A stretch of DNA of 64,000 nucleotides, taken from Aquincola tertiaricarbonis (GTDB lineage Bacteria; Pseudomonadota; Gammaproteobacteria; Burkholderiales; Burkholderiaceae_C). A program made the translations under genes and the position numbers. The notes under the pieces are model-generated. The model saw nothing but the letters and a program-made list of their open reading frames with translations. It did no database searches and was not told the DNA's origin. Shown here piece after piece: positions 1-64,000 of the stretch (position 1 is the stretch's first letter; each line of letters starts with the position of its first letter). The DNA is taken from assembly GCF_023573145.1 (NCBI RefSeq), contig NZ_CP097635.1, positions 434,001 through 498,000 on the forward strand. The letters run 5' to 3'.

Positions 1-1026
1 TGCCGCGTGATCGACAACTACGGCGACGTGGGCGTGAGCTGGCGCCTGGCCACCGGGCTGGCCGCGCGCGGGGCGCGGGTGCGGCTTTTCATCGACGATG
101 CCGGCCCGCTGCAGTGGATGGCGCCGCATGGCGCCGCTGGCGTGCAGGTGCTGCCCTTCGACGCGCCGGCCGAAGCCCAGGCCGACGTGGTGGTGGAGAC
201 CTTCGGCTGCGACCCGCCGCCCGCCTACGTGCAGCGCATGGCCGAGCGCGCCCGCCCGCCGGTGTGGATCAATCTCGAGTACCTGAGCGCCGAGGCGTAT
301 GTGGAACGCAGCCACGGCCTGCCCTCACCCCAGCGCAACGGGCTGATGAAGTGGTTCTTCTACCCCGGCTTCACGCCGCGCACCGGCGGCCTGTTGCGTG
401 AGCCGGACCTGGCCGCGGCGCAGGCCGCCTTCGACCGCGATGCCTGGCTGGCCGGCCTGGGGCTGCAGCGCCGGCCGGGTGAGCGGGTGGTCAGCCTGTT
501 CGCCTATGCCGGCGCGCCTTTCGGCGAACTGCTGCGGCGGCTGGACGACGCGCCCACGCTGGTGCTGGTGTGCGCCGGCTCCTCGCAGGCGGCCGCGCTG
601 GCGCAGGCACCGGCCGCGCTGCGCCAGCTCCGGCTGCACGCCCTGCCCTGGCTGAGCCAGCCCGACTTTGACCGGTTGTTGTGGAACTGCGACCTCAACT
701 TCGCCCGTGGCGAAGACTCCATCGTGCGGGCCATGTGGGCCGGCGCCCCTTTCGTGTGGCACATCTACCCGCAGCACGACGATGCCCACGTGGCCAAGCT
801 GCAAGCGCTGCTGCAGCGCATGGCGGCGGTGGACGGCACGGTGGCCGAGCCGCTGCAGGCCCTGTGGATGGCCTGGAACGGCCTGGGCCCCTGGCCCGAC
901 GCCTGGCCACCGGCGCCCGCCTGGCGCACCGCCAGCCAGGCCTGGCGCCGGGCCCTGCTGCCACAGCCCGACCTGGTGACCCAGCTGCTGCAATTTTGCG
1001 CGGCCATGGCCGGCAGGCTAGAATAG
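1..1026 (+). CDS. earP: EF-P arginine rhamnosyltransferase EarP (5' partial)
   Basis: This glycosyltransferase transfers rhamnose from dTDP-L-rhamnose to Arg32 of elongation factor P, which enables EF-P to relieve ribosome stalling at polyproline. The reading frame is open from base 1 (Cys-Arg-Val-Ile-Asp-Asn-Tyr-Gly-Asp), so the true start lies to the left; only a few residues should be missing, because EarP proteins begin with a similar FCxVIDNYGDxGV stretch. The N-terminal [14 protein letters not shown] and the C-terminal [18 protein letters not shown] with IYPQHDDAH are the family's nucleotide-sugar binding and catalytic signatures. The substrate gene efp follows about 190 bases downstream on the same strand, the usual pairing. 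Function is secure from motifs and context. Confidence 0.93.
996..1024 (+). promoter_or_regulatory. candidate sigma-70 promoter for efp
   Basis: TTGCGC at 996-1001 and TAGAAT at 1019-1024 are separated by 17 bases. The -10 box matches the consensus at five of six positions and the -35 box only at its TTG. The site lies at the 3' end of earP, and transcription would start near 1031, giving efp a leader of roughly 190 bases. This is visual recognition only. Confidence 0.35.
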
Positions 1027-1219
1027 CGGGCTCTGCGTGGCACTGCGGCAGCCTGTAACACCGGCTGGCCGCGGCCGCCCGCGCGACACGGCGTCGCGAT
1101 CTGCCGCAAAACCGATACGCAATGCTTCGCAAGCTGCAGAAGTGCCATCGCCGCCCCGCACAGCGGGCCGGCGCAGCGCCCCGGCGGCAAGCGACGCCCA
1201 CCGAACCAAGAGAGCCGCT

Positions 1220-1774
1220 ATGAAACTCGCACAGGAAATCCGCGCAGGCAACGTCATCATGCAGGGCAAGGACCCCATGGTGGTGCTGCGTACCGAATAC
1301 AGCCGCGGTGGCCGCGGCGCCGCCACGGTGCGCATCAAGATGAAGAACCTGCTGAACGGCGGCGGGGCCGAAGTCGTCTTCAAGGCCGACGACAAGATGG
1401 ACCAGATCATCCTGGACAAGAAGGAGTGCACCTACACGTACTTCGCTGACCCGATGTACGTGTTCATGGACTCCGAGTACAACCAGTTCGAGGTGGAAGC
1501 CGAGAACATGGGCGACGCCATCAGCTACCTCGAAGACAACATGCCCGTGGAAGTGGTGTTCTACGACGGCAAGGCCATCTCGGTCGAACTGCCCACCACC
1601 GTGGTGCGCGAGATCGAGACCGAGCCGGCCGTCAAGGGCGACACCTCGGGCAAGGTGATGAAGCCCGCCAAGATCGTCGGCACCGGCTTCGAGATCTCGG
1701 TCCCGCTGTTCGTGGAAAGCGGCGACAAGATCGAAATCGACACCCGCACGCACGAGTACCGCAAGCGCGTCTGA
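1220..1774 (+). CDS. efp: elongation factor P
   Basis: EF-P binds between the P and E sites of the ribosome and promotes peptide-bond formation on consecutive prolines. The 184-residue product has the usual three-domain length. The start [11 protein letters not shown] is preceded by AGAG and matches family N-termini; an open frame continues upstream but has no family similarity. The tip of the domain I loop reads EYSRGGRG, placing an arginine at position 32. This is the rhamnosylated type of EF-P, served by the EarP encoded immediately upstream, rather than the lysine type modified by EpmA/EpmB. A strong intrinsic terminator follows the gene. Confidence 0.97.
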
Positions 1775-1813
1775 ACGCAATGCACGCAGTGGCCACGGCC
1801 AGCCTGCAACATC

Positions 1814-1837
1814 AAGGGCACCTCGGTGCCCTTTTTT
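1814..1837 (+). terminator. intrinsic terminator after efp
   Basis: AAGGGCACC (1814-1822) pairs perfectly with GGTGCCCTT (1825-1833) around a minimal loop and runs into a T tract at 1832-1837. This is a textbook Rho-independent terminator 40 bases after the efp stop. The next gene's first in-frame ATG (1839) abuts the T tract, which argues for the second ATG at 1851 or a leader-poor transcript. Confidence 0.85.
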
Positions 1838-1850
1838 CATGGGGCCGGCC

Positions 1851-3653
1851 ATGACGCACGACGACGCCCGGCGCCTGCTGCAGGCAGCCGGCCTGCCCGA
1901 GCGCTGGGCCGGGCGGGAGCGCTTCGTGCTGCTGGCGGTGGGCGGCCATGCCGACGCGCTGCTGGCCGCTTTGCGCCAGGCCTGGGAAGGCGATGCACAG
2001 CGCTGCCGGCGGCTGCAGGTGGTGCTGCTGCTGACCGAGGCCCAGCCGGTGACGGCGGCCGATGCGCCGAGCGTGCCGGGCCAGCAACGGCTGCCGGCAC
2101 CGCCGCTGGCCGATGGCAGCGCGATGACCCTCGACCTGCTGCGCCCGCCCAGCCTGCAGGTCGGCCGTGGCGCGCACGAGGGCTTGCGCGAAGGCCTGCG
2201 CGCCCTGCGGCTGCAGGCCGACGCGCTGCTGCTGGCCGGCAACGGATGGGACGAGCACCTGCTGCGCAGGCTGGGCAGCCTGGCCGCACCGCAGGCCACC
2301 TTGGCTGCCTTCACACCGCAAGGGCTGCCTGCCGGCCTGCAGGCCGCGGGCTTTCGGCTGCAGGCTGGCACGCCGCCGCAGCCGCAGGCCCGCACGACGG
2401 CTTGGCTGCAGGCCGACTTCGCGCCCCGCTTTGTGCCGCGACCTGAAGCCGCCACGGGCCCCGCCGCCCCGCCCGGCGACGAGGTGCTGGTGCTGGGCGC
2501 CGGCCTGGCCGGCGCCACCTGTGCGCAGGCGCTGGCCCGCGCCGGCCTGCGCGTGACGGTGCTGGAACGCCATGCGCTGCCGGCGCAGCAGGCCTCGGGC
2601 AACCCGGGCGGCCTGTTCCACGGCATCGTCAATGCACAAGACGGGCTGCATGCCCGCTTCAACCGCGCGGCCGCGTTGCTGGCCGCACGCAGCTACCGAT
2701 CGTTGATCGAGTCCACCATCGTGCCGGGCGCCATCGACGGCCTGCTGCGGCTGCAGGCCGACGGCATGGGCGCTGCCGCAATGCAGGCGCAGGCCGATGC
2801 ACTGGGCCTGCCCACCGACTACGTGCAGGCGGTGGACGCCGCCACCGCCGCCGCGCTGGCCGGCCTGCCGCTGCAGGTGCCCGCCTGGTTCTACCCGGCG
2901 GGCGGCTGGCTGAACCCGCGGGCGGTGGTGGCACAGTGCCTGGCGCAGCCCGGCATCACGCTGCGCACCGGCGTGGCCGTGGCCCGCCTGCAGCAGGCCG
3001 AAGACGGCCGCTGGCAGGCGCTGGATGGCGAAGGCCAGGTGCTGGCGCAGGCGAGTCAGGTGGTGCTGTGCGCGGCCCACGACACCTTGGCCCTGCTGCC
3101 ACCGGCCTGCACCGCCGACTGGAAGCTCGGCCGACAACGTGGCCAGCTCACCGTGCTGCCGGCCGGCACGACCGGCCTGCGGCGGCCGCTGCGCCCGGTG
3201 GCGGGCGGCGGTTATGTGCTGCCGCTGGCCGATGGCGCGGTGCTGTGCGGCGCCACCGCGCAGCCGGGCGACGACCATGCCGGCCTGCGCGCGCAAGACC
3301 AGACGGCCAACCTGGCGCGTTATGCCGCGCTCACCGGCGCCGAGCCACCGCCCGCCGACACGCCCCTGCCCGGCCGCACGGCCTTCCGGCTGCTGGCCGA
3401 CGACCGGCTGCCGCTCGTGGGCCCTGTGCCGCAGCCCAGCGCACGGCATGAGCAGCCGCGCCGCATCGCCCGCCTGCCGGGGCTGCTGGTGTGCACCGCG
3501 CTGGGCTCGCGCGGCATCACCTGGGCGCCGCTGGCGGCCGAGCTGCTGACGGCCTGGGTGACCGGCGGGCCGCCGCCACTGGAAGCGGACCTGGTGGACG
3601 CGCTGGACCCGGCGCGCTTCGTGGCGCGGCGGGCCCGCAAATCAACAGGCTGA
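1851..3653 (+). CDS. mnmC: MnmC-like FAD-dependent oxidoreductase with degenerate methyltransferase domain
   Basis: MnmC is normally a fusion of an FAD oxidase, which converts cmnm5(s2)U34 of tRNA to nm5(s2)U, and a SAM methyltransferase (MnmD), which makes mnm5(s2)U. Here the C-terminal two thirds is convincing: the FAD-binding motif VLGAGLAGATCAQALARAG near residue 220, then QASGNPGGLFHG, and a C-terminal GSRGITWAPLAAELL. The first 200 residues follow the MnmD layout (LPERWAGRERFVLL) but the SAM-binding glycine loop reads AVGGHAD and the expected DGFAPxKNPxMW catalytic segment reads LAGNGWDEHL. About 40 N-terminal residues are also missing. I infer that only the oxidase half is active. ATG 1839 is the alternative start; 1851 was preferred because 1839 touches the efp terminator. 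Confidence 0.82.
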   Translation: MTHDDARRLLQAAGLPERWAGRERFVLLAVGGHADALLAALRQAWEGDAQRCRRLQVVLLLTEAQPVTAADAPSVPGQQRLPAPPLADGSAMTLDLLRPPSLQVGRGAHEGLREGLRALRLQADALLLAGNGWDEHLLRRLGSLAAPQATLAAFTPQGLPAGLQAAGFRLQAGTPPQPQARTTAWLQADFAPRFVPRPEAATGPAAPPGDEVLVLGAGLAGATCAQALARAGLRVTVLERHALPAQQASGNPGGLFHGIVNAQDGLHARFNRAAALLAARSYRSLIESTIVPGAIDGLLRLQADGMGAAAMQAQADALGLPTDYVQAVDAATAAALAGLPLQVPAWFYPAGGWLNPRAVVAQCLAQPGITLRTGVAVARLQQAEDGRWQALDGEGQVLAQASQVVLCAAHDTLALLPPACTADWKLGRQRGQLTVLPAGTTGLRRPLRPVAGGGYVLPLADGAVLCGATAQPGDDHAGLRAQDQTANLARYAALTGAEPPPADTPLPGRTAFRLLADDRLPLVGPVPQPSARHEQPRRIARLPGLLVCTALGSRGITWAPLAAELLTAWVTGGPPPLEADLVDALDPARFVARRARKSTG

Positions 3654-3663
3654 ACCTTTCCCC

Positions 3664-5700
3664 TCAGCGCAGCGCCAGATGCTGGTCGAGGAAGGCTTCC
3701 ATCTCGCGGAAGAAGGTCAGCCGGTGCGCCTGCCGGCTCAGGTGGTGGTCGCCGCCGTCCAGCTCCACATAGCGCACGGTCTTGCCGGCGCTGCGCAGGG
3801 CATCGGCCATCTGCTGGCTCTGCTCCACCGGCACCGAGCGGTCGACCGTGCCGTGCACCAGCAGCACGGGCGCGCGGATGCGGGCCGCCTGCAGCGCGGG
3901 TGACGTGGCGCGCAGCTGCTCACGGTCGCCCCAGAAGCGGCCGATCATGGCCTCGGCGGCCTCACGGCCACCGACGAAGTCGGACTGCGTGAGGATCAGG
4001 TCGGGCAGGTTGGACACCCCCGCGAAGCTGATCGCGCAGCGGTACAGCTCGGGCGTTTTCACCGCGCCCATCAGCGCCGCATAGCCGCCGTAGCTGGCGC
4101 CGACGATGCACACGCGCCCGCCGTCGGCCACGCGCTGGGCCACCGCCCACTGCAGCGCATCGGTCAGGTCGTCCTGCATCTCCAGGCCCCAGCGCTTGAG
4201 GCCGGCCGCCGCGAATGCGCTGCCGTAACCATCGGAACCGCGGAAATTGACCTGCAGCACCGCCAGGCCCCGGCTGGCGAGGAACTCGGTCCAGGTGTCG
4301 AAGTCGACGTCGTCCCGCGACTGCGGACCGCCGTGCGGCAGCAGCACCAGCGGCAGCGGCGCGCCGCCATCGCCCAGCCGCCGCCCGGCGGGCAGCGTGA
4401 CGAACAGGTTCAGCGGCAGCCCGTCCCGCGCCTTCACCGCCACCTGCTGTTTGCCCGCCAGCCCGGCCGGCGCCAGCTCGGGGTAGGTGTCGGCCACCAG
4501 GGCGATGGTGCCGGCCTCGCGGTCACCATAGAAGTACTGGCCCGGCTGCCGGTTGCCGCTGGAATACATCAGGAAGTGCTTGCCGTCCTGCGCGATGTTG
4601 AAGAGCCGGTTGGCGCGGCCGGGCAGCGCCTGGTTCAGGCCCTTCTGCAAGGCCTGCCAGGGCGGCGACCACAGGAAGCTGTCGCCACCGTCGCCGCCGC
4701 TCGCGTCGCCGCCCACCTCACCACCGGCCACGCCCAGCACTTCACCGGTGCCGGGTGCCCGCAGCAGGCCGCCGTCGACGTCGTGCACCGGGTGCGACAC
4801 CATCAGCTGGCGCGGCAGCGCGGGGTCGTCCAGCCGCACGCCGAAGACGGCGCGTCGGCCCTGGTGCAGCGCACTGACGTACAGCAGTTGCGGGTCGAGG
4901 TCGAAGCCCATCGGCCACACGGCCGCATCGTCGCGCGCCGATTTGAAGCGCCACAGCGTGCGCCAGGCGCCGCCGTCCGGCCCCACGGCACGCACTTCCC
5001 AGCCTTGCAGCTCGTCGTAGAACAGGCCGGCACGCACCCGGTGCTGTGCATCGGCGATCCAGCGGCGCGCGCCCTTGGCCGGTGCCAGCACCGTGGTGCG
5101 GCCACCGGTTTCCACGTTCAGCTTGACCACGCCGGTGGCATCGCGCTCGGCCTCGGGCTGCTCCAGCAGCACATGGCGCCCGTCGCCCGGCAACCAGTCG
5201 ACCACCCGGTCCTGCAGCTGCGCCGTACGCCGCCCCAGCGTGGCGCTGTTGGGGTTGCGTTCAGAGCGGTTGAGGTCGAGCAGGCCGCCACCATCGGCCT
5301 TGACCGAGACCAGCCGCGTTTCCACGGTGCCGGTGAAGTAGCGCTGGCCCGGGAAGCGCAGGCTCACCACCAGGCGATCGTTGCCCACCCAGCGGGCCCA
5401 GTTGAAGTGCTGGCGCGTGTTGTCGGTGCTGAGCACCGGCACCAGGCGGCCACCGGCCACCGGGCGCGTGGCCACCACGGTGGTGTCGCCCTGGTTGTAG
5501 AGCACGGCGATGCGCTGCCCGTCGGGCGACAGGCTCATGCCGCTGAGCAGCGGCAGGGCCGCGTAGTGCTCCACCGGCGGCCGCACAACCGCCGTCGGTG
5601 GGGTGGCCGGTTCAGGCGTGGATTCAGGCTTAGGCTGGGCCAGCAGGGCCGCCGGCAGGCCGACCCCCAGCATCAGCAGCCACAGGGTCTTGTACAGCAT
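3664..5700 (-). CDS. S9 family prolyl oligopeptidase-like serine peptidase, secreted
   Basis: A 678-residue protein with a cleavable signal peptide ([20 protein letters not shown] then AQP), so probably periplasmic. The N-terminal half (about 40-400) is a beta-propeller-like region with strand repeats typical of S9C acylaminoacyl peptidases. The C-terminal alpha/beta-hydrolase domain carries GASYGGYA with nucleophile Ser536, Asp620 in HGTVDRSVP, and His652/653 in DGGDHHLS. The chosen start gives a signal peptide directly; an in-frame upstream ATG (5820) would add 40 arginine-rich residues overlapping rpiA and is unlikely. It likely trims oligopeptides; the substrate is not known. Confidence 0.9.
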
Positions 5701-5723
5701 CACGGCCTTCCGGCAAGGGTGGT

Positions 5724-6383
5724 TCAGAACTGCATCGTGCGCACGCCGTCGGCGGTGCCCAGCAGGCACACGCTGGCCTTGTGGCGCGCGAAGATGCCCA
5801 CGCTGACCACGCCGGGCCACTGGTTGACTTCGGTTTCCATGGCCAGCGGGTCGGTGATGGCCAGGCCGCGCACGTCCAGCAGCGGATGGCCGTTGTCGGT
5901 GATCACGCCCGGGCGCAGCGTGGCCTGGCCACCCAGCGCCGCAAAGCGCCGCGTGACCTGGGCACTGGCCGAGGCGATGATTTCCACCGGCAGCGGAAAC
6001 GCGCCCAGCGTGCGCACCAGCTTCGACGCATCGGCGATGCAGATGAAGCGGTCGGCCAGGTCGGCCACCATCTTCTCGCGCGTGAGCGCGGCGCCGCCGC
6101 CCTTGATCATGTGGCCGCGGTGGTCGATCTCGTCGGCACCGTCCACGTACACCGGCAGGCGCTCCACGGTGTTGGCATCGAACACCGGGATGCCGTGGGC
6201 GCGCAGCCGCTCGGTGCTTTGCTCCGAGCTGGACACCGCGCCCGCGATCTGGCCCTTGATGGCGGCCAGCGCGTCGATGAACTTGTTGACCGTGGAGCCG
6301 GTGCCCACGCCCACGATGCTGCCGGGCACCACGTGCGCCAGCGCCGCCTGGCCGACGAGGGCCTTCAATTCGTCTTGGTTCAT
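5724..6383 (-). CDS. rpiA: ribose-5-phosphate isomerase A
   Basis: Interconverts ribose 5-phosphate and ribulose 5-phosphate in the pentose phosphate pathway. The 219-residue length equals that of E. coli RpiA and the key residues fall at the same numbers: the phosphate loop [13 protein letters not shown] (27-39), DGADEID with Asp81 and Asp84, KGGG with Lys94, and Glu103 in TREK. The start [12 protein letters not shown] is standard. It is transcribed away from pyrD and lies 23 bases upstream of the S9 peptidase gene on the same strand, so the two may be co-transcribed. Confidence 0.97.
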
Positions 6384-6440
6384 GCGCCGATTATCCAAGC
6401 CGCGACAGCCCCCTGCCGCGCGCAACGGACAATAGTGACC

Positions 6441-7499
6441 ATGATCCTTCCCTACGCCCTTCCCCGCGCGGTGCTCTTCGGCATGGACGCCGAGCGCGCG
6501 CATGAGCTGACGCTCGGCACCCTGGCCCGCCTGCAGAACACCCCCGCCCAATGCCTGTGGGCCCAGGCCCGCGTGGCCGACCCGGTCACCGTGGCCGGCC
6601 TGCGCTTTCCCAACCGCATCGGCCTGGCCGCCGGCCTGGACAAGAACGGCCGCTGCATCGACGGCCTGGGCGCGATGGGCTTCGGCTTCATCGAGGTGGG
6701 CACAGTCACGCCCAAGGGCCAGCCGGGCAACCCGCAGCCGCGCATGTTCCGGCTGCCGCAGGCCGAGGCGCTGATCAACCGCCTGGGCTTCAACAACGAA
6801 GGCCTGGACGCCTTCATCCGCAACGTGCGGCAGGCGCACAGCTTCCGTGCCGCCGGCGGTGTGCTGGGCCTGAACATCGGCAAGAACGCCAGCACGCCCA
6901 TCGAGCGGGCTGCCGACGACTATCTGGCGTGCCTGGAAGGCGTGTTCGCCCATGCCGACTACGTGACGGTGAACATCAGCAGCCCCAACACGCAGAACCT
7001 GCGCTCGCTGCAAAGCGACGAGGCGCTGGACGCGCTGCTGAGCGTGCTGCAGGAACGCAAGCAGGCGCTGGAAGCGGCGCAGGCCGACCGCAGCCGCAAG
7101 GTGCCGATGTTCGTGAAGATCGCGCCCGACCTGGACGACACCCAGGTGCGGCTGATCGCGGGCACCCTGCGCCGCACCGGGGTGGACGGCGTGATCGCCA
7201 CCAACACCACCATCGCCCGCGACGCGGTGCAGGGCCTGCCCCATGCGCAGGAAACCGGCGGCCTGTCGGGCCGGCCGGTGTTCGAGGCCAGCAACCGCGT
7301 GATCGCGGCGCTGCGGGCCGAGCTGGGCAGCGGCTACCCCATCATCGGCGCCGGCGGCGTGATGAGCGGCGCCGACGCCCGCGCCAAGCTGGCGGCCGGG
7401 GCCGACCTGGTGCAGGTGTACACCGGCCTGATCTACCGCGGGCCGGCGCTGGTGCGCGAAGCGGCGCTGGCGATGCGCGGGCCCATCGGCGCGGCTTGA
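6441..7499 (+). CDS. pyrD: dihydroorotate dehydrogenase (quinone), class 2
   Basis: Oxidises dihydroorotate to orotate with FMN and ubiquinone, the fourth step of pyrimidine synthesis, at the inner membrane. The 352-residue product starts [20 protein letters not shown], the amphipathic membrane/quinone helix region of class 2 enzymes. It has [10 protein letters not shown] for FMN phosphate contacts, [11 protein letters not shown] with the catalytic serine (about residue 181) and [12 protein letters not shown] near the C-terminus. It diverges from rpiA with a 57-base intergenic gap. Confidence 0.97.
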
Positions 7500-7507
7500 T
7501 CCAGATC

Positions 7508-7528
7508 AGCCCGGGGCATGGCCGGGCT
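7508..7528 (+). other. 7-bp hairpin between pyrD and the hemerythrin gene
   Basis: AGCCCGG (7508-7514) pairs with CCGGGCT (7522-7528) around a seven-base loop, nine bases after the pyrD stop and 19 bases before the next start. There is no T tract, so it may be a weak terminator, an mRNA-stabilising stem or neither. Confidence 0.3.
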
Positions 7529-7546
7529 GCCTACAGTGGCAGCACC

Positions 7547-8140
7547 ATGCCCAAGACCGTCGACATCATCCGCCAGGAGCATGCCGCGCTCGCGGCCATG
7601 CTGCGATCCATCCTGCTGCTGCTGTCGCAGTCGCGGCGCGAGCACACGCTGCCCGACTTCGGCGCCCTGCGGGCCATGCTGTTCTACGTGGACGAGTTTC
7701 CCGAGCAGCGCCACCACCGCAAGGAATCGGAGCTGCTGTTTCCCAAGCTGCGTGCCCGCACGCCGCTGTCGCGCGACCTGCTGGACGAGCTGGACCACCA
7801 GCATGCCCGCAGCGAACGTGCGGTGCGCGACGTGGAGCATGCGCTGCTGGGCTTCGAGATGATGGGCGAGGCCCGCCGCGGCCCCTTCGAGCGCGCGGTG
7901 CAGTGGTACGTGGACCACTACCGCGCCCACATGGCACTGGAAGAGCAGCAGATGCTGCCGCTGGCCGAACGGGTGCTGACCGCGGCCGACTGGGCCGAGC
8001 TGGACGAAGCCTTCAGCGAGAACCGCGACCCCTTCGCCGGCCACGAGCCCTCGCCCGACTATGCGGCGCTGTACACCCGCATCGTCAACCTGGTGCCGGC
8101 GCCGATCGGGCTGGGGCCACCGATGGCTGCGGGCGGCTGA
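7547..8140 (+). CDS. hemerythrin-domain (HHE) protein
   Basis: A 197-residue four-helix protein of the hemerythrin HHE cation-binding family. Candidate di-iron ligands are visible in order: the EH of IRQEHAALAAML near the N-terminus, HHRKESELLFPKL, DHQHARSE, and DHYRAHMALEEQQMLPL near residue 130. Such proteins bind oxygen or NO or act in stress and iron handling; nothing here decides which. The region after residue 175 is Pro/Gly-rich and probably disordered. It is convergent with the acid-sugar kinase gene. Confidence 0.87.
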   Translation: MPKTVDIIRQEHAALAAMLRSILLLLSQSRREHTLPDFGALRAMLFYVDEFPEQRHHRKESELLFPKLRARTPLSRDLLDELDHQHARSERAVRDVEHALLGFEMMGEARRGPFERAVQWYVDHYRAHMALEEQQMLPLAERVLTAADWAELDEAFSENRDPFAGHEPSPDYAALYTRIVNLVPAPIGLGPPMAAGG

Positions 8141-8164
8141 GCGGCGCTGAAAACGGCTTGTCGT

Positions 8165-9277
8165 TCAGGCCTGCGTCACCGCCCGCAGCATCTCGCTCAG
8201 GTCCGCTTCATCGCCAAAGGCGCCGGAGCGGGAGTGGCAGACCACGCCCGACCAGCGGCCGCCCACCAGCTGCGCGCAGCCCCAGCCCGCACGCCGAGCG
8301 GGCTGCGTTTGCAGGTGTTGCACGCCGGTGGCGCGGCAGATGGCCAGCAAGGTGTCGCCGCCGATGACCAGCAGTGTGCTGGGCGGCGCGATGCGCTGCA
8401 CCAGCGTGGCCAGCTGGGCCTGCAGCAGCTCAGCGGCTTGAGCGGGTGTCAGGCTTTGCAGGGGCGACAGCTCCAGCAGCGCCTGGCCGAAAGGGGCGGC
8501 CAGGCGCTGGCAGGCGCTTGAAAACTCGGCCTCGTCGCCTTCGCGCACCCGCACCGCATCGGGCCGTTGCCCGCGCAGGTGCGCCCACTGGCGCCGCACC
8601 ACGGCATGGTGGCTGGCGCCGAGCATCAAGACGCCTGTGCTTGACAGCTTCGCGGCCGGCTCGGCCCGCGCGGCAGGCAGGCTGCCCCGATGCGCCGCCA
8701 GCGCCTGCGCCAGCCCGGCGCTGCCGCACCACAGGCGCCGCCGGGGCGGTGTACCAGCGGCGACCAGGCCCTCAGCCACCAGGCGCTGCAGATCGGCATC
8801 GGTGCGCACGTCGGGCACGTGCAGGCGCGGCCCTGTGTCGTCTCCGCCCAGGCCCACCGCCGCGAAGGAAGCGGGTATCGCATCGACCACGGTGGTCGGC
8901 TGCCCGCCCGTCATCACCAGGTGCCGGCCGCCCACCGTGATGCGCCCTTGCGCGGGGTAGGCCGGCGCAAAGACCAGCTCGTCAAAGCCGCCTGCCCGCG
9001 CCAGGTAGGCGCATTCGGCGAAGGTGTTGCCCCGCAGCAGGCTGTCCACCTTCTTGAAGGCCATGTCGCCCCCCCCGAACCAGTCGACCAGACCGGCCAG
9101 CTGCGCCGGCAGTTCCGTCGGCGGCACGTCGCGGGTGGGCGTGGCCACGGCCACCACGTCGGCCGCTGCGCCCACAGGCACGCGCCCCAGCCCCACCGGC
9201 ACGCTGCCGTCAAAGGCGGCTGCGCTGTCCAACGCGCCGGTCAGGTCGTCGGCCAGCAGGCGGACGCCATGCGTCAT
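8165..9277 (-). CDS. four-carbon acid sugar kinase (DUF1537 family)
   Basis: ATP-dependent kinase of the OtnK/DtnK family, which phosphorylates D-threonate, D-erythronate or 3-oxo-tetronates at the 4-position. The N-terminus has the family signature RLLADDLTGALDSAAAF, and the C-terminal half ends in the nucleotide-binding domain (LLVIGGDTLLAICRATGV, then KSRSGAFGDE-like HSRSGAFGDE). The 370-residue length is slightly shorter than the usual 400-430. Its ATG overlaps the stop of the upstream deoR gene (ATGA), so both are co-expressed. Together with the divergent PdxA2 it can make and oxidise a 4-phospho-tetronate. The exact substrate stereochemistry cannot be read from sequence. Confidence 0.88.
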   Translation of the reverse strand: MTHGVRLLADDLTGALDSAAAFDGSVPVGLGRVPVGAAADVVAVATPTRDVPPTELPAQLAGLVDWFGGGDMAFKKVDSLLRGNTFAECAYLARAGGFDELVFAPAYPAQGRITVGGRHLVMTGGQPTTVVDAIPASFAAVGLGGDDTGPRLHVPDVRTDADLQRLVAEGLVAAGTPPRRRLWCGSAGLAQALAAHRGSLPAARAEPAAKLSSTGVLMLGASHHAVVRRQWAHLRGQRPDAVRVREGDEAEFSSACQRLAAPFGQALLELSPLQSLTPAQAAELLQAQLATLVQRIAPPSTLLVIGGDTLLAICRATGVQHLQTQPARRAGWGCAQLVGGRWSGVVCHSRSGAFGDEADLSEMLRAVTQA

Positions 9278-10089
9278 GGCTTCACACGCAGCAGATCCAC
9301 GCCCAGCGTGCGCACCTGCTCCACATCGGCCTCGCTGATGGCATCGTCAGTCAGCACCTGGTCGAAGGTGCGCAGCGGCAGCACACGCATCAAGGCCGCA
9401 GCGCGGAACTTGGAGGCATCGACCAGCAGGCGCCGCACCCGCGCCGATTGCGCGAATGCGCGCTTGACGGCGGCCACCTCGGCCGAGGTTTCGCTCAACA
9501 TGCCGGCGTTGACGGCATGTGCGCCGCACAGCAGCACGTCGGCGCTGATGGCCGCCGCGCCCTCGATGACCGAGGGCCCCAGCACGGTGGTGAAGCCCGG
9601 CCGCAGCTGGCCGCCCAGCACATGCACCTGGATGCCGGGCGCCGCGCCCAGCACCTGCGCGATGGCCAGGTCGTTGGTGACCGCGGTCAACGGGATGTTG
9701 CGGGCCACCACCGCACGCGCGGCTTCCAGCACCGTGGTGCCGCTGTCGAAGATCACGCTCTGGTGCGGCTCCAGCGCCGCGGCGGCGGCCATGCCGATGG
9801 CGCGCTTTTCCGCCGGCGACAGCTCGGTGGCGGCATGCGCGTCGGGCTCGAAGGCGCTGTAGCCCTGCTGCTTGAGCAGCGCGCCGCCGTGCGTGCGCTC
9901 CACCACGCCGTCGGCCGCCAGGCCGTCCAGGTCGCGGCGCAGCGTGGACTGAGAGACGGCCAGCGCCTGCTCCAGCTGCGGCAACGTGACGGCGCCGTGC
10001 GAGCGCAGGAACTCGACGATGCGCTGGCGGCGCTGGGCAGGCAGCAGGCCACCCTGAAGGACTTCGAGGCTGGTGGTTTTCGATGTCAT
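9274..10089 (-). CDS. DeoR/GlpR family transcriptional regulator
   Basis: A 271-residue DeoR-type repressor. The N-terminal winged helix spans about residues 12-70 (PAQRRQRIVEFLRSHG, then LPQLEQALAVSQSTLRRDLD and ERTHGGAL). The C-terminal DeoRC effector domain has the sugar-phosphate loop VIFDSGTTVLEAARAV and CGAHAVNAGMLSE. It heads a two-gene unit with the acid-sugar kinase and diverges from pdxA2, so it most likely controls both directions in response to a phosphorylated acid-sugar intermediate. ATG at 10089 was chosen; a TTG at 10128 would add 13 residues that do not look like the family. Confidence 0.92.
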   Translation of the reverse strand: MTSKTTSLEVLQGGLLPAQRRQRIVEFLRSHGAVTLPQLEQALAVSQSTLRRDLDGLAADGVVERTHGGALLKQQGYSAFEPDAHAATELSPAEKRAIGMAAAAALEPHQSVIFDSGTTVLEAARAVVARNIPLTAVTNDLAIAQVLGAAPGIQVHVLGGQLRPGFTTVLGPSVIEGAAAISADVLLCGAHAVNAGMLSETSAEVAAVKRAFAQSARVRRLLVDASKFRAAALMRVLPLRTFDQVLTDDAISEADVEQVRTLGVDLLRVKP

Positions 10090-10099
10090 GCGCTTGATT

Positions 10100-10186
10100 C
10101 TGAAAGATTGTGGCGAGTTTACCGCCAAGGGTTTGCACTAACTTGGAAGATCTTGAAAGCTTTTGAGCGAATGCGCATACTTTCAG
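10100..10186. promoter_or_regulatory. candidate DeoR operator region
   Basis: In the divergent deoR/pdxA2 spacer, CTGAAAG (10100-10106) is repeated as TTGAAAG (10153-10159) and in inverted form as CTTTCAG (10180-10186). The surrounding sequence is much more AT-rich than the genes. Repeated short boxes in a divergent spacer are typical for DeoR-family operators. The assignment to this regulator is inference. Confidence 0.4.
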
Positions 10187-10232
10187 CCATCGGTGGCGGA
10201 TCTTCTGCCACAGCCCGTCACAAGGAACCTGC

Positions 10233-11252
10233 ATGACCATGAACCCTGGCGTTGCCCGCATCGCCATCACGATGGGAGATCCGGCCGGCATCGGCCCCGA
10301 GATCATCGTCAAGGCCGCCCATGCCATGCGCGATCGCATCGAGTCCGGTCGCCTGGCGCTGCAGGTGGTGGGAAGCGCCCGTGCGTTGGAAGAAGCCGAA
10401 GCGCAGCTGGATCTGCCCCGCCTGGCCACGCCGCTGTACGAAGCCATCGATGTCGGCCCCGTGACCGATCGGCTGGAGGTGGGCAAGGTCGGCGCCGCCG
10501 GTGGCGAGTGGGCCTTTCGCGCGGTGGAACGGGCGGTGCGCCTGGCCCAGGGCGGCCAGGCCGATGCCATCGTCACCGCGCCGCTGTCCAAGGAGGCGCT
10601 GCACATGGCCGGCCATCCGTTCGAGGGCCATACCGAGCTGCTGGCCCACCTGACCGGCCAGCGCGACGCGGTGATGATGCTGGCGCACGACGCGATGCGG
10701 GTGTCGCACGTCACCACGCACTGCGCGCTGTCCGAAGTGCCCAAGCGGGTGACGCCGCAGCGCCTGCAGCGGGTGTTCGAGGTCACGCTGGCGGCGCTGC
10801 GTTCGCTGGGCATTGCGCAGCCGCGCATCGCGGTGGCGGGCCTGAACCCGCATGCCGGCGAAGGCGGCATCCTGGGCAGCGAAGACGATGCGGTGGTGCG
10901 CCCGGCCATCGAGCGCTTCGCGGCACAAACCGGCGTGGACATCAGCGGCCCGATCCCGGGCGACACGGTGTTCATCAAGCTGCGCGCCGGCCAGTACGAC
11001 GCGGTGGTGGCCATGTTCCACGACCAGGGTCACATCCCGGTGAAGCTGCTGGGCTTCAACGTCGACCCGGCCACCGGCAAGTGGCAGGCGATCAGCGGCG
11101 TCAACATCACGCTGGGGCTGCCCATCCTGCGCACCTCGGTCGACCACGGCACCGCCTTCGACATCGCTGGCAAGGGCATCGCCAATGCCGACAGCCTGGT
11201 CGACGCGGTGGACTACGCGCTGCGCCTGATCCAGGGGCGGGCCGCGCAATGA
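10233..11252 (+). CDS. pdxA2: PdxA2-type 4-phospho-D-threonate/erythronate dehydrogenase
   Basis: A 339-residue member of the PdxA family of metal- and NAD-dependent dehydrogenases. The N-terminus IAITMGDPAGIGPEI and the metal-binding histidines in FEGHTELLAHLTG, HDQGHIPVKLLGF and RTSVDHGTAFDIAGKG are the family motifs. In pyridoxine synthesis PdxA acts on 4-phosphohydroxy-L-threonine. PdxA2 paralogues beside DUF1537 kinases instead oxidise and decarboxylate 4-phospho-D-threonate or -erythronate to dihydroxyacetone phosphate. The catabolic reading is preferred here because of the kinase and DeoR neighbours. AAGGA lies eight bases upstream of the ATG. The stop overlaps the next start (ATGA). 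Confidence 0.9.
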   Translation: MTMNPGVARIAITMGDPAGIGPEIIVKAAHAMRDRIESGRLALQVVGSARALEEAEAQLDLPRLATPLYEAIDVGPVTDRLEVGKVGAAGGEWAFRAVERAVRLAQGGQADAIVTAPLSKEALHMAGHPFEGHTELLAHLTGQRDAVMMLAHDAMRVSHVTTHCALSEVPKRVTPQRLQRVFEVTLAALRSLGIAQPRIAVAGLNPHAGEGGILGSEDDAVVRPAIERFAAQTGVDISGPIPGDTVFIKLRAGQYDAVVAMFHDQGHIPVKLLGFNVDPATGKWQAISGVNITLGLPILRTSVDHGTAFDIAGKGIANADSLVDAVDYALRLIQGRAAQ

Positions 11253-12430
11253 ATGCCACGCCGTACCCCGCCGGCCGCCTGCACCCGCGTGAGGGCGTGC
11301 CGGGCGTGATGGAAGCCGACCTGCCGCCACCGCGCGTGCAATGCCATGCCGCCAACCTGATGACGCTGGGCGACGGCGCGCTGGGCTGCGTGTGGTTCAG
11401 CGGCACGCAGGAAGGCGTGGCCGACATCTCGGTGTGGTTCTCGCGCCTGGCGCCCGACAGCGACACCTGGAGCGAGCCGGTACAACTGTCGCAAGACCCC
11501 ACACGCTCGGAGCAGAACCCCATCCTGTTTCCGGCGCCCGACGGCCGGCTGTGGCTGATCCACACCGCGCAGCGCGCCGGCAACCAGGACACCGCCCTGG
11601 TGCGCTGCCGCATCTCGGAGGATCACGGCCGCACCTGGGGGCCGACGCGCGACCTGTTCACCCAGGCCGGCATCTTCGTGCGCCAGCCGGTGGTGGTGCT
11701 CGACAACGGCGACTGGCTGCTGCCCATCTTCCACTGCCCCACCGAGCCGGGGCAGAAGTGGGCCGGCCACGACGACACCAGCGCGGTGATGATCTCGCCC
11801 GACCACGGCGCCAGCTGGCACGAAGTGCCGGTGCCCGAAAGCACCGGCTGCGTGCACATGAGCATCGTGCCTGGCCGCCGGCCGGGCGAATTGATCGGCT
11901 TTTTCCGCAGCCGCTGGGCCGACCATGTGTACCGCAGCGTGTCCACCGACCGCGGCCGCCACTGGACGGCGCCGCAGCCCACCGAGCTGCCGAACAACAA
12001 CTCGTCCATACAAGTCGCGCGGCTGGCCAGCGGTGCGCTGGCCATCGTCTTCAACCAGAGCAGCGCCGCCGACGCCACCGAACGCCGTGCCTCGCTGTAC
12101 GACGAGATCGACGATGGCGACGGCCGCACCGAGGCCGTGGCCCGCGGCCGCAGTGCCTTCTGGGGCGCACCGCGCGCGCCGATGACGGTGGCGCTGTCCG
12201 ACGACGACGGCCTGACCTGGCCGCACCGCCAGCACCTGGAAACCGGCGATGGCTACTGCATGAGCAACAACTCGCAGCAGCAGCTCAACCGCGAGTACTC
12301 CTACCCCTCGATCCACCAGAGCGCCGACGGTGCCCTGCAGATCGCCTACACGGTGTTCCGCCAGCGCATCCGCCACCTGCGGCTGACGGAAGCCTGGGTG
12401 CGCCAGGCACCCGCCCAGCCCCACGCCTGA
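11249..12430 (+). CDS. sialidase-fold (BNR/Asp-box) protein, probably cytoplasmic
   Basis: A 393-residue six-bladed propeller protein of the BNR_2 sialidase superfamily. Four Asp-box motifs are visible: SEDHGRTW, SPDHGASW, STDRGRHW and SDDDGLTW. No signal peptide precedes MNATPYPAGRLHPREG, so the protein should remain in the cytoplasm, unlike classical exo-sialidases. The usual N-terminal FRIP arginine motif is absent; RLHPREG may be its counterpart. It is translationally coupled to pdxA2 (ATGA), which suggests it processes a sugar-acid conjugate or lactone that feeds the kinase/dehydrogenase pair. Fold is secure; activity is unknown. Confidence 0.8.
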   Translation: MNATPYPAGRLHPREGVPGVMEADLPPPRVQCHAANLMTLGDGALGCVWFSGTQEGVADISVWFSRLAPDSDTWSEPVQLSQDPTRSEQNPILFPAPDGRLWLIHTAQRAGNQDTALVRCRISEDHGRTWGPTRDLFTQAGIFVRQPVVVLDNGDWLLPIFHCPTEPGQKWAGHDDTSAVMISPDHGASWHEVPVPESTGCVHMSIVPGRRPGELIGFFRSRWADHVYRSVSTDRGRHWTAPQPTELPNNNSSIQVARLASGALAIVFNQSSAADATERRASLYDEIDDGDGRTEAVARGRSAFWGAPRAPMTVALSDDDGLTWPHRQHLETGDGYCMSNNSQQQLNREYSYPSIHQSADGALQIAYTVFRQRIRHLRLTEAWVRQAPAQPHA

Positions 12431-12450
12431 ACAACAACGGAGACATGTCC

Positions 12451-13416
12451 ATGAACCGCAAGACCTTCCTGGCTGCCGCCATCGGCGCCGCGCTGTCCAT
12501 CGCCGCCGGTGCCGCGCTCGCCCAACCCTACCCGGCCAAGCCGATCACGCTGGTGATCCCCTTCCCGCCCGGCGGCACGCTGGACACCGTGGGCCGCGCG
12601 CTGGCGCAAAAGCTCGGCCAGCAGATGGGCCAGACCATCGTGGTGGACAACAAGCCGGGTGGCGCCGGCACCATCGGCGCGATGGCGGTCAAGCAGGCCA
12701 AGGCCGACGGCTACACGCTGCTGTTTTCGCCCTCCACCCATACCACCACGCCGATGACGATGAAGGCGGCGCCGTACGACGTGGTCAAGGACTTCACGCC
12801 CATCGCGCTGGTGGCCAAGGCGCCGCTGGCCATCGCCTTGAACAAGAACCTGCCGATCACCGACGTGAAGTCTCTGCTGGCGTATGGCAAGGCCAACCCC
12901 GGCAAGCTGAGCTTTGCGATCGGCTCCACAGGCTCGGCCGGCCACCTGTCCACCGAGTTGCTGCGCCGCGCCGGCGGCATCGAGTACCTGATCGTGCCGT
13001 ACAAGGGCTCCGCACCGGCCTACCAGGACCTGGTCGGCGGCCAGATCGACGGCTTCGTCGACCCGATCCTGGGCTCGTCTTCCTTTGCCAAGGCCGGTCA
13101 GCTGAAGGTCATCGCCGTCACCTCCAAGAGCCGCCTGCCCAGCCTGCCCGACGTGCCGGCCGTGGCCGAGACCATCCCCGGCTACGAGTTCTACAGCTGG
13201 TACGGCCTGTGGGCGCCGGCCGGGCTGCCGGCCGAGCTGGCCGACAAGCTCAATGCCGAGGTGAACAAGGCCCTGGCCACCGACATGCGCGAGCGGCTGG
13301 AGTCGCAAGGCCTGCTGCTCACCCCCGGCACCATCGCCGACTTCGTCGCCTTCCAGAGGGAAGACATGGCGCGCTCGGCCAAGATCATCAACGACGCGCA
13401 CATCCGCGCCGAGTGA
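12451..13416 (+). CDS. Bug-family tripartite tricarboxylate transporter receptor
   Basis: A 321-residue periplasmic solute-binding protein. The signal peptide MNRKTFLAAAIGAALSIAAG ends at ALAQPYPAKP, followed by the Bug hallmark PITLVIPFPPGGTLDTVGR, then GGAGTIGAMAVKQAKADGYTLL and VPYKGSAPAYQDLVGGQID. Bug proteins capture carboxylated compounds. GGAG lies eight bases before this ATG; the ATG at 12445 has only two bases of spacing. No TctA/TctB membrane genes are nearby, so the receptor must use permease parts encoded elsewhere. Its position in the locus makes the acid-sugar substrate or its breakdown product the likely ligand. Confidence 0.92.
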   Translation: MNRKTFLAAAIGAALSIAAGAALAQPYPAKPITLVIPFPPGGTLDTVGRALAQKLGQQMGQTIVVDNKPGGAGTIGAMAVKQAKADGYTLLFSPSTHTTTPMTMKAAPYDVVKDFTPIALVAKAPLAIALNKNLPITDVKSLLAYGKANPGKLSFAIGSTGSAGHLSTELLRRAGGIEYLIVPYKGSAPAYQDLVGGQIDGFVDPILGSSSFAKAGQLKVIAVTSKSRLPSLPDVPAVAETIPGYEFYSWYGLWAPAGLPAELADKLNAEVNKALATDMRERLESQGLLLTPGTIADFVAFQREDMARSAKIINDAHIRAE

Positions 13417-13443
13417 CCGACACACCCCCATGAGGAAGCAGCC

Positions 13444-14571
13444 ATGAATCCCCTGGCCCACCGCATACCCCTGGTGCTGCCGCCGGTCGAGTTCGGCACC
13501 GGCGCCCTGGCCAGCCTAGCCGCCTTCGCCCGCGAGCGCGGCGCCCGCCGGCCGATGGTGGTGGCCGACGCCTTCAACGCCCAGCGGGTGGACCTGCTCG
13601 GCCTGCCCGGCGAAGTGATCCTGTTCGGCGAGGTGGTGCCCGAGCCCGACGTGCCCAACCTGGACAAGGCGCTGGCCATGGCCCGTGAAGCGAAGCCCGA
13701 CCTCATCGTCGGCTTCGGCGGCGGCAGCGCGATGGACGTGGCCAAGCTGGTGGCGGTGCTCACGCTGGGCTCGCAGACGGTGCACGAGGTGGTCGGCCCC
13801 GACAAGGTGCTGGGACCGCGGTTGCCGCTGGTGCAGGTGCCCACCACCGCGGGCACCGGCAGCGAAGTGGGCATGCGGGCGCTCGTGAGCGACCCCGCCA
13901 CCCGCAACAAGCTGGCCGTGCAAAGCCGGCTGATGCTGGCCGACCTGGCCATCGTCGACCCCGCGCTGACGATGAGCGTGCCCGCCTCGCCCACCGCCGC
14001 CGCCGGCATCGACGCGATGACCCACTGCGTGGAGGCGCTGACCAACCGCAAGGCGCATCCGGCCATCGACCTGTACGCGCTGGAAGGCATCCGCCTGGTG
14101 GGCCAGCACCTGCCGGCCGCGGTGCGCGACGGCAGCGATGCACAGGCCCGCGCGGGCCTGGCGCTGGCCGCGCTGTACGGGGGCATCTGCCTGGGGCCGG
14201 TGAACACCACGGCGGGCCATGCAGTGGCCTATCCGCTGGGCACGCGCCACCACATCGCCCACGGCCTGTCGTGCGCGGTGATCTTTCCGCACACGCTGGC
14301 TTTCAACGCCCCCGTGGTACCCGAACGCACGCAGGCCGTGCTGCGCGCCATGGGCCTGGGCGACGACCTTCGCGAAGCCGCGATCGTCGACCGGGCCAGC
14401 CAGTGGTGCGCGCAGCAGGGGGTGGAGATGCGCATGTCGCGCCTGGGCATTCCCGAGCACGACCTGGACACCATGGCCGACGAGGCCTTCAACATCCGCC
14501 GACTGCTGGACAACAACCCGCGCGAGATCAGCCGCGACCAGATTCGCGCGATCTACCAAGCCGCCTTCTGA
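13444..14571 (+). CDS. iron-containing alcohol dehydrogenase
   Basis: A 375-residue group III (Fe-type) NAD(P)-dependent dehydrogenase. The cofactor loop is GFGGGSAMDVAKLVAVL (about residues 91-107). Metal ligands are visible as Asp and His in GIDAMTHCVEAL and two histidines in the HAVAYPLGTRHHIAHGLSCAV stretch, and PTTAGTGSEVG contacts the cofactor. It presumably interconverts an alcohol and aldehyde/ketone intermediate of the sugar-acid route, or acts like hydroxy-acid or maleylacetate-type members; the substrate is not determined by sequence. It sits 28 bases after the receptor gene and 11 before the aldolase gene, consistent with one operon. Confidence 0.9.
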   Translation: MNPLAHRIPLVLPPVEFGTGALASLAAFARERGARRPMVVADAFNAQRVDLLGLPGEVILFGEVVPEPDVPNLDKALAMAREAKPDLIVGFGGGSAMDVAKLVAVLTLGSQTVHEVVGPDKVLGPRLPLVQVPTTAGTGSEVGMRALVSDPATRNKLAVQSRLMLADLAIVDPALTMSVPASPTAAAGIDAMTHCVEALTNRKAHPAIDLYALEGIRLVGQHLPAAVRDGSDAQARAGLALAALYGGICLGPVNTTAGHAVAYPLGTRHHIAHGLSCAVIFPHTLAFNAPVVPERTQAVLRAMGLGDDLREAAIVDRASQWCAQQGVEMRMSRLGIPEHDLDTMADEAFNIRRLLDNNPREISRDQIRAIYQAAF

Positions 14572-14582
14572 GGACCACCGAC

Positions 14583-15509
14583 ATGGCCAACGACCTTCAT
14601 CCGCGCGGCGTCTTCTGCGCTGCCCTCACCCCGGTCGATGCCGACTTGCGGCCCGACCATGCACGCTTCGTCGAACATTGCCGCCGGCTGGTGGCCGATG
14701 GCTGCACCGGCGTGGCCATCCTGGGCACCACCGGCGAAGCCAATTCGTTTTCCACCGGCGAGCGCAAGGCCCTGCTGGAAGCTGCGATCGAAGGTGGCCT
14801 CAAGCCCCAGCAACTGCTGCCCGGCACCGGCGTCACCGCCCTGACCGAGACGGTGGAGCTGACGCGCCACGCCTTGTCGATGGGCGTGGACACGGTGGTG
14901 ATGCTGCCGCCCTTCTACTACAAGGACGTGAGCGAAGAAGGCCTCTTCGCCGCCTATGCCGAGACCATCGAGCGCGTGGGCGACGCGCGGCTGCGCGTGG
15001 TGCTGTACCACATCCCGCAGGTGTCGGCCCTGCCCATCCCCTTCGGGCTGATCGAGCGACTGCGGGCGCGCTACCCGGACACCGTGGTCGGCATCAAGGA
15101 CTCGGCCGGCAAGCTGGACAACATGACTGCGATGGTCGATCGCTTCCCGGGCTTTGCGGTGCTGTCGGGCGCCGACCCGCTGATGCTGCCGCTGCTGCGC
15201 GCGGGCGGTGCCGGCGCCATCACCGCCACCACCAACCTGGTGGCCGCCGATCTGGCCTTCGTCTACCGCCACCATGCCGACCCGGCACGTGCGGCCGAAG
15301 TCGAGGCCGCCCAGGCGCGCGTGGTGGCCATGCGCACGCTGGCTTCCATCTACGCGCAGATGGCGTCGCTGAAGACGCTGCTGGCTGCCCGCACCGGGCA
15401 CGACGGCTGGCGCCGGCTGCGGCCGCCGCTGCTGGCGCTGGATGCTGCTTCGGCGCAAGACCTGCTGCAGCGCCACCAAGCGCTGCTGGCCAGTCAGCGC
15501 GGCCAGTGA
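14583..15509 (+). CDS. dihydrodipicolinate synthase/N-acetylneuraminate lyase family aldolase
   Basis: A 308-residue class I aldolase. The Schiff-base lysine is Lys172 in VGIKDSAGK, the catalytic tyrosine is Tyr142 in VLYHIPQVS, and the carboxylate-binding loop reads LGTTGEANSFS. The family splits or makes 2-keto-3-deoxy acids with pyruvate as one partner. Because DapA is normally encoded with cell-wall or lysine genes, this copy within a catabolic locus is better read as a 2-keto-3-deoxy-sugar acid or N-acetylneuraminate-type lyase. The sialidase-fold protein two genes upstream would fit either. A GAGGA motif precedes the start. Confidence 0.87.
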   Translation: MANDLHPRGVFCAALTPVDADLRPDHARFVEHCRRLVADGCTGVAILGTTGEANSFSTGERKALLEAAIEGGLKPQQLLPGTGVTALTETVELTRHALSMGVDTVVMLPPFYYKDVSEEGLFAAYAETIERVGDARLRVVLYHIPQVSALPIPFGLIERLRARYPDTVVGIKDSAGKLDNMTAMVDRFPGFAVLSGADPLMLPLLRAGGAGAITATTNLVAADLAFVYRHHADPARAAEVEAAQARVVAMRTLASIYAQMASLKTLLAARTGHDGWRRLRPPLLALDAASAQDLLQRHQALLASQRGQ

Positions 15510-15516
15510 GGTGAGC

Positions 15517-16191
15517 ATGCGCCCGACGGCCGTCGTCACCGGCGCCAGCTCCGGCATCGGCCTGGCGATCGTGCAGCGCCTGCTGGCCGATGGCTGGCAG
15601 GTCATGGGCCTGAGCCGGCGGCCGCCCGAGCTGCAGCACGCGTGCTACGAGCACCGGCCCGTGGACCTGCTGGACCGGCCCGCACTGGCACAGGCGCTGG
15701 AAGGCCTGCGCTGCGATGCGCTGGTGCATGCGGCGGGCGTGCTCAAGACCGGCCGCCTGGGTGAGCTGCAAGCGGCCGATGGCAGCGCCATGTGGCAGCT
15801 GCACGTGGCCGCCGCCGAAACGCTGGCCCAGGCCCTGGTCGGCCACATGCCCGAGGGCGGCCGCATCGTGCTGATCGGCAGCCGCACCGCCACCGGATCG
15901 CCCGGCCGCAGCCAATATGCGGCCAGCAAGGCCGCCCTGGTGGCCATGGCCCGCTCCTGGGCCGCCGAACTGGTGCCGCGGCGCATCACCGTCAACGTGG
16001 TGGCCCCCGCCGCCACGCAAACCCCGATGCTGGCCGACCCCGCCCGTGCGGGCGTGCAGCCCAAGCTGCCCCCAATGGGCCGCTTCATCCAGCCGACCGA
16101 AGTGGCCGCCACCACGGCCTTCCTGCTGTCGGAAGGCGCCGCGTCCATCACCGGCCAGCAGATCGTGGTCTGCGGGGGGGCGTCGTTGTAA
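15517..16191 (+). CDS. short-chain dehydrogenase/reductase
   Basis: A 224-residue classical SDR. It has the dinucleotide loop VTGASSGIGLAIVQRL, a catalytic serine in LIGSRTATG, the YAASK active-site tyrosine and lysine, and the terminal GQQIVVCGG. It follows the aldolase gene by seven bases and is the last gene of the acid-sugar operon. It probably supplies an oxidation or reduction of a sugar-acid intermediate. The protein is at the short end of the family; the helix after the first strand pair is trimmed. Substrate unknown. Confidence 0.88.
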   Translation: MRPTAVVTGASSGIGLAIVQRLLADGWQVMGLSRRPPELQHACYEHRPVDLLDRPALAQALEGLRCDALVHAAGVLKTGRLGELQAADGSAMWQLHVAAAETLAQALVGHMPEGGRIVLIGSRTATGSPGRSQYAASKAALVAMARSWAAELVPRRITVNVVAPAATQTPMLADPARAGVQPKLPPMGRFIQPTEVAATTAFLLSEGAASITGQQIVVCGGASL

Positions 16192-16243
16192 GGGCCGGAA
16201 CCTTGGGTTCCAATGCGTGGCGTTGCCCATCAACGCCGACCCC

Positions 16244-16801
16244 ATGCTCACGATCCAACCAGCGCGATTTCCCGACGAACGAGACGACGTCGTCGCCATC
16301 TTCCAGGAGTACGTGCGAAGCCCGTCGGTCAGCCTGGACTTCCAGGACTACCAGCAGGAGTTCGCCACACTGCCCGGCGCTTACGCATCACCGGAAGGCT
16401 GCTTGCTGTTGGCGCGTGAAGGCGCTGCCGTGCTGGGCTGCGCTGCCATGCGACGGATCGATGCGACGACCTGCGAAATGAAGCGGGTGTATGTGCGGCC
16501 GGCGGCGCGCGGCAAGCAGCTTGGCCGCCGGCTGGTCGAAGCGATCCTCGCCGAAGCGAGGACGGCGGGCTACGCGCGCATCTGCCTCGACGTGCTACCC
16601 GAATTCGTGGCTGCGCAGCAGCTGTATGCCTCGCTGGGGTTCAGGTCCGCGGAGGCTGTCAGCTTCAACCCGGTTCCGGGCACCCGTTTCTTGGCGCTGG
16701 CGCTGCAGCAGCCAGAAGACGAACTGCTGGAAGCCATGGCCGAGATCCAGCGGGGAGACACCGTTCCGCTGGACGAGCTGTTGACTTCTTTGCCCCGGTA
16801 A
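16244..16801 (+). CDS. GNAT family N-acetyltransferase
   Basis: A 185-residue acetyl-CoA dependent acyltransferase. The acetyl-CoA pyrophosphate loop is RPAARGKQLGRRLVEAIL (motif A) preceded by the strand EMKRVYV; motif B is ICLDVLPEFVAAQQLYASLGF. The acceptor is unknown. The ATG at 16244 gives a standard GNAT N-terminus (MLTIQPARFPDE) but has only a weak ribosome-binding site. The gene is convergent with the CoA-transferase pair. Confidence 0.85.
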   Translation: MLTIQPARFPDERDDVVAIFQEYVRSPSVSLDFQDYQQEFATLPGAYASPEGCLLLAREGAAVLGCAAMRRIDATTCEMKRVYVRPAARGKQLGRRLVEAILAEARTAGYARICLDVLPEFVAAQQLYASLGFRSAEAVSFNPVPGTRFLALALQQPEDELLEAMAEIQRGDTVPLDELLTSLPR

Positions 16802-16831
16802 GAGGCCCTGCGGCCCCACCGGGTCATGGGC

Positions 16832-17470
16832 TCACTGCAAGGGCACACCCGTCTTCTGCTGCAGTTCCTCGCGCGTCACGCCCGGGGCGATCTCCACGAC
16901 CTTCAGGCCTTGCGGGGTCACGTCCATCACGGCCAGGTCGGTGATGATGCGGTTGACCACGCCCACACCCGTCAGCGGCAGGGTGCACTGGGGCAGGATC
17001 TTGAGGTCGGTGGTGCCGTCCTTCTTGCGGGCCACGTGCTCCATCAGCACGATGACGCGCGGCACGCCGGCCACCAGGTCCATCGCGCCGCCCATGCCCT
17101 TGACCATCTTGCCGGGGATCATCCAGTTGGCCAGATCGCCCTTCTCGCTCACCTGCATCGCGCCCAGGATCGAGAGGTTGATCTTGCCGCCGCGGATCAT
17201 CGCGAAGCTGTCGTGGCTGCCGAAGATGCTGGAGCCCGGGATGGTGGTCACGGTCTGCTTGCCGGCGTTGATCAGGTCGGCGTCCACCTGGTCCTCGGTC
17301 GGGAACGGGCCGATGCCCAGCATGCCGTTCTCGCTTTGCAGCCACACCTCGATGCCGGGCGGCTGGTGGTTGGCCACCAGCGTGGGCAGGCCGATGCCCA
17401 GGTTCACATAGAAGCCGTCCTGCAGTTCGGCCGCGGCCTTGGCGGCCATCTCGTCATGCGTCCAGGCCAT
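16832..17470 (-). CDS. scoB: 3-oxoacid CoA-transferase subunit B
   Basis: Beta subunit of a family I CoA-transferase that moves CoA between succinyl-CoA and acetoacetate or a related 3-oxoacid. The 212-residue protein has [15 protein letters not shown], the catalytic glutamate in the [12 protein letters not shown] loop, and [15 protein letters not shown]. The partner alpha subunit lies directly upstream with a two-base gap. Substrate specificity between acetoacetate (ScoAB) and 3-oxoadipate (PcaIJ) cannot be fixed from sequence alone; no aromatic-degradation genes are nearby, so ScoB is preferred. Confidence 0.93.
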
Positions 17471-17472
17471 GG

Positions 17473-18180
17473 TCAGGCTCCCTTCTTCTCAGTGATGGTG
17501 CGCTTTTCGATGCGCTTCTCGGGCGTGGCATTGACCACGATGCGGTGCACGTAAATGCCGGGCAGGTGGATGTCGTCGGGATCGATGTCGCCGGTTTCCA
17601 CCAGATGCTCCACTTCCACCACGGTGAACTTGCCGGCCATCGCGCAGGCCGGGTTGAAGTTGCGCGCGGTGCGGCGGAACACCAGGTTACCGCTCTTGTC
17701 GGCCTTGTAGGCCTTGACCAGCGCCACGTCGGGGTTGAGCGCGCGCTCCATCACGTAGACATGGCCGTCGAACTCGCGGGTTTCCTTGCCTTCGGCCACC
17801 AGGGTGCCCACGCCGGTGCGCGTGAAGAAGGCGGGGATGCCGGCGCCACCGGCGCGCAGCTTCTCGGCCAGCGTGCCCTGCGGCGTAAATTCGAGCTGCA
17901 GCTCGCCGGCCAGGTACTGGCGCTCGAACTCCTTGTTCTCGCCCACGTAGCTGGAGATCATCTTCTTGATCTGCCGCGTCTCCAGCAGCTTGCCGAGGCC
18001 GAAGCCGTCGACGCCCGCGTTGTTCGAGATCACGGTCAGGTCCTGCACGCCGCTGGCCTGCAGCGCATCGATCAGCGCCTCGGGGATGCCGCAGAGGCCA
18101 AAGCCCCCGACTGCCATCAACTGGCCACTCTTGACCACCCCATCGAGTGCCGCTGCGGCACTAGGGAAAACCTTGTTCAT
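17473..18180 (-). CDS. scoA: 3-oxoacid CoA-transferase subunit A
   Basis: Alpha subunit of the CoA-transferase, 235 residues. It has the CoA-binding glycine loop [17 protein letters not shown] and the family segments [15 protein letters not shown] and [15 protein letters not shown]. The ATG at 18180 is preceded by AGGAGC at good spacing; a TTG two codons upstream is less likely. It is transcribed with scoB and diverges from the thioesterase gene, with which it shares an 82-base spacer that must hold both promoters. Confidence 0.94.
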
Positions 18181-18262
18181 CTGCAAGCTCCTGGAACGGG
18201 ACGCGCGAGCGTACTACGTATAGGATTAAGTAACAGATACGCAGAATCGCCTAAGGAGGAGC

Positions 18263-18700
18263 ATGGACAAGAAGCCGCGGCCTGTCACGGCCATGGACAT
18301 CGGCGGCCTGCAGGCAGCACTGGCCGAGTTGTTCGCGCCCTGGGTGCGTGAGCTCGACCTGCGCGTCACCGCCTGCGAGCCTGGCAGCGTGACGCTGCAG
18401 CTGCCCGTCACGCCCCACCACGTGCATGGCGGCGGCGTGCTGTGCGGCCAGACGCTGATGGCCGCCGCCGACACCGCCATGGTGCTGGCCGTGATGACGA
18501 AGCTGGGCGGCTTCCAGCCCATGACCACGGTGCAGCTGCAGACCAGCTTCCTGCGCGCGGTGCCGGGCGACGCCGGACATGCGCAGGTGGTGGCGCGGGT
18601 GCTGAAGATGGGCCGCAGCCTGGTGTTCGGCAGCATCGACATCCACACGCCCGACGGCCAGCTGGCGGCGCAGGCCGCCACCACCTACGCACTGCTGTAG
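18263..18700 (+). CDS. PaaI-type acyl-CoA thioesterase
   Basis: A 145-residue hot-dog fold thioesterase. The signature HHVHGGGVLCGQTLMAAAD contains the HGG turn and the acidic residue on the central helix used for hydrolysis of acyl-CoA; GRSLVFGSIDI is the family's C-terminal strand. A very strong ribosome-binding site (AAGGAGG) precedes the ATG. It is divergent from the CoA-transferase genes and followed after three bases by the PAS-LuxR gene, so thioesterase and regulator are probably co-transcribed. Confidence 0.88.
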   Translation: MDKKPRPVTAMDIGGLQAALAELFAPWVRELDLRVTACEPGSVTLQLPVTPHHVHGGGVLCGQTLMAAADTAMVLAVMTKLGGFQPMTTVQLQTSFLRAVPGDAGHAQVVARVLKMGRSLVFGSIDIHTPDGQLAAQAATTYALL

Positions 18701-18703
18701 ACC

Positions 18704-19276
18704 ATGAGCGCGATCGCCGAACTGCCGCTGGACTACCGCACCGCGTTCGACCAGGCACCGGTGGGCCTGGTGATGTCGCGCCACCGGCTCATCGTGGACT
18801 GCAACCGCCAGGTGCTGGAGATCTTCGGCGCCACGCGGGACGACCTGGTCGGCCATTCCTTCGAGCGGCTTTACCCCACGCACGACGAGTTCGAGCGCAC
18901 CGGCGCCCGCATCATCGCCAGCCTGGGCCCCGGCGGCCGCTATGCCGACGAGCGGGTGATGAAGCGCCTGGGCGGCAGCGCGGCCGGCGAGCTGTTCTGG
19001 TGCCATGTGTCGGGCCGCGCGCTGGACCCCAGCCGCCCGCATGCGGCGGGCATCTGGTCGTTCGAAGACCTCTCGGCCCAGCGCCGCGTGGGCTGTGAGC
19101 TCACCGCGCGCGAACGCGAGATCTCCGCCCTGCTGATCGATGGCCTGACCAGCAAGCTGATCGGCAAGAAGCTGGGCATCAGCCCCCGCACGGTGGACGT
19201 GTACCGTGCGCGCCTGATGCGCAAGTACTCGGCCGCGACCACGCCCGAACTCGTGCACAAAATGCTGCGCGCCTGA
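18704..19276 (+). CDS. PAS domain LuxR-type transcriptional regulator
   Basis: A 190-residue single-chain regulator. An N-terminal PAS domain (about residues 8-115: FDQAPVGLVMSRHRLIVDCN to SFEDLSAQRR) precedes a C-terminal LuxR/NarL helix-turn-helix (ELTAREREISALLIDGLTSK, then IGKKLGISPRTVDVYRARLM). There is no receiver domain, so the signal is presumably sensed directly through PAS. Neighbouring CoA-ester genes make a fatty or aromatic acyl signal possible, but this is inference. Confidence 0.9.
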   Translation: MSAIAELPLDYRTAFDQAPVGLVMSRHRLIVDCNRQVLEIFGATRDDLVGHSFERLYPTHDEFERTGARIIASLGPGGRYADERVMKRLGGSAAGELFWCHVSGRALDPSRPHAAGIWSFEDLSAQRRVGCELTAREREISALLIDGLTSKLIGKKLGISPRTVDVYRARLMRKYSAATTPELVHKMLRA

Positions 19277-19302
19277 GCGCTTCAGACCATACCCTTCACA
19301 CG

Positions 19303-19977
19303 ATGATCACCGTCCACCACCTCGAAAACTCCCGTTCGCAGCGCGTGCTGTGGCTGCTGGAAGAAATGGGCCTGCCCTACGAGCTGCGCCGTTATGCGCG
19401 CGACAAGCAGACCATGCTGGCCCCGCCCGAGCTGCGCCAGGTGCATCCGCTGGGCAAGTCGCCCGTCATCACCGATGGCGAGATCACCATGGCCGAGTCG
19501 GGCGCCATCATCGAGTACCTGACCCAGGCCTACGAACAGGGCGCGGCGCTGGTGCCCCCGCGCGGCAGCGCCGAGTGGCGGCGCTACGTGTACTGGCTGC
19601 ACTTCGCCGAAGGCTCGCTGATGCCGCCGCTGCTGCTCAAGCTCATCTTCAACAAGGTGCGCTCGGCGCCGATGCCGTTCTTCGTCAAGCCCATCGCCCG
19701 CGGCATCGCCGACAAGGTGTCGGCCTCCTTCGTCGACCCCAATCTGCAGCGGCTGCTGGCCTTCATGGAAGGCGAACTGGCCGGCCGGCCCTGGTTCGCG
19801 GGTGAGCAGTTCACCGCCGCCGACGTGCAGATGAGCTTTCCGCTGGAAGCCGCAGCCTCGCGCGGCGGGCTGGACAGCCGCTACCCCAACCTCACCACCT
19901 GGCTGGCGCGTGTGCATGCGCGGCCGGCGTACAAGCAGGCGCTGGACAAGGGCGGGCCGTACAGCATCCCCGGCTGA
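19303..19977 (+). CDS. glutathione S-transferase
   Basis: A 224-residue GST. The N-terminal thioredoxin-like domain holds HLENSRSQRVLWLLEEMGLP (catalytic serine early in this stretch), HPLGKSPVITDGE with the cis-proline, and MAESGAIIEYL. The helical C-terminal domain ends GGLDSRYPNLTTWLARVHAR. It probably conjugates glutathione to electrophiles; the substrate is not predictable. The gene is convergent with marR and separated from it by seven bases. Confidence 0.92.
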   Translation: MITVHHLENSRSQRVLWLLEEMGLPYELRRYARDKQTMLAPPELRQVHPLGKSPVITDGEITMAESGAIIEYLTQAYEQGAALVPPRGSAEWRRYVYWLHFAEGSLMPPLLLKLIFNKVRSAPMPFFVKPIARGIADKVSASFVDPNLQRLLAFMEGELAGRPWFAGEQFTAADVQMSFPLEAAASRGGLDSRYPNLTTWLARVHARPAYKQALDKGGPYSIPG

Positions 19978-19984
19978 AACCTGC

Positions 19985-20512
19985 TCAGCCCCGCTGAGCC
20001 ACCCGGTTCAGCAGGCCGACCAATTGCGCGCGCTCGGCCGCTGACAGGTCGGCGGCGATGCGCTCCTCGTACTCGGCCATGCGCAGCCGCAACTGCTCCA
20101 TCGTGGTCCGGCCGGTGGCCGTCAAGGCCAGCAGGTAGCGGCGCCGGTCGCCGGCCACGTCCAGCCGGCACACCAGGCCGGCGGCTTCCAGCGCGTCCAC
20201 CATCTTCAGTGCACTCGGCCCGGCGATGTCCAGGCTGCGCGCCAGCTTGGTCTGGTTCATGTCGGGGTCGGTGGCAATCAGCGACAACGCCGTCACCCGC
20301 GCCGGCGTCAGGCCCAGGTCGCCCAGCATGTCGAAGAACAGCGTGTACATGCGCACCTGCGCCAGGCGCAGCGCGTAGCCCAGCGAGCCGGTCTGCAGGT
20401 CGAAGCGGGCCAGCCCGTCTTCTTCCGGCGCGGCGGCTCGCGGTCGCCGGCTCCCCCGCGGGGCGGCAGACACCTTCTTGCTTGCAGCGGGCATGCGACC
20501 GACTTTTGCCAT
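19985..20512 (-). CDS. MarR family transcriptional regulator
   Basis: A 175-residue winged-helix regulator with a basic N-terminal tail (residues 1-35, Lys/Arg/Ala-rich). The MarR core follows: LGLTPARVTALSLIATDPDM, the recognition helix region NQTKLARSLDIAGPSALKMVDALE, and the wing AGDRRRYLLALTATG. It is divergent from the porin gene; the shared spacer carries short inverted repeats that could be its operators. It may control itself and the porin. The effector is unknown. Confidence 0.92.
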   Translation of the reverse strand: MAKVGRMPAASKKVSAAPRGSRRPRAAAPEEDGLARFDLQTGSLGYALRLAQVRMYTLFFDMLGDLGLTPARVTALSLIATDPDMNQTKLARSLDIAGPSALKMVDALEAAGLVCRLDVAGDRRRYLLALTATGRTTMEQLRLRMAEYEERIAADLSAAERAQLVGLLNRVAQRG

Positions 20513-20674
20513 CTGAAATTCAGTATAGCTAGTGCTTACCCAGGCTCAGCACCGGGGCCCGCGTGCGTCAGTCGCACACACCGACGGACACAAAGCGTTA
20601 ACACCTAGTGTCAGATCACACCACCGCCCATTAGATTAATCGCACCAATCATTAGCCAATGCAATTGTTTGCAT
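20513..20674. promoter_or_regulatory. marR/porin divergent spacer with candidate operators
   Basis: Two small inverted repeats flank the spacer. CTGAA-A-TTCAG lies at 20513-20523 immediately upstream of the marR start codon. ATGCAA-TTGT-TTGCAT lies at 20659-20674 just ahead of the porin ribosome-binding site. A GATTAATC palindrome sits at 20634-20641. The spacer is much more AT-rich than the flanking genes. MarR proteins bind such short dyads; the link to this regulator is inferred. Confidence 0.4.
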
Positions 20675-20685
20675 AGGAGACAAAC

Positions 20686-21837
20686 GTGCCGCGCTCGATC
20701 TCGACCCTCACGCCCCTGGCCCTGGCCTCGCTGCTGGCCGCCTTCAGCCCGTTGGCGGGTGCACAAAGCAGCACCGTCACCATCTACGGCTCGCTCGACG
20801 CCTACGTGGCACGGCAGGACGGTTCGGGCGCGTCGGCGCGCCACGTCCTCAACAGCGGCTTCAACCCCAACAGCCTGGGTTTTGCCGGCCGTGAAGACCT
20901 GGGCGGCGGCCTGACGGCCGGCTTCACGCTCGAAGGCCAGCCCATGCTGGACACCGGCACCATGGGCCAGGGCGGCAAGTTCTTCGGTCGCCAGTCCAAC
21001 CTGTGGCTGGAAGCCGCGGGCTATGGCCGCCTGACGGCCGGCCGCATCCACCTGCCCGGCCGTTCCTTCGCCATCAAGTACAGCGCCACCGGCTGGCTGG
21101 CGGTCGACCCGCTGGGCAACATGGCGTTGTCGGTGGGCAGCATGTTCGGCCCGCTGATGAACAGCGACAGCGTGGGCAGCCGCGTCAGCAATGCGCTGAT
21201 GTACTCGTCACCGCGCTGGAACGGCTTCAGCTTCCAGCTGCTGCAGTCGGCCGGCGAAGGCGGGCCCTTCGCCGCCGGCCAGGCCAAGCTCACGCAGGTG
21301 GGCGCGGGCTACTCGGGCAACGGGCTGGACATCGACTTCGTCTACGCCCGGGTGCCGGCCCTGGCCGGCAACCAGCTGCCGCAGACTGACTATGCGGTGG
21401 GTGCCCAGTACGCGCTGGGCGGCGGATTCAAGCTGATGGCGTCGTACTTCTCGCACGAAGGCCTGTCGGTGGCCGCACCGGGCGGCACCACCGCCATCGC
21501 CAACTCCAAGGGCACCGACAAGACGGCGCTGGTGGGCATCACCTACACCAGCGGCGTGCACACCATCGGCGCCAGCTACGGCAACACCCAGGTGGCCGAC
21601 GCGCACCGCGGCCGCCGCCCCGGCAACGTGACGGCGCCGTTCTCCACCGTGCTGGACGACGTCTCCGGTTTCTCGCTGGCCTACACCTATGCGCTCAGCA
21701 AGCGCACGCAGCTGTTCGCGGCCTACGGCAGCCTGAACAACGATGGCGTGGGCCAGGCTTCGTTCACGGTGGACCTGCGGCCCAGCCGTGGCGGCACCTC
21801 CACGCTGCTGGCCAGCGGCGTGCGGCACTCCTTCTGA
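20686..21837 (+). CDS. Gram-negative porin
   Basis: A 383-residue outer-membrane general porin of the betaproteobacterial type. It uses a GTG start behind TAGGAGA. The signal peptide (LTPLALASLLAAFSPLAG) is cleaved at AQS, giving the classical mature start SSTVTIYGSLDAYV. The chain has SLGFAGREDLGGGLTAGFTLE and ends with GVRHSF, the C-terminal phenylalanine needed for barrel assembly. It forms a 16-strand trimeric channel for small hydrophilic solutes. It may be regulated by the divergent MarR protein. Confidence 0.94.
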   Translation: MPRSISTLTPLALASLLAAFSPLAGAQSSTVTIYGSLDAYVARQDGSGASARHVLNSGFNPNSLGFAGREDLGGGLTAGFTLEGQPMLDTGTMGQGGKFFGRQSNLWLEAAGYGRLTAGRIHLPGRSFAIKYSATGWLAVDPLGNMALSVGSMFGPLMNSDSVGSRVSNALMYSSPRWNGFSFQLLQSAGEGGPFAAGQAKLTQVGAGYSGNGLDIDFVYARVPALAGNQLPQTDYAVGAQYALGGGFKLMASYFSHEGLSVAAPGGTTAIANSKGTDKTALVGITYTSGVHTIGASYGNTQVADAHRGRRPGNVTAPFSTVLDDVSGFSLAYTYALSKRTQLFAAYGSLNNDGVGQASFTVDLRPSRGGTSTLLASGVRHSF

Positions 21838-21848
21838 CGGGTCGAAGC

Positions 21849-21870
21849 CGGTGGGCGGTTCAGCCCACCG
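21849..21870. terminator. hairpin between convergent porin and thioesterase genes
   Basis: CGGTGGGC (21849-21856) pairs perfectly with GCCCACCG (21863-21870) around a six-base loop, 12 bases after the porin stop and overlapping the stop of the convergent thioesterase gene. There is no T tract on either strand, so it may act as a bidirectional weak terminator or RNA-end stabiliser. Confidence 0.4.
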
Positions 21871-22288
21871 CCAGCGCCCGCAGCCAGTCGGGCAGCGGGA
21901 TGGACCGCTCGGTGCTCACGTCGGTCCACACCAGCTTGCCGCCGCCGGTGGCGTAGGGCTGGCCAGGCTCGTCGGTGCGCTCCAGCGTCAGAAAGGTCTC
22001 GACGCTGCTGCGGCCGGCGCGGCCCAGGTAGTGGCGGGCCACCACGTCGGCCGGAAAGCGCAGCTGCCGCAGGAAGTTGCAGAAGGCATTGACCAGCACC
22101 GGGCCAGTGCCGTCGGCATACAGGTCGGCGCCGCCGCGGGCCTGGTGCAGCCAGTCCAGCCGCACCGTCTCGAAGTACCGGAAGTACATCGCGTTGTTCA
22201 CGTGGCCGGCGGCGTCCATGTCGCCCCAGCGCACCGGGATGACCAGCGTGTGCACCAGGCGCTTGTTCTCGGGCAGGTCGAACCTCAT
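21860..22288 (-). CDS. acyl-CoA thioesterase (4HBT/YbgC-like hot-dog)
   Basis: A 142-residue thioesterase. The catalytic signature is [21 protein letters not shown] near residue 20, where the aspartate before xxGHVNN is the active-site acid of the 4-hydroxybenzoyl-CoA thioesterase family. The C-terminal half carries the family strand [15 protein letters not shown]. Its start overlaps the stop of the upstream yceH gene (ATGA), so the two are translationally coupled. Substrate not known. Confidence 0.89.
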
Positions 22289-22944
22289 GACGGGTCGATG
22301 CCCAGTTCGGCGGCCATGCGCTGCACCAGCGTGCGCAGCGCGGCCACCTCGGCCTGCAGCGCCGCGAAGTCTTCGGCGCTCACCGCCGGCGCGGCGGCGG
22401 CCGGCAGCGGTGGCAGCGGCCCGGTGCCCACGGCCACGGCGGGCACGTTGGCCTCGCCGCACAGCAGGTGGGCCCAGCGCGGCTCGCGCCCGCCGGGCGC
22501 ACGCGGCAGCTTGATGACACGCGGCGGCGTCTTGCCGGCCAGCTCATCGAGAAAGGCTTCCACCGACGAGGTATCGGCAAAACGGTGCAGCCGCTCGCTG
22601 TTGGCGCGCAGCTCGGCGGCGGTCTGCGGGCCGCGCAGGGCCAGCACCGTCAACAGCGCGGCGGCGGCGCCGGGCACACCCAAGCCGCGCGGCATGTTGT
22701 GCTCGTAACGGGTCACGCGGGTGCCGCTCACCTCGTTGACCAGGTGCTGCTCGCGCAGGCCTTCGAGTGCCTGCAGCACCTCGGGCTCGGTCAGGCTCAT
22801 CACCGGGTCGCGCGCGGTCTTCTGGTTGCAGCCGGCCACCAGCGCATTGAGCGACATCGGGTAGGTGTCGGGCACCGTGGCCTGCTTTTCCACCAGCACG
22901 GCCAGCACCCGGGCCTCGGCCAGCGTCAGGTCGCGTTGGCTCAT
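22285..22944 (-). CDS. yceH: YceH family protein (DUF480)
   Basis: A 219-residue protein of the YceH/DUF480 family, which consists of two tandem winged-helix domains. Family features are [40 protein letters not shown], a second domain with [20 protein letters not shown], and [13 protein letters not shown]-terminal coiled-coil-like segment ([20 protein letters not shown]) ends the protein. The function is not established. It lies between an SDR and a thioesterase gene on the same strand. Confidence 0.92.
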
Positions 22945-22951
22945 CGCAGCG

Positions 22952-23734
22952 TCACACCCCGAAGCCGTCGTCGGCGGCGATCACCGCGCCGTTGATGAAG
23001 TGGCTCTCGTTGGCGCACAACATCATCAGCGCGGTGTCCAGGTCCTGCGGCTGGCCCACGCGCTTGCGCGGCAGCATCGAGATCAGCTTCTGACCCGATT
23101 CGCTGCTCCAGTGCTTGTGGTTGATCTCGGTGTCGATGTAGCCCGGGCACAGCGCGTTCACGTTGATGCCGTAGCGGCCCCACTCCAGCGCCATCGCCTT
23201 GGTCATGTGCACCACGGCGGCCTTGCTCATCGCATACACACCGATCTTGCCCAGCACCTTCAAACCGGCCATCGAAGCCACGTTGACGATGCGCCCGCCG
23301 GTGTAGGTACCGGGCGCCGAGCCGCTGGCGCGGGCGATCATGCGCTTGGCCACTTCCTGCGCCACGAAGAACGAGCCACGCGTGTTGGTGTTCATCACGT
23401 AGTCGTAGTCCTCGGGCGTCACGTCGGTCAGCTTCTGCGTGGTGCTGACGCCGGAGTTGTTGACGAGGATGTCGATCGCGCCCACCTCGGTCTCGGCATG
23501 GGCCACGCCGGCACGGATGCTGGTGGGGTCGGTCACGTCCATGCCCACCACGTGGGCGTCGCCACCGGCGCCTTCGATCTCGGCGCGCAGCGTCTTCAAC
23601 CGGTCGACGCGGCGGGCGCTCAGCACCACGGCGGCACCGGCTTCGGCCAGCACCTTGGCGAAGTGGCAGCCCAGGCCGCTGGACGCGCCGGTGACCAGGG
23701 CGACACGGCCCGACAGATCGATCTTGTAACTCAT
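22952..23734 (-). CDS. SDR family oxidoreductase
   Basis: A 260-residue classical short-chain dehydrogenase: cofactor loop [26 protein letters not shown], catalytic serine in [16 protein letters not shown] active site, and [13 protein letters not shown]. An arginine after the first strand (SARRVDRL) suggests NADP preference. The fold resembles 3-oxoacyl-ACP or 3-hydroxyacyl reductases; the substrate is open. It lies seven bases upstream of yceH and is divergent from the ETF-QO gene. Confidence 0.9.
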
Positions 23735-23899
23735 GACTGAGGGCTCCTCGGACGAGGCTTCTTCATTCGGATCGGATGACGATAGCACGCAGCCAACGGG
23801 CTCCGAAGGGCTGTCGCGGGGCGGACGGCCCGTGCGAAGACCGCCACTTAGAATCCTGGGCTGAACAGAAGTCACGAACCCCGAGACAAGGAACGTCGG

Positions 23900-25585
23900 A
23901 TGACCCCGCAGGAGATTCTTGAGCAATACGGCCCGCGCGAGGCCATGGAGTACGACGTGGTGATCGCGGGCGGCGGCCCGGCCGGCATGGCCACGGCCAT
24001 CCGGCTCAAGCAGCTGGCGGCCGAGAAGGGCCAGGAAGTCTCGGTGGTGGTGCTCGAAAAGGGCAGCGAACCCGGCGCCCACATCCTGTCGGGCGCGGTG
24101 ATGGACCCGATCGCGCTGAACGAGCTGCTGCCCAACTGGAAAGAGCTGGGCGCGCCGCTGAACCAGCCCGTCACCGGCGACGAAGTGCTGTTCATGAACG
24201 AAACCGGCGCCACCCGCACGCCGGACTGGCTGGTGCCCGACTGCTTCCACAACGAAGGCAACTACGTCATCAGCCTGGGCGCCGTCACCAAGTGGCTGGC
24301 CGAGCAGGCCGAGGGCCTGGGCGTGGAGATCTTCCCCGGCTTCACCGCCGCCGAAGTGCTCTACAACGACGACGGCTCGGTCAAGGGCGTGGCCACCGGC
24401 AACCAGGGCATCGGCAAGGACGGTGAACCCACCGAAGCCTTCCAGCTGGGCATGGAGCTGCACGGCAAGTACACCGTGTTCGCCGAAGGTTCGCGTGGCC
24501 ACCTGGGCAAGCAGCTGATCGCCCGCTTCAAGCTGGACGAAGGCAAGGACCCGCAGAGCTACGCGCTGGGCGTCAAGGAGCTGTGGGAGATTCCGGCCGA
24601 CAAGGCCAAGCCCGGCCTGGTGGTGCACACCGCCGGCTGGCCGATGGAAGCCGACACCTATGGCGGCGGATTCCTCTACCACCTGGAAGGCAACAAGGTC
24701 ACGCTGGGCTTCGTCACCGGGCTGGACTACAAGAACCCCTACCTCAGCCCCTTTGAAGAGATGCAGCGCTGGAAGACGCACCCCAGCATCCGCGCGCACA
24801 TCGAAGGCGGCAAGCGCATCGGCTACGGCGCCCGCGCCATCACGGCCGGCGGCATCCTGAGCCTGCCCAAGACCGTGTTCCCGGGCGGCGCACTGGTGGG
24901 CTGCGACGCCGGCTACCTGAATGCCGCGCGCATCAAGGGCAGCCATGCCGCCATCAAGACCGGCATGCTGTGCGCCGAGGCCGCCTTCGAGGCCGTGACC
25001 GCCGGCCGCCAGCACGACGAGCTGGCCGCCTACCCGGCCGCCTTCGAGCAGAGCTGGCTCAAGCAGGAGCTGGAGAAGTCGCGCAACTTCAAGCAGTGGT
25101 TCAAGAAGGGCGTCTACGTCGGCTCGATCATGACCGGCATCGAGCAGTGGCTGCTGCCCAAGCTGGGCATGCAAAGCCCGCCCTGGACCATCCACCGCAC
25201 CGAAGCCGACCACACCCGGCTGCTGCCGGCGGCCCAATGCCAGCCCATCGCCTATCCCAAGCCCGATGGCAAGCTGACCTTCGACCGCCTGTCGTCGGTG
25301 TTCATCAGCAACACCAACCACGAAGAGAACCAGCCGGCGCACCTGACGCTCAAGGACGCCAGCGTGCCGGTGGCCATCAACCTGGCCCAGTACGCCGGCC
25401 CCGAAAGCCGCTACTGCCCGGCCGGCGTGTACGAGTTCGTGAAGAACGCCGACAACAGCGACCGCCTGCAGATCAATGCGCAGAACTGCGTGCACTGCAA
25501 GACCTGCGACATCAAGGACCCCACGCAGAACATCGTGTGGGTGACGCCGGAAGGCGGCGGCGGACCCAACTACGCCGGCATGTAA
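23900..25585 (+). CDS. electron transfer flavoprotein-ubiquinone oxidoreductase
   Basis: ETF-QO passes electrons from ETF, reduced in fatty-acid and amino-acid oxidation, to ubiquinone at the inner membrane. The 561-residue protein has the FAD loop VIAGGGPAGMATAIRL near residue 22, ILSGAVMDP, and a C-terminal 4Fe-4S cluster binding region with cysteines in YCPAGVYEF and CVHCKTCDIKDP. AAGGA precedes the ATG. The upstream spacer carries a TAGAAT box at 23849-23854 that could be a -10 element, although no good -35 was seen. Confidence 0.96.
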   Translation: MTPQEILEQYGPREAMEYDVVIAGGGPAGMATAIRLKQLAAEKGQEVSVVVLEKGSEPGAHILSGAVMDPIALNELLPNWKELGAPLNQPVTGDEVLFMNETGATRTPDWLVPDCFHNEGNYVISLGAVTKWLAEQAEGLGVEIFPGFTAAEVLYNDDGSVKGVATGNQGIGKDGEPTEAFQLGMELHGKYTVFAEGSRGHLGKQLIARFKLDEGKDPQSYALGVKELWEIPADKAKPGLVVHTAGWPMEADTYGGGFLYHLEGNKVTLGFVTGLDYKNPYLSPFEEMQRWKTHPSIRAHIEGGKRIGYGARAITAGGILSLPKTVFPGGALVGCDAGYLNAARIKGSHAAIKTGMLCAEAAFEAVTAGRQHDELAAYPAAFEQSWLKQELEKSRNFKQWFKKGVYVGSIMTGIEQWLLPKLGMQSPPWTIHRTEADHTRLLPAAQCQPIAYPKPDGKLTFDRLSSVFISNTNHEENQPAHLTLKDASVPVAINLAQYAGPESRYCPAGVYEFVKNADNSDRLQINAQNCVHCKTCDIKDPTQNIVWVTPEGGGGPNYAGM

Positions 25586-25601
25586 GGCCGCCGGCCGCAC
25601 C

Positions 25602-27062
25602 GTGACCGAAGACGAAGCGCGCCGCATCACGCTGCTGCGCGCCTTCGAGGCGCCGCTGACGCCGCCCTGGACCGAGGCCGACGCCGCCGCGGCCAGCGCG
25701 GAAGCCGCCCGCACCGTGGGCGAGGCGGCGGCGCCGGCGCGTTACCTGAGCACCCGCGCCAATGCGGGGCTGCAAATGCTGCTGCCGCGCGAGCCGGCCG
25801 CCGCGCGGCTGCTGCGGGCGAGCCGCGCCACGCGCTGGCCCGGCCTGCTGCTGGTGGCCGCCGCCGCGGCACTGGGCCTGGCCACGCCGGCCCTGGGCGA
25901 ATCGCAACGGCTGAACCTGCTGGCCCCGCCGCTGCTGGGGCTGATCGGCTGGAACCTGCTGGTGTACGCGGTGCTGGCCGCCATGGCCCTGGCGCGCGGG
26001 CTGGGACGCGGCCGGGCGGCTGCTCCAACTGCCACTGCCGACAACACCGGCGCCGCACCGACCGGCGCGGGCTGGCTGCACCGCCTGCTGGCGGCACCCG
26101 GTTGGAGCCGAGCCGCCGCCGCGGCGGGTCTGGCACCGGCCGCAACCGACCCACCTGCCAACGCCTTGGCCCGCACCGCCCTGTCAAGCTTCACCCGGCG
26201 CTGGGCCGCACTGGCCGCGCCGCTGTGGTCGGCCCGCGCCGCGGCCTGGCTGCATGCGGCCGCCGCCGCGCTGGTGGTGGGCGTGCTGGCCTCGATGTAC
26301 CTGCGCGGCCTGGCGCTGGAGTTCCGCGCCGGCTGGGACAGCACCTTCCTCTCGCCCGCCGCCGTGCACACCTTGCTGCAGGCCTGGCTGGGCCCGGCCT
26401 CGGCGCTCAGCGGCATCGCGCTCCCGGGCGTGGACGAGCTGGCGCGGCTGCGCTTCTCTCAAGGTCCGGGCGAAAACGCCGCCCGCTGGATCCACCTGCA
26501 TGCGCTCACCGCTGCCGGCCTGGTGCTGCTGCCGCGGCTGCTGCTGGCCGCTGCGGCAGGCCTGCGCGCCCGCCGGCTGGCCGCGGACTTTCCGCTGCCC
26601 CTGGACGACGCCTACAGCCTGCGCCTGCTGCGCAGCCACCGCGGCCAGCCGCTGCCGCTGCGGGTGCAGCCCTTCGGCTACCGGGCGCCTGCCGCCTCGG
26701 TGGAAGGGCTGGAACGCGTGCTGCGCCACAGCTTCGGCGAGCAGGCGCAGCCGCAGTGGGCCCTGCCGCTGCAGGAAGCCGACGAGCTGGCCGGCCCGGC
26801 GCCCGCGCTGCTGCTGTTCACCCTGGCCGCCACGCCCGAACGTGAAACCCACGGCGCCGCCGCCGCGGCCTGGCCCGAGGCGCGGCTGCTGGTGGACACC
26901 GCCGGCTTCGCCCAGCGCTTCGGCGCCGACCGCACCCGCCAGCGCCGCGAAGCCTGGCTGAAGATGCTGGCCGGCCTGGGCCGCACGCCGGTGTTCATCG
27001 ACCTGCAGCAGCCCGATCTGGCCGCCGCCGAGGCCGACCTGCAGTCCACTCGCGCGTCATGA
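25602..27062 (+). CDS. DUF2868 membrane protein
   Basis: A 486-residue protein recognised as DUF2868, starting at GTG with MTEDEARRITLLRAFE. It has at least four hydrophobic segments: about residues 75-100, 107-130, 205-235 (AAAALVVGVLASMYLRGLAL) and 295-315. The C-terminal soluble part ends in a segment (TPVFIDLQQPDLAAAEADL) resembling an inactive nucleotide-binding-like fold. Its stop overlaps the start of a GTPase gene (ATGA), and this DUF2868/DUF3482 couple recurs in proteobacteria. The function of the pair is not known; a membrane-recruited GTPase system is a reasonable inference. Confidence 0.85.
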   Translation: MTEDEARRITLLRAFEAPLTPPWTEADAAAASAEAARTVGEAAAPARYLSTRANAGLQMLLPREPAAARLLRASRATRWPGLLLVAAAAALGLATPALGESQRLNLLAPPLLGLIGWNLLVYAVLAAMALARGLGRGRAAAPTATADNTGAAPTGAGWLHRLLAAPGWSRAAAAAGLAPAATDPPANALARTALSSFTRRWAALAAPLWSARAAAWLHAAAAALVVGVLASMYLRGLALEFRAGWDSTFLSPAAVHTLLQAWLGPASALSGIALPGVDELARLRFSQGPGENAARWIHLHALTAAGLVLLPRLLLAAAAGLRARRLAADFPLPLDDAYSLRLLRSHRGQPLPLRVQPFGYRAPAASVEGLERVLRHSFGEQAQPQWALPLQEADELAGPAPALLLFTLAATPERETHGAAAAAWPEARLLVDTAGFAQRFGADRTRQRREAWLKMLAGLGRTPVFIDLQQPDLAAAEADLQSTRAS

Positions 27063-28555
27063 CTTCGGACCCCCAAGTCATTGGCCTCAGCTTGGTCAGC
27101 CACACCAACGTGGGCAAGACCACCCTGGCCCGCACGCTGCTGGGCCGCGACATCGGCGAGGTGCGCGACGAGGCCCATGTCACCGAGGTGGCCGAGCGCC
27201 ATGCGATGGTGCAAAGCCCGGCCGGCGACCGGCTGGACCTGTGGGACACGCCCGGCTTCGGCGACAGCGTGCGCCTGGCGCGCCGGCTGGAGCAGGCGGG
27301 CAACCCGATCGGCTGGTTCCTGGCCGAGGTGTGGGACCGTTTCCGCCACAAGCCGTTCTGGTCGGCCCAGCGCGCGATGCGCAACGTGCTGGAACAGGCC
27401 GACGTGGTGCTGTACCTGGTCAACGCCGCCGAATCGCCCGACGACGCCGGCTACCTGGACGCCGAGCTGCGCGTGCTGGAACTGCTGGGCAAGCCGGTGG
27501 TGGTGCTGCTGAACCAGCTGGGCCCGCCGCAGCCGCGCGAGGTGGAAGCGGCGCAGCGCCAGGCCTGGGCGCAGCGGGTGAAACGGCCGGTGCTGGCGCT
27601 GGACGCCTTCGCCCGCTGCTGGGTGCAGGAAGGCCGGCTGCTGCAGGCGGTGGCCGACGCCCTGCCCGCCGCCCGCCAGCCCGCAATGGCCCGGCTGCAG
27701 GCCGCCTGGTTGCAGCGCAGCCAGGCGGTTTTGCACCAGGCGATGGCCGAGCTGGCGCGCCGCCTGGCCCGCGCCGCCGCCGACCGTGAAACCCTGCCCG
27801 ACGGCGGCTGGACCGGCCGGCTGAAGGAGCTGGGCAGTTCGGTCGGACGCACGGTCGGCCGGGCCATCGGCCTTGAACCGGCCGATGCCGACGGCCCGCA
27901 GACACGTGCGATGGCGGCGCTGGCCGCACGCGTGGCCGACGACACCCGCCAGTCCACGGACCGGCTGATCGCGCTGCACGGCCTGGACGGCCGCGCCACC
28001 GACACCGTGCTGGCGCGGGTGGCCGAGCAGTTTGCGCTGCGCGCCCCGGTCGACGAAGGCCGCGCCGCGTTGTGGGGCGGCGCCCTGACCGGCGCGCTGG
28101 CCGGCCTCAAGGCCGACGTGCTGAGCGGCGGCCTGACGCTGGGCGGCGGCATGCTGGCCGGCGGGCTGCTGGGCGCGCTGGGCGCGGCCGGGCTGGCGCG
28201 CGGCTTCAACCTGATGCGCGGGGTGGAAGCGCCTAGCGTGGCCTGGTCGGACACCGCGCTGGACGAGATGGCGCACGGCGCGCTGCTGGGCTACCTGAAC
28301 GTGGCCCACTTCGGCCGCGGCCGCGGCGGCTGGACGGCGACCGAACACCCGCCCTTCTGGAACGACGCGGTGGCCGCGGCCATAGCCCGCCACCGGCCGG
28401 CGCTGCACGCGGTGTGGGAGCAGCGCGCCGAAGGCGCCACAGCCGACGGGTTGCAAGCCGGCCTGGACGCCTGGCTGCGCACGGTCAGCGCCGATCTGCT
28501 GGGCAGCCTCTACCCCGACGATCGGGGCGCGCTGCAGCCGCCCTCGGCCGGCTGA
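27059..28555 (+). CDS. GTPase with DUF3482 C-terminal domain
   Basis: A 498-residue TRAFAC-type GTPase. G1 is SHTNVGKTTLARTLLGRD (Lys20), G3 is DTPGFGD near residue 63, and the G4 position reads LLNQLGPP, lacking the canonical NKxD aspartate. The C-terminal half (DUF3482, about 200-498) has a Gly/Ala-rich hydrophobic hairpin (AGLKADVLSGGLTLGGGMLA) that may insert in the membrane. Translational coupling to the DUF2868 gene implies a complex at the membrane. Substrate process unknown. Confidence 0.85.
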   Translation: MTSDPQVIGLSLVSHTNVGKTTLARTLLGRDIGEVRDEAHVTEVAERHAMVQSPAGDRLDLWDTPGFGDSVRLARRLEQAGNPIGWFLAEVWDRFRHKPFWSAQRAMRNVLEQADVVLYLVNAAESPDDAGYLDAELRVLELLGKPVVVLLNQLGPPQPREVEAAQRQAWAQRVKRPVLALDAFARCWVQEGRLLQAVADALPAARQPAMARLQAAWLQRSQAVLHQAMAELARRLARAAADRETLPDGGWTGRLKELGSSVGRTVGRAIGLEPADADGPQTRAMAALAARVADDTRQSTDRLIALHGLDGRATDTVLARVAEQFALRAPVDEGRAALWGGALTGALAGLKADVLSGGLTLGGGMLAGGLLGALGAAGLARGFNLMRGVEAPSVAWSDTALDEMAHGALLGYLNVAHFGRGRGGWTATEHPPFWNDAVAAAIARHRPALHAVWEQRAEGATADGLQAGLDAWLRTVSADLLGSLYPDDRGALQPPSAG

Positions 28556-28589
28556 GCGGGCAGGCCGGACGCTGTCAGGTCGCCAGGCT

Positions 28590-29258
28590 TCAGCCGAAGT
28601 TCAGCACCCAGTCCGCCCGCCCCCGCGTCGCCTCGATGCGCCGAGCATTCGGCTCATCGCTGCGCGCCACCCAGGCGCGCGCCGCTTCGGGCGAGCGGCC
28701 GAAGCGCTCGTGGCGGGCGATCAGGCGCTGCAGCCGGGTCGGCTCGTCGCCGTCCACGTACCAGGCTTCGGTGAGCAGCGGGCGCACGGCGGCCCAGGGG
28801 CCGTCGTCCATCAGCAGGTAGTTGCCCTCGGTGATCACCAGCGGCACCTCGGCCGGCACCGCGATGGCGCCGGCCACCGGCTCCTCGATCTCGCGGCGGA
28901 ATTCAGGCGCGTACACCGTCTCGCCAGGCTGCGGGCGCGCCAGCCGGGCCAGCAGCGTGGCGTAACCGCCAGCGTCAAACGTGTCGGGCGCGCCCTTGCG
29001 GTCGGCGCGGCCCAGGCGCTCCAACTCGGCCTGCGCCAGGTGGAAGCCGTCCATCGGCACCACCACGGCACGCGCGCCCAGGGCGTGCGCAAGTGCTTGT
29101 GCCAGCGTGGATTTTCCGGCGCCGGGGGTGCCGACCAGACCCAGGATCACACGGCCGCCGGCGGCCAGCAGGCGCTCGACGCGGGCCAGCGCCTCGGCCG
29201 GAACGGGCACCGGCAACGTTGTTACCGGTAGGGGAAAAGCTGCAGCAAGCTTTGTCAT
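28590..29258 (-). CDS. nucleoside/nucleotide kinase family protein (P-loop, PanK/Udk-like)
   Basis: A 222-residue P-loop kinase. Walker A is GLVGTPGAGKSTLAQALAHAL near residue 40, the substrate-binding strand is VPMDGFHLAQAELERLG, and TEGNYLLMDDGPW marks the second acidic motif. This arrangement matches the PanK/uridine-kinase-like family (including FrcK-like proteins). The acceptor could be a nucleoside, a sugar or pantothenate-like compound and is not determined. It is convergent with the GTPase gene and lies upstream of the glycine riboswitch region on the opposite strand. Confidence 0.85.
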   Translation of the reverse strand: MTKLAAAFPLPVTTLPVPVPAEALARVERLLAAGGRVILGLVGTPGAGKSTLAQALAHALGARAVVVPMDGFHLAQAELERLGRADRKGAPDTFDAGGYATLLARLARPQPGETVYAPEFRREIEEPVAGAIAVPAEVPLVITEGNYLLMDDGPWAAVRPLLTEAWYVDGDEPTRLQRLIARHERFGRSPEAARAWVARSDEPNARRIEATRGRADWVLNFG

Positions 29259-29323
29259 CCGAATGCGGGGGTGGGTCGTTAGGGGGTCACGCGGCACGAA
29301 TGCAAGCCGCGAGTTGACCCGCC

Positions 29324-29494
29324 ATGATGATCCAGAAATCCGCTCATCCCGTGCCCGCCCACCACAGCCGCCGTGCCGAACGTTTCGAGCCGCCGGCCGA
29401 CAAGGGCCAGAAGTACGAGCCTTTCCTGGTGCCCGCGATGGGCCGCGACCGCCGCAGCATGGCGCAGGAACTGCGCATGGACCAGCGCCGCTGA
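29324..29494 (+). CDS. hypothetical 56-residue basic protein
   Basis: A short frame beginning MMIQKSAHPVPAHHSRRAER and ending AQELRMDQRR, with FEPPADKGQKYEPFLVPAMG in the middle. It is rich in Arg, Pro and His, predicts no membrane segment and has no recognised domain. Upstream of the double ATG the sequence GAGTTGACCC offers only a poor ribosome-binding site. The codon pattern (G/C at third positions) fits the surrounding genome. It sits between the kinase gene and the glycine riboswitch. It may be a real small protein; function unknown. Confidence 0.5.
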   Translation: MMIQKSAHPVPAHHSRRAERFEPPADKGQKYEPFLVPAMGRDRRSMAQELRMDQRR

Positions 29495-29553
29495 TCCTCC
29501 TCGGGGCGGCGCACCGGCCGGGGCCGCCAGCGCCTCGGCTACACTGCCCGCCG

Positions 29554-29768
29554 CCAGGAGAGAGTTGCCGCGGCATACCACCGCGGCGGCCGCCGAAGGC
29601 GCAGGGGTCCACACCCCGAACGCTCAGGCAAAAGGACTGGCAAGACGCCCGACCCGGGCGTTCCTCACTGGAGAGAGGCGGGCCCCGAGCCCGCCCACCG
29701 AAGGGGCAAGCAGCGCCGCGCAACCGCCGGTGCCGCCAATCTCTCAGGTAAAGCGGACAGCGAGGGCA
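29554..29768 (+). promoter_or_regulatory. tandem glycine riboswitch
   Basis: Two glycine aptamers lie in series ahead of gcvT. The first runs from AGGAGAGAG (29556) through GCCGAAGGCGCA to CTCAGGCAAAAGGACTGG (about 29645). The second runs from ACTGGAGAGAGGC (29667) through CACCGAAGGGGCAAGC to CTCAGGTAAAGCGGACAG (about 29760). These are the conserved core sequences of the gcvT RNA motif. Binding of glycine should turn on the downstream glycine-cleavage genes. Confidence 0.95.
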
Positions 29769-29772
29769 TCCC

Positions 29773-29804
29773 CCCACCTTCATCGCCTTTGGCGGTAGGG
29801 TGGG
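29773..29804 (+). promoter_or_regulatory. candidate expression-platform hairpin of the glycine riboswitch
   Basis: CCCACC (29773-29778) can pair with GGTGGG (29799-29804), with an inner CGCC/GGCG stem closing a TTT loop (29784-29794). It stands between the second aptamer and the gcvT start 45 bases later. No T tract follows, so control would be by translation or Rho rather than by an intrinsic terminator. Confidence 0.45.
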
Positions 29805-29848
29805 CGATCGATGGCCCCTTCGCTTACACCCTGACCCGGGAGACATGG

Positions 29849-30964
29849 ATGTCCGCCGACCTGCTCCAGACGCCCCTGCACGCGTTGCACCTTGAACTGG
29901 GCGCCAAGATGGTGCCCTTTGCCGGCTATGCCATGCCGGTCAACTACCCCGGCGGCATCATGGCCGAGCACCGGCAGTGCCGCGAATCGGCCGCGCTGTT
30001 CGACGTCTCGCACATGGGCCAGCTGCGCCTGCCCGATGCACCGGCCGCCGCCGCCGCGCTCGAGACCCTGGTGCCGGCCGACATCGTCGACCTGGCTGTG
30101 GGCAAGCAGCGCTACACCCAGTTCACCAATGCCTCCGGCGGCATCCTGGACGACCTGATGATCACCCGGCGCGAGGACGACCTCTTCGTCGTCGTCAATG
30201 CCGCCTGCAAGGCCGACGACCTGCGCCACCTGCAGACGCACATCGGCCACCGCTGCCAGATCGTGCCGCTGCCCGACCGCGCGCTGCTGGCGCTGCAGGG
30301 GCCGCAGGCCGTCACCGCGCTGCAGCGGCTGAACGCCGGCGTCGCCGCCCTCACCTTCATGACCGGCGGCCACTTCGTGCTGGCGGGCGTGGACTGCTTC
30401 GTCACCCGCTCGGGCTACACCGGCGAAGACGGCTTCGAGATCTCGGTGCCGGCCGAGGCCGCGGTGGACCTCGCGCGCCAGCTGCTGGCCCAGCCCGAGG
30501 TCAAGCCCGCCGGCCTGGGCGCGCGCGACACGCTGCGGCTGGAAGCGGGCCTGTGCCTGTACGGCCACGACATCGACACCACCACCTCGCCGGTGGAAGC
30601 CGGCCTCGCCTGGTCCATCCAGAAGGTGCGCCGCCCGGGCGGCGCCCGCGCCGGCCACTACCCTGGCGCCGCCACCATCGAGAAGCACCTGGCCGGCGCC
30701 GCGCCCAGCAAGCGCGTGGGCCTGGTGGGGCTGGAACGTGTGCCCGTGCGCGAAGGCGCGGTGCTGCACGATGCCCACGGCCACAAGCTGGGCCATGTGA
30801 CCAGCGGCACGCTGGCGCCCACCGTCAACCAGCCGATCGCGATGGCCTACGTGGCCATCAACCACGCCCACCCGGGCAACGAGGTGTATGCCGACGTGCG
30901 CGGCAAGCGCCTGCCGATGCGGGTGTGCGCGATGCCCTTCGCCCCGCACCGCTACCAGCGCTGA
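29849..30964 (+). CDS. gcvT: aminomethyltransferase (glycine cleavage T protein)
   Basis: T protein releases ammonia from the aminomethyl-lipoyl H protein and transfers the methylene group to tetrahydrofolate. The 371-residue product has LGAKMVPFAGYAMPVNYPGG, DVSHMGQLRL, and the folate-site region SGYTGEDGFEISVP. The start at 29849 follows GGGAG by six bases; an in-frame start at 29789 would fall inside the riboswitch leader and is rejected. First gene of gcvT-gcvH-gcvP, controlled by the glycine riboswitch. Confidence 0.97.
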   Translation: MSADLLQTPLHALHLELGAKMVPFAGYAMPVNYPGGIMAEHRQCRESAALFDVSHMGQLRLPDAPAAAAALETLVPADIVDLAVGKQRYTQFTNASGGILDDLMITRREDDLFVVVNAACKADDLRHLQTHIGHRCQIVPLPDRALLALQGPQAVTALQRLNAGVAALTFMTGGHFVLAGVDCFVTRSGYTGEDGFEISVPAEAAVDLARQLLAQPEVKPAGLGARDTLRLEAGLCLYGHDIDTTTSPVEAGLAWSIQKVRRPGGARAGHYPGAATIEKHLAGAAPSKRVGLVGLERVPVREGAVLHDAHGHKLGHVTSGTLAPTVNQPIAMAYVAINHAHPGNEVYADVRGKRLPMRVCAMPFAPHRYQR

Positions 30965-31022
30965 ACACGGCGCTGCCCGCTTTTCTCTTCTTCCCTCACC
31001 GCCCGAACCCAGGAGCGACTCC

Positions 31023-31397
31023 ATGACCATCAAGTTCACCAACGACCACGAGTGGATCAACACCGCCGATGCCGGCGCCGCCGTGGTCGGCATCACGCCG
31101 CATGCGCAGGACGCGCTGGGCGACGTGGTGTTCGTCGACCTGCCCGAAGTGGGCAAGACCTTCAGCCAGGGCGACGTGGCCGGCGTGGTGGAGTCGGTCA
31201 AGGCCGCCGCCGACCTGTTCATGCCCGTCACCGGTGAGGTGGTGGAAGTGAACGAGGCGCTGCGCGCCGACCCGTCGCTGGCCAACTCCGACCCCACCGG
31301 CGCCGGCTGGTTCTTCAAGGTCAAGGTGGCCGACGCCAGCCAGTTCGATGCGCTGATGGACGAGCCGGCCTACCAGGACCTGCTCAAGACCCTCTGA
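31023..31397 (+). CDS. gcvH: glycine cleavage system H protein
   Basis: The lipoyl carrier that shuttles the aminomethyl group between P, T and L proteins. It has 124 residues. The lipoylated lysine is Lys60 in VVESVKAAADLFMP. FTNDHEWI at the N-terminus and NSDPTGAGWFFKVK near residue 90 are family standards. AGGAGCG precedes the start. It lies 58 bases after gcvT. Confidence 0.98.
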   Translation: MTIKFTNDHEWINTADAGAAVVGITPHAQDALGDVVFVDLPEVGKTFSQGDVAGVVESVKAAADLFMPVTGEVVEVNEALRADPSLANSDPTGAGWFFKVKVADASQFDALMDEPAYQDLLKTL

Positions 31398-31420
31398 CCC
31401 TCGCCTGATAGAGCCCTTCC

Positions 31421-34297
<2,877 letters not shown>

Positions 34298-34354
34298 GCC
34301 AAAACGGCGGCGCGCGCTTATCCTGCGCGCACCCCTGTTACAAGGCTTTGCCGC

Positions 34355-35745
34355 ATGGCCGTCTCCGCGTTCGACCTTTTCAAGATCGGCATCGGGCCGA
34401 GCAGTTCGCACACCGTCGGCCCGATGCGGGCCGCCCGCCTGTTCACGCTGCGGTTGGTGCATGAAGGCCTGCTGCCGCGCACCGCGCGGGTGCAGGCGCA
34501 GCTCTACGGCTCGCTGGGCGCCACCGGCAAGGGCCACGGCAGCGACAAGGCAGTGCTGCTGGGCCTGGCCGGCCATGAACCCGACACCGTGGACGTGGAC
34601 GCGGTGCCCGCGCTGCTCGCCGCCATCGCCAGCAGCGGGCGCATCGCGTTGCACGGCGCGCACGACATCGGCTTCCAGGCCGCGAAGGACCTGGTCTTCC
34701 ACCGCCGGCAGAGCCTGCCCTTCCATGCCAACGGCATGCGCTTTTCCGCCTTCGACGCCAGCGGCGCCGAGTTGGCCGACAAGGTGTATTACTCGGTGGG
34801 TGGCGGCTTCATCGTCAGCGACGAAGTGGCCGCCGACGGCAGCCGGCAGAAGGTCATCGCCCCCGACACCACGGTGCTGCCGCTGCCTTTTGCCAGCGGC
34901 GCCGAGCTGCTGCAGGTGTGCGCGCGCGAGGGGCTGAGCATCGCGCAGGTGATGCGCCGCAATGAGCGCCACTGGCGCACCGACGCCGAGATCGACGCTG
35001 GCCTGCTGAAGATCTGGCAGGTGATGCAGGCCTGCGTGCAGCGCGGCTGCCGCGCCGAAGGCGTGCTGCCCGGCGGCTTCAAGGTGCGGCGCCGCGCAGC
35101 GGCACTGCATGCGGCGCTGACCAGCCACCCCGAGGCCGCGCTGCGCGACCCGCTGCAGGTGCTGGACTGGGTGAACCTGTATGCGCTGGCCGTGAACGAG
35201 GAGAACGCCGCCGGTGGTCGCGTGGTCACCGCGCCCACCAACGGCGCGGCCGGCATCGTGCCGGCGGTGCTGCACTACTACGCCCGCTTCGTGCATGGCG
35301 CCAGCGATGCCGGCGTCGTCGACTTCCTGCTCACCGCCGCGGCCATCGGCATCCTGTACAAGGAAAACGCCTCCATCAGCGGCGCCGAAGTCGGCTGCCA
35401 GGGCGAGGTGGGCGTGGCCTGCTCCATGGCCGCCGGCGCCTTGTGCGCGGTGATGGGCGGCACGCCCGAGCAGGCCGAGAACGCCGCCGAGATCGGCATG
35501 GAGCACCACCTGGGCCTGACCTGCGACCCGGTGGGCGGCCTGGTGCAGATCCCGTGCATCGAACGCAACGCCATCGCCTCCGTCAAGGCCATCAACGCAG
35601 CGCGCATGGCGCTGCGGGGCGACGGCACCCACCATGTATCGCTGGACAAGGTGATCAAGACCATGCGCGAGACCGGTGCCGACATGCAGACCAAATACAA
35701 GGAAACCGCCCGCGGCGGTCTGGCCGTCAACATCGTCGAATGCTG

Positions 35746-35746
<1 letters not shown>
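34355..35746 (+). CDS. sdaA: L-serine ammonia-lyase (4Fe-4S type)
   Basis: Deaminates L-serine to pyruvate with a 4Fe-4S cluster. The 463-residue protein is the fused single-chain form: beta domain from [21 protein letters not shown], alpha domain from about residue 200 with [15 protein letters not shown], and cluster cysteines within [33 protein letters not shown]. Position 57 bases after gcvP suggests read-through from the glycine riboswitch, so serine drain and glycine cleavage would be co-regulated. The stop overlaps the start of the hybrid kinase gene (TGATG). Confidence 0.96.
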
Positions 35747-39552
<3,806 letters not shown>

Positions 39553-39672
39553 CGAAGGCGGCCCACGCCGGGCCAGACTCCGAATGTCGATGGTCGGCTT
39601 TCTTCTTTCGGGCGGGCGCTCGCCCGCCCTAAGCTGGCCGCCGTTTCCATGGCACATCGGCACCGTACACGC

Positions 39673-40635
39673 ATGCTCAAAACCCTGGCCTACGCCCTCC
39701 TCCTGATCGCCGTGCTGCTCAGCGTCGGCCTGGCCGCGGCCTGGCTTTACCTGCGCACGCCGGACCGCCCTGCGGCCGAGCTGGAACGCCGCTATGCGGG
39801 CGCCGACGATCACTTCATCGAGCTGCCGGGCGGCCTGCGCCTGCATTACCGCGACCAGGGCGACCGCTCGCGGCCGGTGCTGGTGCTGCTGCATGGCTAT
39901 GGCGACTCGTACGCCACCTGGGAAGCCTGGGGCCAGGCGCTGCAGGACCGCTACCGCGTCATCAGCCTGGACCTGCCCGGCCACGGGCTGAGCGCAGCAC
40001 CCGCGGACTACCTGCTGGACGCCGACGCGCTGGCCGCCCTGGTGGTGGATGTCGCCACCCGACTGGGGCTGCCGCCCTTCGTGCTGGCGGGCAACTCGAT
40101 GGGCGGCGGCGTGGCCTGGAAGGTGGCGCTGCTGGCGCCCCGGCAGCTGCGTGCGCTGGTGCTGGTGGCCGCGGCGGGCTGGCCGGCCCACACGCAGGGG
40201 CAGAGCCCCTCGCTGGCTTTCCGGGTGCTGCAGCATCCGATCGGGCGCTGGGTGCTGGCACGCATCGACAACAAGCCCTTGATCGCCCAGGGCCTGAAGG
40301 CCCAGGTGCACGACAAGGGCCTGATCACCGAGGCGGTGGTGCAGCGCTGGGCCGACTACCAGCTGTACCCGGGCCATCGGACCATCCTGATGTCGGCGCC
40401 GCCGGGCAGCCATTCACAGGCCACGGCCGAGAAGCTGGCCGCCATCCGGCTGCCCACACTCGTGATGCACGGCGAGTACGACCCGCTGATCCCGGTGGAA
40501 AACAGCCGCAAGTTCGCCAGCGCCATCGCCGGTGCACGGCTGATCACCTACCCCCAGGTCGGCCATCTGCCGCAGCGCGAGATCCCGGCCCGGTCGGCCG
40601 CCGACCTGCGCGCCTTCATGGACACGCTGCGCTGA
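39673..40635 (+). CDS. alpha/beta hydrolase, membrane-anchored
   Basis: A 320-residue alpha/beta-hydrolase with an N-terminal membrane anchor (residues 4-25, TLAYALLLIAVLLSVGLAAA). The oxyanion motif is LLHGYGDSYATW, the nucleophile elbow GNSMGGG, the acid GEYDPLIPVE and the base histidine VGHLPQRE. It resembles epoxide-hydrolase/lipase-like enzymes; no substrate can be assigned. An ATG eight codons upstream (39649) is possible. It is convergent with the PEP-CTERM genes. Confidence 0.88.
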   Translation: MLKTLAYALLLIAVLLSVGLAAAWLYLRTPDRPAAELERRYAGADDHFIELPGGLRLHYRDQGDRSRPVLVLLHGYGDSYATWEAWGQALQDRYRVISLDLPGHGLSAAPADYLLDADALAALVVDVATRLGLPPFVLAGNSMGGGVAWKVALLAPRQLRALVLVAAAGWPAHTQGQSPSLAFRVLQHPIGRWVLARIDNKPLIAQGLKAQVHDKGLITEAVVQRWADYQLYPGHRTILMSAPPGSHSQATAEKLAAIRLPTLVMHGEYDPLIPVENSRKFASAIAGARLITYPQVGHLPQREIPARSAADLRAFMDTLR

Positions 40636-40730
40636 GCGTGACGCTGACGGTGCGCGGCTGGCCGGCGGCGGCCACGTTGAGGTCGTCCTGGGTGGCCGGG
40701 CGCTTGCCGAGCGTGAGCGACGTTGCCGCC

Positions 40731-41738
40731 TTAGCTGAGCTCGGGCAGGACTTGATCGTGGCCCGACAGATCGCCCAGCAGCACCGACTTGAAGTCCTTG
40801 AGCGTGGCGAAGTCCGGCGCCAGGCTCCAACCAGTCTTGGTGTGGTCCCGGTCGGCGGCATCACCGTAGCCCAACCGAAAGATGCCGATCAGCCCCCCCA
40901 GCCCCAGCAGCATCAAGGCCCCGCTGGCGGGCTCGGGCACCGGCGCCAGAAAGTTGGTGCCGCTGGCGCCGATGGTGTTGAGCCCGGCCACCGACGGCGT
41001 CAGGCTGTAGGCGGCCGAGTGGTAGAAGTCGGCCACACCGCTGCGCGTGGTGGTGGCCGAGCTGTCCACGCTGGCGCCCACGTTCAGGTACCCGGTGATG
41101 CCCAGATCGTGGCCGACCTGGGTGTTCAGCGTCAGCAGGTACAGGCCGGGGGCCTGGCTGGCAGCGTTCCAGCGCAGGCTCACCGTTTCGCGGGTGATCT
41201 TGTCTTCCAGCCGCACCTCGGCCACCCCGTGAACGCCGACGTGACCCCCCATCTCGAAGCTGGGGCTGCTGATGCTGCCGTTGATGCGCAGGCCCACGGT
41301 GTACTGCACCGGCGTGCCGTCCGTCAGGCCGCCCCCGGTGACGGCCACGGTGTCGGTGAAGCCGGCGTCCACCGTGGCGTTGCTGAAGCCGCTGGTGACC
41401 AGTTCGCCGCCAATGGTGCAGCAGTAGGGGTGGCTGGCCGCGGCATACGCCTTCAGCAGGCCGATGCGGCCCAGGAACTTCACCTCGGCCGTGCCGCCGT
41501 TGGAGGTGCTGATGCGGTCATCCATCACCTGCAGCTTGGCAGCCTCGGGGGAGTCGAACAGGGTGAGGTAGGTGGGCCGGCTGTGGTCCTCGCGGGGCGC
41601 GGGCGAGGTCATCACCGAGGTCACCGTGGTGGTGACCATCAGCGACGAGTTCTGCGCCCAGGGCTGGGTGGGGCCGAGCGCCAGGGCACCGATCAGCGCG
41701 CTTGCTGCGGCAAGCCGCGGAGCATGGGAGCGGTGCAT
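40731..41738 (-). CDS. PEP-CTERM sorted exported protein (paralogue 2, long tail)
   Basis: A 335-residue exported protein: signal peptide MHRSHAPRLAAASALIGALA cleaved near PWAQ, then a beta-rich ectodomain. The sorting signal PVPEPASGALMLLGLGGLIG with Arg follows at about residue 268. Unusually, about 45 polar residues (LGYGDAADRDHTKTG onward) follow the sorting helix, whereas PEP-CTERM proteins normally stop within a few residues of it. It shares RIGLLKAYA, CCxxG and PSVAGLNTIGASGTxFLAPVPEPA with its neighbour, so the two arose by tandem duplication. Probably delivered by an exosortase to the cell surface or exopolysaccharide. Confidence 0.85.
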   Translation of the reverse strand: MHRSHAPRLAAASALIGALALGPTQPWAQNSSLMVTTTVTSVMTSPAPREDHSRPTYLTLFDSPEAAKLQVMDDRISTSNGGTAEVKFLGRIGLLKAYAAASHPYCCTIGGELVTSGFSNATVDAGFTDTVAVTGGGLTDGTPVQYTVGLRINGSISSPSFEMGGHVGVHGVAEVRLEDKITRETVSLRWNAASQAPGLYLLTLNTQVGHDLGITGYLNVGASVDSSATTTRSGVADFYHSAAYSLTPSVAGLNTIGASGTNFLAPVPEPASGALMLLGLGGLIGIFRLGYGDAADRDHTKTGWSLAPDFATLKDFKSVLLGDLSGHDQVLPELS

Positions 41739-41740
41739 GG

Positions 41741-42637
41741 TCAGCGCTCCTGGGCGGGGGCAGCCAGCGTGAGGGGGCTGCGCCGGCCGCCCAGCACGGC
41801 CAGCGCAGCCAGACCGCTGCACCACAGCAGGGTGGTCGCGGGTTCGGGCACCGGCGCCAGGAAGTCGGTGCCGCTGGCGCCGATGGTGTTGAGCCCGGCC
41901 ACGGAAGGCGCCAGGTTGTAGCCGGCCGAATGGTAGAAATCCACCTCGGCATGGCGGCCGATCACCGCGCCGGCCTCGACATGGGTGTCGGCGAACAGCA
42001 TGCCCTGGATGGACAGCGTGTGGCCCACCGCGGTGGCCAGCGTCAGCGTGTAGAGCCCGGTGGCCTGTTCCGCCGCGTCCCACTTCAGGCTCACCTCCTG
42101 GCCGCTGCTGCTGTCCCGCAGGCGGGCTTCGGCCATCGCCACCGCATACAGGTTGGCGCCGCTCTCGAAGCTGGGGTTGCTGACCGTGCCGCTGAGCCGC
42201 AGCACCAGCTGGTAGCTCACGGGCGTGCCCACGGCCAGACCGTCGCCGCCCACCAGCACCTCGTCGTAGAAGCTGCCCTGCACCGTGGCATTGGCGCCGC
42301 CCAGCAACACCGTGGTGCCTTCGATGCAGCAGCGGGCGTAGTTGGATTCGGCATAGGCCTTCAGCAGGCCGATGCGGCCCTGGAACCGCGCGGTGGCGTT
42401 GCCATGGTCCGCCGTGGCAAAGCTGTCCAGCCGCTGCAGCGTGGTGGCGCCGGGCTGGTTGAAGAAGTTCAGGTTCTGGGCGTCGGTGTCGGTGCCGCCC
42501 GGCGCGGGCAGAAAGCTCACGGTGCGTGCGTTGGACGTCGCGGTGAGCTGGTAGGTGGCGTGGGCCGACAGTGGCAGCAGCGCCGCCACCAGTGCCAGGG
42601 CGGCGGCGTGGCGGGACAGGGTCGGACGAATGGGCAT
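41741..42637 (-). CDS. PEP-CTERM sorted exported protein (paralogue 1)
   Basis: A 298-residue exported protein: signal peptide MPIRPTLSRHAAALALVAAL with cleavage at AHA, a beta-rich middle domain with a cysteine pair (YARCCIEG), and a standard sorting signal VPEPATTLLWCSGLAALAVL followed by GGRRS near the C-terminus. It is the first gene of a two-gene unit and ends two bases before the paralogue begins. It is divergent from the ECF sigma factor gene, so it is a good candidate member of that regulon. Function of the ectodomain is unknown. Confidence 0.87.
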   Translation of the reverse strand: MPIRPTLSRHAAALALVAALLPLSAHATYQLTATSNARTVSFLPAPGGTDTDAQNLNFFNQPGATTLQRLDSFATADHGNATARFQGRIGLLKAYAESNYARCCIEGTTVLLGGANATVQGSFYDEVLVGGDGLAVGTPVSYQLVLRLSGTVSNPSFESGANLYAVAMAEARLRDSSSGQEVSLKWDAAEQATGLYTLTLATAVGHTLSIQGMLFADTHVEAGAVIGRHAEVDFYHSAGYNLAPSVAGLNTIGASGTDFLAPVPEPATTLLWCSGLAALAVLGGRRSPLTLAAPAQER

Positions 42638-42759
42638 GGGGGCTCCTCGGCAAGTGCAGGGTGACCGTCCTCTCGACGGCGGATCCATCAGCCCAGCCAA
42701 CGAGGCCATCGACCGCATCTGGACAAGCCTGCCTCCCATGAACGTGGGGGTGGGCCACC

Positions 42760-43353
42760 ATGACCCATGCGAACATGAAAACCATGCCGCCGCCCGCCCC
42801 CAACGACAGCGCCGACCGCACCGACGAGGCCGACGACCAGCCACCTGCCAGCTGGCAGGCCGCCTACCCCGAGCTGAAGAAAATCGCCCGCGCCCGCCTT
42901 CAGGCCGCCGGGACGGGCACGCCCGGGCTCAACACCACGGCCTTGGTGCACGAAAGCTTTCTGCGCCTGGCCGGCCGGATGGACACGCTGCACTTCGACA
43001 GCCGCGGCCACTTCTATGCCTATGCCGCGCGGGTGATGCGCTCCGTCATCGTCGACCTGGTGCGCCAGCAGGCCACCGACCGGCGCGGCGGTGGTGCCGC
43101 CCATGTGACGCTGGACACCGTGCTGGCCGACGGCCTGGCCGGCCCCGACGACGCGGAGGCGCTGCGCGTGGACGAGGCGCTGACCACCCTGGCCACGGTG
43201 GAGCCGCGCCTGGCCCAGGTGGTGGAGATGCGCTACTTCGCCGGCATGGCCGATGCCGAGATCGCCCAGGTGCTGAGCCTGACCGACCGCACCGTGCGCC
43301 GCGACTGGGACAAGGCGCGGCTGCTGCTGCGGTCGATGTTGAGCCAGCCCTGA
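42760..43353 (+). CDS. ECF-type RNA polymerase sigma factor
   Basis: A 197-residue extracytoplasmic-function sigma factor of the Sigma70_ECF type often encoded with protein kinases. Region 2 covers about residues 40-100 (ALVHESFLRLAGR, HFYAYAARVMRSVIVDLVRQQ). Region 4 covers 140-195 (RLAQVVEMRYFAGMADAEIA, then VLSLTDRTVRRDWDKARLLL). The first 35 residues are acidic and probably flexible. No anti-sigma gene is present; the adjacent kinase is likely to control it by phosphorylation. It diverges from the PEP-CTERM genes. Confidence 0.92.
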   Translation: MTHANMKTMPPPAPNDSADRTDEADDQPPASWQAAYPELKKIARARLQAAGTGTPGLNTTALVHESFLRLAGRMDTLHFDSRGHFYAYAARVMRSVIVDLVRQQATDRRGGGAAHVTLDTVLADGLAGPDDAEALRVDEALTTLATVEPRLAQVVEMRYFAGMADAEIAQVLSLTDRTVRRDWDKARLLLRSMLSQP

Positions 43354-43393
43354 TGTCCGCTTCGGCCTCCCTGTCCCGTTGGCCGCTGCAGCG

Positions 43394-46252
43394 ATGACCG
43401 CCCTGCCCTGCCCGCCCGAACATTGGCCCGCCTTTTCGCGCCGGCTGGATGCCCTGCTGGCGCTGCCCGCCGAACAGCGTGCCGACGCGCTGCAAGCGCT
43501 GCCCGCTGAAGAAGCCGTGCTGCGCCCCTGGCTGGCCGCCGTGCTGGCACAGCAGGCCGACGCACTGGCCGACCACTACCTGAGCACGCCGCGCTGGGCG
43601 CCCGCGGCCGACGAGGCACCGGTGCACCGGACGGGCCAGCGCATCGGCCCCTGGCAGCTGCTGCGCGAGCTGGGCCACGGCGGCATGGGCGTGGTGTGGC
43701 TGGCCGAGCGGGCCGATGGCGCCTATGCCCGCCAGGTGGCACTGAAGCTGCCCCATCTGCACCTGCTGGAAAACCTCAACGCCGCGGGCGTGCGGGCCCG
43801 CTTCGCCCGCGAGCGCGACATCCTGGCCGGGCTGGCGCACCCGCACATCGCGCGCTTCTACGACGCCGGTGTCACCGACGCTGCCGGCCCCGATGGCGAG
43901 GCCGCCGCCGGCCAGCCCTGGCTGGCGCTGGAGGCGGTGGAAGGCCTGCCCATCACCACCTGGTGCCAGCAACGCGCGCTGCCGCTGGACGCCCGGCTGG
44001 CGCTGTTCGACCAGGTGGCCGACGCCGTGGCCCATGCCCACGGCCGGCTGGTGGCCCACCGAGACCTCAAGCCCGCCAACGTGCTGGTGACGGCCGATGG
44101 GCAGGTCAAGCTGCTGGACTTCGGCATCGCCAAACTGCTGCAGGCCGGTGACGGCGGCGACCCCACCGCCAACGCCGACAGCACCGCCCTGACCCGCGCC
44201 CTGGGTGTGCTGGCCACGCCGCGCTACGCCGCGCCCGAGCAGCTGGCCGGTGGCCCGGTGAGCGTGGCCACCGACGTCTACGCGCTGGGGCTGATGCTGT
44301 TCGAGCTGCTGACCGACCAGCCGGCCTTTGGCGCCGACACCCCGGGCCGGCACCGCGAGACCACGCGCGACGAACCGCCGCAGCCCTCGCGCGTGGCTGC
44401 CACACCGGCGCTGCGCCGAGCGCTGGCCGGCGACCTGGACGCCATCGTCGCGCAGGCGCTGCAGCCGGCGCCCGAGGCGCGCTACCCCTCGGTGGCGGCG
44501 CTGGCCGACGACCTGCGCCGCCACCGCCGGCACCTGCCGCTGCGGGCGCGCCGGCTCAGCACGGGCCAGCGGCTGGCGCGCTATGTGCGCCGCCACCGGC
44601 TGCCAGTGGCGCTGGGCAGCGCGCTGGCGCTGGTGCTGGTGGTGGGCGTGGCCGGCGTGGCATGGCAGGCCCACGAGGCCCGCGCCCAGGCCCGCCGTGC
44701 CGAGGCGGTGAAGGACTTTCTGCTGGGTGTGTTCAGCGCCGCCGATCCGCGTGTGGCCGGCGGCAAGCCGGACGGCCAGACCACCGCCAAGACCCTGCTC
44801 GACCGCAGCGCCGCGCGCATCGACGCCCAGTTCGCCCATGACCCCGACCTGCGCATCGAGCTGCTGCGCACCGCCGCCGACATCTACCGCGAGCTGGGCG
44901 AAGACGCCGCCTACGAAGCCCTGCAGCAGCGCCAGCTGGCCGTGGTGCTGCAGCACCACGGCCCGCTGCACCCCAACGTGCTGGAAGGCCAGCTGGAAGC
45001 CGCCATGCGCGCCTACGGCCGCGGTGATCAGGACGAATGCCGCCGGCTACTGGCGGTGGCCGACGAGGGCCTGCGCCGCGCCGGCCGCGAGCGTGATCCG
45101 CTGCGCGCCCATTGGTGGACCACGCGCGGCATCTGCCTGCGCGACCAGCCCGACCAGGCCGACGCCCGGCTGCAGGCCCTGCAGCGCGGCGCCGCGCTGT
45201 CCGCCGAGGTGGAAGCCGGCGGCCGTGGCCACGTCACCGCCCTGGCCGAGCTGGCCACCGAGCACAGCACCCAGGGCCGGCAGGCCGAGGCCATCGCCAC
45301 CAACCGCCAGGCCATCGCCATGGCCCAAGCCCTGCCGCAGCGCAACGAGGCCGAGCTGCAGACCCTGTACGGCAACCTGGGCCTGGCCCTGCAGCAAAGC
45401 GGCGATCTGGCCGCCGCCGCCGCGGCCTATGGCCAGGCCGCCGACATCGCCGAGCGCACCAGCGGCGCCGGCTTCCCGGTGGCCTGGCTGCCCCGCGCCA
45501 AGCATGCACGCACGCTGCACCTGGCCGGGCAGCGGGCCGAGGCGCAGCCGCTGTTCGAGCGCCTGCTGGCGCAGATCGGCGACCGCACCGACCTGCCCGA
45601 TGCCAACGTGGTGCGCGAGGACGCCGGTGAACGCCTGGCCGCCGAGGGCCGCGCCGCGCAAGGGCTGCCCTTGCTGCTGCAGGCCCAGGCCGCCTACAGC
45701 CGCACCGCGCAGTACGACTTCGACCAGCGCCGGGTGCAGCGCCACATCGGCGACGCGCTGGCCCGCCTGGGCCGCCATGAAGAAGCGCTGGCCACGCTGC
45801 GCAGCGCCATGGCCGCCTTCGAGGCCGCCGACCCACCCGGCCGGCAGCCCACCGCGGCCTGCCGCGAGCGCCTGGGCCGGCTGCTGCTGGACATGGGCCG
45901 GCCCCAGGAAGCGCAGCAGCACCTGCAGCGCGTGGTCGACGAAGCCGCCGTCAAGACCTGGAGCCACGTGGCCCTGGCCCAGGCCGGCCTGGCCCGCGCC
46001 GCGCTGGCCCGTGGTGCGCTGCCCAAAGCCCAGGCCCTGAGCCAGCAGGCCCTGGCCACCTGGGACCGGCTGACCGGCTTTCGTGACGTGCGCATGCAGG
46101 CCTACTTGTGGCGCGTGCGCGCCGCGGTGCTGGCTGCGGCCGGCGACACCGCCGCCGCCCAGGCCCTGCGCGACCGCGCCCTGGCCGCCGCCCGCCGCAC
46201 CGATGCACCGGACAGCCCGACGGTGTTGCAGCCGGGGGTGGTGGGGTTGTGA
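43394..46252 (+). CDS. transmembrane Ser/Thr protein kinase with TPR sensor region
   Basis: A 952-residue Hanks-type kinase. The glycine loop is ELGHGGMGVVWLAER (near 94), the catalytic loop HRDLKPANVLV (His222, Asp224), DFG Asp242 in LLDFGIAKLL, and APE in TPRYAAPEQLAGG. A single membrane segment at about 403-425 (ALGSALALVLVVGVAGVAW) leads into about 500 residues of TPR-like helical repeats outside or beneath the membrane. ATG 43394 was chosen; a TTG five codons earlier also fits. It follows the ECF sigma gene by 40 bases and probably phosphorylates it. The neighbouring PEP-CTERM proteins may be the output. Confidence 0.92.
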   Translation: MTALPCPPEHWPAFSRRLDALLALPAEQRADALQALPAEEAVLRPWLAAVLAQQADALADHYLSTPRWAPAADEAPVHRTGQRIGPWQLLRELGHGGMGVVWLAERADGAYARQVALKLPHLHLLENLNAAGVRARFARERDILAGLAHPHIARFYDAGVTDAAGPDGEAAAGQPWLALEAVEGLPITTWCQQRALPLDARLALFDQVADAVAHAHGRLVAHRDLKPANVLVTADGQVKLLDFGIAKLLQAGDGGDPTANADSTALTRALGVLATPRYAAPEQLAGGPVSVATDVYALGLMLFELLTDQPAFGADTPGRHRETTRDEPPQPSRVAATPALRRALAGDLDAIVAQALQPAPEARYPSVAALADDLRRHRRHLPLRARRLSTGQRLARYVRRHRLPVALGSALALVLVVGVAGVAWQAHEARAQARRAEAVKDFLLGVFSAADPRVAGGKPDGQTTAKTLLDRSAARIDAQFAHDPDLRIELLRTAADIYRELGEDAAYEALQQRQLAVVLQHHGPLHPNVLEGQLEAAMRAYGRGDQDECRRLLAVADEGLRRAGRERDPLRAHWWTTRGICLRDQPDQADARLQALQRGAALSAEVEAGGRGHVTALAELATEHSTQGRQAEAIATNRQAIAMAQALPQRNEAELQTLYGNLGLALQQSGDLAAAAAAYGQAADIAERTSGAGFPVAWLPRAKHARTLHLAGQRAEAQPLFERLLAQIGDRTDLPDANVVREDAGERLAAEGRAAQGLPLLLQAQAAYSRTAQYDFDQRRVQRHIGDALARLGRHEEALATLRSAMAAFEAADPPGRQPTAACRERLGRLLLDMGRPQEAQQHLQRVVDEAAVKTWSHVALAQAGLARAALARGALPKAQALSQQALATWDRLTGFRDVRMQAYLWRVRAAVLAAAGDTAAAQALRDRALAAARRTDAPDSPTVLQPGVVGL

Positions 46253-46318
46253 GGGTAGCTAGCGGTTGAGCGGGAACCGCGCGGGACAAACGTTTAAGGT
46301 CGCCAGCCAGGTACGGAG

Positions 46319-49300
46319 GTGTGGCGCTCGACCAATTGCTCTCATGGCGGTTCAATCAGGAATGCCAACAACTTCAAGAAGGAGAGCAGCACCGAAGACG
46401 TGGGCAGCCAGATCAAGGCCGCGGGTACCGTTGCGCTGACCGCGGGCCAGGACTTGAACGCCAAAGCGGCGACGCTTGAGAGTTCGATGGCCGGTGTCAG
46501 CCTCACGGCAGGTCGCGATCTAGCATTGCTGGCGGGCGAAGCGACCGACGTCATCGAGCAGATGAGCCAGAGGACCAAGCGTGGCTTCCTCAAGAAAAAG
46601 ACCACCACCAGCTACAGCAAGAGCGAGGAGACGACCGCGCTCGGCACCGTAGTCTCAGGGCAAACACTGAACATCCAGGCTGGACGGGACCTCGGTATGT
46701 CGGCAGCACAGGCCGTGTCCGATCGGGGAACGAATCTGCAGGCCGGCGGCAACATCACGATCGACGGAGTGGCCGACCGCCTGGTCACCGAACAGTTCAG
46801 CAAGACCACCAAGTCGGGCCTGTTCGGCGGCGGTGGCCTGGGCATCACCATCGGCAAACAGTCCTTGGCACAAGCAGTCAAGACCAGCCAGGACCAGTAT
46901 CACGGTTCCATAGTGGGCGCGGTGCAGGGGGACGTCAGCATCACCGCAGGCGGGGGCTATCGCCAGGTCGGCTCACAGGTTCAAGCCCCCGGTGGTGATG
47001 TGAGCATCCAGGCTAAGGCGGTCGACATCGTCGAGGCCCGTGAACTTGCGAGCCAGAACGCAGAGACGCAATTCAAGCGCAGTGGCCTGTCAGTATCGGT
47101 GACCAGCCCGGTCATCAGCGCGCTTCAAACAGCCCGCAGCCAGCTCAAGGCAGGCAGCCAAGCCAGCGATGCACGCATCAAGTCCTTGGCTGCAGCCAAC
47201 ATCGCCCTCAACGGCCAACAAGCCGTGGATGCTGTGCAGGCCGGCCGAGCGCTGGAGGGCGGCAACGCCGCTGACAAGGCCGGCGGCATAGGGGTCAGCA
47301 TCAGCCTGGGCAGCACGCGCAGCCAGAGCCAACAGAACAGCCAGGCGGACAACGCCCATGGCAGCAGCGTGCGGGCAGGTGGCGATATCACCATCCAGGC
47401 GATCGGCGCGGGCCAGAACAGCGACCTCTCCGTTCGTGGCAGTGAGATCAGCGCTGCCGGCCATACGCTGCTGCGGGCCGAGGACCAGCTCAACCTGGTC
47501 GCCGCCCAAAACAGCACCCAGGAAAGCAGCCGCAGCAGGAACAGCAGCGGCAGCATCGGGGTGGGTATCAACCTGGGGTCGAACGGCGTCAGCGCAGGCG
47601 TGACCCTGAGCGCCAGCGCTGGCAAAGGCCAAGGCGCAGGCGACGCCACCAGCTACAGCAACAGCCAGATCAGCGGCAATCGTGTCACGTTGGAGAGCGG
47701 TGGCGACACCACCCTCCGGGGCGCCGTCGTCCAGGGCGAACGTGTCAGGGTCACAGCCGGTGGCAACCTCGGCATCGAAAGCCTGCAGGACCACAACCAG
47801 TACCGCGAGAAGAGTCAACAGGTCGGCGGCAGCGTGACCTTCGGCCCCTCGCCCGCTGGCAGCCTGAGTGCGGCCCAGACCAAGATCAACAGCGACTTCC
47901 TGAGCGTAGGCGAGCAGAGCGCGATCCGGGCGGGCGATGGAGGCTTTGATGTGCAGGTGGCGGGTAAGACCCAACTGACCGGCGCTCAGATCACCAGCAC
48001 GCAGAAGGCTATCGACCAGGACCACAACCGCTACCAAGCCAAGCAGGGCACGACCACGACTGACCTGCAGAACAGCGCCAGCTACAGCGCGCAGAGTGCG
48101 AGCGTGAGCCTGGGCGCAGGCACTCAGCCCGGAAAGGGTCTGCAGCTCAGCGGCGCAGGCATCGGCACGGATGACGGCAGCGCCAGCTCGACGAGCACGG
48201 CTGGCCTCAGCGGGATGGCGGGCAATACTGCCGCTCGCACCCGGGACACGGAGTTGGGCCTCAAGCCCATCTTCGACAAAGACAAGGCGCGCCAGGAGGT
48301 CAACGCGCAAGTGGCCATCACCAGCGAGTTCGGTAGGCAGATCATCCCGGTGGCCGCCGAAACGGCCGACCAAAGGGCGATTGATCTGCGGCGCCAGGGG
48401 AACGAAGAGGAAGCAAAAAAATGGGATGAAGGCGGCGTTTATCGCAACGGCCTGTACACGGCACTGGGCGCGCTGACTGGCGGTGCCGGTGGAGCTTTGG
48501 GGGCCGCGGCAAGCGCCACAGTGATCCCGGTGGTGGGGGAGGAGATTGCCAAACTCAACTTGCCCGAAGAGGTGCGGCAAGTGGCAACGCAGCTCGTTGG
48601 CGTTGCGGTGGGTGCAGCGGCAGGCGGGAGCGCCGGTGTAAGTGCGGCATTGCCGCAAACGGGTTACAACTATGTCAGTCACAGTCCGTTTGCTCAGGTA
48701 CGCCGAAGCGTCAGTCAGGAGAACGCCCGGCTCATGAACGAGTGTGAGGCGCGGTGTAACGAGCAGGACTTCAGGCGCATTGACCGCCAGATGAGTGCGC
48801 TGGAGGCGGCAGGCAATCTGGTCGCTATCAGCCAAGCGAGCCGGCTCAGCACCGACCAAGCTTTGCAACTGAGCGAGTTAGTGGCCTCGCTGCACCCCGT
48901 GTATGGCACCCCGATCGCGCTGTATCAGGCGATTAGCGGGCGTGGGGTGGTCACGCAGAACGACCTGAACTCTGTAGAGCGGTTCTTCAATGGCGTGGCT
49001 GCAGCGGTTCCGGCGGGTTCCGCGGCCTACAAAGTCCTGACTAGTGCGGCGGTGCAAACCCGAGTGATCGCCGCGCTAACGGCGAGTGCGGAGCAGGCTC
49101 TGGTCAAGTCCGGTGGTGCGCTCGACAGATCAGGTAATGCCCTGATCGACATGAGCAAGCTGAGCAATGAGCAGAAGGGCTTGATGGGTGATCTGTTTGG
49201 CCAGAATACAGTCAAGAAAATCGTGCCGGACGGGCAGAAGATCGCTCGCGTTCCAGGCGTGGGTGAGCAGGGGCTGGATGACTTGTACAAGGTCAGCCGC

Positions 49301-49630
49301 GCAGATGTTGAATACGTCAGCATCGAGTACAAGTTCGTTGGGCAAGACAACAAGGTCGGCTCCCAAGTCTTGAAAAACACCGCCGACGGCAAGCAAGGCA
49401 GTACCAGCTGGATTAGTGGGTCTGGGCGGATTGAAAGTGCGGTCGGAGAACAGGCCGCTCCCGCGATCTACAAAGCAATCGACGCTGGCCGATTTGAAAG
49501 CTGGGTCGTTACTGTTCGACCTGATGGCTCTACTGTTGTCGAAGTGCTAGACGCGCTGGGCAAGCGCAAGCCAATAGATACTTCAAATATAATAATTCCG
49601 AATTTTAACCTGTCTGGAGCCAAGCCATGA
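46319..49630 (+). CDS. 5'-truncated haemagglutinin/CdiA-type protein with PoNe-like nuclease C-terminus (module 1)
   Basis: A 1103-residue frame from a GTG that is unlikely to be a true start: FhaB/CdiA-like sequence begins only near residue 20 (KKESSTEDVGSQIKAAGT), and the signal peptide, two-partner-secretion domain and most haemagglutinin repeats are absent. Residues 20-670 are haemagglutinin repeat-type beta-helix; 700-780 are Ala/Gly-rich pretoxin; a Cys-containing linker (NECEARCNEQD) follows. The last 100 residues contain GLDDLYK, then IEYKF (Asp...Glu-x-Lys) and KQGSTSWI, a PD-(D/E)XK nuclease pattern like PoNe. The stop overlaps the immunity start (ATGA). Probably a silent orphan toxin cassette activated by recombination. 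Confidence 0.8.
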   Translation: MWRSTNCSHGGSIRNANNFKKESSTEDVGSQIKAAGTVALTAGQDLNAKAATLESSMAGVSLTAGRDLALLAGEATDVIEQMSQRTKRGFLKKKTTTSYSKSEETTALGTVVSGQTLNIQAGRDLGMSAAQAVSDRGTNLQAGGNITIDGVADRLVTEQFSKTTKSGLFGGGGLGITIGKQSLAQAVKTSQDQYHGSIVGAVQGDVSITAGGGYRQVGSQVQAPGGDVSIQAKAVDIVEARELASQNAETQFKRSGLSVSVTSPVISALQTARSQLKAGSQASDARIKSLAAANIALNGQQAVDAVQAGRALEGGNAADKAGGIGVSISLGSTRSQSQQNSQADNAHGSSVRAGGDITIQAIGAGQNSDLSVRGSEISAAGHTLLRAEDQLNLVAAQNSTQESSRSRNSSGSIGVGINLGSNGVSAGVTLSASAGKGQGAGDATSYSNSQISGNRVTLESGGDTTLRGAVVQGERVRVTAGGNLGIESLQDHNQYREKSQQVGGSVTFGPSPAGSLSAAQTKINSDFLSVGEQSAIRAGDGGFDVQVAGKTQLTGAQITSTQKAIDQDHNRYQAKQGTTTTDLQNSASYSAQSASVSLGAGTQPGKGLQLSGAGIGTDDGSASSTSTAGLSGMAGNTAARTRDTELGLKPIFDKDKARQEVNAQVAITSEFGRQIIPVAAETADQRAIDLRRQGNEEEAKKWDEGGVYRNGLYTALGALTGGAGGALGAAASATVIPVVGEEIAKLNLPEEVRQVATQLVGVAVGAAAGGSAGVSAALPQTGYNYVSHSPFAQVRRSVSQENARLMNECEARCNEQDFRRIDRQMSALEAAGNLVAISQASRLSTDQALQLSELVASLHPVYGTPIALYQAISGRGVVTQNDLNSVERFFNGVAAAVPAGSAAYKVLTSAAVQTRVIAALTASAEQALVKSGGALDRSGNALIDMSKLSNEQKGLMGDLFGQNTVKKIVPDGQKIARVPGVGEQGLDDLYKVSRADVEYVSIEYKFVGQDNKVGSQVLKNTADGKQGSTSWISGSGRIESAVGEQAAPAIYKAIDAGRFESWVVTVRPDGSTVVEVLDALGKRKPIDTSNIIIPNFNLSGAKP
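47433..48340 (+). repeat. direct repeat copy A inside haemagglutinin modules
   Basis: This stretch of the first module is closely repeated, with small insertions and substitutions, at 50605-51485 in the second. It covers the region from RGSE(I/T)SAAGH to VAITSEFG. It marks where one module could recombine with the other or with a full-length cdiA/fhaB elsewhere. Confidence 0.85.
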
Positions 49631-50502
49631 TCCGAGCAGCAATGGGTGATCAAGCATATTGGGTGCAATGGGGCCAGTTTAGACTTGCTACCATCAGGGA
49701 CGAAGAGGAGACGTTTAAAAGTCCAAGTGAAAATCCTGTCTATCGGCCTCAGTACGTACTCAACAATACGCTGCATCGCCTTCGATATATCGTAACTCTC
49801 TATTCATCGGGTGCGCCCATTCGAGAGCTCTCGCAGCACTTCTCCGGGCTGCTCGATGCCTGGGAGCTGTCGAACCGCCTGAGCGACGAGGTTTGCCGGG
49901 AGCACGGCTTGCAGAGTTGTCGGGATTGGGACTTCTCATTGAGCAACCTAAATCACTACAACTGGTGTTTCTGGCTGGTGGGTTTGGCTTTGTGCCTGGA
50001 GGTCCCCGAGGCGCAATGGCGGCGTTTGCTAGTGCTCTTAGCAGGAGAAGGTGAAGACGTGTTGCTGGATCGAGTGATCGCCAGCCGCAGCCCCGGGCGT
50101 CGTATCGGCCATACCCTTCTCCACGCAAAGCCCTACGGGCGCTTGCTCCAAGCGGTGCAGGCAAGTAAGGAGCAGCAAGCCGCGCTGCTGAAGGACTTCG
50201 TTGACTACTGGTATGCCGAACTCAAGCGCCCGCCGCCCCCGAACCGCAAAGCTCCGACAATCCAGCCCTTTTGGTACATCTGGGGTGACCCAGAAAGGCA
50301 CCCGATCGAGAAAGGCAGCTACTTTGGGCGCTGGTGCATCGAAGCAGCGGCTGCGGTCAAGGCCTTCGGCTTGGATGACCACCTTTGTCTGGGACATGAG
50401 CACTACCCCGGCGACTTGCTGAGACCAGACGGCCCCAGCACTCATCCTGCGCGCGATGAACCCAATAGAAGCTGGCTGAGTCGGCTGTTCGCAAAAAATT
50501 GA
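49627..50502 (+). CDS. PoNi-like immunity protein (DUF1911-type)
   Basis: A 291-residue cytoplasmic protein whose C-terminal half has the DUF1911/PoNi pattern: FWYIWGDPERHPIEKGSYFG, then RWCIEAAAAVKAFGLDD and HEHYPGDLLRPDG. The N-terminal half (HYNWCFWLVGLALCLEVPEA) corresponds to the DUF1910-like helical part. Such proteins neutralise PoNe DNase toxins. Translation is coupled to the upstream toxin by an ATGA overlap, so the pair forms a toxin/immunity module. The sequence is more AT-rich than flanking housekeeping genes. Family recognition is from memory of motifs. Confidence 0.82.
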   Translation: MIRAAMGDQAYWVQWGQFRLATIRDEEETFKSPSENPVYRPQYVLNNTLHRLRYIVTLYSSGAPIRELSQHFSGLLDAWELSNRLSDEVCREHGLQSCRDWDFSLSNLNHYNWCFWLVGLALCLEVPEAQWRRLLVLLAGEGEDVLLDRVIASRSPGRRIGHTLLHAKPYGRLLQAVQASKEQQAALLKDFVDYWYAELKRPPPPNRKAPTIQPFWYIWGDPERHPIEKGSYFGRWCIEAAAAVKAFGLDDHLCLGHEHYPGDLLRPDGPSTHPARDEPNRSWLSRLFAKN

Positions 50503-52985
50503 ACGGTTACGGGCGCACGGTATCCGTGATCAGCCCGGTGATGAGCGCCCGCGAGACGGCCAGCAGCCAGATCACGGCGGTCGGCCTGAGCCGCCACCTC
50601 TTCATTCGTGGCAGCGAGACCAGCGCTGCGGGCCATACGCTGTTGCGGGCCGAGGACCAGCTCAACCTGGTCGTCGCCCAGAACAGCACCCAGCAAAGCA
50701 GCCGCAGCAGCAAGTCGAACGGCGTCAGCGCAGGCGTGACCCTGAGCGCCAGCGCTGGCAAAGGCCAAGGCGCAGGCGACGCCACCAGCTACAGCAACAG
50801 CCAGATCAGCGGCAGTCGGGTCACGCTGGAGAGCGGTGGCGACACCACCCTCCGGGGCGCCGTCGTCCAGGGTGAACGTGTCAGGGTCGAAGCCGGCGGC
50901 AACCTCGGCATCGAAAGCCTGCAGGACCAGCACCAGTACCGTGAGAAGAGCAAACAGGTCGGCGGCAGCGTGACTATCGGCCCCTCGCCCGGTGGCAGCC
51001 TGAGCGCGGCTCAAACCAGGATCAACAGCGACTTCCTGAGCGTGGGCGAGCAGAGCGCGATCCGGGCGGGCGATGGAGGCTTTGATGTGCAGGTGGCGGG
51101 TAAGACCCAACTGACCGGCGCTCAGATCACCAGCACGCAGGCGGCTATCGACCAGGACAACAACCGCTACGAAGCCAAGCAGGGCACGACCACGACTGAC
51201 TTGCAGAACTCAGCCCGCTATGAGGCCAAGAGCGTGAGCGTGGGGCTGGCGGTCGGCACGCCGAAACCCGGTGCGTCGCTCAGCGCGGGGCTTTCGGGCG
51301 TGGGCCTCGGCTCCGACACAGGCAGCGCCAGCAGCACCAGCACGGCGGGCATCAGCGGGATGGAAGGCAACACCGCCGCACGCACCGCAGACGCGGGGTC
51401 GGGCCTCAAGCCCATCTTCGACAAAGACAAGGCACGCCAGGAGGTCAACGCGCAGGTGGCCATCACCAGCGAGTTTGGCCAGCAGGCGAGCAAAGCGGCG
51501 GGGGACTACGCCAAGCAGCAGTACGACCAGGCCAAAGAGGCGGGCGACAAGCAAGGCATGGCAGCCTGGGAAGAAGGCGGCCAGAACCGGGTGGCACTGC
51601 ATGTGCTGGTGGGCGGGCTCACGGGCGGGGTGCAGGGTGCTGTGGGCGCAGGCGCAGCCAGCGCGGCAGCGCCCAAGCTCGAAGAGCTGCAAGCGGGCCT
51701 GAAGACCGCGCTCAAAGAGGCTGGCCTGGGCGACAGCGCCGCCAACCTCATCTCCGGTCTGGCCGGCGGAGCCACAGCGGCCACGATCGGCGCCGCAGCC
51801 AGTGGCGGCAACACAGCCGGCGCGGTCACGGCCTTCAATGCCGATATCAACAATCGGCAGTTGCATCCGACGGAAAAGCAACGGATCCAACAACTGGCGG
51901 CCGACAAGGCGCGCACCACTTGCCGCGGCAACGGTGACTGCGAAAAGCAGGTCAGTTTGTATTGGACCGATATGCTGGAGCGCGCCGCCAAGGATCGAAT
52001 CGAGACGCAAGATGCGATCAAGAACCAAGCGTATTACAACCAGATCATTGCCGCATCGGGCAAGCCTGGCAGTGAAGCCTCGCTAGGGATGGGCGAACGC
52101 TTTTTCAACGATTTGGGCGAGGCGCATCTCCTGCTCAGTGCCAACGCGGGAGCCCCGATTCTGGACGCACGTGGACGCCCGGTGCTGGGCACCGACGGAA
52201 AGCCCCAGACCTACTTCAGTGCCACACAGGCCCAGCGCGACAACCCTTATGGAAACATCTTCCCGGGTGGATCGCCCAACAATCAAGTGTCCGTTATTGC
52301 GGGCAAGGAACAACGAGATCAAGCGCGCCTAGAGAGACTGAATGTGCTGAGTGGGCAAGCCGTGCTTGACACCACGATTGAAGAAATCCTGTTTGGGTTG
52401 AGGTTGCCCATCAGAGGCGGCGAACAAGCGGTGCAGGGGGTTGCAAGGGCCTGGGAGAGCAGCAAGGTGCTAGCTGCAGGCGAGATACTCATGTCCAAGG
52501 GAGGAAACATCTCGGCTCAACAACTCACCCGAGTGGGCAACCCTGCAGGCTTAACGTCGAGTGAACTCAATATGCTAAAACAGATTGACTCTATGAACAG
52601 CGCCCAAGCCGGAACCGTTCGCGAGGTAGTGTCCGACAGCTACTTTCAGCGCAATGAATTCAAGGCGATGGACGGCAAATGCGGCTCAGACAATTGCCTT
52701 GATCGTGTTTATCTCAAAGGGGACAAGGTGATCGTCAATGAGGTCAAGCCGCTTAATGCAGATGGGGCGATCAGCCTGAACCCCGGTTATGCCAAAAAAA
52801 ATCCTCCGACTCAAGGCTCGCTTGATTGGGTGACGAGTCGGGCGCGATTGCTTGAACAATCCGCTGACCCTGTCAAAGCTCAAACAGGCACTGCCATTCT
52901 AAAGGCAATCGACGATGGGAACCTGACCGTGGTTATCTCGGGCGTCAACCGAAACGGCATGGTCATCGTCAAGGTGAAACCATGA
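50499..52985 (+). CDS. second 5'-truncated haemagglutinin/CdiA-type protein with nuclease-like C-terminus (module 2)
   Basis: An 828-residue frame from a TTG overlapping the immunity stop, with no credible start or secretion domain. The first 25 residues (VSVISPVMSARETASSQ) resemble an internal part of module 1, after which about 300 bases present in module 1 are missing. Residues 36-330 repeat module 1; then an Ala/Gly-rich pretoxin, NADINNRQLHPTEKQRIQQL and the cysteine pair CRGNGDC. The last 110 residues hold CLDRVYLKG, VNEVKPLN (Asp...Glu-x-Lys), TQGSLDWV and ILKAIDDGN, alignable with the module 1 toxin tip. A different immunity family follows at an ATGA overlap. Confidence 0.8.
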   Translation: MNGYGRTVSVISPVMSARETASSQITAVGLSRHLFIRGSETSAAGHTLLRAEDQLNLVVAQNSTQQSSRSSKSNGVSAGVTLSASAGKGQGAGDATSYSNSQISGSRVTLESGGDTTLRGAVVQGERVRVEAGGNLGIESLQDQHQYREKSKQVGGSVTIGPSPGGSLSAAQTRINSDFLSVGEQSAIRAGDGGFDVQVAGKTQLTGAQITSTQAAIDQDNNRYEAKQGTTTTDLQNSARYEAKSVSVGLAVGTPKPGASLSAGLSGVGLGSDTGSASSTSTAGISGMEGNTAARTADAGSGLKPIFDKDKARQEVNAQVAITSEFGQQASKAAGDYAKQQYDQAKEAGDKQGMAAWEEGGQNRVALHVLVGGLTGGVQGAVGAGAASAAAPKLEELQAGLKTALKEAGLGDSAANLISGLAGGATAATIGAAASGGNTAGAVTAFNADINNRQLHPTEKQRIQQLAADKARTTCRGNGDCEKQVSLYWTDMLERAAKDRIETQDAIKNQAYYNQIIAASGKPGSEASLGMGERFFNDLGEAHLLLSANAGAPILDARGRPVLGTDGKPQTYFSATQAQRDNPYGNIFPGGSPNNQVSVIAGKEQRDQARLERLNVLSGQAVLDTTIEEILFGLRLPIRGGEQAVQGVARAWESSKVLAAGEILMSKGGNISAQQLTRVGNPAGLTSSELNMLKQIDSMNSAQAGTVREVVSDSYFQRNEFKAMDGKCGSDNCLDRVYLKGDKVIVNEVKPLNADGAISLNPGYAKKNPPTQGSLDWVTSRARLLEQSADPVKAQTGTAILKAIDDGNLTVVISGVNRNGMVIVKVKP
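50605..51485 (+). repeat. direct repeat copy B inside haemagglutinin modules
   Basis: Near-copy of 47433-48340. Differences include a short deletion after the Arg/Ser-rich NSTQ(E/Q)SSRS segment and scattered substitutions, and the two copies diverge completely about 10 bases after VAITSEFG. The abrupt loss of similarity at that point is the expected boundary between conserved stalk and exchangeable pretoxin/toxin. Confidence 0.85.
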
Positions 52986-53791
52986 GCAAAATGCAAGAGA
53001 CTGCAATGGAGGCCCTTTGTCGCGCGACTGAAGTTTTGGAGAAAAACACAATCGAACGCGTGACGGCGTATACAAGCAAATATTCCAAAATAAAACGAGG
53101 GGCAGTCTTATCCCACATTGCCGCCCTTCCAGAGATTCGCGGTTTAAAGGCGCATTTTATAGACAAGGACCCAAAAAGCCTGAAACAAAACTTTTATGTT
53201 GCCTGCAAACTCCATATGGCCAGCCTCAGAGAAGCTGAGCCCGTTTACGACCCCTTCTCCACATACACCCCCTTCCTATATGGACTGCTCAGCGACAGTC
53301 CAGAAATCCACGACTGGCTGACCCATGCCGCGCTCAAAGACAGGGAATATGTGAAAGGTCCACACTTCCGCTGGCATCAATTTCAACTAGTACTGCGCCG
53401 CGATGACGAGGCCCTACGCGAAACCATCGTCCAGGTCGCCAAAAAGGGGGGAAAGCACGACAAAGCACTGTCTCGAGCCGGACAAGACTTCTTCTCGTTG
53501 CTGCTCAAGCAAGACAAAGACGGCTTGGAAGCATTGATTGAAGACCAAGCCAAGATCAAATCGGTCAACGAACTCGAGGGTCAATTCTTGGCAGGCTTTG
53601 CCGTCATCCACGCCAAGCTGTGCTGGATCCGCGGCATCGAGGTGCAGATTCAGAACCCCTTGGTACCCATGGCGCTAATGCCGATTGAGCCGCTGGAAAC
53701 GTACGACGTGGAGTACGAATTTTTGCGACCGGGCTGGGAGCCGCCGCCACCGCCGGGGCTGCTCAACAAAATCAGGCGACTGTTTCTCTAA
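52982..53791 (+). CDS. Imm49-like immunity protein
   Basis: A 269-residue helical protein matching the Imm49 family as I recall it: YGLLSDSPEIHDWLTHAALK, HFRWHQFQLVLRRDDEAL, GQDFFSLLLKQDKDGLEALI and ALMPIEPLETYDVEYEF. It starts inside the stop of the module 2 toxin (ATGA), the position of a cognate immunity gene. The 5' half is AT-rich compared with the rest of the window, a sign of lateral transfer. It should neutralise the adjacent nuclease-like toxin tip; direct evidence is only positional. Confidence 0.82.
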   Translation: MSKMQETAMEALCRATEVLEKNTIERVTAYTSKYSKIKRGAVLSHIAALPEIRGLKAHFIDKDPKSLKQNFYVACKLHMASLREAEPVYDPFSTYTPFLYGLLSDSPEIHDWLTHAALKDREYVKGPHFRWHQFQLVLRRDDEALRETIVQVAKKGGKHDKALSRAGQDFFSLLLKQDKDGLEALIEDQAKIKSVNELEGQFLAGFAVIHAKLCWIRGIEVQIQNPLVPMALMPIEPLETYDVEYEFLRPGWEPPPPPGLLNKIRRLFL

Positions 53792-53989
53792 GACCATACC
53801 CTCAATAGGAAAGCAATAACCTGAGCAGCAATTGCGGCGGCCTCGGCTTGAGCCTTACTGGGCATGCGTGGCATGAAGATGGCGGCAACGGCGAGCGCGG
53901 GCATTGGAAGACAAGACCCATGCCAGGAACGCCGGGGCAACTGGTGGTGCTCCCTGTCACCTTGCCTGGCAGGTAAAGGAACGAGGATC
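53792..53989. other. 198-base spacer between the two Imm49-like genes
   Basis: No convincing gene was seen. The open frames here have low-complexity, non-protein-like translations. This is where a toxin cassette belonging to the second Imm49-like gene would be expected, but no haemagglutinin or nuclease remnant was recognised. Confidence 0.4.
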
Positions 53990-54798
53990 GTGTTGGCGCA
54001 CTACACCCCTGAACAAATTGCGTTCATTCAAGAGCGCAGGGAGCGCATTGTTGAATGGCCAAGAATTGGTACCGTTCCGGATGCGGTGGTAATGATTGAA
54101 AAAGGCGAAGGAAGCTTCAGTGGATGCCTGAGGGACCTAAAAAGGCTGCACACAAATATCGCCGACTACGCCTGGTTCGGCAATCAAGATCTTGCCACCT
54201 TCAAGCTCAACAGCTATGTGGTGGCCAAGTTCATTTACATGATCGCCAAGACCACGGGCGAAGAAGGTGTGATGCACGAGGCGGAATATTTTTACGCGTT
54301 GCTCAGTGACCACGAACCTGTGATTCAATGGATGATGCGGCAGCCCCCCACTCCAAGCTGTTCAAGCAGCGCATGCTCAATCCCAATCAGAACGAGTACC
54401 ACTACTACCAGTTGACCCTGGCGCTCAATGGCCAGTGGGATGAACTCGGGCGCAAGGCCGAGGCCTTCCTGCAGGAGCCCCCGACGAAGATGCAGAAGTA
54501 CGCGCCCGATATGCGCTTCTATTTGGCCTTGGCGCAAAAAGACAAGGCGGGCATGGAGGCAGCCTTGGCAGAGCTCACGAGCCCCAAGGTCGCCAAGGTA
54601 CGCAACGACGTGTTTGAACTCCCTGTTGCCAGCCGGTTCGTCTCGCCTTTTGCTTGTCTGTATGCCAAGGCCGCTCAACGCCATGGACTCGAATTGGACA
54701 TCGATACGGTGCTCATCCCCCAGGCTTGGCTGCCGGTTTGTCCGTTGCCAGACTACGCTGACCCCTACGAGTTCATGCGCACATGGAGTATCGAGTAA
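53990..54798 (+). pseudogene. Imm49-like immunity gene broken by a frameshift in a C-run
   Basis: Two overlapping frames together make one Imm49-like protein. The first runs from a GTG at 53990 (LAHYTPEQIAFIQERRER) to YALLSDHEPVIQWMMRQ. The second carries on with PHSKLFKQRMLNPNQNEYHY, LTLALNGQWDEL and ends DPYEFMRTWSIE at 54798. They separate at the C6 run in CGGCAGCCCCCCACTCC (about 54341-54346); a seventh C would restore one frame of about 270 codons. Positions such as LLSD...W and Y(H/Q)xxLxL(A/V)L match the intact Imm49-like neighbour. GAGG/AAGGA precede the GTG. No toxin gene precedes it, so it is an orphan immunity remnant or a sequencing error. Confidence 0.75.
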
Positions 54799-54937
54799 CT
54801 GGCTCGGGAACCTGCCACGCCTGAAGGGCTTCAACGACGCTTCTGACACCGACCGCAACCGTGAGCCGCTCCGCGCACCCTGCCGAAGCCAGCCTATGGA
54901 CGCTTTCCTCGTCGTTCCATGTGTTGGGACATCTCCC

Positions 54938-55513
54938 TCAGCACGGCATCACCGTCACTCGCGGCCACCGCTTCGTGTACTGCTTTTGGATCACCCGTTG
55001 CCGATAGGTTTCGACGCTCACTCGAACCGGATTGCGCCGCACTTGCAGGCCGAAGAGGTCTGCCAGTCCGTGTGGCGCGATGACCTCAAGGGTTCCAGCC
55101 CGGGTGAGAAACACCCCGACGGATGTGGCGTACTCCGGCCACGATGCAACCGCCTCTTCCAATGAGGTCAGCGGTGGCACTGGATGACCGAAGCAGCGCT
55201 CAAACCAGACGTGGACAAAGGCCTGGTTGGTGACCTCCCAGGGCAGACCAGGTTCAAGCGCCCGGAGCTTGGCCTCGATGCCGGCATCCTGGTCCGGCCG
55301 GCCCGGGTGTGCATCGAAGTACGCCACATCGACATCGGCCAGCGCCGACGGCCTTTCGTGACCGTGCAAATGGTCCCACACCAGATTTCGCACGGCGCCC
55401 GCCCCGATGCACCAGGACGCCAACTGCAATGACTGCACTGCCTCGAGTGCGGACATGAACCAAGGCGACGCACGGACGATGCGGGTGACTTCTTCGTGAA
55501 GAGAGAGGTTCAT
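54938..55513 (-). CDS. nucleotidyltransferase family protein (DUF925-like)
   Basis: A 191-residue protein of the DUF925 nucleotidyltransferase-like family: CIGAGAVRNLVWDHLHG followed by LADVDVAYFDAHPG, the pattern of a Pol-beta fold with the GxG...DxD-type acidic pair, and WPEYATSVGVFLTRAG with APHGLADLFGLQVRRNP in the C-terminal half. Substrate unknown. The ATG follows GAGAGAGG. It separates the toxin island from the SHMT gene and shares somewhat lower GC with the island, so the island may extend to here. Confidence 0.85.
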   Translation of the reverse strand: MNLSLHEEVTRIVRASPWFMSALEAVQSLQLASWCIGAGAVRNLVWDHLHGHERPSALADVDVAYFDAHPGRPDQDAGIEAKLRALEPGLPWEVTNQAFVHVWFERCFGHPVPPLTSLEEAVASWPEYATSVGVFLTRAGTLEVIAPHGLADLFGLQVRRNPVRVSVETYRQRVIQKQYTKRWPRVTVMPC

Positions 55514-55617
55514 GGGTCTGCCGATCTGCAGCTTCAAGGTGCACACGATATCGGGCCCGAGCGCCATCCGATCACCCGTCGATCGACCTCGCACTGGCAA
55601 GCACAACGCCCCGCGCC

Positions 55618-56904
55618 TCACCCCCCATAAATCGGAAACCGCCGCGTCATCGCCCTCACCTGCTCCGCGACCGCCGCCTCGGCCGCGGTGTTGTCCTGCG
55701 GGTTCGCGGCCAGGCCGGCCAGCACCTGCGCCACCCAGTCGCCCACCTGCTCGAATTCGGCGGTGCCGAAGCCGCGGGTGGTGCTGCCGCTGACGCCGAA
55801 GCGCAGGCCCGACATCACCTTGAGGTCGGCGGTGTCGGAGGGAATGGGGTTGGCATTGGAGATCAGGCCCGCGCGTTCCAGGCTGTGGGCGGCCGGGGCG
55901 CCGGTCAGGCCCTGCGGGCGCAGGTCGACCAGCATCAGCGGCGTGTCGGTGCCGCCGCCCAGCAGGTGGTAGCCATGCTGCTGCAGCCGCGCCGCCAGTG
56001 CGCGGGCGTTGGCCAGCACGGCGGCGGCGTGGGCCTTGAACTCCGGCCGCAGCGCCTCGCCCAGCGCCACCGCCTTGCCGGCCACGATGTGCAGGAAGGG
56101 CGTGCCCTGCAGTCCCGGGAACACCGCGTTGTTGATGGGCTTGGTCAGCGCCTCGTCGTTCCACAGCACGATGGCGCCACGCGGCCCGCGCAGCGACTTG
56201 TAGGTGGTGGTGGTCACGATGTCCGCATGCGGAAACGGATCGGCATGCGCGCCGCCCGCCACCAGGCCGGCGAAGTGGGCCATGTCCACCAAGAGCCGCG
56301 CGCCAGCGGCATCGGCCGCGCGGCGGAAGGCCTCGAAGTCCAGCGCGCGGGCATAGGCCGAGCCACCGGCGATCACCAGCTTGGGCCGGTGGCGGCGGGC
56401 CAGGTCGATCACCTGGTCGTAGTCGATCAGGCCGGTGTCGGGCTGCACGCCGTAGTTCACCACCTGGAACCAGCGGCCGCTGAAGTTGGCCGCTGCGCCG
56501 TGGCTCAGGTGGCCGCCGGCGTTGAGGTCCATCGCCAGGATCGTCTCGCCCGGCTGCGCCACCGCATGCAGCACGGCATGGTTGGCCTGGCTGCCCGAGT
56601 GCGGCTGCACATTGGCAAAGCGGCAGCCGAAGAGCTGGCAGGCTCGCTCGATGGCGGCACGCTCCACCGCATCCACATGCGCGGCACCGGCGTGGTAGCG
56701 CTTGCCGGGGTAGCCCTCCACCGTCTTGTTGGTGAGGATGGAGCCCTGCACCTCCAGCACCGCGCGGCTAACGATGTTCTCGGAGGCGATGAGTTCGATC
56801 ACCTCCTGCTGGCGCTGCAGCTCGTGTGCGATGGCTTCGGCGATCAGCGGGTCGGTCTGCGCCACGGGGGCATCGAAGTAGCCGGGGTGCACGGTGAGGC
56901 TCAT
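55618..56904 (-). CDS. serine hydroxymethyltransferase-like PLP enzyme (divergent)
   Basis: A 428-residue fold-type I PLP enzyme that closely follows SHMT: ELIASENIVSRAVLEVQGS, GYPGKRYHAG, ANVQPHSGSQANHAV, GGHLSHG, and VDMAHFAGLVAGG. At the PLP lysine the sequence reads TTTTYKSLRGPRG instead of the near-universal TTTTHKTLxGPRG, replacing the histidine beside the Schiff-base lysine with tyrosine, and YYGGCE becomes YHAGAA. The SGLRFGV arginine is retained. It may be a specialised SHMT acting on another hydroxy amino acid or an alpha-methylserine-type substrate. The SulP transporter gene lies 23 bases upstream on the same strand, suggesting an operon. Confidence 0.85.
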   Translation of the reverse strand: MSLTVHPGYFDAPVAQTDPLIAEAIAHELQRQQEVIELIASENIVSRAVLEVQGSILTNKTVEGYPGKRYHAGAAHVDAVERAAIERACQLFGCRFANVQPHSGSQANHAVLHAVAQPGETILAMDLNAGGHLSHGAAANFSGRWFQVVNYGVQPDTGLIDYDQVIDLARRHRPKLVIAGGSAYARALDFEAFRRAADAAGARLLVDMAHFAGLVAGGAHADPFPHADIVTTTTYKSLRGPRGAIVLWNDEALTKPINNAVFPGLQGTPFLHIVAGKAVALGEALRPEFKAHAAAVLANARALAARLQQHGYHLLGGGTDTPLMLVDLRPQGLTGAPAAHSLERAGLISNANPIPSDTADLKVMSGLRFGVSGSTTRGFGTAEFEQVGDWVAQVLAGLAANPQDNTAAEAAVAEQVRAMTRRFPIYGG

Positions 56905-56927
56905 CTCAACAGCTCCGTCAATAAAAA

Positions 56928-58757
56928 CTAGATTCCGTCGCCGGCCGATGTTCCCGGCCTGGGCGGGCAGTCGAAGAAGATGCGCACGTTGCAGCGCGCG
57001 CAGATGTCCGGGTCCAGCCGCGGCACGATGTCGGCCAGCGCGCTGCGCTTGTCTTTGTACAAGTGGTCTTCGCCCAGCCGCTGCAGGAAGCCGGTGGTCT
57101 GCCAGGCTTCGACGACCGGTGGCCGCGGCCGGTGGAAATACAGGTCGCCGCCCATCGCGCGGCGGGCGGTCAGCTCGTCCTGCCACAGCTCGGCACCGGC
57201 CAGGTCGATGAAGTTCATGCTCTTGCTCATCACCAGCAGGTGGCGCGGCGCATCGGGGCCGCGGCGCAGCTCGTGCAGGCGGTCGGCCACGTGCGCGGTG
57301 GCGCCGAAGTACACCGAGCCTTCCATGCGCAGCAGCTTGAGCTGCGGGCACTCGGGCAGCGTGCCGGGCGGGTGGCCGTCGATCACCACGAAGGGCCGGT
57401 CGTGCGCGCTCGGCTGGTCGAAGCCCATGGTGCGCATGGCCGGCCGCGAGGTGCGGTACAAGAAGCTCACCAGCGACAGCATGGTGCCCAGCAGGATGGC
57501 CACTTCCAGCCGCAGCGTCACCGTGGCCAGCAGCGTGGCGGCGGCAATCGCAAACTCGCTGCGGCTCACCTGCCACAGCCGCTGCCAGCGCGGCAGGTCG
57601 AACAGGCCCCAGGCCACCAGCAGCAGCAGGCCGGCAATCGCCGCCATCGGAATCAGCGCCAGCAGCGGCGCGCTGAAGGCCACCAGCAACACCAGCAGCC
57701 CGGCCGAAAACACCGCCGCCATCGGCGTGCGGGCGCCGGCTTCCAGGTTGGGCATCGAGCGGTTGAGCGAGCCGCAGGACACATAGCTGGACGAGAAGCT
57801 GCCCACGATGTTGGACAGCCCCTGGCCGATGAACTCGCGGTTGGCGTCGATGCGCTGGCCGCTGCGCACACCCACCGCCTTGGCGATGGAGAACGACTGG
57901 CCCAGCGCCACGATGGTGAGCGCAAAGGCCAGGCCGGCCAGCTCGGGCACCTGGCTCCACGACACCTGCGGCACCGTGAGCGGCGGCCAGGCCGAGCCCA
58001 CTTCACCCACGGTGCGCACCGGCGGCCACAGGCTGCCCTGCGCCAGCCACCAGCCCGCCAGGGTGCCCGCGGCCAGGCCCATCAGCATGAAAGGCGAGCT
58101 GCGCCGCCAGCGCCGCAGCCCCAGCGCGGTGGCCAGCGCCAGCGCGCCCACCAGCACCGCGCCGGGGTTGAGCCCTTCGATGCGGCGCACCACCTCCACC
58201 ACCACGGTGCCGGCACTCTGGCCGGCGGGCAGGGCGATGCCCAGCAGGTCGTGCGAGGCATGCACCGCGATGAGCAAGGCGGCGCCCGCGGTGAAGCCCT
58301 GCAGCGCCGCCGGCGAGATGAAGTTGGCCAGCGTGCCCAGCCGCAGCAGGCCGATGAGCGCCTGCATCACGCCCACCATCAGCGTGACCACCAGCGCCAG
58401 CTGCACGTACTGCGGCGTGCCCACCGCGGCCAGCGGCGCCAGCATGGCGTACAGCGCCAGCGAGTTGGCATTGGTGGGGCCCGACATCACATGCCGGCTG
58501 CTGCCGGCCAGCGCTGCCACCAGGCACGGCAGCACCGCGGTGTACAGGCCGAACTGCGGCGGCAGCCCGGCCAGCGTGGCAAAGGCGATGGCCTGCGGCA
58601 GCACCAGCACCGCGCCCAGCAGGCCGGCCAGCGCATCGGCCTTCAGCGTGCTGCGCGACAGCTCGAACACCCAGTCGCCCAGCAGGCGGGCGGCGGCCCG
58701 TTGCAGCGGGCGGGTTGGCACGGGGGCAGAAGCGGGGCGCGGCGCGTCAGTGGGCAT
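56928..58757 (-). CDS. SulP family anion transporter with STAS domain
   Basis: A 609-residue secondary transporter. About 12 membrane segments span residues 40-440, with the SulP motifs AGLPPQFGLYTAVLPCLVAA, SGPTNANSLALYAM and SFSSSYVSCGSLNRSMPN. The C-terminal STAS domain spans about 460-560 (MEGSVYFGATAHVADRL, FIDLAGAELWQDEL). A short tail carries CARCNVRIFFDC. SulP proteins move sulfate, bicarbonate or dicarboxylates; the ion is not evident. The start MPTDAPRPAS leaves a normal cytoplasmic leader. It is upstream of the SHMT-like gene and divergent from the cupin gene. Confidence 0.92.
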   Translation of the reverse strand: MPTDAPRPASAPVPTRPLQRAAARLLGDWVFELSRSTLKADALAGLLGAVLVLPQAIAFATLAGLPPQFGLYTAVLPCLVAALAGSSRHVMSGPTNANSLALYAMLAPLAAVGTPQYVQLALVVTLMVGVMQALIGLLRLGTLANFISPAALQGFTAGAALLIAVHASHDLLGIALPAGQSAGTVVVEVVRRIEGLNPGAVLVGALALATALGLRRWRRSSPFMLMGLAAGTLAGWWLAQGSLWPPVRTVGEVGSAWPPLTVPQVSWSQVPELAGLAFALTIVALGQSFSIAKAVGVRSGQRIDANREFIGQGLSNIVGSFSSSYVSCGSLNRSMPNLEAGARTPMAAVFSAGLLVLLVAFSAPLLALIPMAAIAGLLLLVAWGLFDLPRWQRLWQVSRSEFAIAAATLLATVTLRLEVAILLGTMLSLVSFLYRTSRPAMRTMGFDQPSAHDRPFVVIDGHPPGTLPECPQLKLLRMEGSVYFGATAHVADRLHELRRGPDAPRHLLVMSKSMNFIDLAGAELWQDELTARRAMGGDLYFHRPRPPVVEAWQTTGFLQRLGEDHLYKDKRSALADIVPRLDPDICARCNVRIFFDCPPRPGTSAGDGI

Positions 58758-58951
58758 GCGGAACGACAGGGGGCGGCGGGGCAGCAGGGCTAAAGCAGGG
58801 CTGGCAACCCCGCGGGCACCGCGGCCCGGGTGTGGCCATGGGCGGTGGACCGCCAGCGCAGCCCATGATAGGCGCCGCCCGGGATGCACCGCGCCGGGGT
58901 GGAACGGCGCATGCATGCTGCAGCGCATCAACTTCGCTGATGGAGGCATGC

Positions 58952-59380
58952 ATGCTGGACACCACCACCACACGCTTCTCCCACGTCAAGCCCGGCCAGA
59001 CGCTCTGGCGCGGCGAAGGCCTGCGGGACTTCTTCCTCTACCGCGACCTGGGCGTGGCCGACGCCACCAACGGCCAGGTGATCGCGCAGCTGGTCAAGGC
59101 CAACAGCGCGCCTGAAAAAGGCACCGGCTGGCACCGGCATGAGGCGCAGTTCCACCTGGTGTACATGCTCAAAGGTTGGGCGCGCTTCATGTACGGCGAC
59201 CAGGAGACCCTGGTGGAAGCGGGCGACATGGTGCACCAGCGCCCCGGCATCGTGCACTTTCTGTTCGACTACTCGCCCGACATGGAGTACCTGGAGATCG
59301 TCGGGCCGGCCGACTTCGGCACCGTGGACGTGGAAGGCCCCTGCCCGGTGCCGGCGCCGGGGGCCTGGCCAGCCGCTTGA
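58952..59380 (+). CDS. cupin domain protein
   Basis: A 142-residue single-cupin protein. Metal ligands are suggested by WHRHEAQFHLVYMLKGWARF (His, His, Glu/Gln) and a second motif HQRPGIVHFLFDYS with a further histidine. GDQETLVEAGDMVHQRPG is the inter-motif region. A strong GGAGG lies five bases before this ATG; an ATG 12 bases upstream is in frame but lies before the GGAGG. Function unknown; cupins of this size may be dioxygenases, isomerases or small-molecule binders. Confidence 0.87.
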   Translation: MLDTTTTRFSHVKPGQTLWRGEGLRDFFLYRDLGVADATNGQVIAQLVKANSAPEKGTGWHRHEAQFHLVYMLKGWARFMYGDQETLVEAGDMVHQRPGIVHFLFDYSPDMEYLEIVGPADFGTVDVEGPCPVPAPGAWPAA

Positions 59381-59397
59381 GCCGCCAGCCTTCCTGA

Positions 59398-60054
59398 TCA
59401 GAACTCCATATCGAGCTCTTCGATGTCGTCGGGCTCTTCCAGCGCGGCGCGGCGCCAGTCCTGCATCTCGGGCTCGGCCAGCATGCGGGCGGCATAGCCA
59501 CCGCACAAGTCGTCCAGCGCCACGTGGTAGGTCTTGAAGCGCGTGGCCACCGGCGCGTACATCGCGTCGGCCATGCCGCGCTGCGCGCCGAAGAGGTAGG
59601 GCCCGCCGTACTGCTGCAGGCATTCACGCCAGATCTCCAGCACGCGGTCGATGTCGGCCTGCGCCCGGTCCCAGATGCGAAAGCCCGGTGAGTCGCCCTT
59701 CAGGTTCATCGGCAGCGCCGAGCGCAGGTTGCCGAAGCCCGAATGCATCTCGCCGCACACCGAGCGGCAATGCGCGCGCGCCACGCGGTCGGCGGGCAGC
59801 AGGCCGGCCTGGGGTTTCAGCTCGTTCAGGTATTCGCCGATGGCCAGCGTGTCCCACACGGTGGCGCCCTCGTGCCGCAGGCAGGGCACCAGGATGGAAG
59901 GCGACATCAGCAGCAGCTCCTTGCGGGCGGCGATGTCGTCGGGCGCCACGCGGATCTCGTCCACCTCCAGCCCGGCATAGCGCGTGAGCAACCAGCCGCG
60001 CAGCGACCAGGACGAGTAGTTCTTGCTGCTGATCGTCAACGTGGCGCGGGCCAT
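59398..60054 (-). CDS. glutathione S-transferase family protein (YfcF-like)
   Basis: A 218-residue GST-fold protein: TISSKNYSSWSLRGWLLTRY at the N-terminus with the serine-rich glutathione site, MSPSILVPCLRHEGATVWDT with the cis-proline, and an all-helical second domain ending EEPDDIEELDMEF. AAGGA precedes the ATG at good distance. It is convergent with the cupin gene and divergent from phaZ. Activity probably includes glutathione-dependent peroxidase or conjugation; not determined. Confidence 0.9.
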   Translation of the reverse strand: MARATLTISSKNYSSWSLRGWLLTRYAGLEVDEIRVAPDDIAARKELLLMSPSILVPCLRHEGATVWDTLAIGEYLNELKPQAGLLPADRVARAHCRSVCGEMHSGFGNLRSALPMNLKGDSPGFRIWDRAQADIDRVLEIWRECLQQYGGPYLFGAQRGMADAMYAPVATRFKTYHVALDDLCGGYAARMLAEPEMQDWRRAALEEPDDIEELDMEF

Positions 60055-60133
60055 GGTGTTCCTTGAGCGACAACGACGGGGCGATCGACGCAACTGCTGT
60101 GCCACGCTGGCTCGTTAGTTGCGTGGACCGGGC

Positions 60134-61351
60134 ATGCTTTACGACACCTACCAGGCGCATGCCGACCTGATGTGGCCCTGGCGCGCGATGGCGCGCAACA
60201 GCCTGCCGCTGTTCGACGGCCCGCTGAAGGCGCTGCTGCAGCTGCCTGCCGTGCGCAAGACGGCCGCCGCCCTGGACGTGTTCAGCCTGGCCGAGGTCAC
60301 GCACAAGCGGCTGCCCTTCGGCATCGACAGCGTGCGGGTGCATGGCGAGCCGGCCGCGGTGGAAGAAGAGGTGGTGCTGGCCACGCCCTTCGCTTCGCTG
60401 CTGCACTTCAAGAAGCCGGGCATCACCGACCAGCCGCCGCTGCTGATCGCCGCGCCGATGTCGGGCCACTTCGCCACGCTGCTGCGCGAGACGGTGCGCA
60501 CCACGCTGCGCGACCACGACGTGTACATCACCGACTGGCACAACGCCCGCGACGTGCCTCTGGCGGCCGGCCGCTTCGGGCTCGACGAATACGTCGAGCA
60601 CCTGATGGACTTCATGGCCCACATCGGCCCGGGCGTGAACCTGCTGGCCATCTGCCAGCCCTGCGTGGCCGCGCTGGCCGCCACCGCGCTGATGGCCGAG
60701 GACCAGCACCCGGCCACGCCGCGCACGCTCACGCTGGCGGCCGGCCCGCTGGACTGCCGCATCAGCCCCACGGCGGTGAACAAGCTGGCCGTCACCAAAC
60801 CCATCTCGTGGTTCGAGCAGCGGCTGATCGCCCGCGTGCCGCTGCGCTTCAAGGGGGCGCTGCGCCGGGTGTACCCGGGCTTCGTGCAGCTCTCGGCCTT
60901 CATGAGCATGAACCTGGAGCGGCACGTGCAGTCGCTGCGCGAGATGTATGCCTCGGTGGCCGCCGGTGAGCACGACAAGGCCGAGCCGGTGCGCCGCTTC
61001 TACGAAGAGTATTTCGCGGTGGCCGACCTGCCGGCCGAGTTCTACCTGGAGACGGTGCAGCGCGTGTTCCAGGACTACGACCTGCCGCTGGGCAAGCTCG
61101 CCTGGCGCGGCCGGCCGGTGCGGCCCGAGGCCATTCGCCGCACGGCGCTGCTCACCATCGAAGGTGAGCGCGACGACATCTGCGCCGTCGGCCAGACGCT
61201 GGCCGCGCACGAGATGTGCAGCCAGCTGCGCCCCACGCTGAAGAGCCACTACGTGCAGCCGGGCGTGGGCCACTACGGCGTGTTCAGCGGCCGCCGCTGG
61301 GACACGCAGATCTACCCGATGATGCGCGACGTGGTGTACAGATTCCGCTGA
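60134..61351 (+). CDS. phaZ: intracellular polyhydroxyalkanoate depolymerase
   Basis: Mobilises stored PHB/PHA granules in the cytoplasm. The 405-residue protein starts MLYDTYQAHADLMWPWR, which is the conserved PhaZ N-terminus, and uses a cysteine nucleophile, Cys174, in LLAICQPCVAAL. The catalytic acid lies in TIEGERDDICAVGQT and the histidine in QPGVGHYGVFSGRRW. An ATG five codons upstream is possible. It implies that the host makes PHA. Confidence 0.95.
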   Translation: MLYDTYQAHADLMWPWRAMARNSLPLFDGPLKALLQLPAVRKTAAALDVFSLAEVTHKRLPFGIDSVRVHGEPAAVEEEVVLATPFASLLHFKKPGITDQPPLLIAAPMSGHFATLLRETVRTTLRDHDVYITDWHNARDVPLAAGRFGLDEYVEHLMDFMAHIGPGVNLLAICQPCVAALAATALMAEDQHPATPRTLTLAAGPLDCRISPTAVNKLAVTKPISWFEQRLIARVPLRFKGALRRVYPGFVQLSAFMSMNLERHVQSLREMYASVAAGEHDKAEPVRRFYEEYFAVADLPAEFYLETVQRVFQDYDLPLGKLAWRGRPVRPEAIRRTALLTIEGERDDICAVGQTLAAHEMCSQLRPTLKSHYVQPGVGHYGVFSGRRWDTQIYPMMRDVVYRFR

Positions 61352-61375
61352 AACTCGGCCGCAGATCAACCGGCT

Positions 61376-62737
61376 TCAGGCCACCGCCACCGGCACCACC
61401 GGGCGAACGCCCACTGGCGCGGGTGCCGGGGCGGCCACGGCCACCGGCATCGGCCGCATCAGGTCGGCCGCGGTCTGGCCCTGCTCCAGCGCGGCCACGC
61501 AACGGCGCCACACCTCGTCGGTGGCCTGCAGCTTGAAGCCGTAGAAGCCACCATATTGCGAGCTGGGACCGCCGTTGCGCACGATGCGCACCTCGACCTT
61601 CGACTGGTCATGGGCGCCCAGTTCCACCACCGCCGTGCCCACGGCGTCCAGCGGCAGCGGCACCTTGCTCTCGGCCTGGAAGCCGCCGGCCGAGACCTCG
61701 ATCACCGTCAGCGGCAGCGGCACGCCGCCCAGCACCAGCTGCGCCGGGCAGCGCAGCGAATAGCGCTGGTGCCGCCGCAGCGGATGGTGGCCCACCGGCG
61801 CGGCCACGGCGCCGGGCAGCACCGCGTCGTAGCCCGGCAGCCCGTAGATGGAGCGCAGCAGCAGCCGCTTGCGCTCGTCCAGCTCGGCAAAGCCCTGGGT
61901 CTGCTGGTTGAAGAAGTGGTCCAGCAGCTCCGGCGTCATCACCGGATCGTTGGTGGTGTGGTAGCGGCGGCGCGGCAGCTGGATGTTGGGCAGCCGCGTC
62001 TGCACGAAGTACTTGAAGAGGTTCTTGCGCGCACGGCGTCGGCCGTACACCCGCTCGAACACGCCATGGGCCAGGGCCAGGTCCAGCGTGGCACCCACGG
62101 CCGGTGCGCCGTTGGCGAAGTCGTACTTGTCCACCACGTTGCCGCGCAGCCGCTGGAAGAACAGCAGCGACTCGTACAGCTCGATCTTGTCCGGATTCAC
62201 CGCGATGACCAGATGGCGCACGTCGAAGTACCGGGTGCAGTACTCGTACATGAACTTCATCAGCGGGAACAGGATGGCGCCACCGGTCTTGCGGTAGTCG
62301 GGGTGCACCGCCAGCGCCGAGATCTCGGCGATCTGCCCTTCCTTGGCCCGCACCTCGCCCAGGTCGAAGGCCGCCTGCAGCGGAAAGCCGAACACGCCCT
62401 CGCGGATCAGCGACATCGTGCCCACCACGCGGCCGTCGATCTTGGCGCACAGCGTGGTGGTGGTGGGCAGCGCGTGGTACGGCGTCACGCGCAGGCCCGA
62501 GGGGTGCGGCTTCATGAAGCCGCTGGCCACGTAGGCGTCGTGCAGCAGCTGGAAGCAGGCGGTCAGCTCCTCGCGCGTGTCCGCGATCTTGAGCTGCAGG
62601 CTCTCGGGCGGCGCGGGGTCGCAGTCGATCAGCTTGCGGTACAGCCCGAAGCGCCAGCGCACGGGCATCACGTTGAGCGCCCGGCGCAGCGCCTGGTGCC
62701 ACTGCTTGCGGAAGGAGGATCTCTGGATGCTAGCCAT
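61376..62737 (-). CDS. N-acyl amino acid synthase (FeeM)-like acyltransferase fused to PilZ domain
   Basis: A 453-residue two-domain protein. Residues 45-240 look like the FeeM/autoinducer-synthase branch of GNAT-like acyltransferases (FQLLHDAYVASGFMKPHPSG, EISALAVHPDYRKTGGAILF, VIAVNPDKIELYESLLFFQR). Residues 320-425 form a PilZ domain with the c-di-GMP motif RRHQRYSLR and the downstream DxSxxG-like IEVSAGGFQAE. The C-terminus is Ala/Pro/Val-rich. The fusion suggests c-di-GMP-controlled production of an acylated signal or lipid. Convergent with phaZ. Confidence 0.82.
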   Translation of the reverse strand: MASIQRSSFRKQWHQALRRALNVMPVRWRFGLYRKLIDCDPAPPESLQLKIADTREELTACFQLLHDAYVASGFMKPHPSGLRVTPYHALPTTTTLCAKIDGRVVGTMSLIREGVFGFPLQAAFDLGEVRAKEGQIAEISALAVHPDYRKTGGAILFPLMKFMYEYCTRYFDVRHLVIAVNPDKIELYESLLFFQRLRGNVVDKYDFANGAPAVGATLDLALAHGVFERVYGRRRARKNLFKYFVQTRLPNIQLPRRRYHTTNDPVMTPELLDHFFNQQTQGFAELDERKRLLLRSIYGLPGYDAVLPGAVAAPVGHHPLRRHQRYSLRCPAQLVLGGVPLPLTVIEVSAGGFQAESKVPLPLDAVGTAVVELGAHDQSKVEVRIVRNGGPSSQYGGFYGFKLQATDEVWRRCVAALEQGQTAADLMRPMPVAVAAPAPAPVGVRPVVPVAVA

Positions 62738-62957
62738 GCTGTCTGCCCCGGTGGTGGTTGATGCCCCTGGAGCGGCGCGCGTACGTCGCCATCGGCCGCT
62801 GCCGCGAGACCGACCCGACCGGACCTCTTCACCACCTTGTGCACCGCTGGCGCGGCACCGGGGCCCGTTGCGGGGCGGCTGCGCGGCAGGCGCATCGCTC
62901 CTGTCAGGAGCTTCGACCCCCGCAGGTCCCTACTTGAGCTGGCGAAACGAATGGATA

Positions 62958-62981
62958 CCACCCCGCGCCGGGGCGGGGTGG
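62958..62981 (-). terminator. hairpin downstream of the isocitrate dehydrogenase gene
   Basis: CCACCCCGC (62958-62966) pairs with GCGGGGTGG (62973-62981) around a six-base loop, 14 bases past the stop of the partial dehydrogenase gene in its direction of transcription. The minus-strand sequence beyond is moderately T-rich (TATCCATTCGTTTCG). A plausible terminator with a weak U tract. Confidence 0.55.
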
Positions 62982-62995
62982 ACGGGCAGCCCCGT

Positions 62996-64000
62996 TCAGC
63001 TGTTCTTGATGCGGGCGACCACCGCCTGCGCGAACTCGGGCGTGCTGGCCTTGCCGCCCAGGTCGCCGGTGCGCACCTGGTCCACGTTCAGCGTCTGGTC
63101 GATGGCGGTGCGCAGCCGGGTGGCCAGGTCCTGCCGGTTCACGTGGTCCAGCATCATGGCCGCGGCCAGCATCAGCGCCACCGGGTTGGCCTTGCCCTGG
63201 CCGGCGATGTCGGGCGCCGAGCCGTGCACCGCCTCGAAGATCGCGGCATTGGCGCCGATGTTGGCGCCAGGCGCCATGCCCAGGCCACCGACCAGGCCGG
63301 CCACCAGGTCGGAGATGATGTCGCCGAACAGGTTGGTGGTGACGATGACGTCGAACTGCCAGGGGTTGAGCACCAGCTTCATCGCGCAGGCGTCGACGAT
63401 CACCGTCTCCAGCTCGAACTTGCCCTTGTACTTGCTTTCGTACAGCTGCTGGCCGGTTTCCAGGAAGATGCCGGTCAGCGCCTTCATGATGTTGGCCTTG
63501 TGCACCAGCGTCACCTTCTTGCGGCCGTTGGCCACGGCGTATTCGAAGGCGAATTCCAGCGCGCGGCGGCTGCCCTGGCGGGTGTTGATGCCGGTGGCCA
63601 TGGCCACGGCGTGCGGGTCGTTGTCGATCTGCACATAGTGCTCGTGGCCGATGTACAGGCCCTCGAGGTTCTCGCGCACCACCACCAGGTTGACCTTCTC
63701 GTAGCGGCCACCGGGCACGATGGTGAGCGCCGGGCGCAGGTTGGCGTAGAGCTGGAATTCTTCGCGCAGCCGCACGTTGGAGGAGCGATAGCCGCCGCCC
63801 GAGGGCGTTTCCAGCGGGCCCTTCAGCGCCAGCCGGGTGCGGCGGATGCTGTCCAGCGCGGCCTTGGGCAACGGGTCGCCGGCCGACTTGACGCCGGCCA
63901 GGCCCGCCTCCTGCCGGTCCCATTCGAAGGGCGCGCCCAGCGCGTCCAGCGCCGCCAGCGTGGCGTCGACGATTTCAGGACCAATGCCGTCGCCCGGGAT
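62996..64000 (-). CDS. NAD-type isocitrate dehydrogenase (5' partial)
   Basis: Oxidative decarboxylation of isocitrate in the TCA cycle. The frame is open to the right edge, where it reads IPGDGIGPEIVDATLAALDA, so the start codon lies just beyond the window. Substrate loop GPLETPSGGGYRSSNVRLRE, RYEKVNLVVVRENLEGLYIG and the cofactor end AVHGSAPDIAGQGKANP fit the single-domain isocitrate/isopropylmalate dehydrogenase family. RENLEGLYIGHEHY and the YRSSN serine resemble IDH3-type enzymes more than LeuB. The enzyme lacks the E. coli Icd insertion. An internal ATG at 63871 would omit the nucleotide-binding N-terminus and is rejected. Confidence 0.9.
   Translation of the reverse strand: MPGDGIGPEIVDATLAALDALGAPFEWDRQEAGLAGVKSAGDPLPKAALDSIRRTRLALKGPLETPSGGGYRSSNVRLREEFQLYANLRPALTIVPGGRYEKVNLVVVRENLEGLYIGHEHYVQIDNDPHAVAMATGINTRQGSRRALEFAFEYAVANGRKKVTLVHKANIMKALTGIFLETGQQLYESKYKGKFELETVIVDACAMKLVLNPWQFDVIVTTNLFGDIISDLVAGLVGGLGMAPGANIGANAAIFEAVHGSAPDIAGQGKANPVALMLAAAMMLDHVNRQDLATRLRTAIDQTLNVDQVRTGDLGGKASTPEFAQAVVARIKNS

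Follow-up and report, generated by a model that had tools for sequence, protein, structure and literature searches.

Why would a bacterium maintain toxin genes that appear to have no means of leaving the cell? The 64,000-nucleotide stretch of Aquincola tertiaricarbonis DNA analysed here (the window, whose numbering is used throughout) raises this question with two head-to-tail modules at 46319-53791, in each of which a haemagglutinin stalk (PF13332) leads into a toxin tip followed by an immunity gene. Their four frames, at 46319-49630, 49627-50502, 50499-52985, and 52982-53791 (1103, 291, 828, and 269 aa in array order), are all open, and each neighbouring pair overlaps by 4 nt. A first-pass annotation of the locus had described headless haemagglutinin-type fragments, each coupled through ATGA to its own immunity gene, and both observations hold: PF13332 occurs in both fragments, neither a signal-peptide (ESPR) nor a TPS domain was found in P0001 or P0003 (Pfam, E 0.01), and ATGA is the overlap at both tip/immunity joints, leading into a PoNi and an Imm49 gene, respectively. 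An additional coupling, unmentioned in that annotation, joins PoNi to module 2, as the PoNi stop lies inside a TTGA whose TTG is a possible module 2 start. The answer that we regard as reasonably likely is an orphan cdiA-CT/cdiI array (tpsC-like) that has no front part and probably came in horizontally; its immunity genes would most likely be what the cell retains it for, and its tips would be exchanged via the stalk repeats. It would thus be a spare-parts array of an already known kind, with signs of recombination among its own parts and of exchange across genus boundaries.

Module 1 (W1; P0001, 46319..49630, + strand) is an orphan CdiA/FhaB-type fragment of 1103 aa whose stalk extends to about 48340, with PF13332 matched at 2e-50 and PT-TG below threshold. 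Its first in-frame start is a GTG hard against a GGAG, the next 15 codons offer no other start, and homology to relatives begins near residues 8-15. The tip, at about 49031..49630 (+), is a PoNe-like nuclease domain (D987, E1003, and K1005 of P0001) in which GLDx2Y and Yx3ExK are present and Kx3GE was not seen; its structure model is of moderate quality. Behind it follows the PoNi immunity gene (P0002, 49627..50502, +; PF08929 at 1.4e-20, PF08928 at 1.2e-12), in which PoNi_N and PoNi_C score 48.4 and 74.6 bits against cut-offs of 22.4 and 25, while a search of PoNi against solved structures gave nothing. Limnohabitans L008 carries a 69% identical PoNi, likewise behind the same tip type. The dN/dS of 0.11, the same for tip 1 and PoNi, is a rough value that mostly reflects earlier history, dS being near saturation.

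Module 2 (W2; P0003, 50499..52985, +; 828 aa) is likewise an orphan fragment (PF13332 at 1.5e-25) with a stalk reaching to about 51870; its first 31 codons show no third-position excess. The second tip, at about 52488..52985 (+), is a Tox-REase-like domain of putative restriction fold (E709, D735, Y738, E748, K750, and Q772 of P0003) that matched no Pfam family, and is unrelated to tip 1 both by family and by immunity partner. The earlier description of intact toxin tips is borne out by the frames and by the residues of the PD-(D/E)xK core. Next to the conserved Asp735 of tip 2, however, two positions differ from 11 of 11 relatives, and for that reason the activity of tip 2 is best called putative. 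The Imm49 immunity gene follows (P0004, 52982..53791, +; PF15575 at 3e-8, 34.0 bits against a cut-off of 30.1), and behind it lies a second Imm49-type gene (53864..54798, +) whose coding sequence is broken into two frames (53864-54415 and 54328-54798). The second half (P0006) matches PF15575 at 2.9e-12; the first (P0005) has no Pfam match and was assigned by eye from its translation. Between the two Imm49 genes, a candidate remnant of a third toxin end yielded neither a Pfam match nor a convincing match in the loci compared. Tips and immunity genes are low in G+C, and an NCBIfam search with five proteins returned nothing useful.

Could the tandem arrangement be an artefact of assembly or of a mobile element? 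Mis-joined repeats look unlikely, given an assembly of four contigs that is 100% complete and a longest exact run between W1 and W2 of 101 nt. Duplication by an insertion element was considered and rejected, since no transposase or integrase family occurs among the 25 ORFs scanned with Pfam, in agreement with the first-pass reading, and among 40 of 395 candidates scored across the genome, 46000-55300 has a single further DNA match, a 72% fragment of the end of the kinase gene that lies directly upstream of the array. No tRNA was found within the window.

The stalks themselves carry the signature of recombination. Copy 1 of the stalk repeat (47411..48333, +), which includes the conversion tract, and copy 2 (50583..51478, +) are 84.5% identical, and the W1 and W2 stalks are 88% identical over 899 columns. 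This identity is patchy, with stretches of 97-100% set against others of 65-73%, and the maximum chi-square of 69.1 was equalled in none of 5000 permutations; for modules mB and mD of G076, a genome of another genus, no clear breakpoint emerged (231 of 5000 permutations). Stalk identity is 86-95% within arrays versus 64-79% between them. Judged from these alignments, the view that the stalk is the recombination site, with tracts exchanged between modules, is supported. Direct stalk repeats flank each tip-immunity pair, and homologous recombination between them could swap, duplicate, or delete the pairs.

If tips can be exchanged through the stalk, a natural destination would be a full-length cdiA in the same cell, for which the modules would serve as silent donors. 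Stalk recombination and the preserved frames agree with such a toxin reservoir, as does the precedent of Yersinia pestis and Neisseria, whose orphan modules are known for reservoir-type recombination (PMC3150448; PMC3848433). The first-pass annotation had proposed this role and pointed to a full-length fhaB/cdiA with a matching stalk elsewhere in the genome. None was found: P0001 matches only the two array modules (30 of 30 candidates scored), PF13332 is confined to the same two (12 of 12 scored) despite seven TPS-domain genes in the genome, and neither a CdiB nor a full-length TPS-bearing CdiA is linked to an immunity gene at the array locus. The homologue searches were limited to proteins between 0.55 and 1.75 times as long as the query, a range in which very long CdiA proteins cannot appear; a contig scan with six short peptides confirmed only two loci. 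The proposal therefore stands as to orphan CdiA/TpsA modules and stalk recombination but lacks its recipient, and activation through stalk homology has no visible target in the genome as assembled, because nothing else matches the stalk or PF13332. A resident full-length cdiA as recipient is accordingly rejected. Even the sister species (G001), which has a complete cdiBAI of the same make at another locus, offers a CdiA whose matched stalk DNA is just 67.6-69.3% identical; P0001 residues 28-739 share 48% identity with its 4607-aa frame bearing ESPR and TPS. We consider a reservoir for a resident cdiA decidedly unlikely.

Nor does the array appear to be a remnant of the sister's cdi site, a candidate rejected because G001 C5 ~250351-268431 is replaced in A. 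tertiaricarbonis by about 6.35 kb. By eye, and outside the Pfam scan, the genes of this filler resemble a HigB/HigA-type pair, a U32-type peptidase, and biotin genes; blastn (E 1e-4) matched it neither to the window nor to L070, L071, or L008. Conversely, a 17.5-kb block is missing from the sister at the site corresponding to the array.

A different history would be decay, in which the array is the 3' end of a formerly complete cdi locus that lost its front and is now drifting without function. Module 1 is indeed cut mid-stalk and lacks a good start, the W1/W2 dN/dS is 0.42, and the split second Imm49-type gene together with the unusual tip 2 residues speaks for decay. Yet the four overlapping frames are intact, all six of six gaps in the W1/W2 and PoNi/L008 alignments are multiples of three, and the W2 stalk retains a dN/dS of 0.25 against module mD of G076 despite the truncated start common to both. 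Plain decay thus seems unlikely.

The most informative comparisons lie outside the genus. Relatives were found in at least 18 of 149 genomes, the own genome included (best five candidates per genome scored), with arrays also in G076, Limnohabitans, and Polaromonas. Positions 50730-51869 of W2 share 83-85% DNA identity with three G076 modules, and the junction formed by PoNi stop, TTGA, and stalk (50497..50529, +; 0 expected in 100 window shuffles) recurs in that genome before an unrelated toxin. Within the family sample of 399 genomes it occurs in two, and is absent from the sister species and from two congeners of G076; the search pattern was modelled on the very three copies it detects, and this absence is the informative part. 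The PoNi before the G076 junction is a tail only. Stalk dS to G076 is 0.32-0.43, and a pair of species within the own genus gives 0.21-0.27, a contrast that may point to transfer. The own-genus range comes from 6 of 12 comparisons, the other six (dN/dS at least 0.88) looking like wrong-frame ORFs. G076 has three TPS genes, at least 228 kb from its array, and no full-length cdiA with this stalk among the best 5 of 25 candidates. In plasmid searches, no match reached 60% identity (189 records for P0001, three for P0004).

Retention of the TTGA junction in two genera, together with overlaps running through the whole block, invites a different reading, namely, an intracellular toxin-antitoxin (addiction) operon in which translation is coupled via ATGA/TTGA/ATGA and the immunity proteins are needed for survival. 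Against it, promoter-like sites do not exceed chance (one, on the opposite strand, versus 1.9 expected), the start codons are weak, and the G076 PoNi is that same mere tail; terminator-like sites are likewise at chance level. Such an operon is highly improbable.

The favoured reading, an acquired orphan array, can be sketched as follows. The array probably arrived by horizontal transfer, either already headless, as tails lacking cdiBA, or with a head that was later stripped. The present gain to the cell would most likely be immunity, through PoNi and Imm49, against neighbours delivering such toxins, while the tips, having no visible delivery route, would become usable only after recombination into a similar-stalk cdiA in another strain. 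A bolder and rather doubtful extension is that orphan CDI arrays are free-standing mobile units that move between genera without a delivery gene and settle at unrelated sites, conversion keeping their stalks alike, toxin-immunity pairs being exchanged behind a fixed coupled junction (immunity stop/TTGA/stalk), and selection acting on the array through immunity or addiction. The locus would present orphan CDI modules acting as a unit apart from any findable delivery gene, and one truncated junction, followed by different toxins in two genera, may serve as a marker for the exchange of tip-immunity pairs. Whether it is the toxins or the immunity genes that keep orphan modules in a genome thereby becomes a testable question, as the toxins here lack a visible delivery route.

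Described systems offer close counterparts. The PoNe/PoNi system, with its motif Kx3GE-GIDx2Y-Yx3ExK (Jana et al., 2019; PMC6688995), is paralleled by a tip carrying GxDx2Y and Yx3ExK, followed by a PoNi_N plus PoNi_C protein; in contrast, tip 1 has no visible Kx3GE, L replaces the I of GID, and DNase activity is predicted only. Similarly, as in the Tox-REase-1/-6 families described with Imm49 (Zhang et al., 2012; PMC3482391), Imm49 adjoins a candidate restriction-fold tip in which E, D, ExK, Q, and Y are conserved, although tip 2 has no Pfam match and two odd residues beside the conserved Asp. At the level of the whole array, the orphan cdiA-CT/cdiI modules outlined by Poole et al. (2011; PMC3150448) share the truncated cdiA, the variable tip with a cognate immunity gene behind it, the tandem arrays, the poor translation starts, and recombinational tip exchange. 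They usually stand behind cdiBAI, whereas the search for a cdiBA sharing this stalk found none here, and a long stalk is retained in our modules (~660 codons in module 1). VENN, absent from the P0001 and P0003 translations, is usual at the CT start in that account, which also describes fragments without it. Displaced orphan cdi tails in Acinetobacter, left with their immunity genes when new tips were inserted, are similar but follow a resident type-II cdi operon (PMC6336857), which the present array lacks. The tpsC cassettes with IORFs of Neisseria meningitidis (Arenas et al., 2013; PMC3848433) are likewise N-terminally truncated TpsA homologues with a common central part, a differing 3' end, and immunity ORFs between them; they follow tpsB and tpsA within a single island, whereas the modules here stand alone. 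For tpsC, as that report presents it, gene conversion was put forward and demonstrated to occur rarely, and the collection of immunity was proposed as the main role.

The array is built of four plus-strand frames in series, each of which, according to ORF calling in the window, overlaps the next by 4 nt. Module 1 (P0001, 46319-49630, 1103 aa) and module 2 (P0003, 50499-52985, 828 aa) both carry a stalk of PF13332 haemagglutinin repeats and a C-terminal toxin tip, PoNe-like in the former and Tox-REase-like, of predicted restriction fold, in the latter; they are followed, respectively, by a PoNi immunity gene (P0002, 49627-50502, 291 aa; PF08928 and PF08929) and an Imm49 gene (P0004, 52982-53791, 269 aa; PF15575). 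A Pfam scan found neither TPS nor ESPR domains in P0001 or P0003. Homology of P0001 to its closest matches sets in at approximately residues 8-15. Because the earliest in-frame start of module 1 is a GTG set directly against a GGAG, with no alternative among the 15 codons that follow, this module looks truncated rather than newly begun; module 2 has a possible TTG start that overlaps the PoNi stop (TTGA).

Downstream of P0004, Pfam and translation place a second Imm49-type gene on the plus strand with its halves in different frames (53864-54415 and 54328-54798). The frame switches near 54.34 kb, adjoining a C run; either a genuine lesion or a sequencing error could account for this. Between the two Imm49 genes, a 49-residue frame (53792-53980), without a Pfam match or a convincing match in the loci, may be what is left of a third toxin end. 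A Ser/Thr kinase-TPR frame ends 66 bases 5′ of 46319, and the downstream neighbors, a nucleotidyltransferase, a serine hydroxymethyltransferase, and a sulfate permease, lie on the minus strand. Measured at 68-76% in two flanking stretches, G+C drops to 62-68% across the stalks and the pretoxin part and to 52-57% across the tips and immunity genes.

The first-pass annotation regarded the modules as a toxin reservoir, to be activated by recombination into a full-length cdiA. The check it suggested, for a full-length fhaB or cdiA with the module stalk elsewhere in this genome (7,110,107 bases in 4 contigs, rated 100% complete), found none: searches with P0001 (30 of 30 candidates scored) and with PF13332 (12 of 12) returned the two modules and no other match. 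The genome has seven TPS-domain genes (8 of 8 candidates scored), and the PF13332 stalk was found in none of their frames. These frames, distributed over contigs C1 and C2, span 1639-3697 aa.

Matches to P0001 occur in at least 18 of the 149 genomes searched, its own included, and the nearest named loci found with it belong to Limnohabitans and Polaromonas. In a protein homologue search, the best 120 of 166 matches include truncated stalk-tip proteins of similar length from Roseateles, Mitsuaria, Limnohabitans, and other genera. In a Polaromonas MAG, modules stand behind a TPS frame of 3400 aa. Limnohabitans sp. DM1 has at least three modules on one contig, one of which carries a PoNi 69% identical to P0002. 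In two DM1 modules (L008:2374-6657 and L008:7412-11962), an ESPR (PF13018) leads straight into mid-stalk, the TPS domain being absent; they resemble products of internal deletion in full-length cdiA copies. A genome of another genus, G076, has five matches in series (C1:2839838-2854353), two of them short pieces. Its locus (L071:2297-16817) is a five-piece orphan array with two TTGA junctions and a deaminase tip; immunity tails remain between its modules, and it ends in a truncated PoNe-side piece. The complete form is found in G001, a sister species of the same genus, which encodes CdiB (ShlB, POTRA) and a full-length CdiA, 4597 aa as read, that comprises ESPR, TPS, and haemagglutinin repeats and ends in an Endonuclea_NS_2 tip. 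The immunity-gene position there is occupied by a 105-aa gene without a Pfam match, behind which lies a gene with a marginal Imm49 match (30.7 bits vs. a cut-off of 30.1).

The G001 counterparts of window 36112-39424 and 56928-59607 lie approximately 120 bp apart (L059:17229-17353), and therefore the intervening 17.5 kb, array included, is absent at that site. This block (window 39424-56928) holds an alpha/beta hydrolase, a PEP-CTERM-like frame, the kinase, the array, the nucleotidyltransferase, and the serine hydroxymethyltransferase. At the place of the G001 cdiBAI genes, our genome has approximately 6.35 kb (L101:2925-9279), whose contents, by eye, look like a HigB/HigA-type pair, a U32-type peptidase, and biotin genes. 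Stalk dS between this genus and that of G076 (0.32-0.43) is little above the value between two species of the genus itself (0.21-0.27, six comparisons) and below that to Limnohabitans (1.2-2.2), with this own-genus species pair as the yardstick. Horizontal acquisition is the simplest reading of the array.

Stalks within an array are closer to each other than to those of other arrays, with identities of 88% between the stalks of modules 1 and 2 (W1 and W2), 92-95% among three G076 modules (mB, mC, and mD), and 86% between two Limnohabitans modules, vs. 64-79% for every other pair, the G001 CdiA included. The W1/W2 similarity is unevenly distributed, and the stalks have recombined with one another. 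In 100-column windows, W1 and W2 are 97-100% identical at columns 350-450 and 65-73% at columns 900-1000; W1 vs. mB or mD remains at 67-83% throughout the same ranges. Maximum chi-square values were as high in none of 5000 permutations for W1/W2 (69.1), Limnohabitans m2/m3 (48.2), mC/mD (38.0), and W2/mD (19.7), in 7 of 5000 for W1/mD (17.4), and in 231 of 5000 for mB/mD (9.4), which is not clear.

The comparison across genera reveals tip exchange behind a constant stalk. Window 50374-50592, comprising the end of PoNi and the start of module 2, has an 84% match in G076; the module that follows this junction ends in a BURPS668_1122-type deaminase in G076 and in the restriction-fold tip in the window. 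Before the junction, the G076 PoNi is reduced to a tail, and behind the deaminase module window 48052-48966 (stalk end and PoNe-side start) recurs at 89% identity. With up to three mismatches tolerated, 2 of 399 family genomes carry the junction motif, ours in one copy and G076 in two; it was found neither in G001 nor in two further genomes of the G076 genus (G241 and G318).

Relative to Limnohabitans, dN/dS is 0.11 for both tip 1 and PoNi, at dS values (1.7 and 2.2) near saturation. Against G076, it is 0.25-0.27 in the W2 stalk and 0.19 in the W1 stalk end, and between W1 and W2 it is 0.42; all six gap lengths in W1/W2 and PoNi/L008 are divisible by three. Since W2 and mD have their truncated start in common, their stalks have been either constrained since truncation or renewed by recombining with copies under constraint. 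The 31 codons just 3′ of the junction exhibit no third-position excess (4, 7, and 7 differences, too few to decide).

The tips would come into action only if this DNA met a cdiA of similar stalk in another cell. The immunity genes are most likely the current benefit of the array, and the stalk repeats probably act as the substrate for the exchange of tip-immunity pairs. Both roles have been proposed in print for orphan modules and tpsC cassettes, in passages of PMC3150448 and PMC3848433, and a passage of PMC6336857 describes orphans as displaced tails. Among listed titles and abstracts on Burkholderiales arrays, truncated cdiA or missing cdiB, and concerted evolution of orphans, we found none describing such a stand-alone array, which does not imply its absence from print. 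The stand-alone state and the cross-genus junction lend the array moderate interest, as a real, well-formed case of an already known kind.
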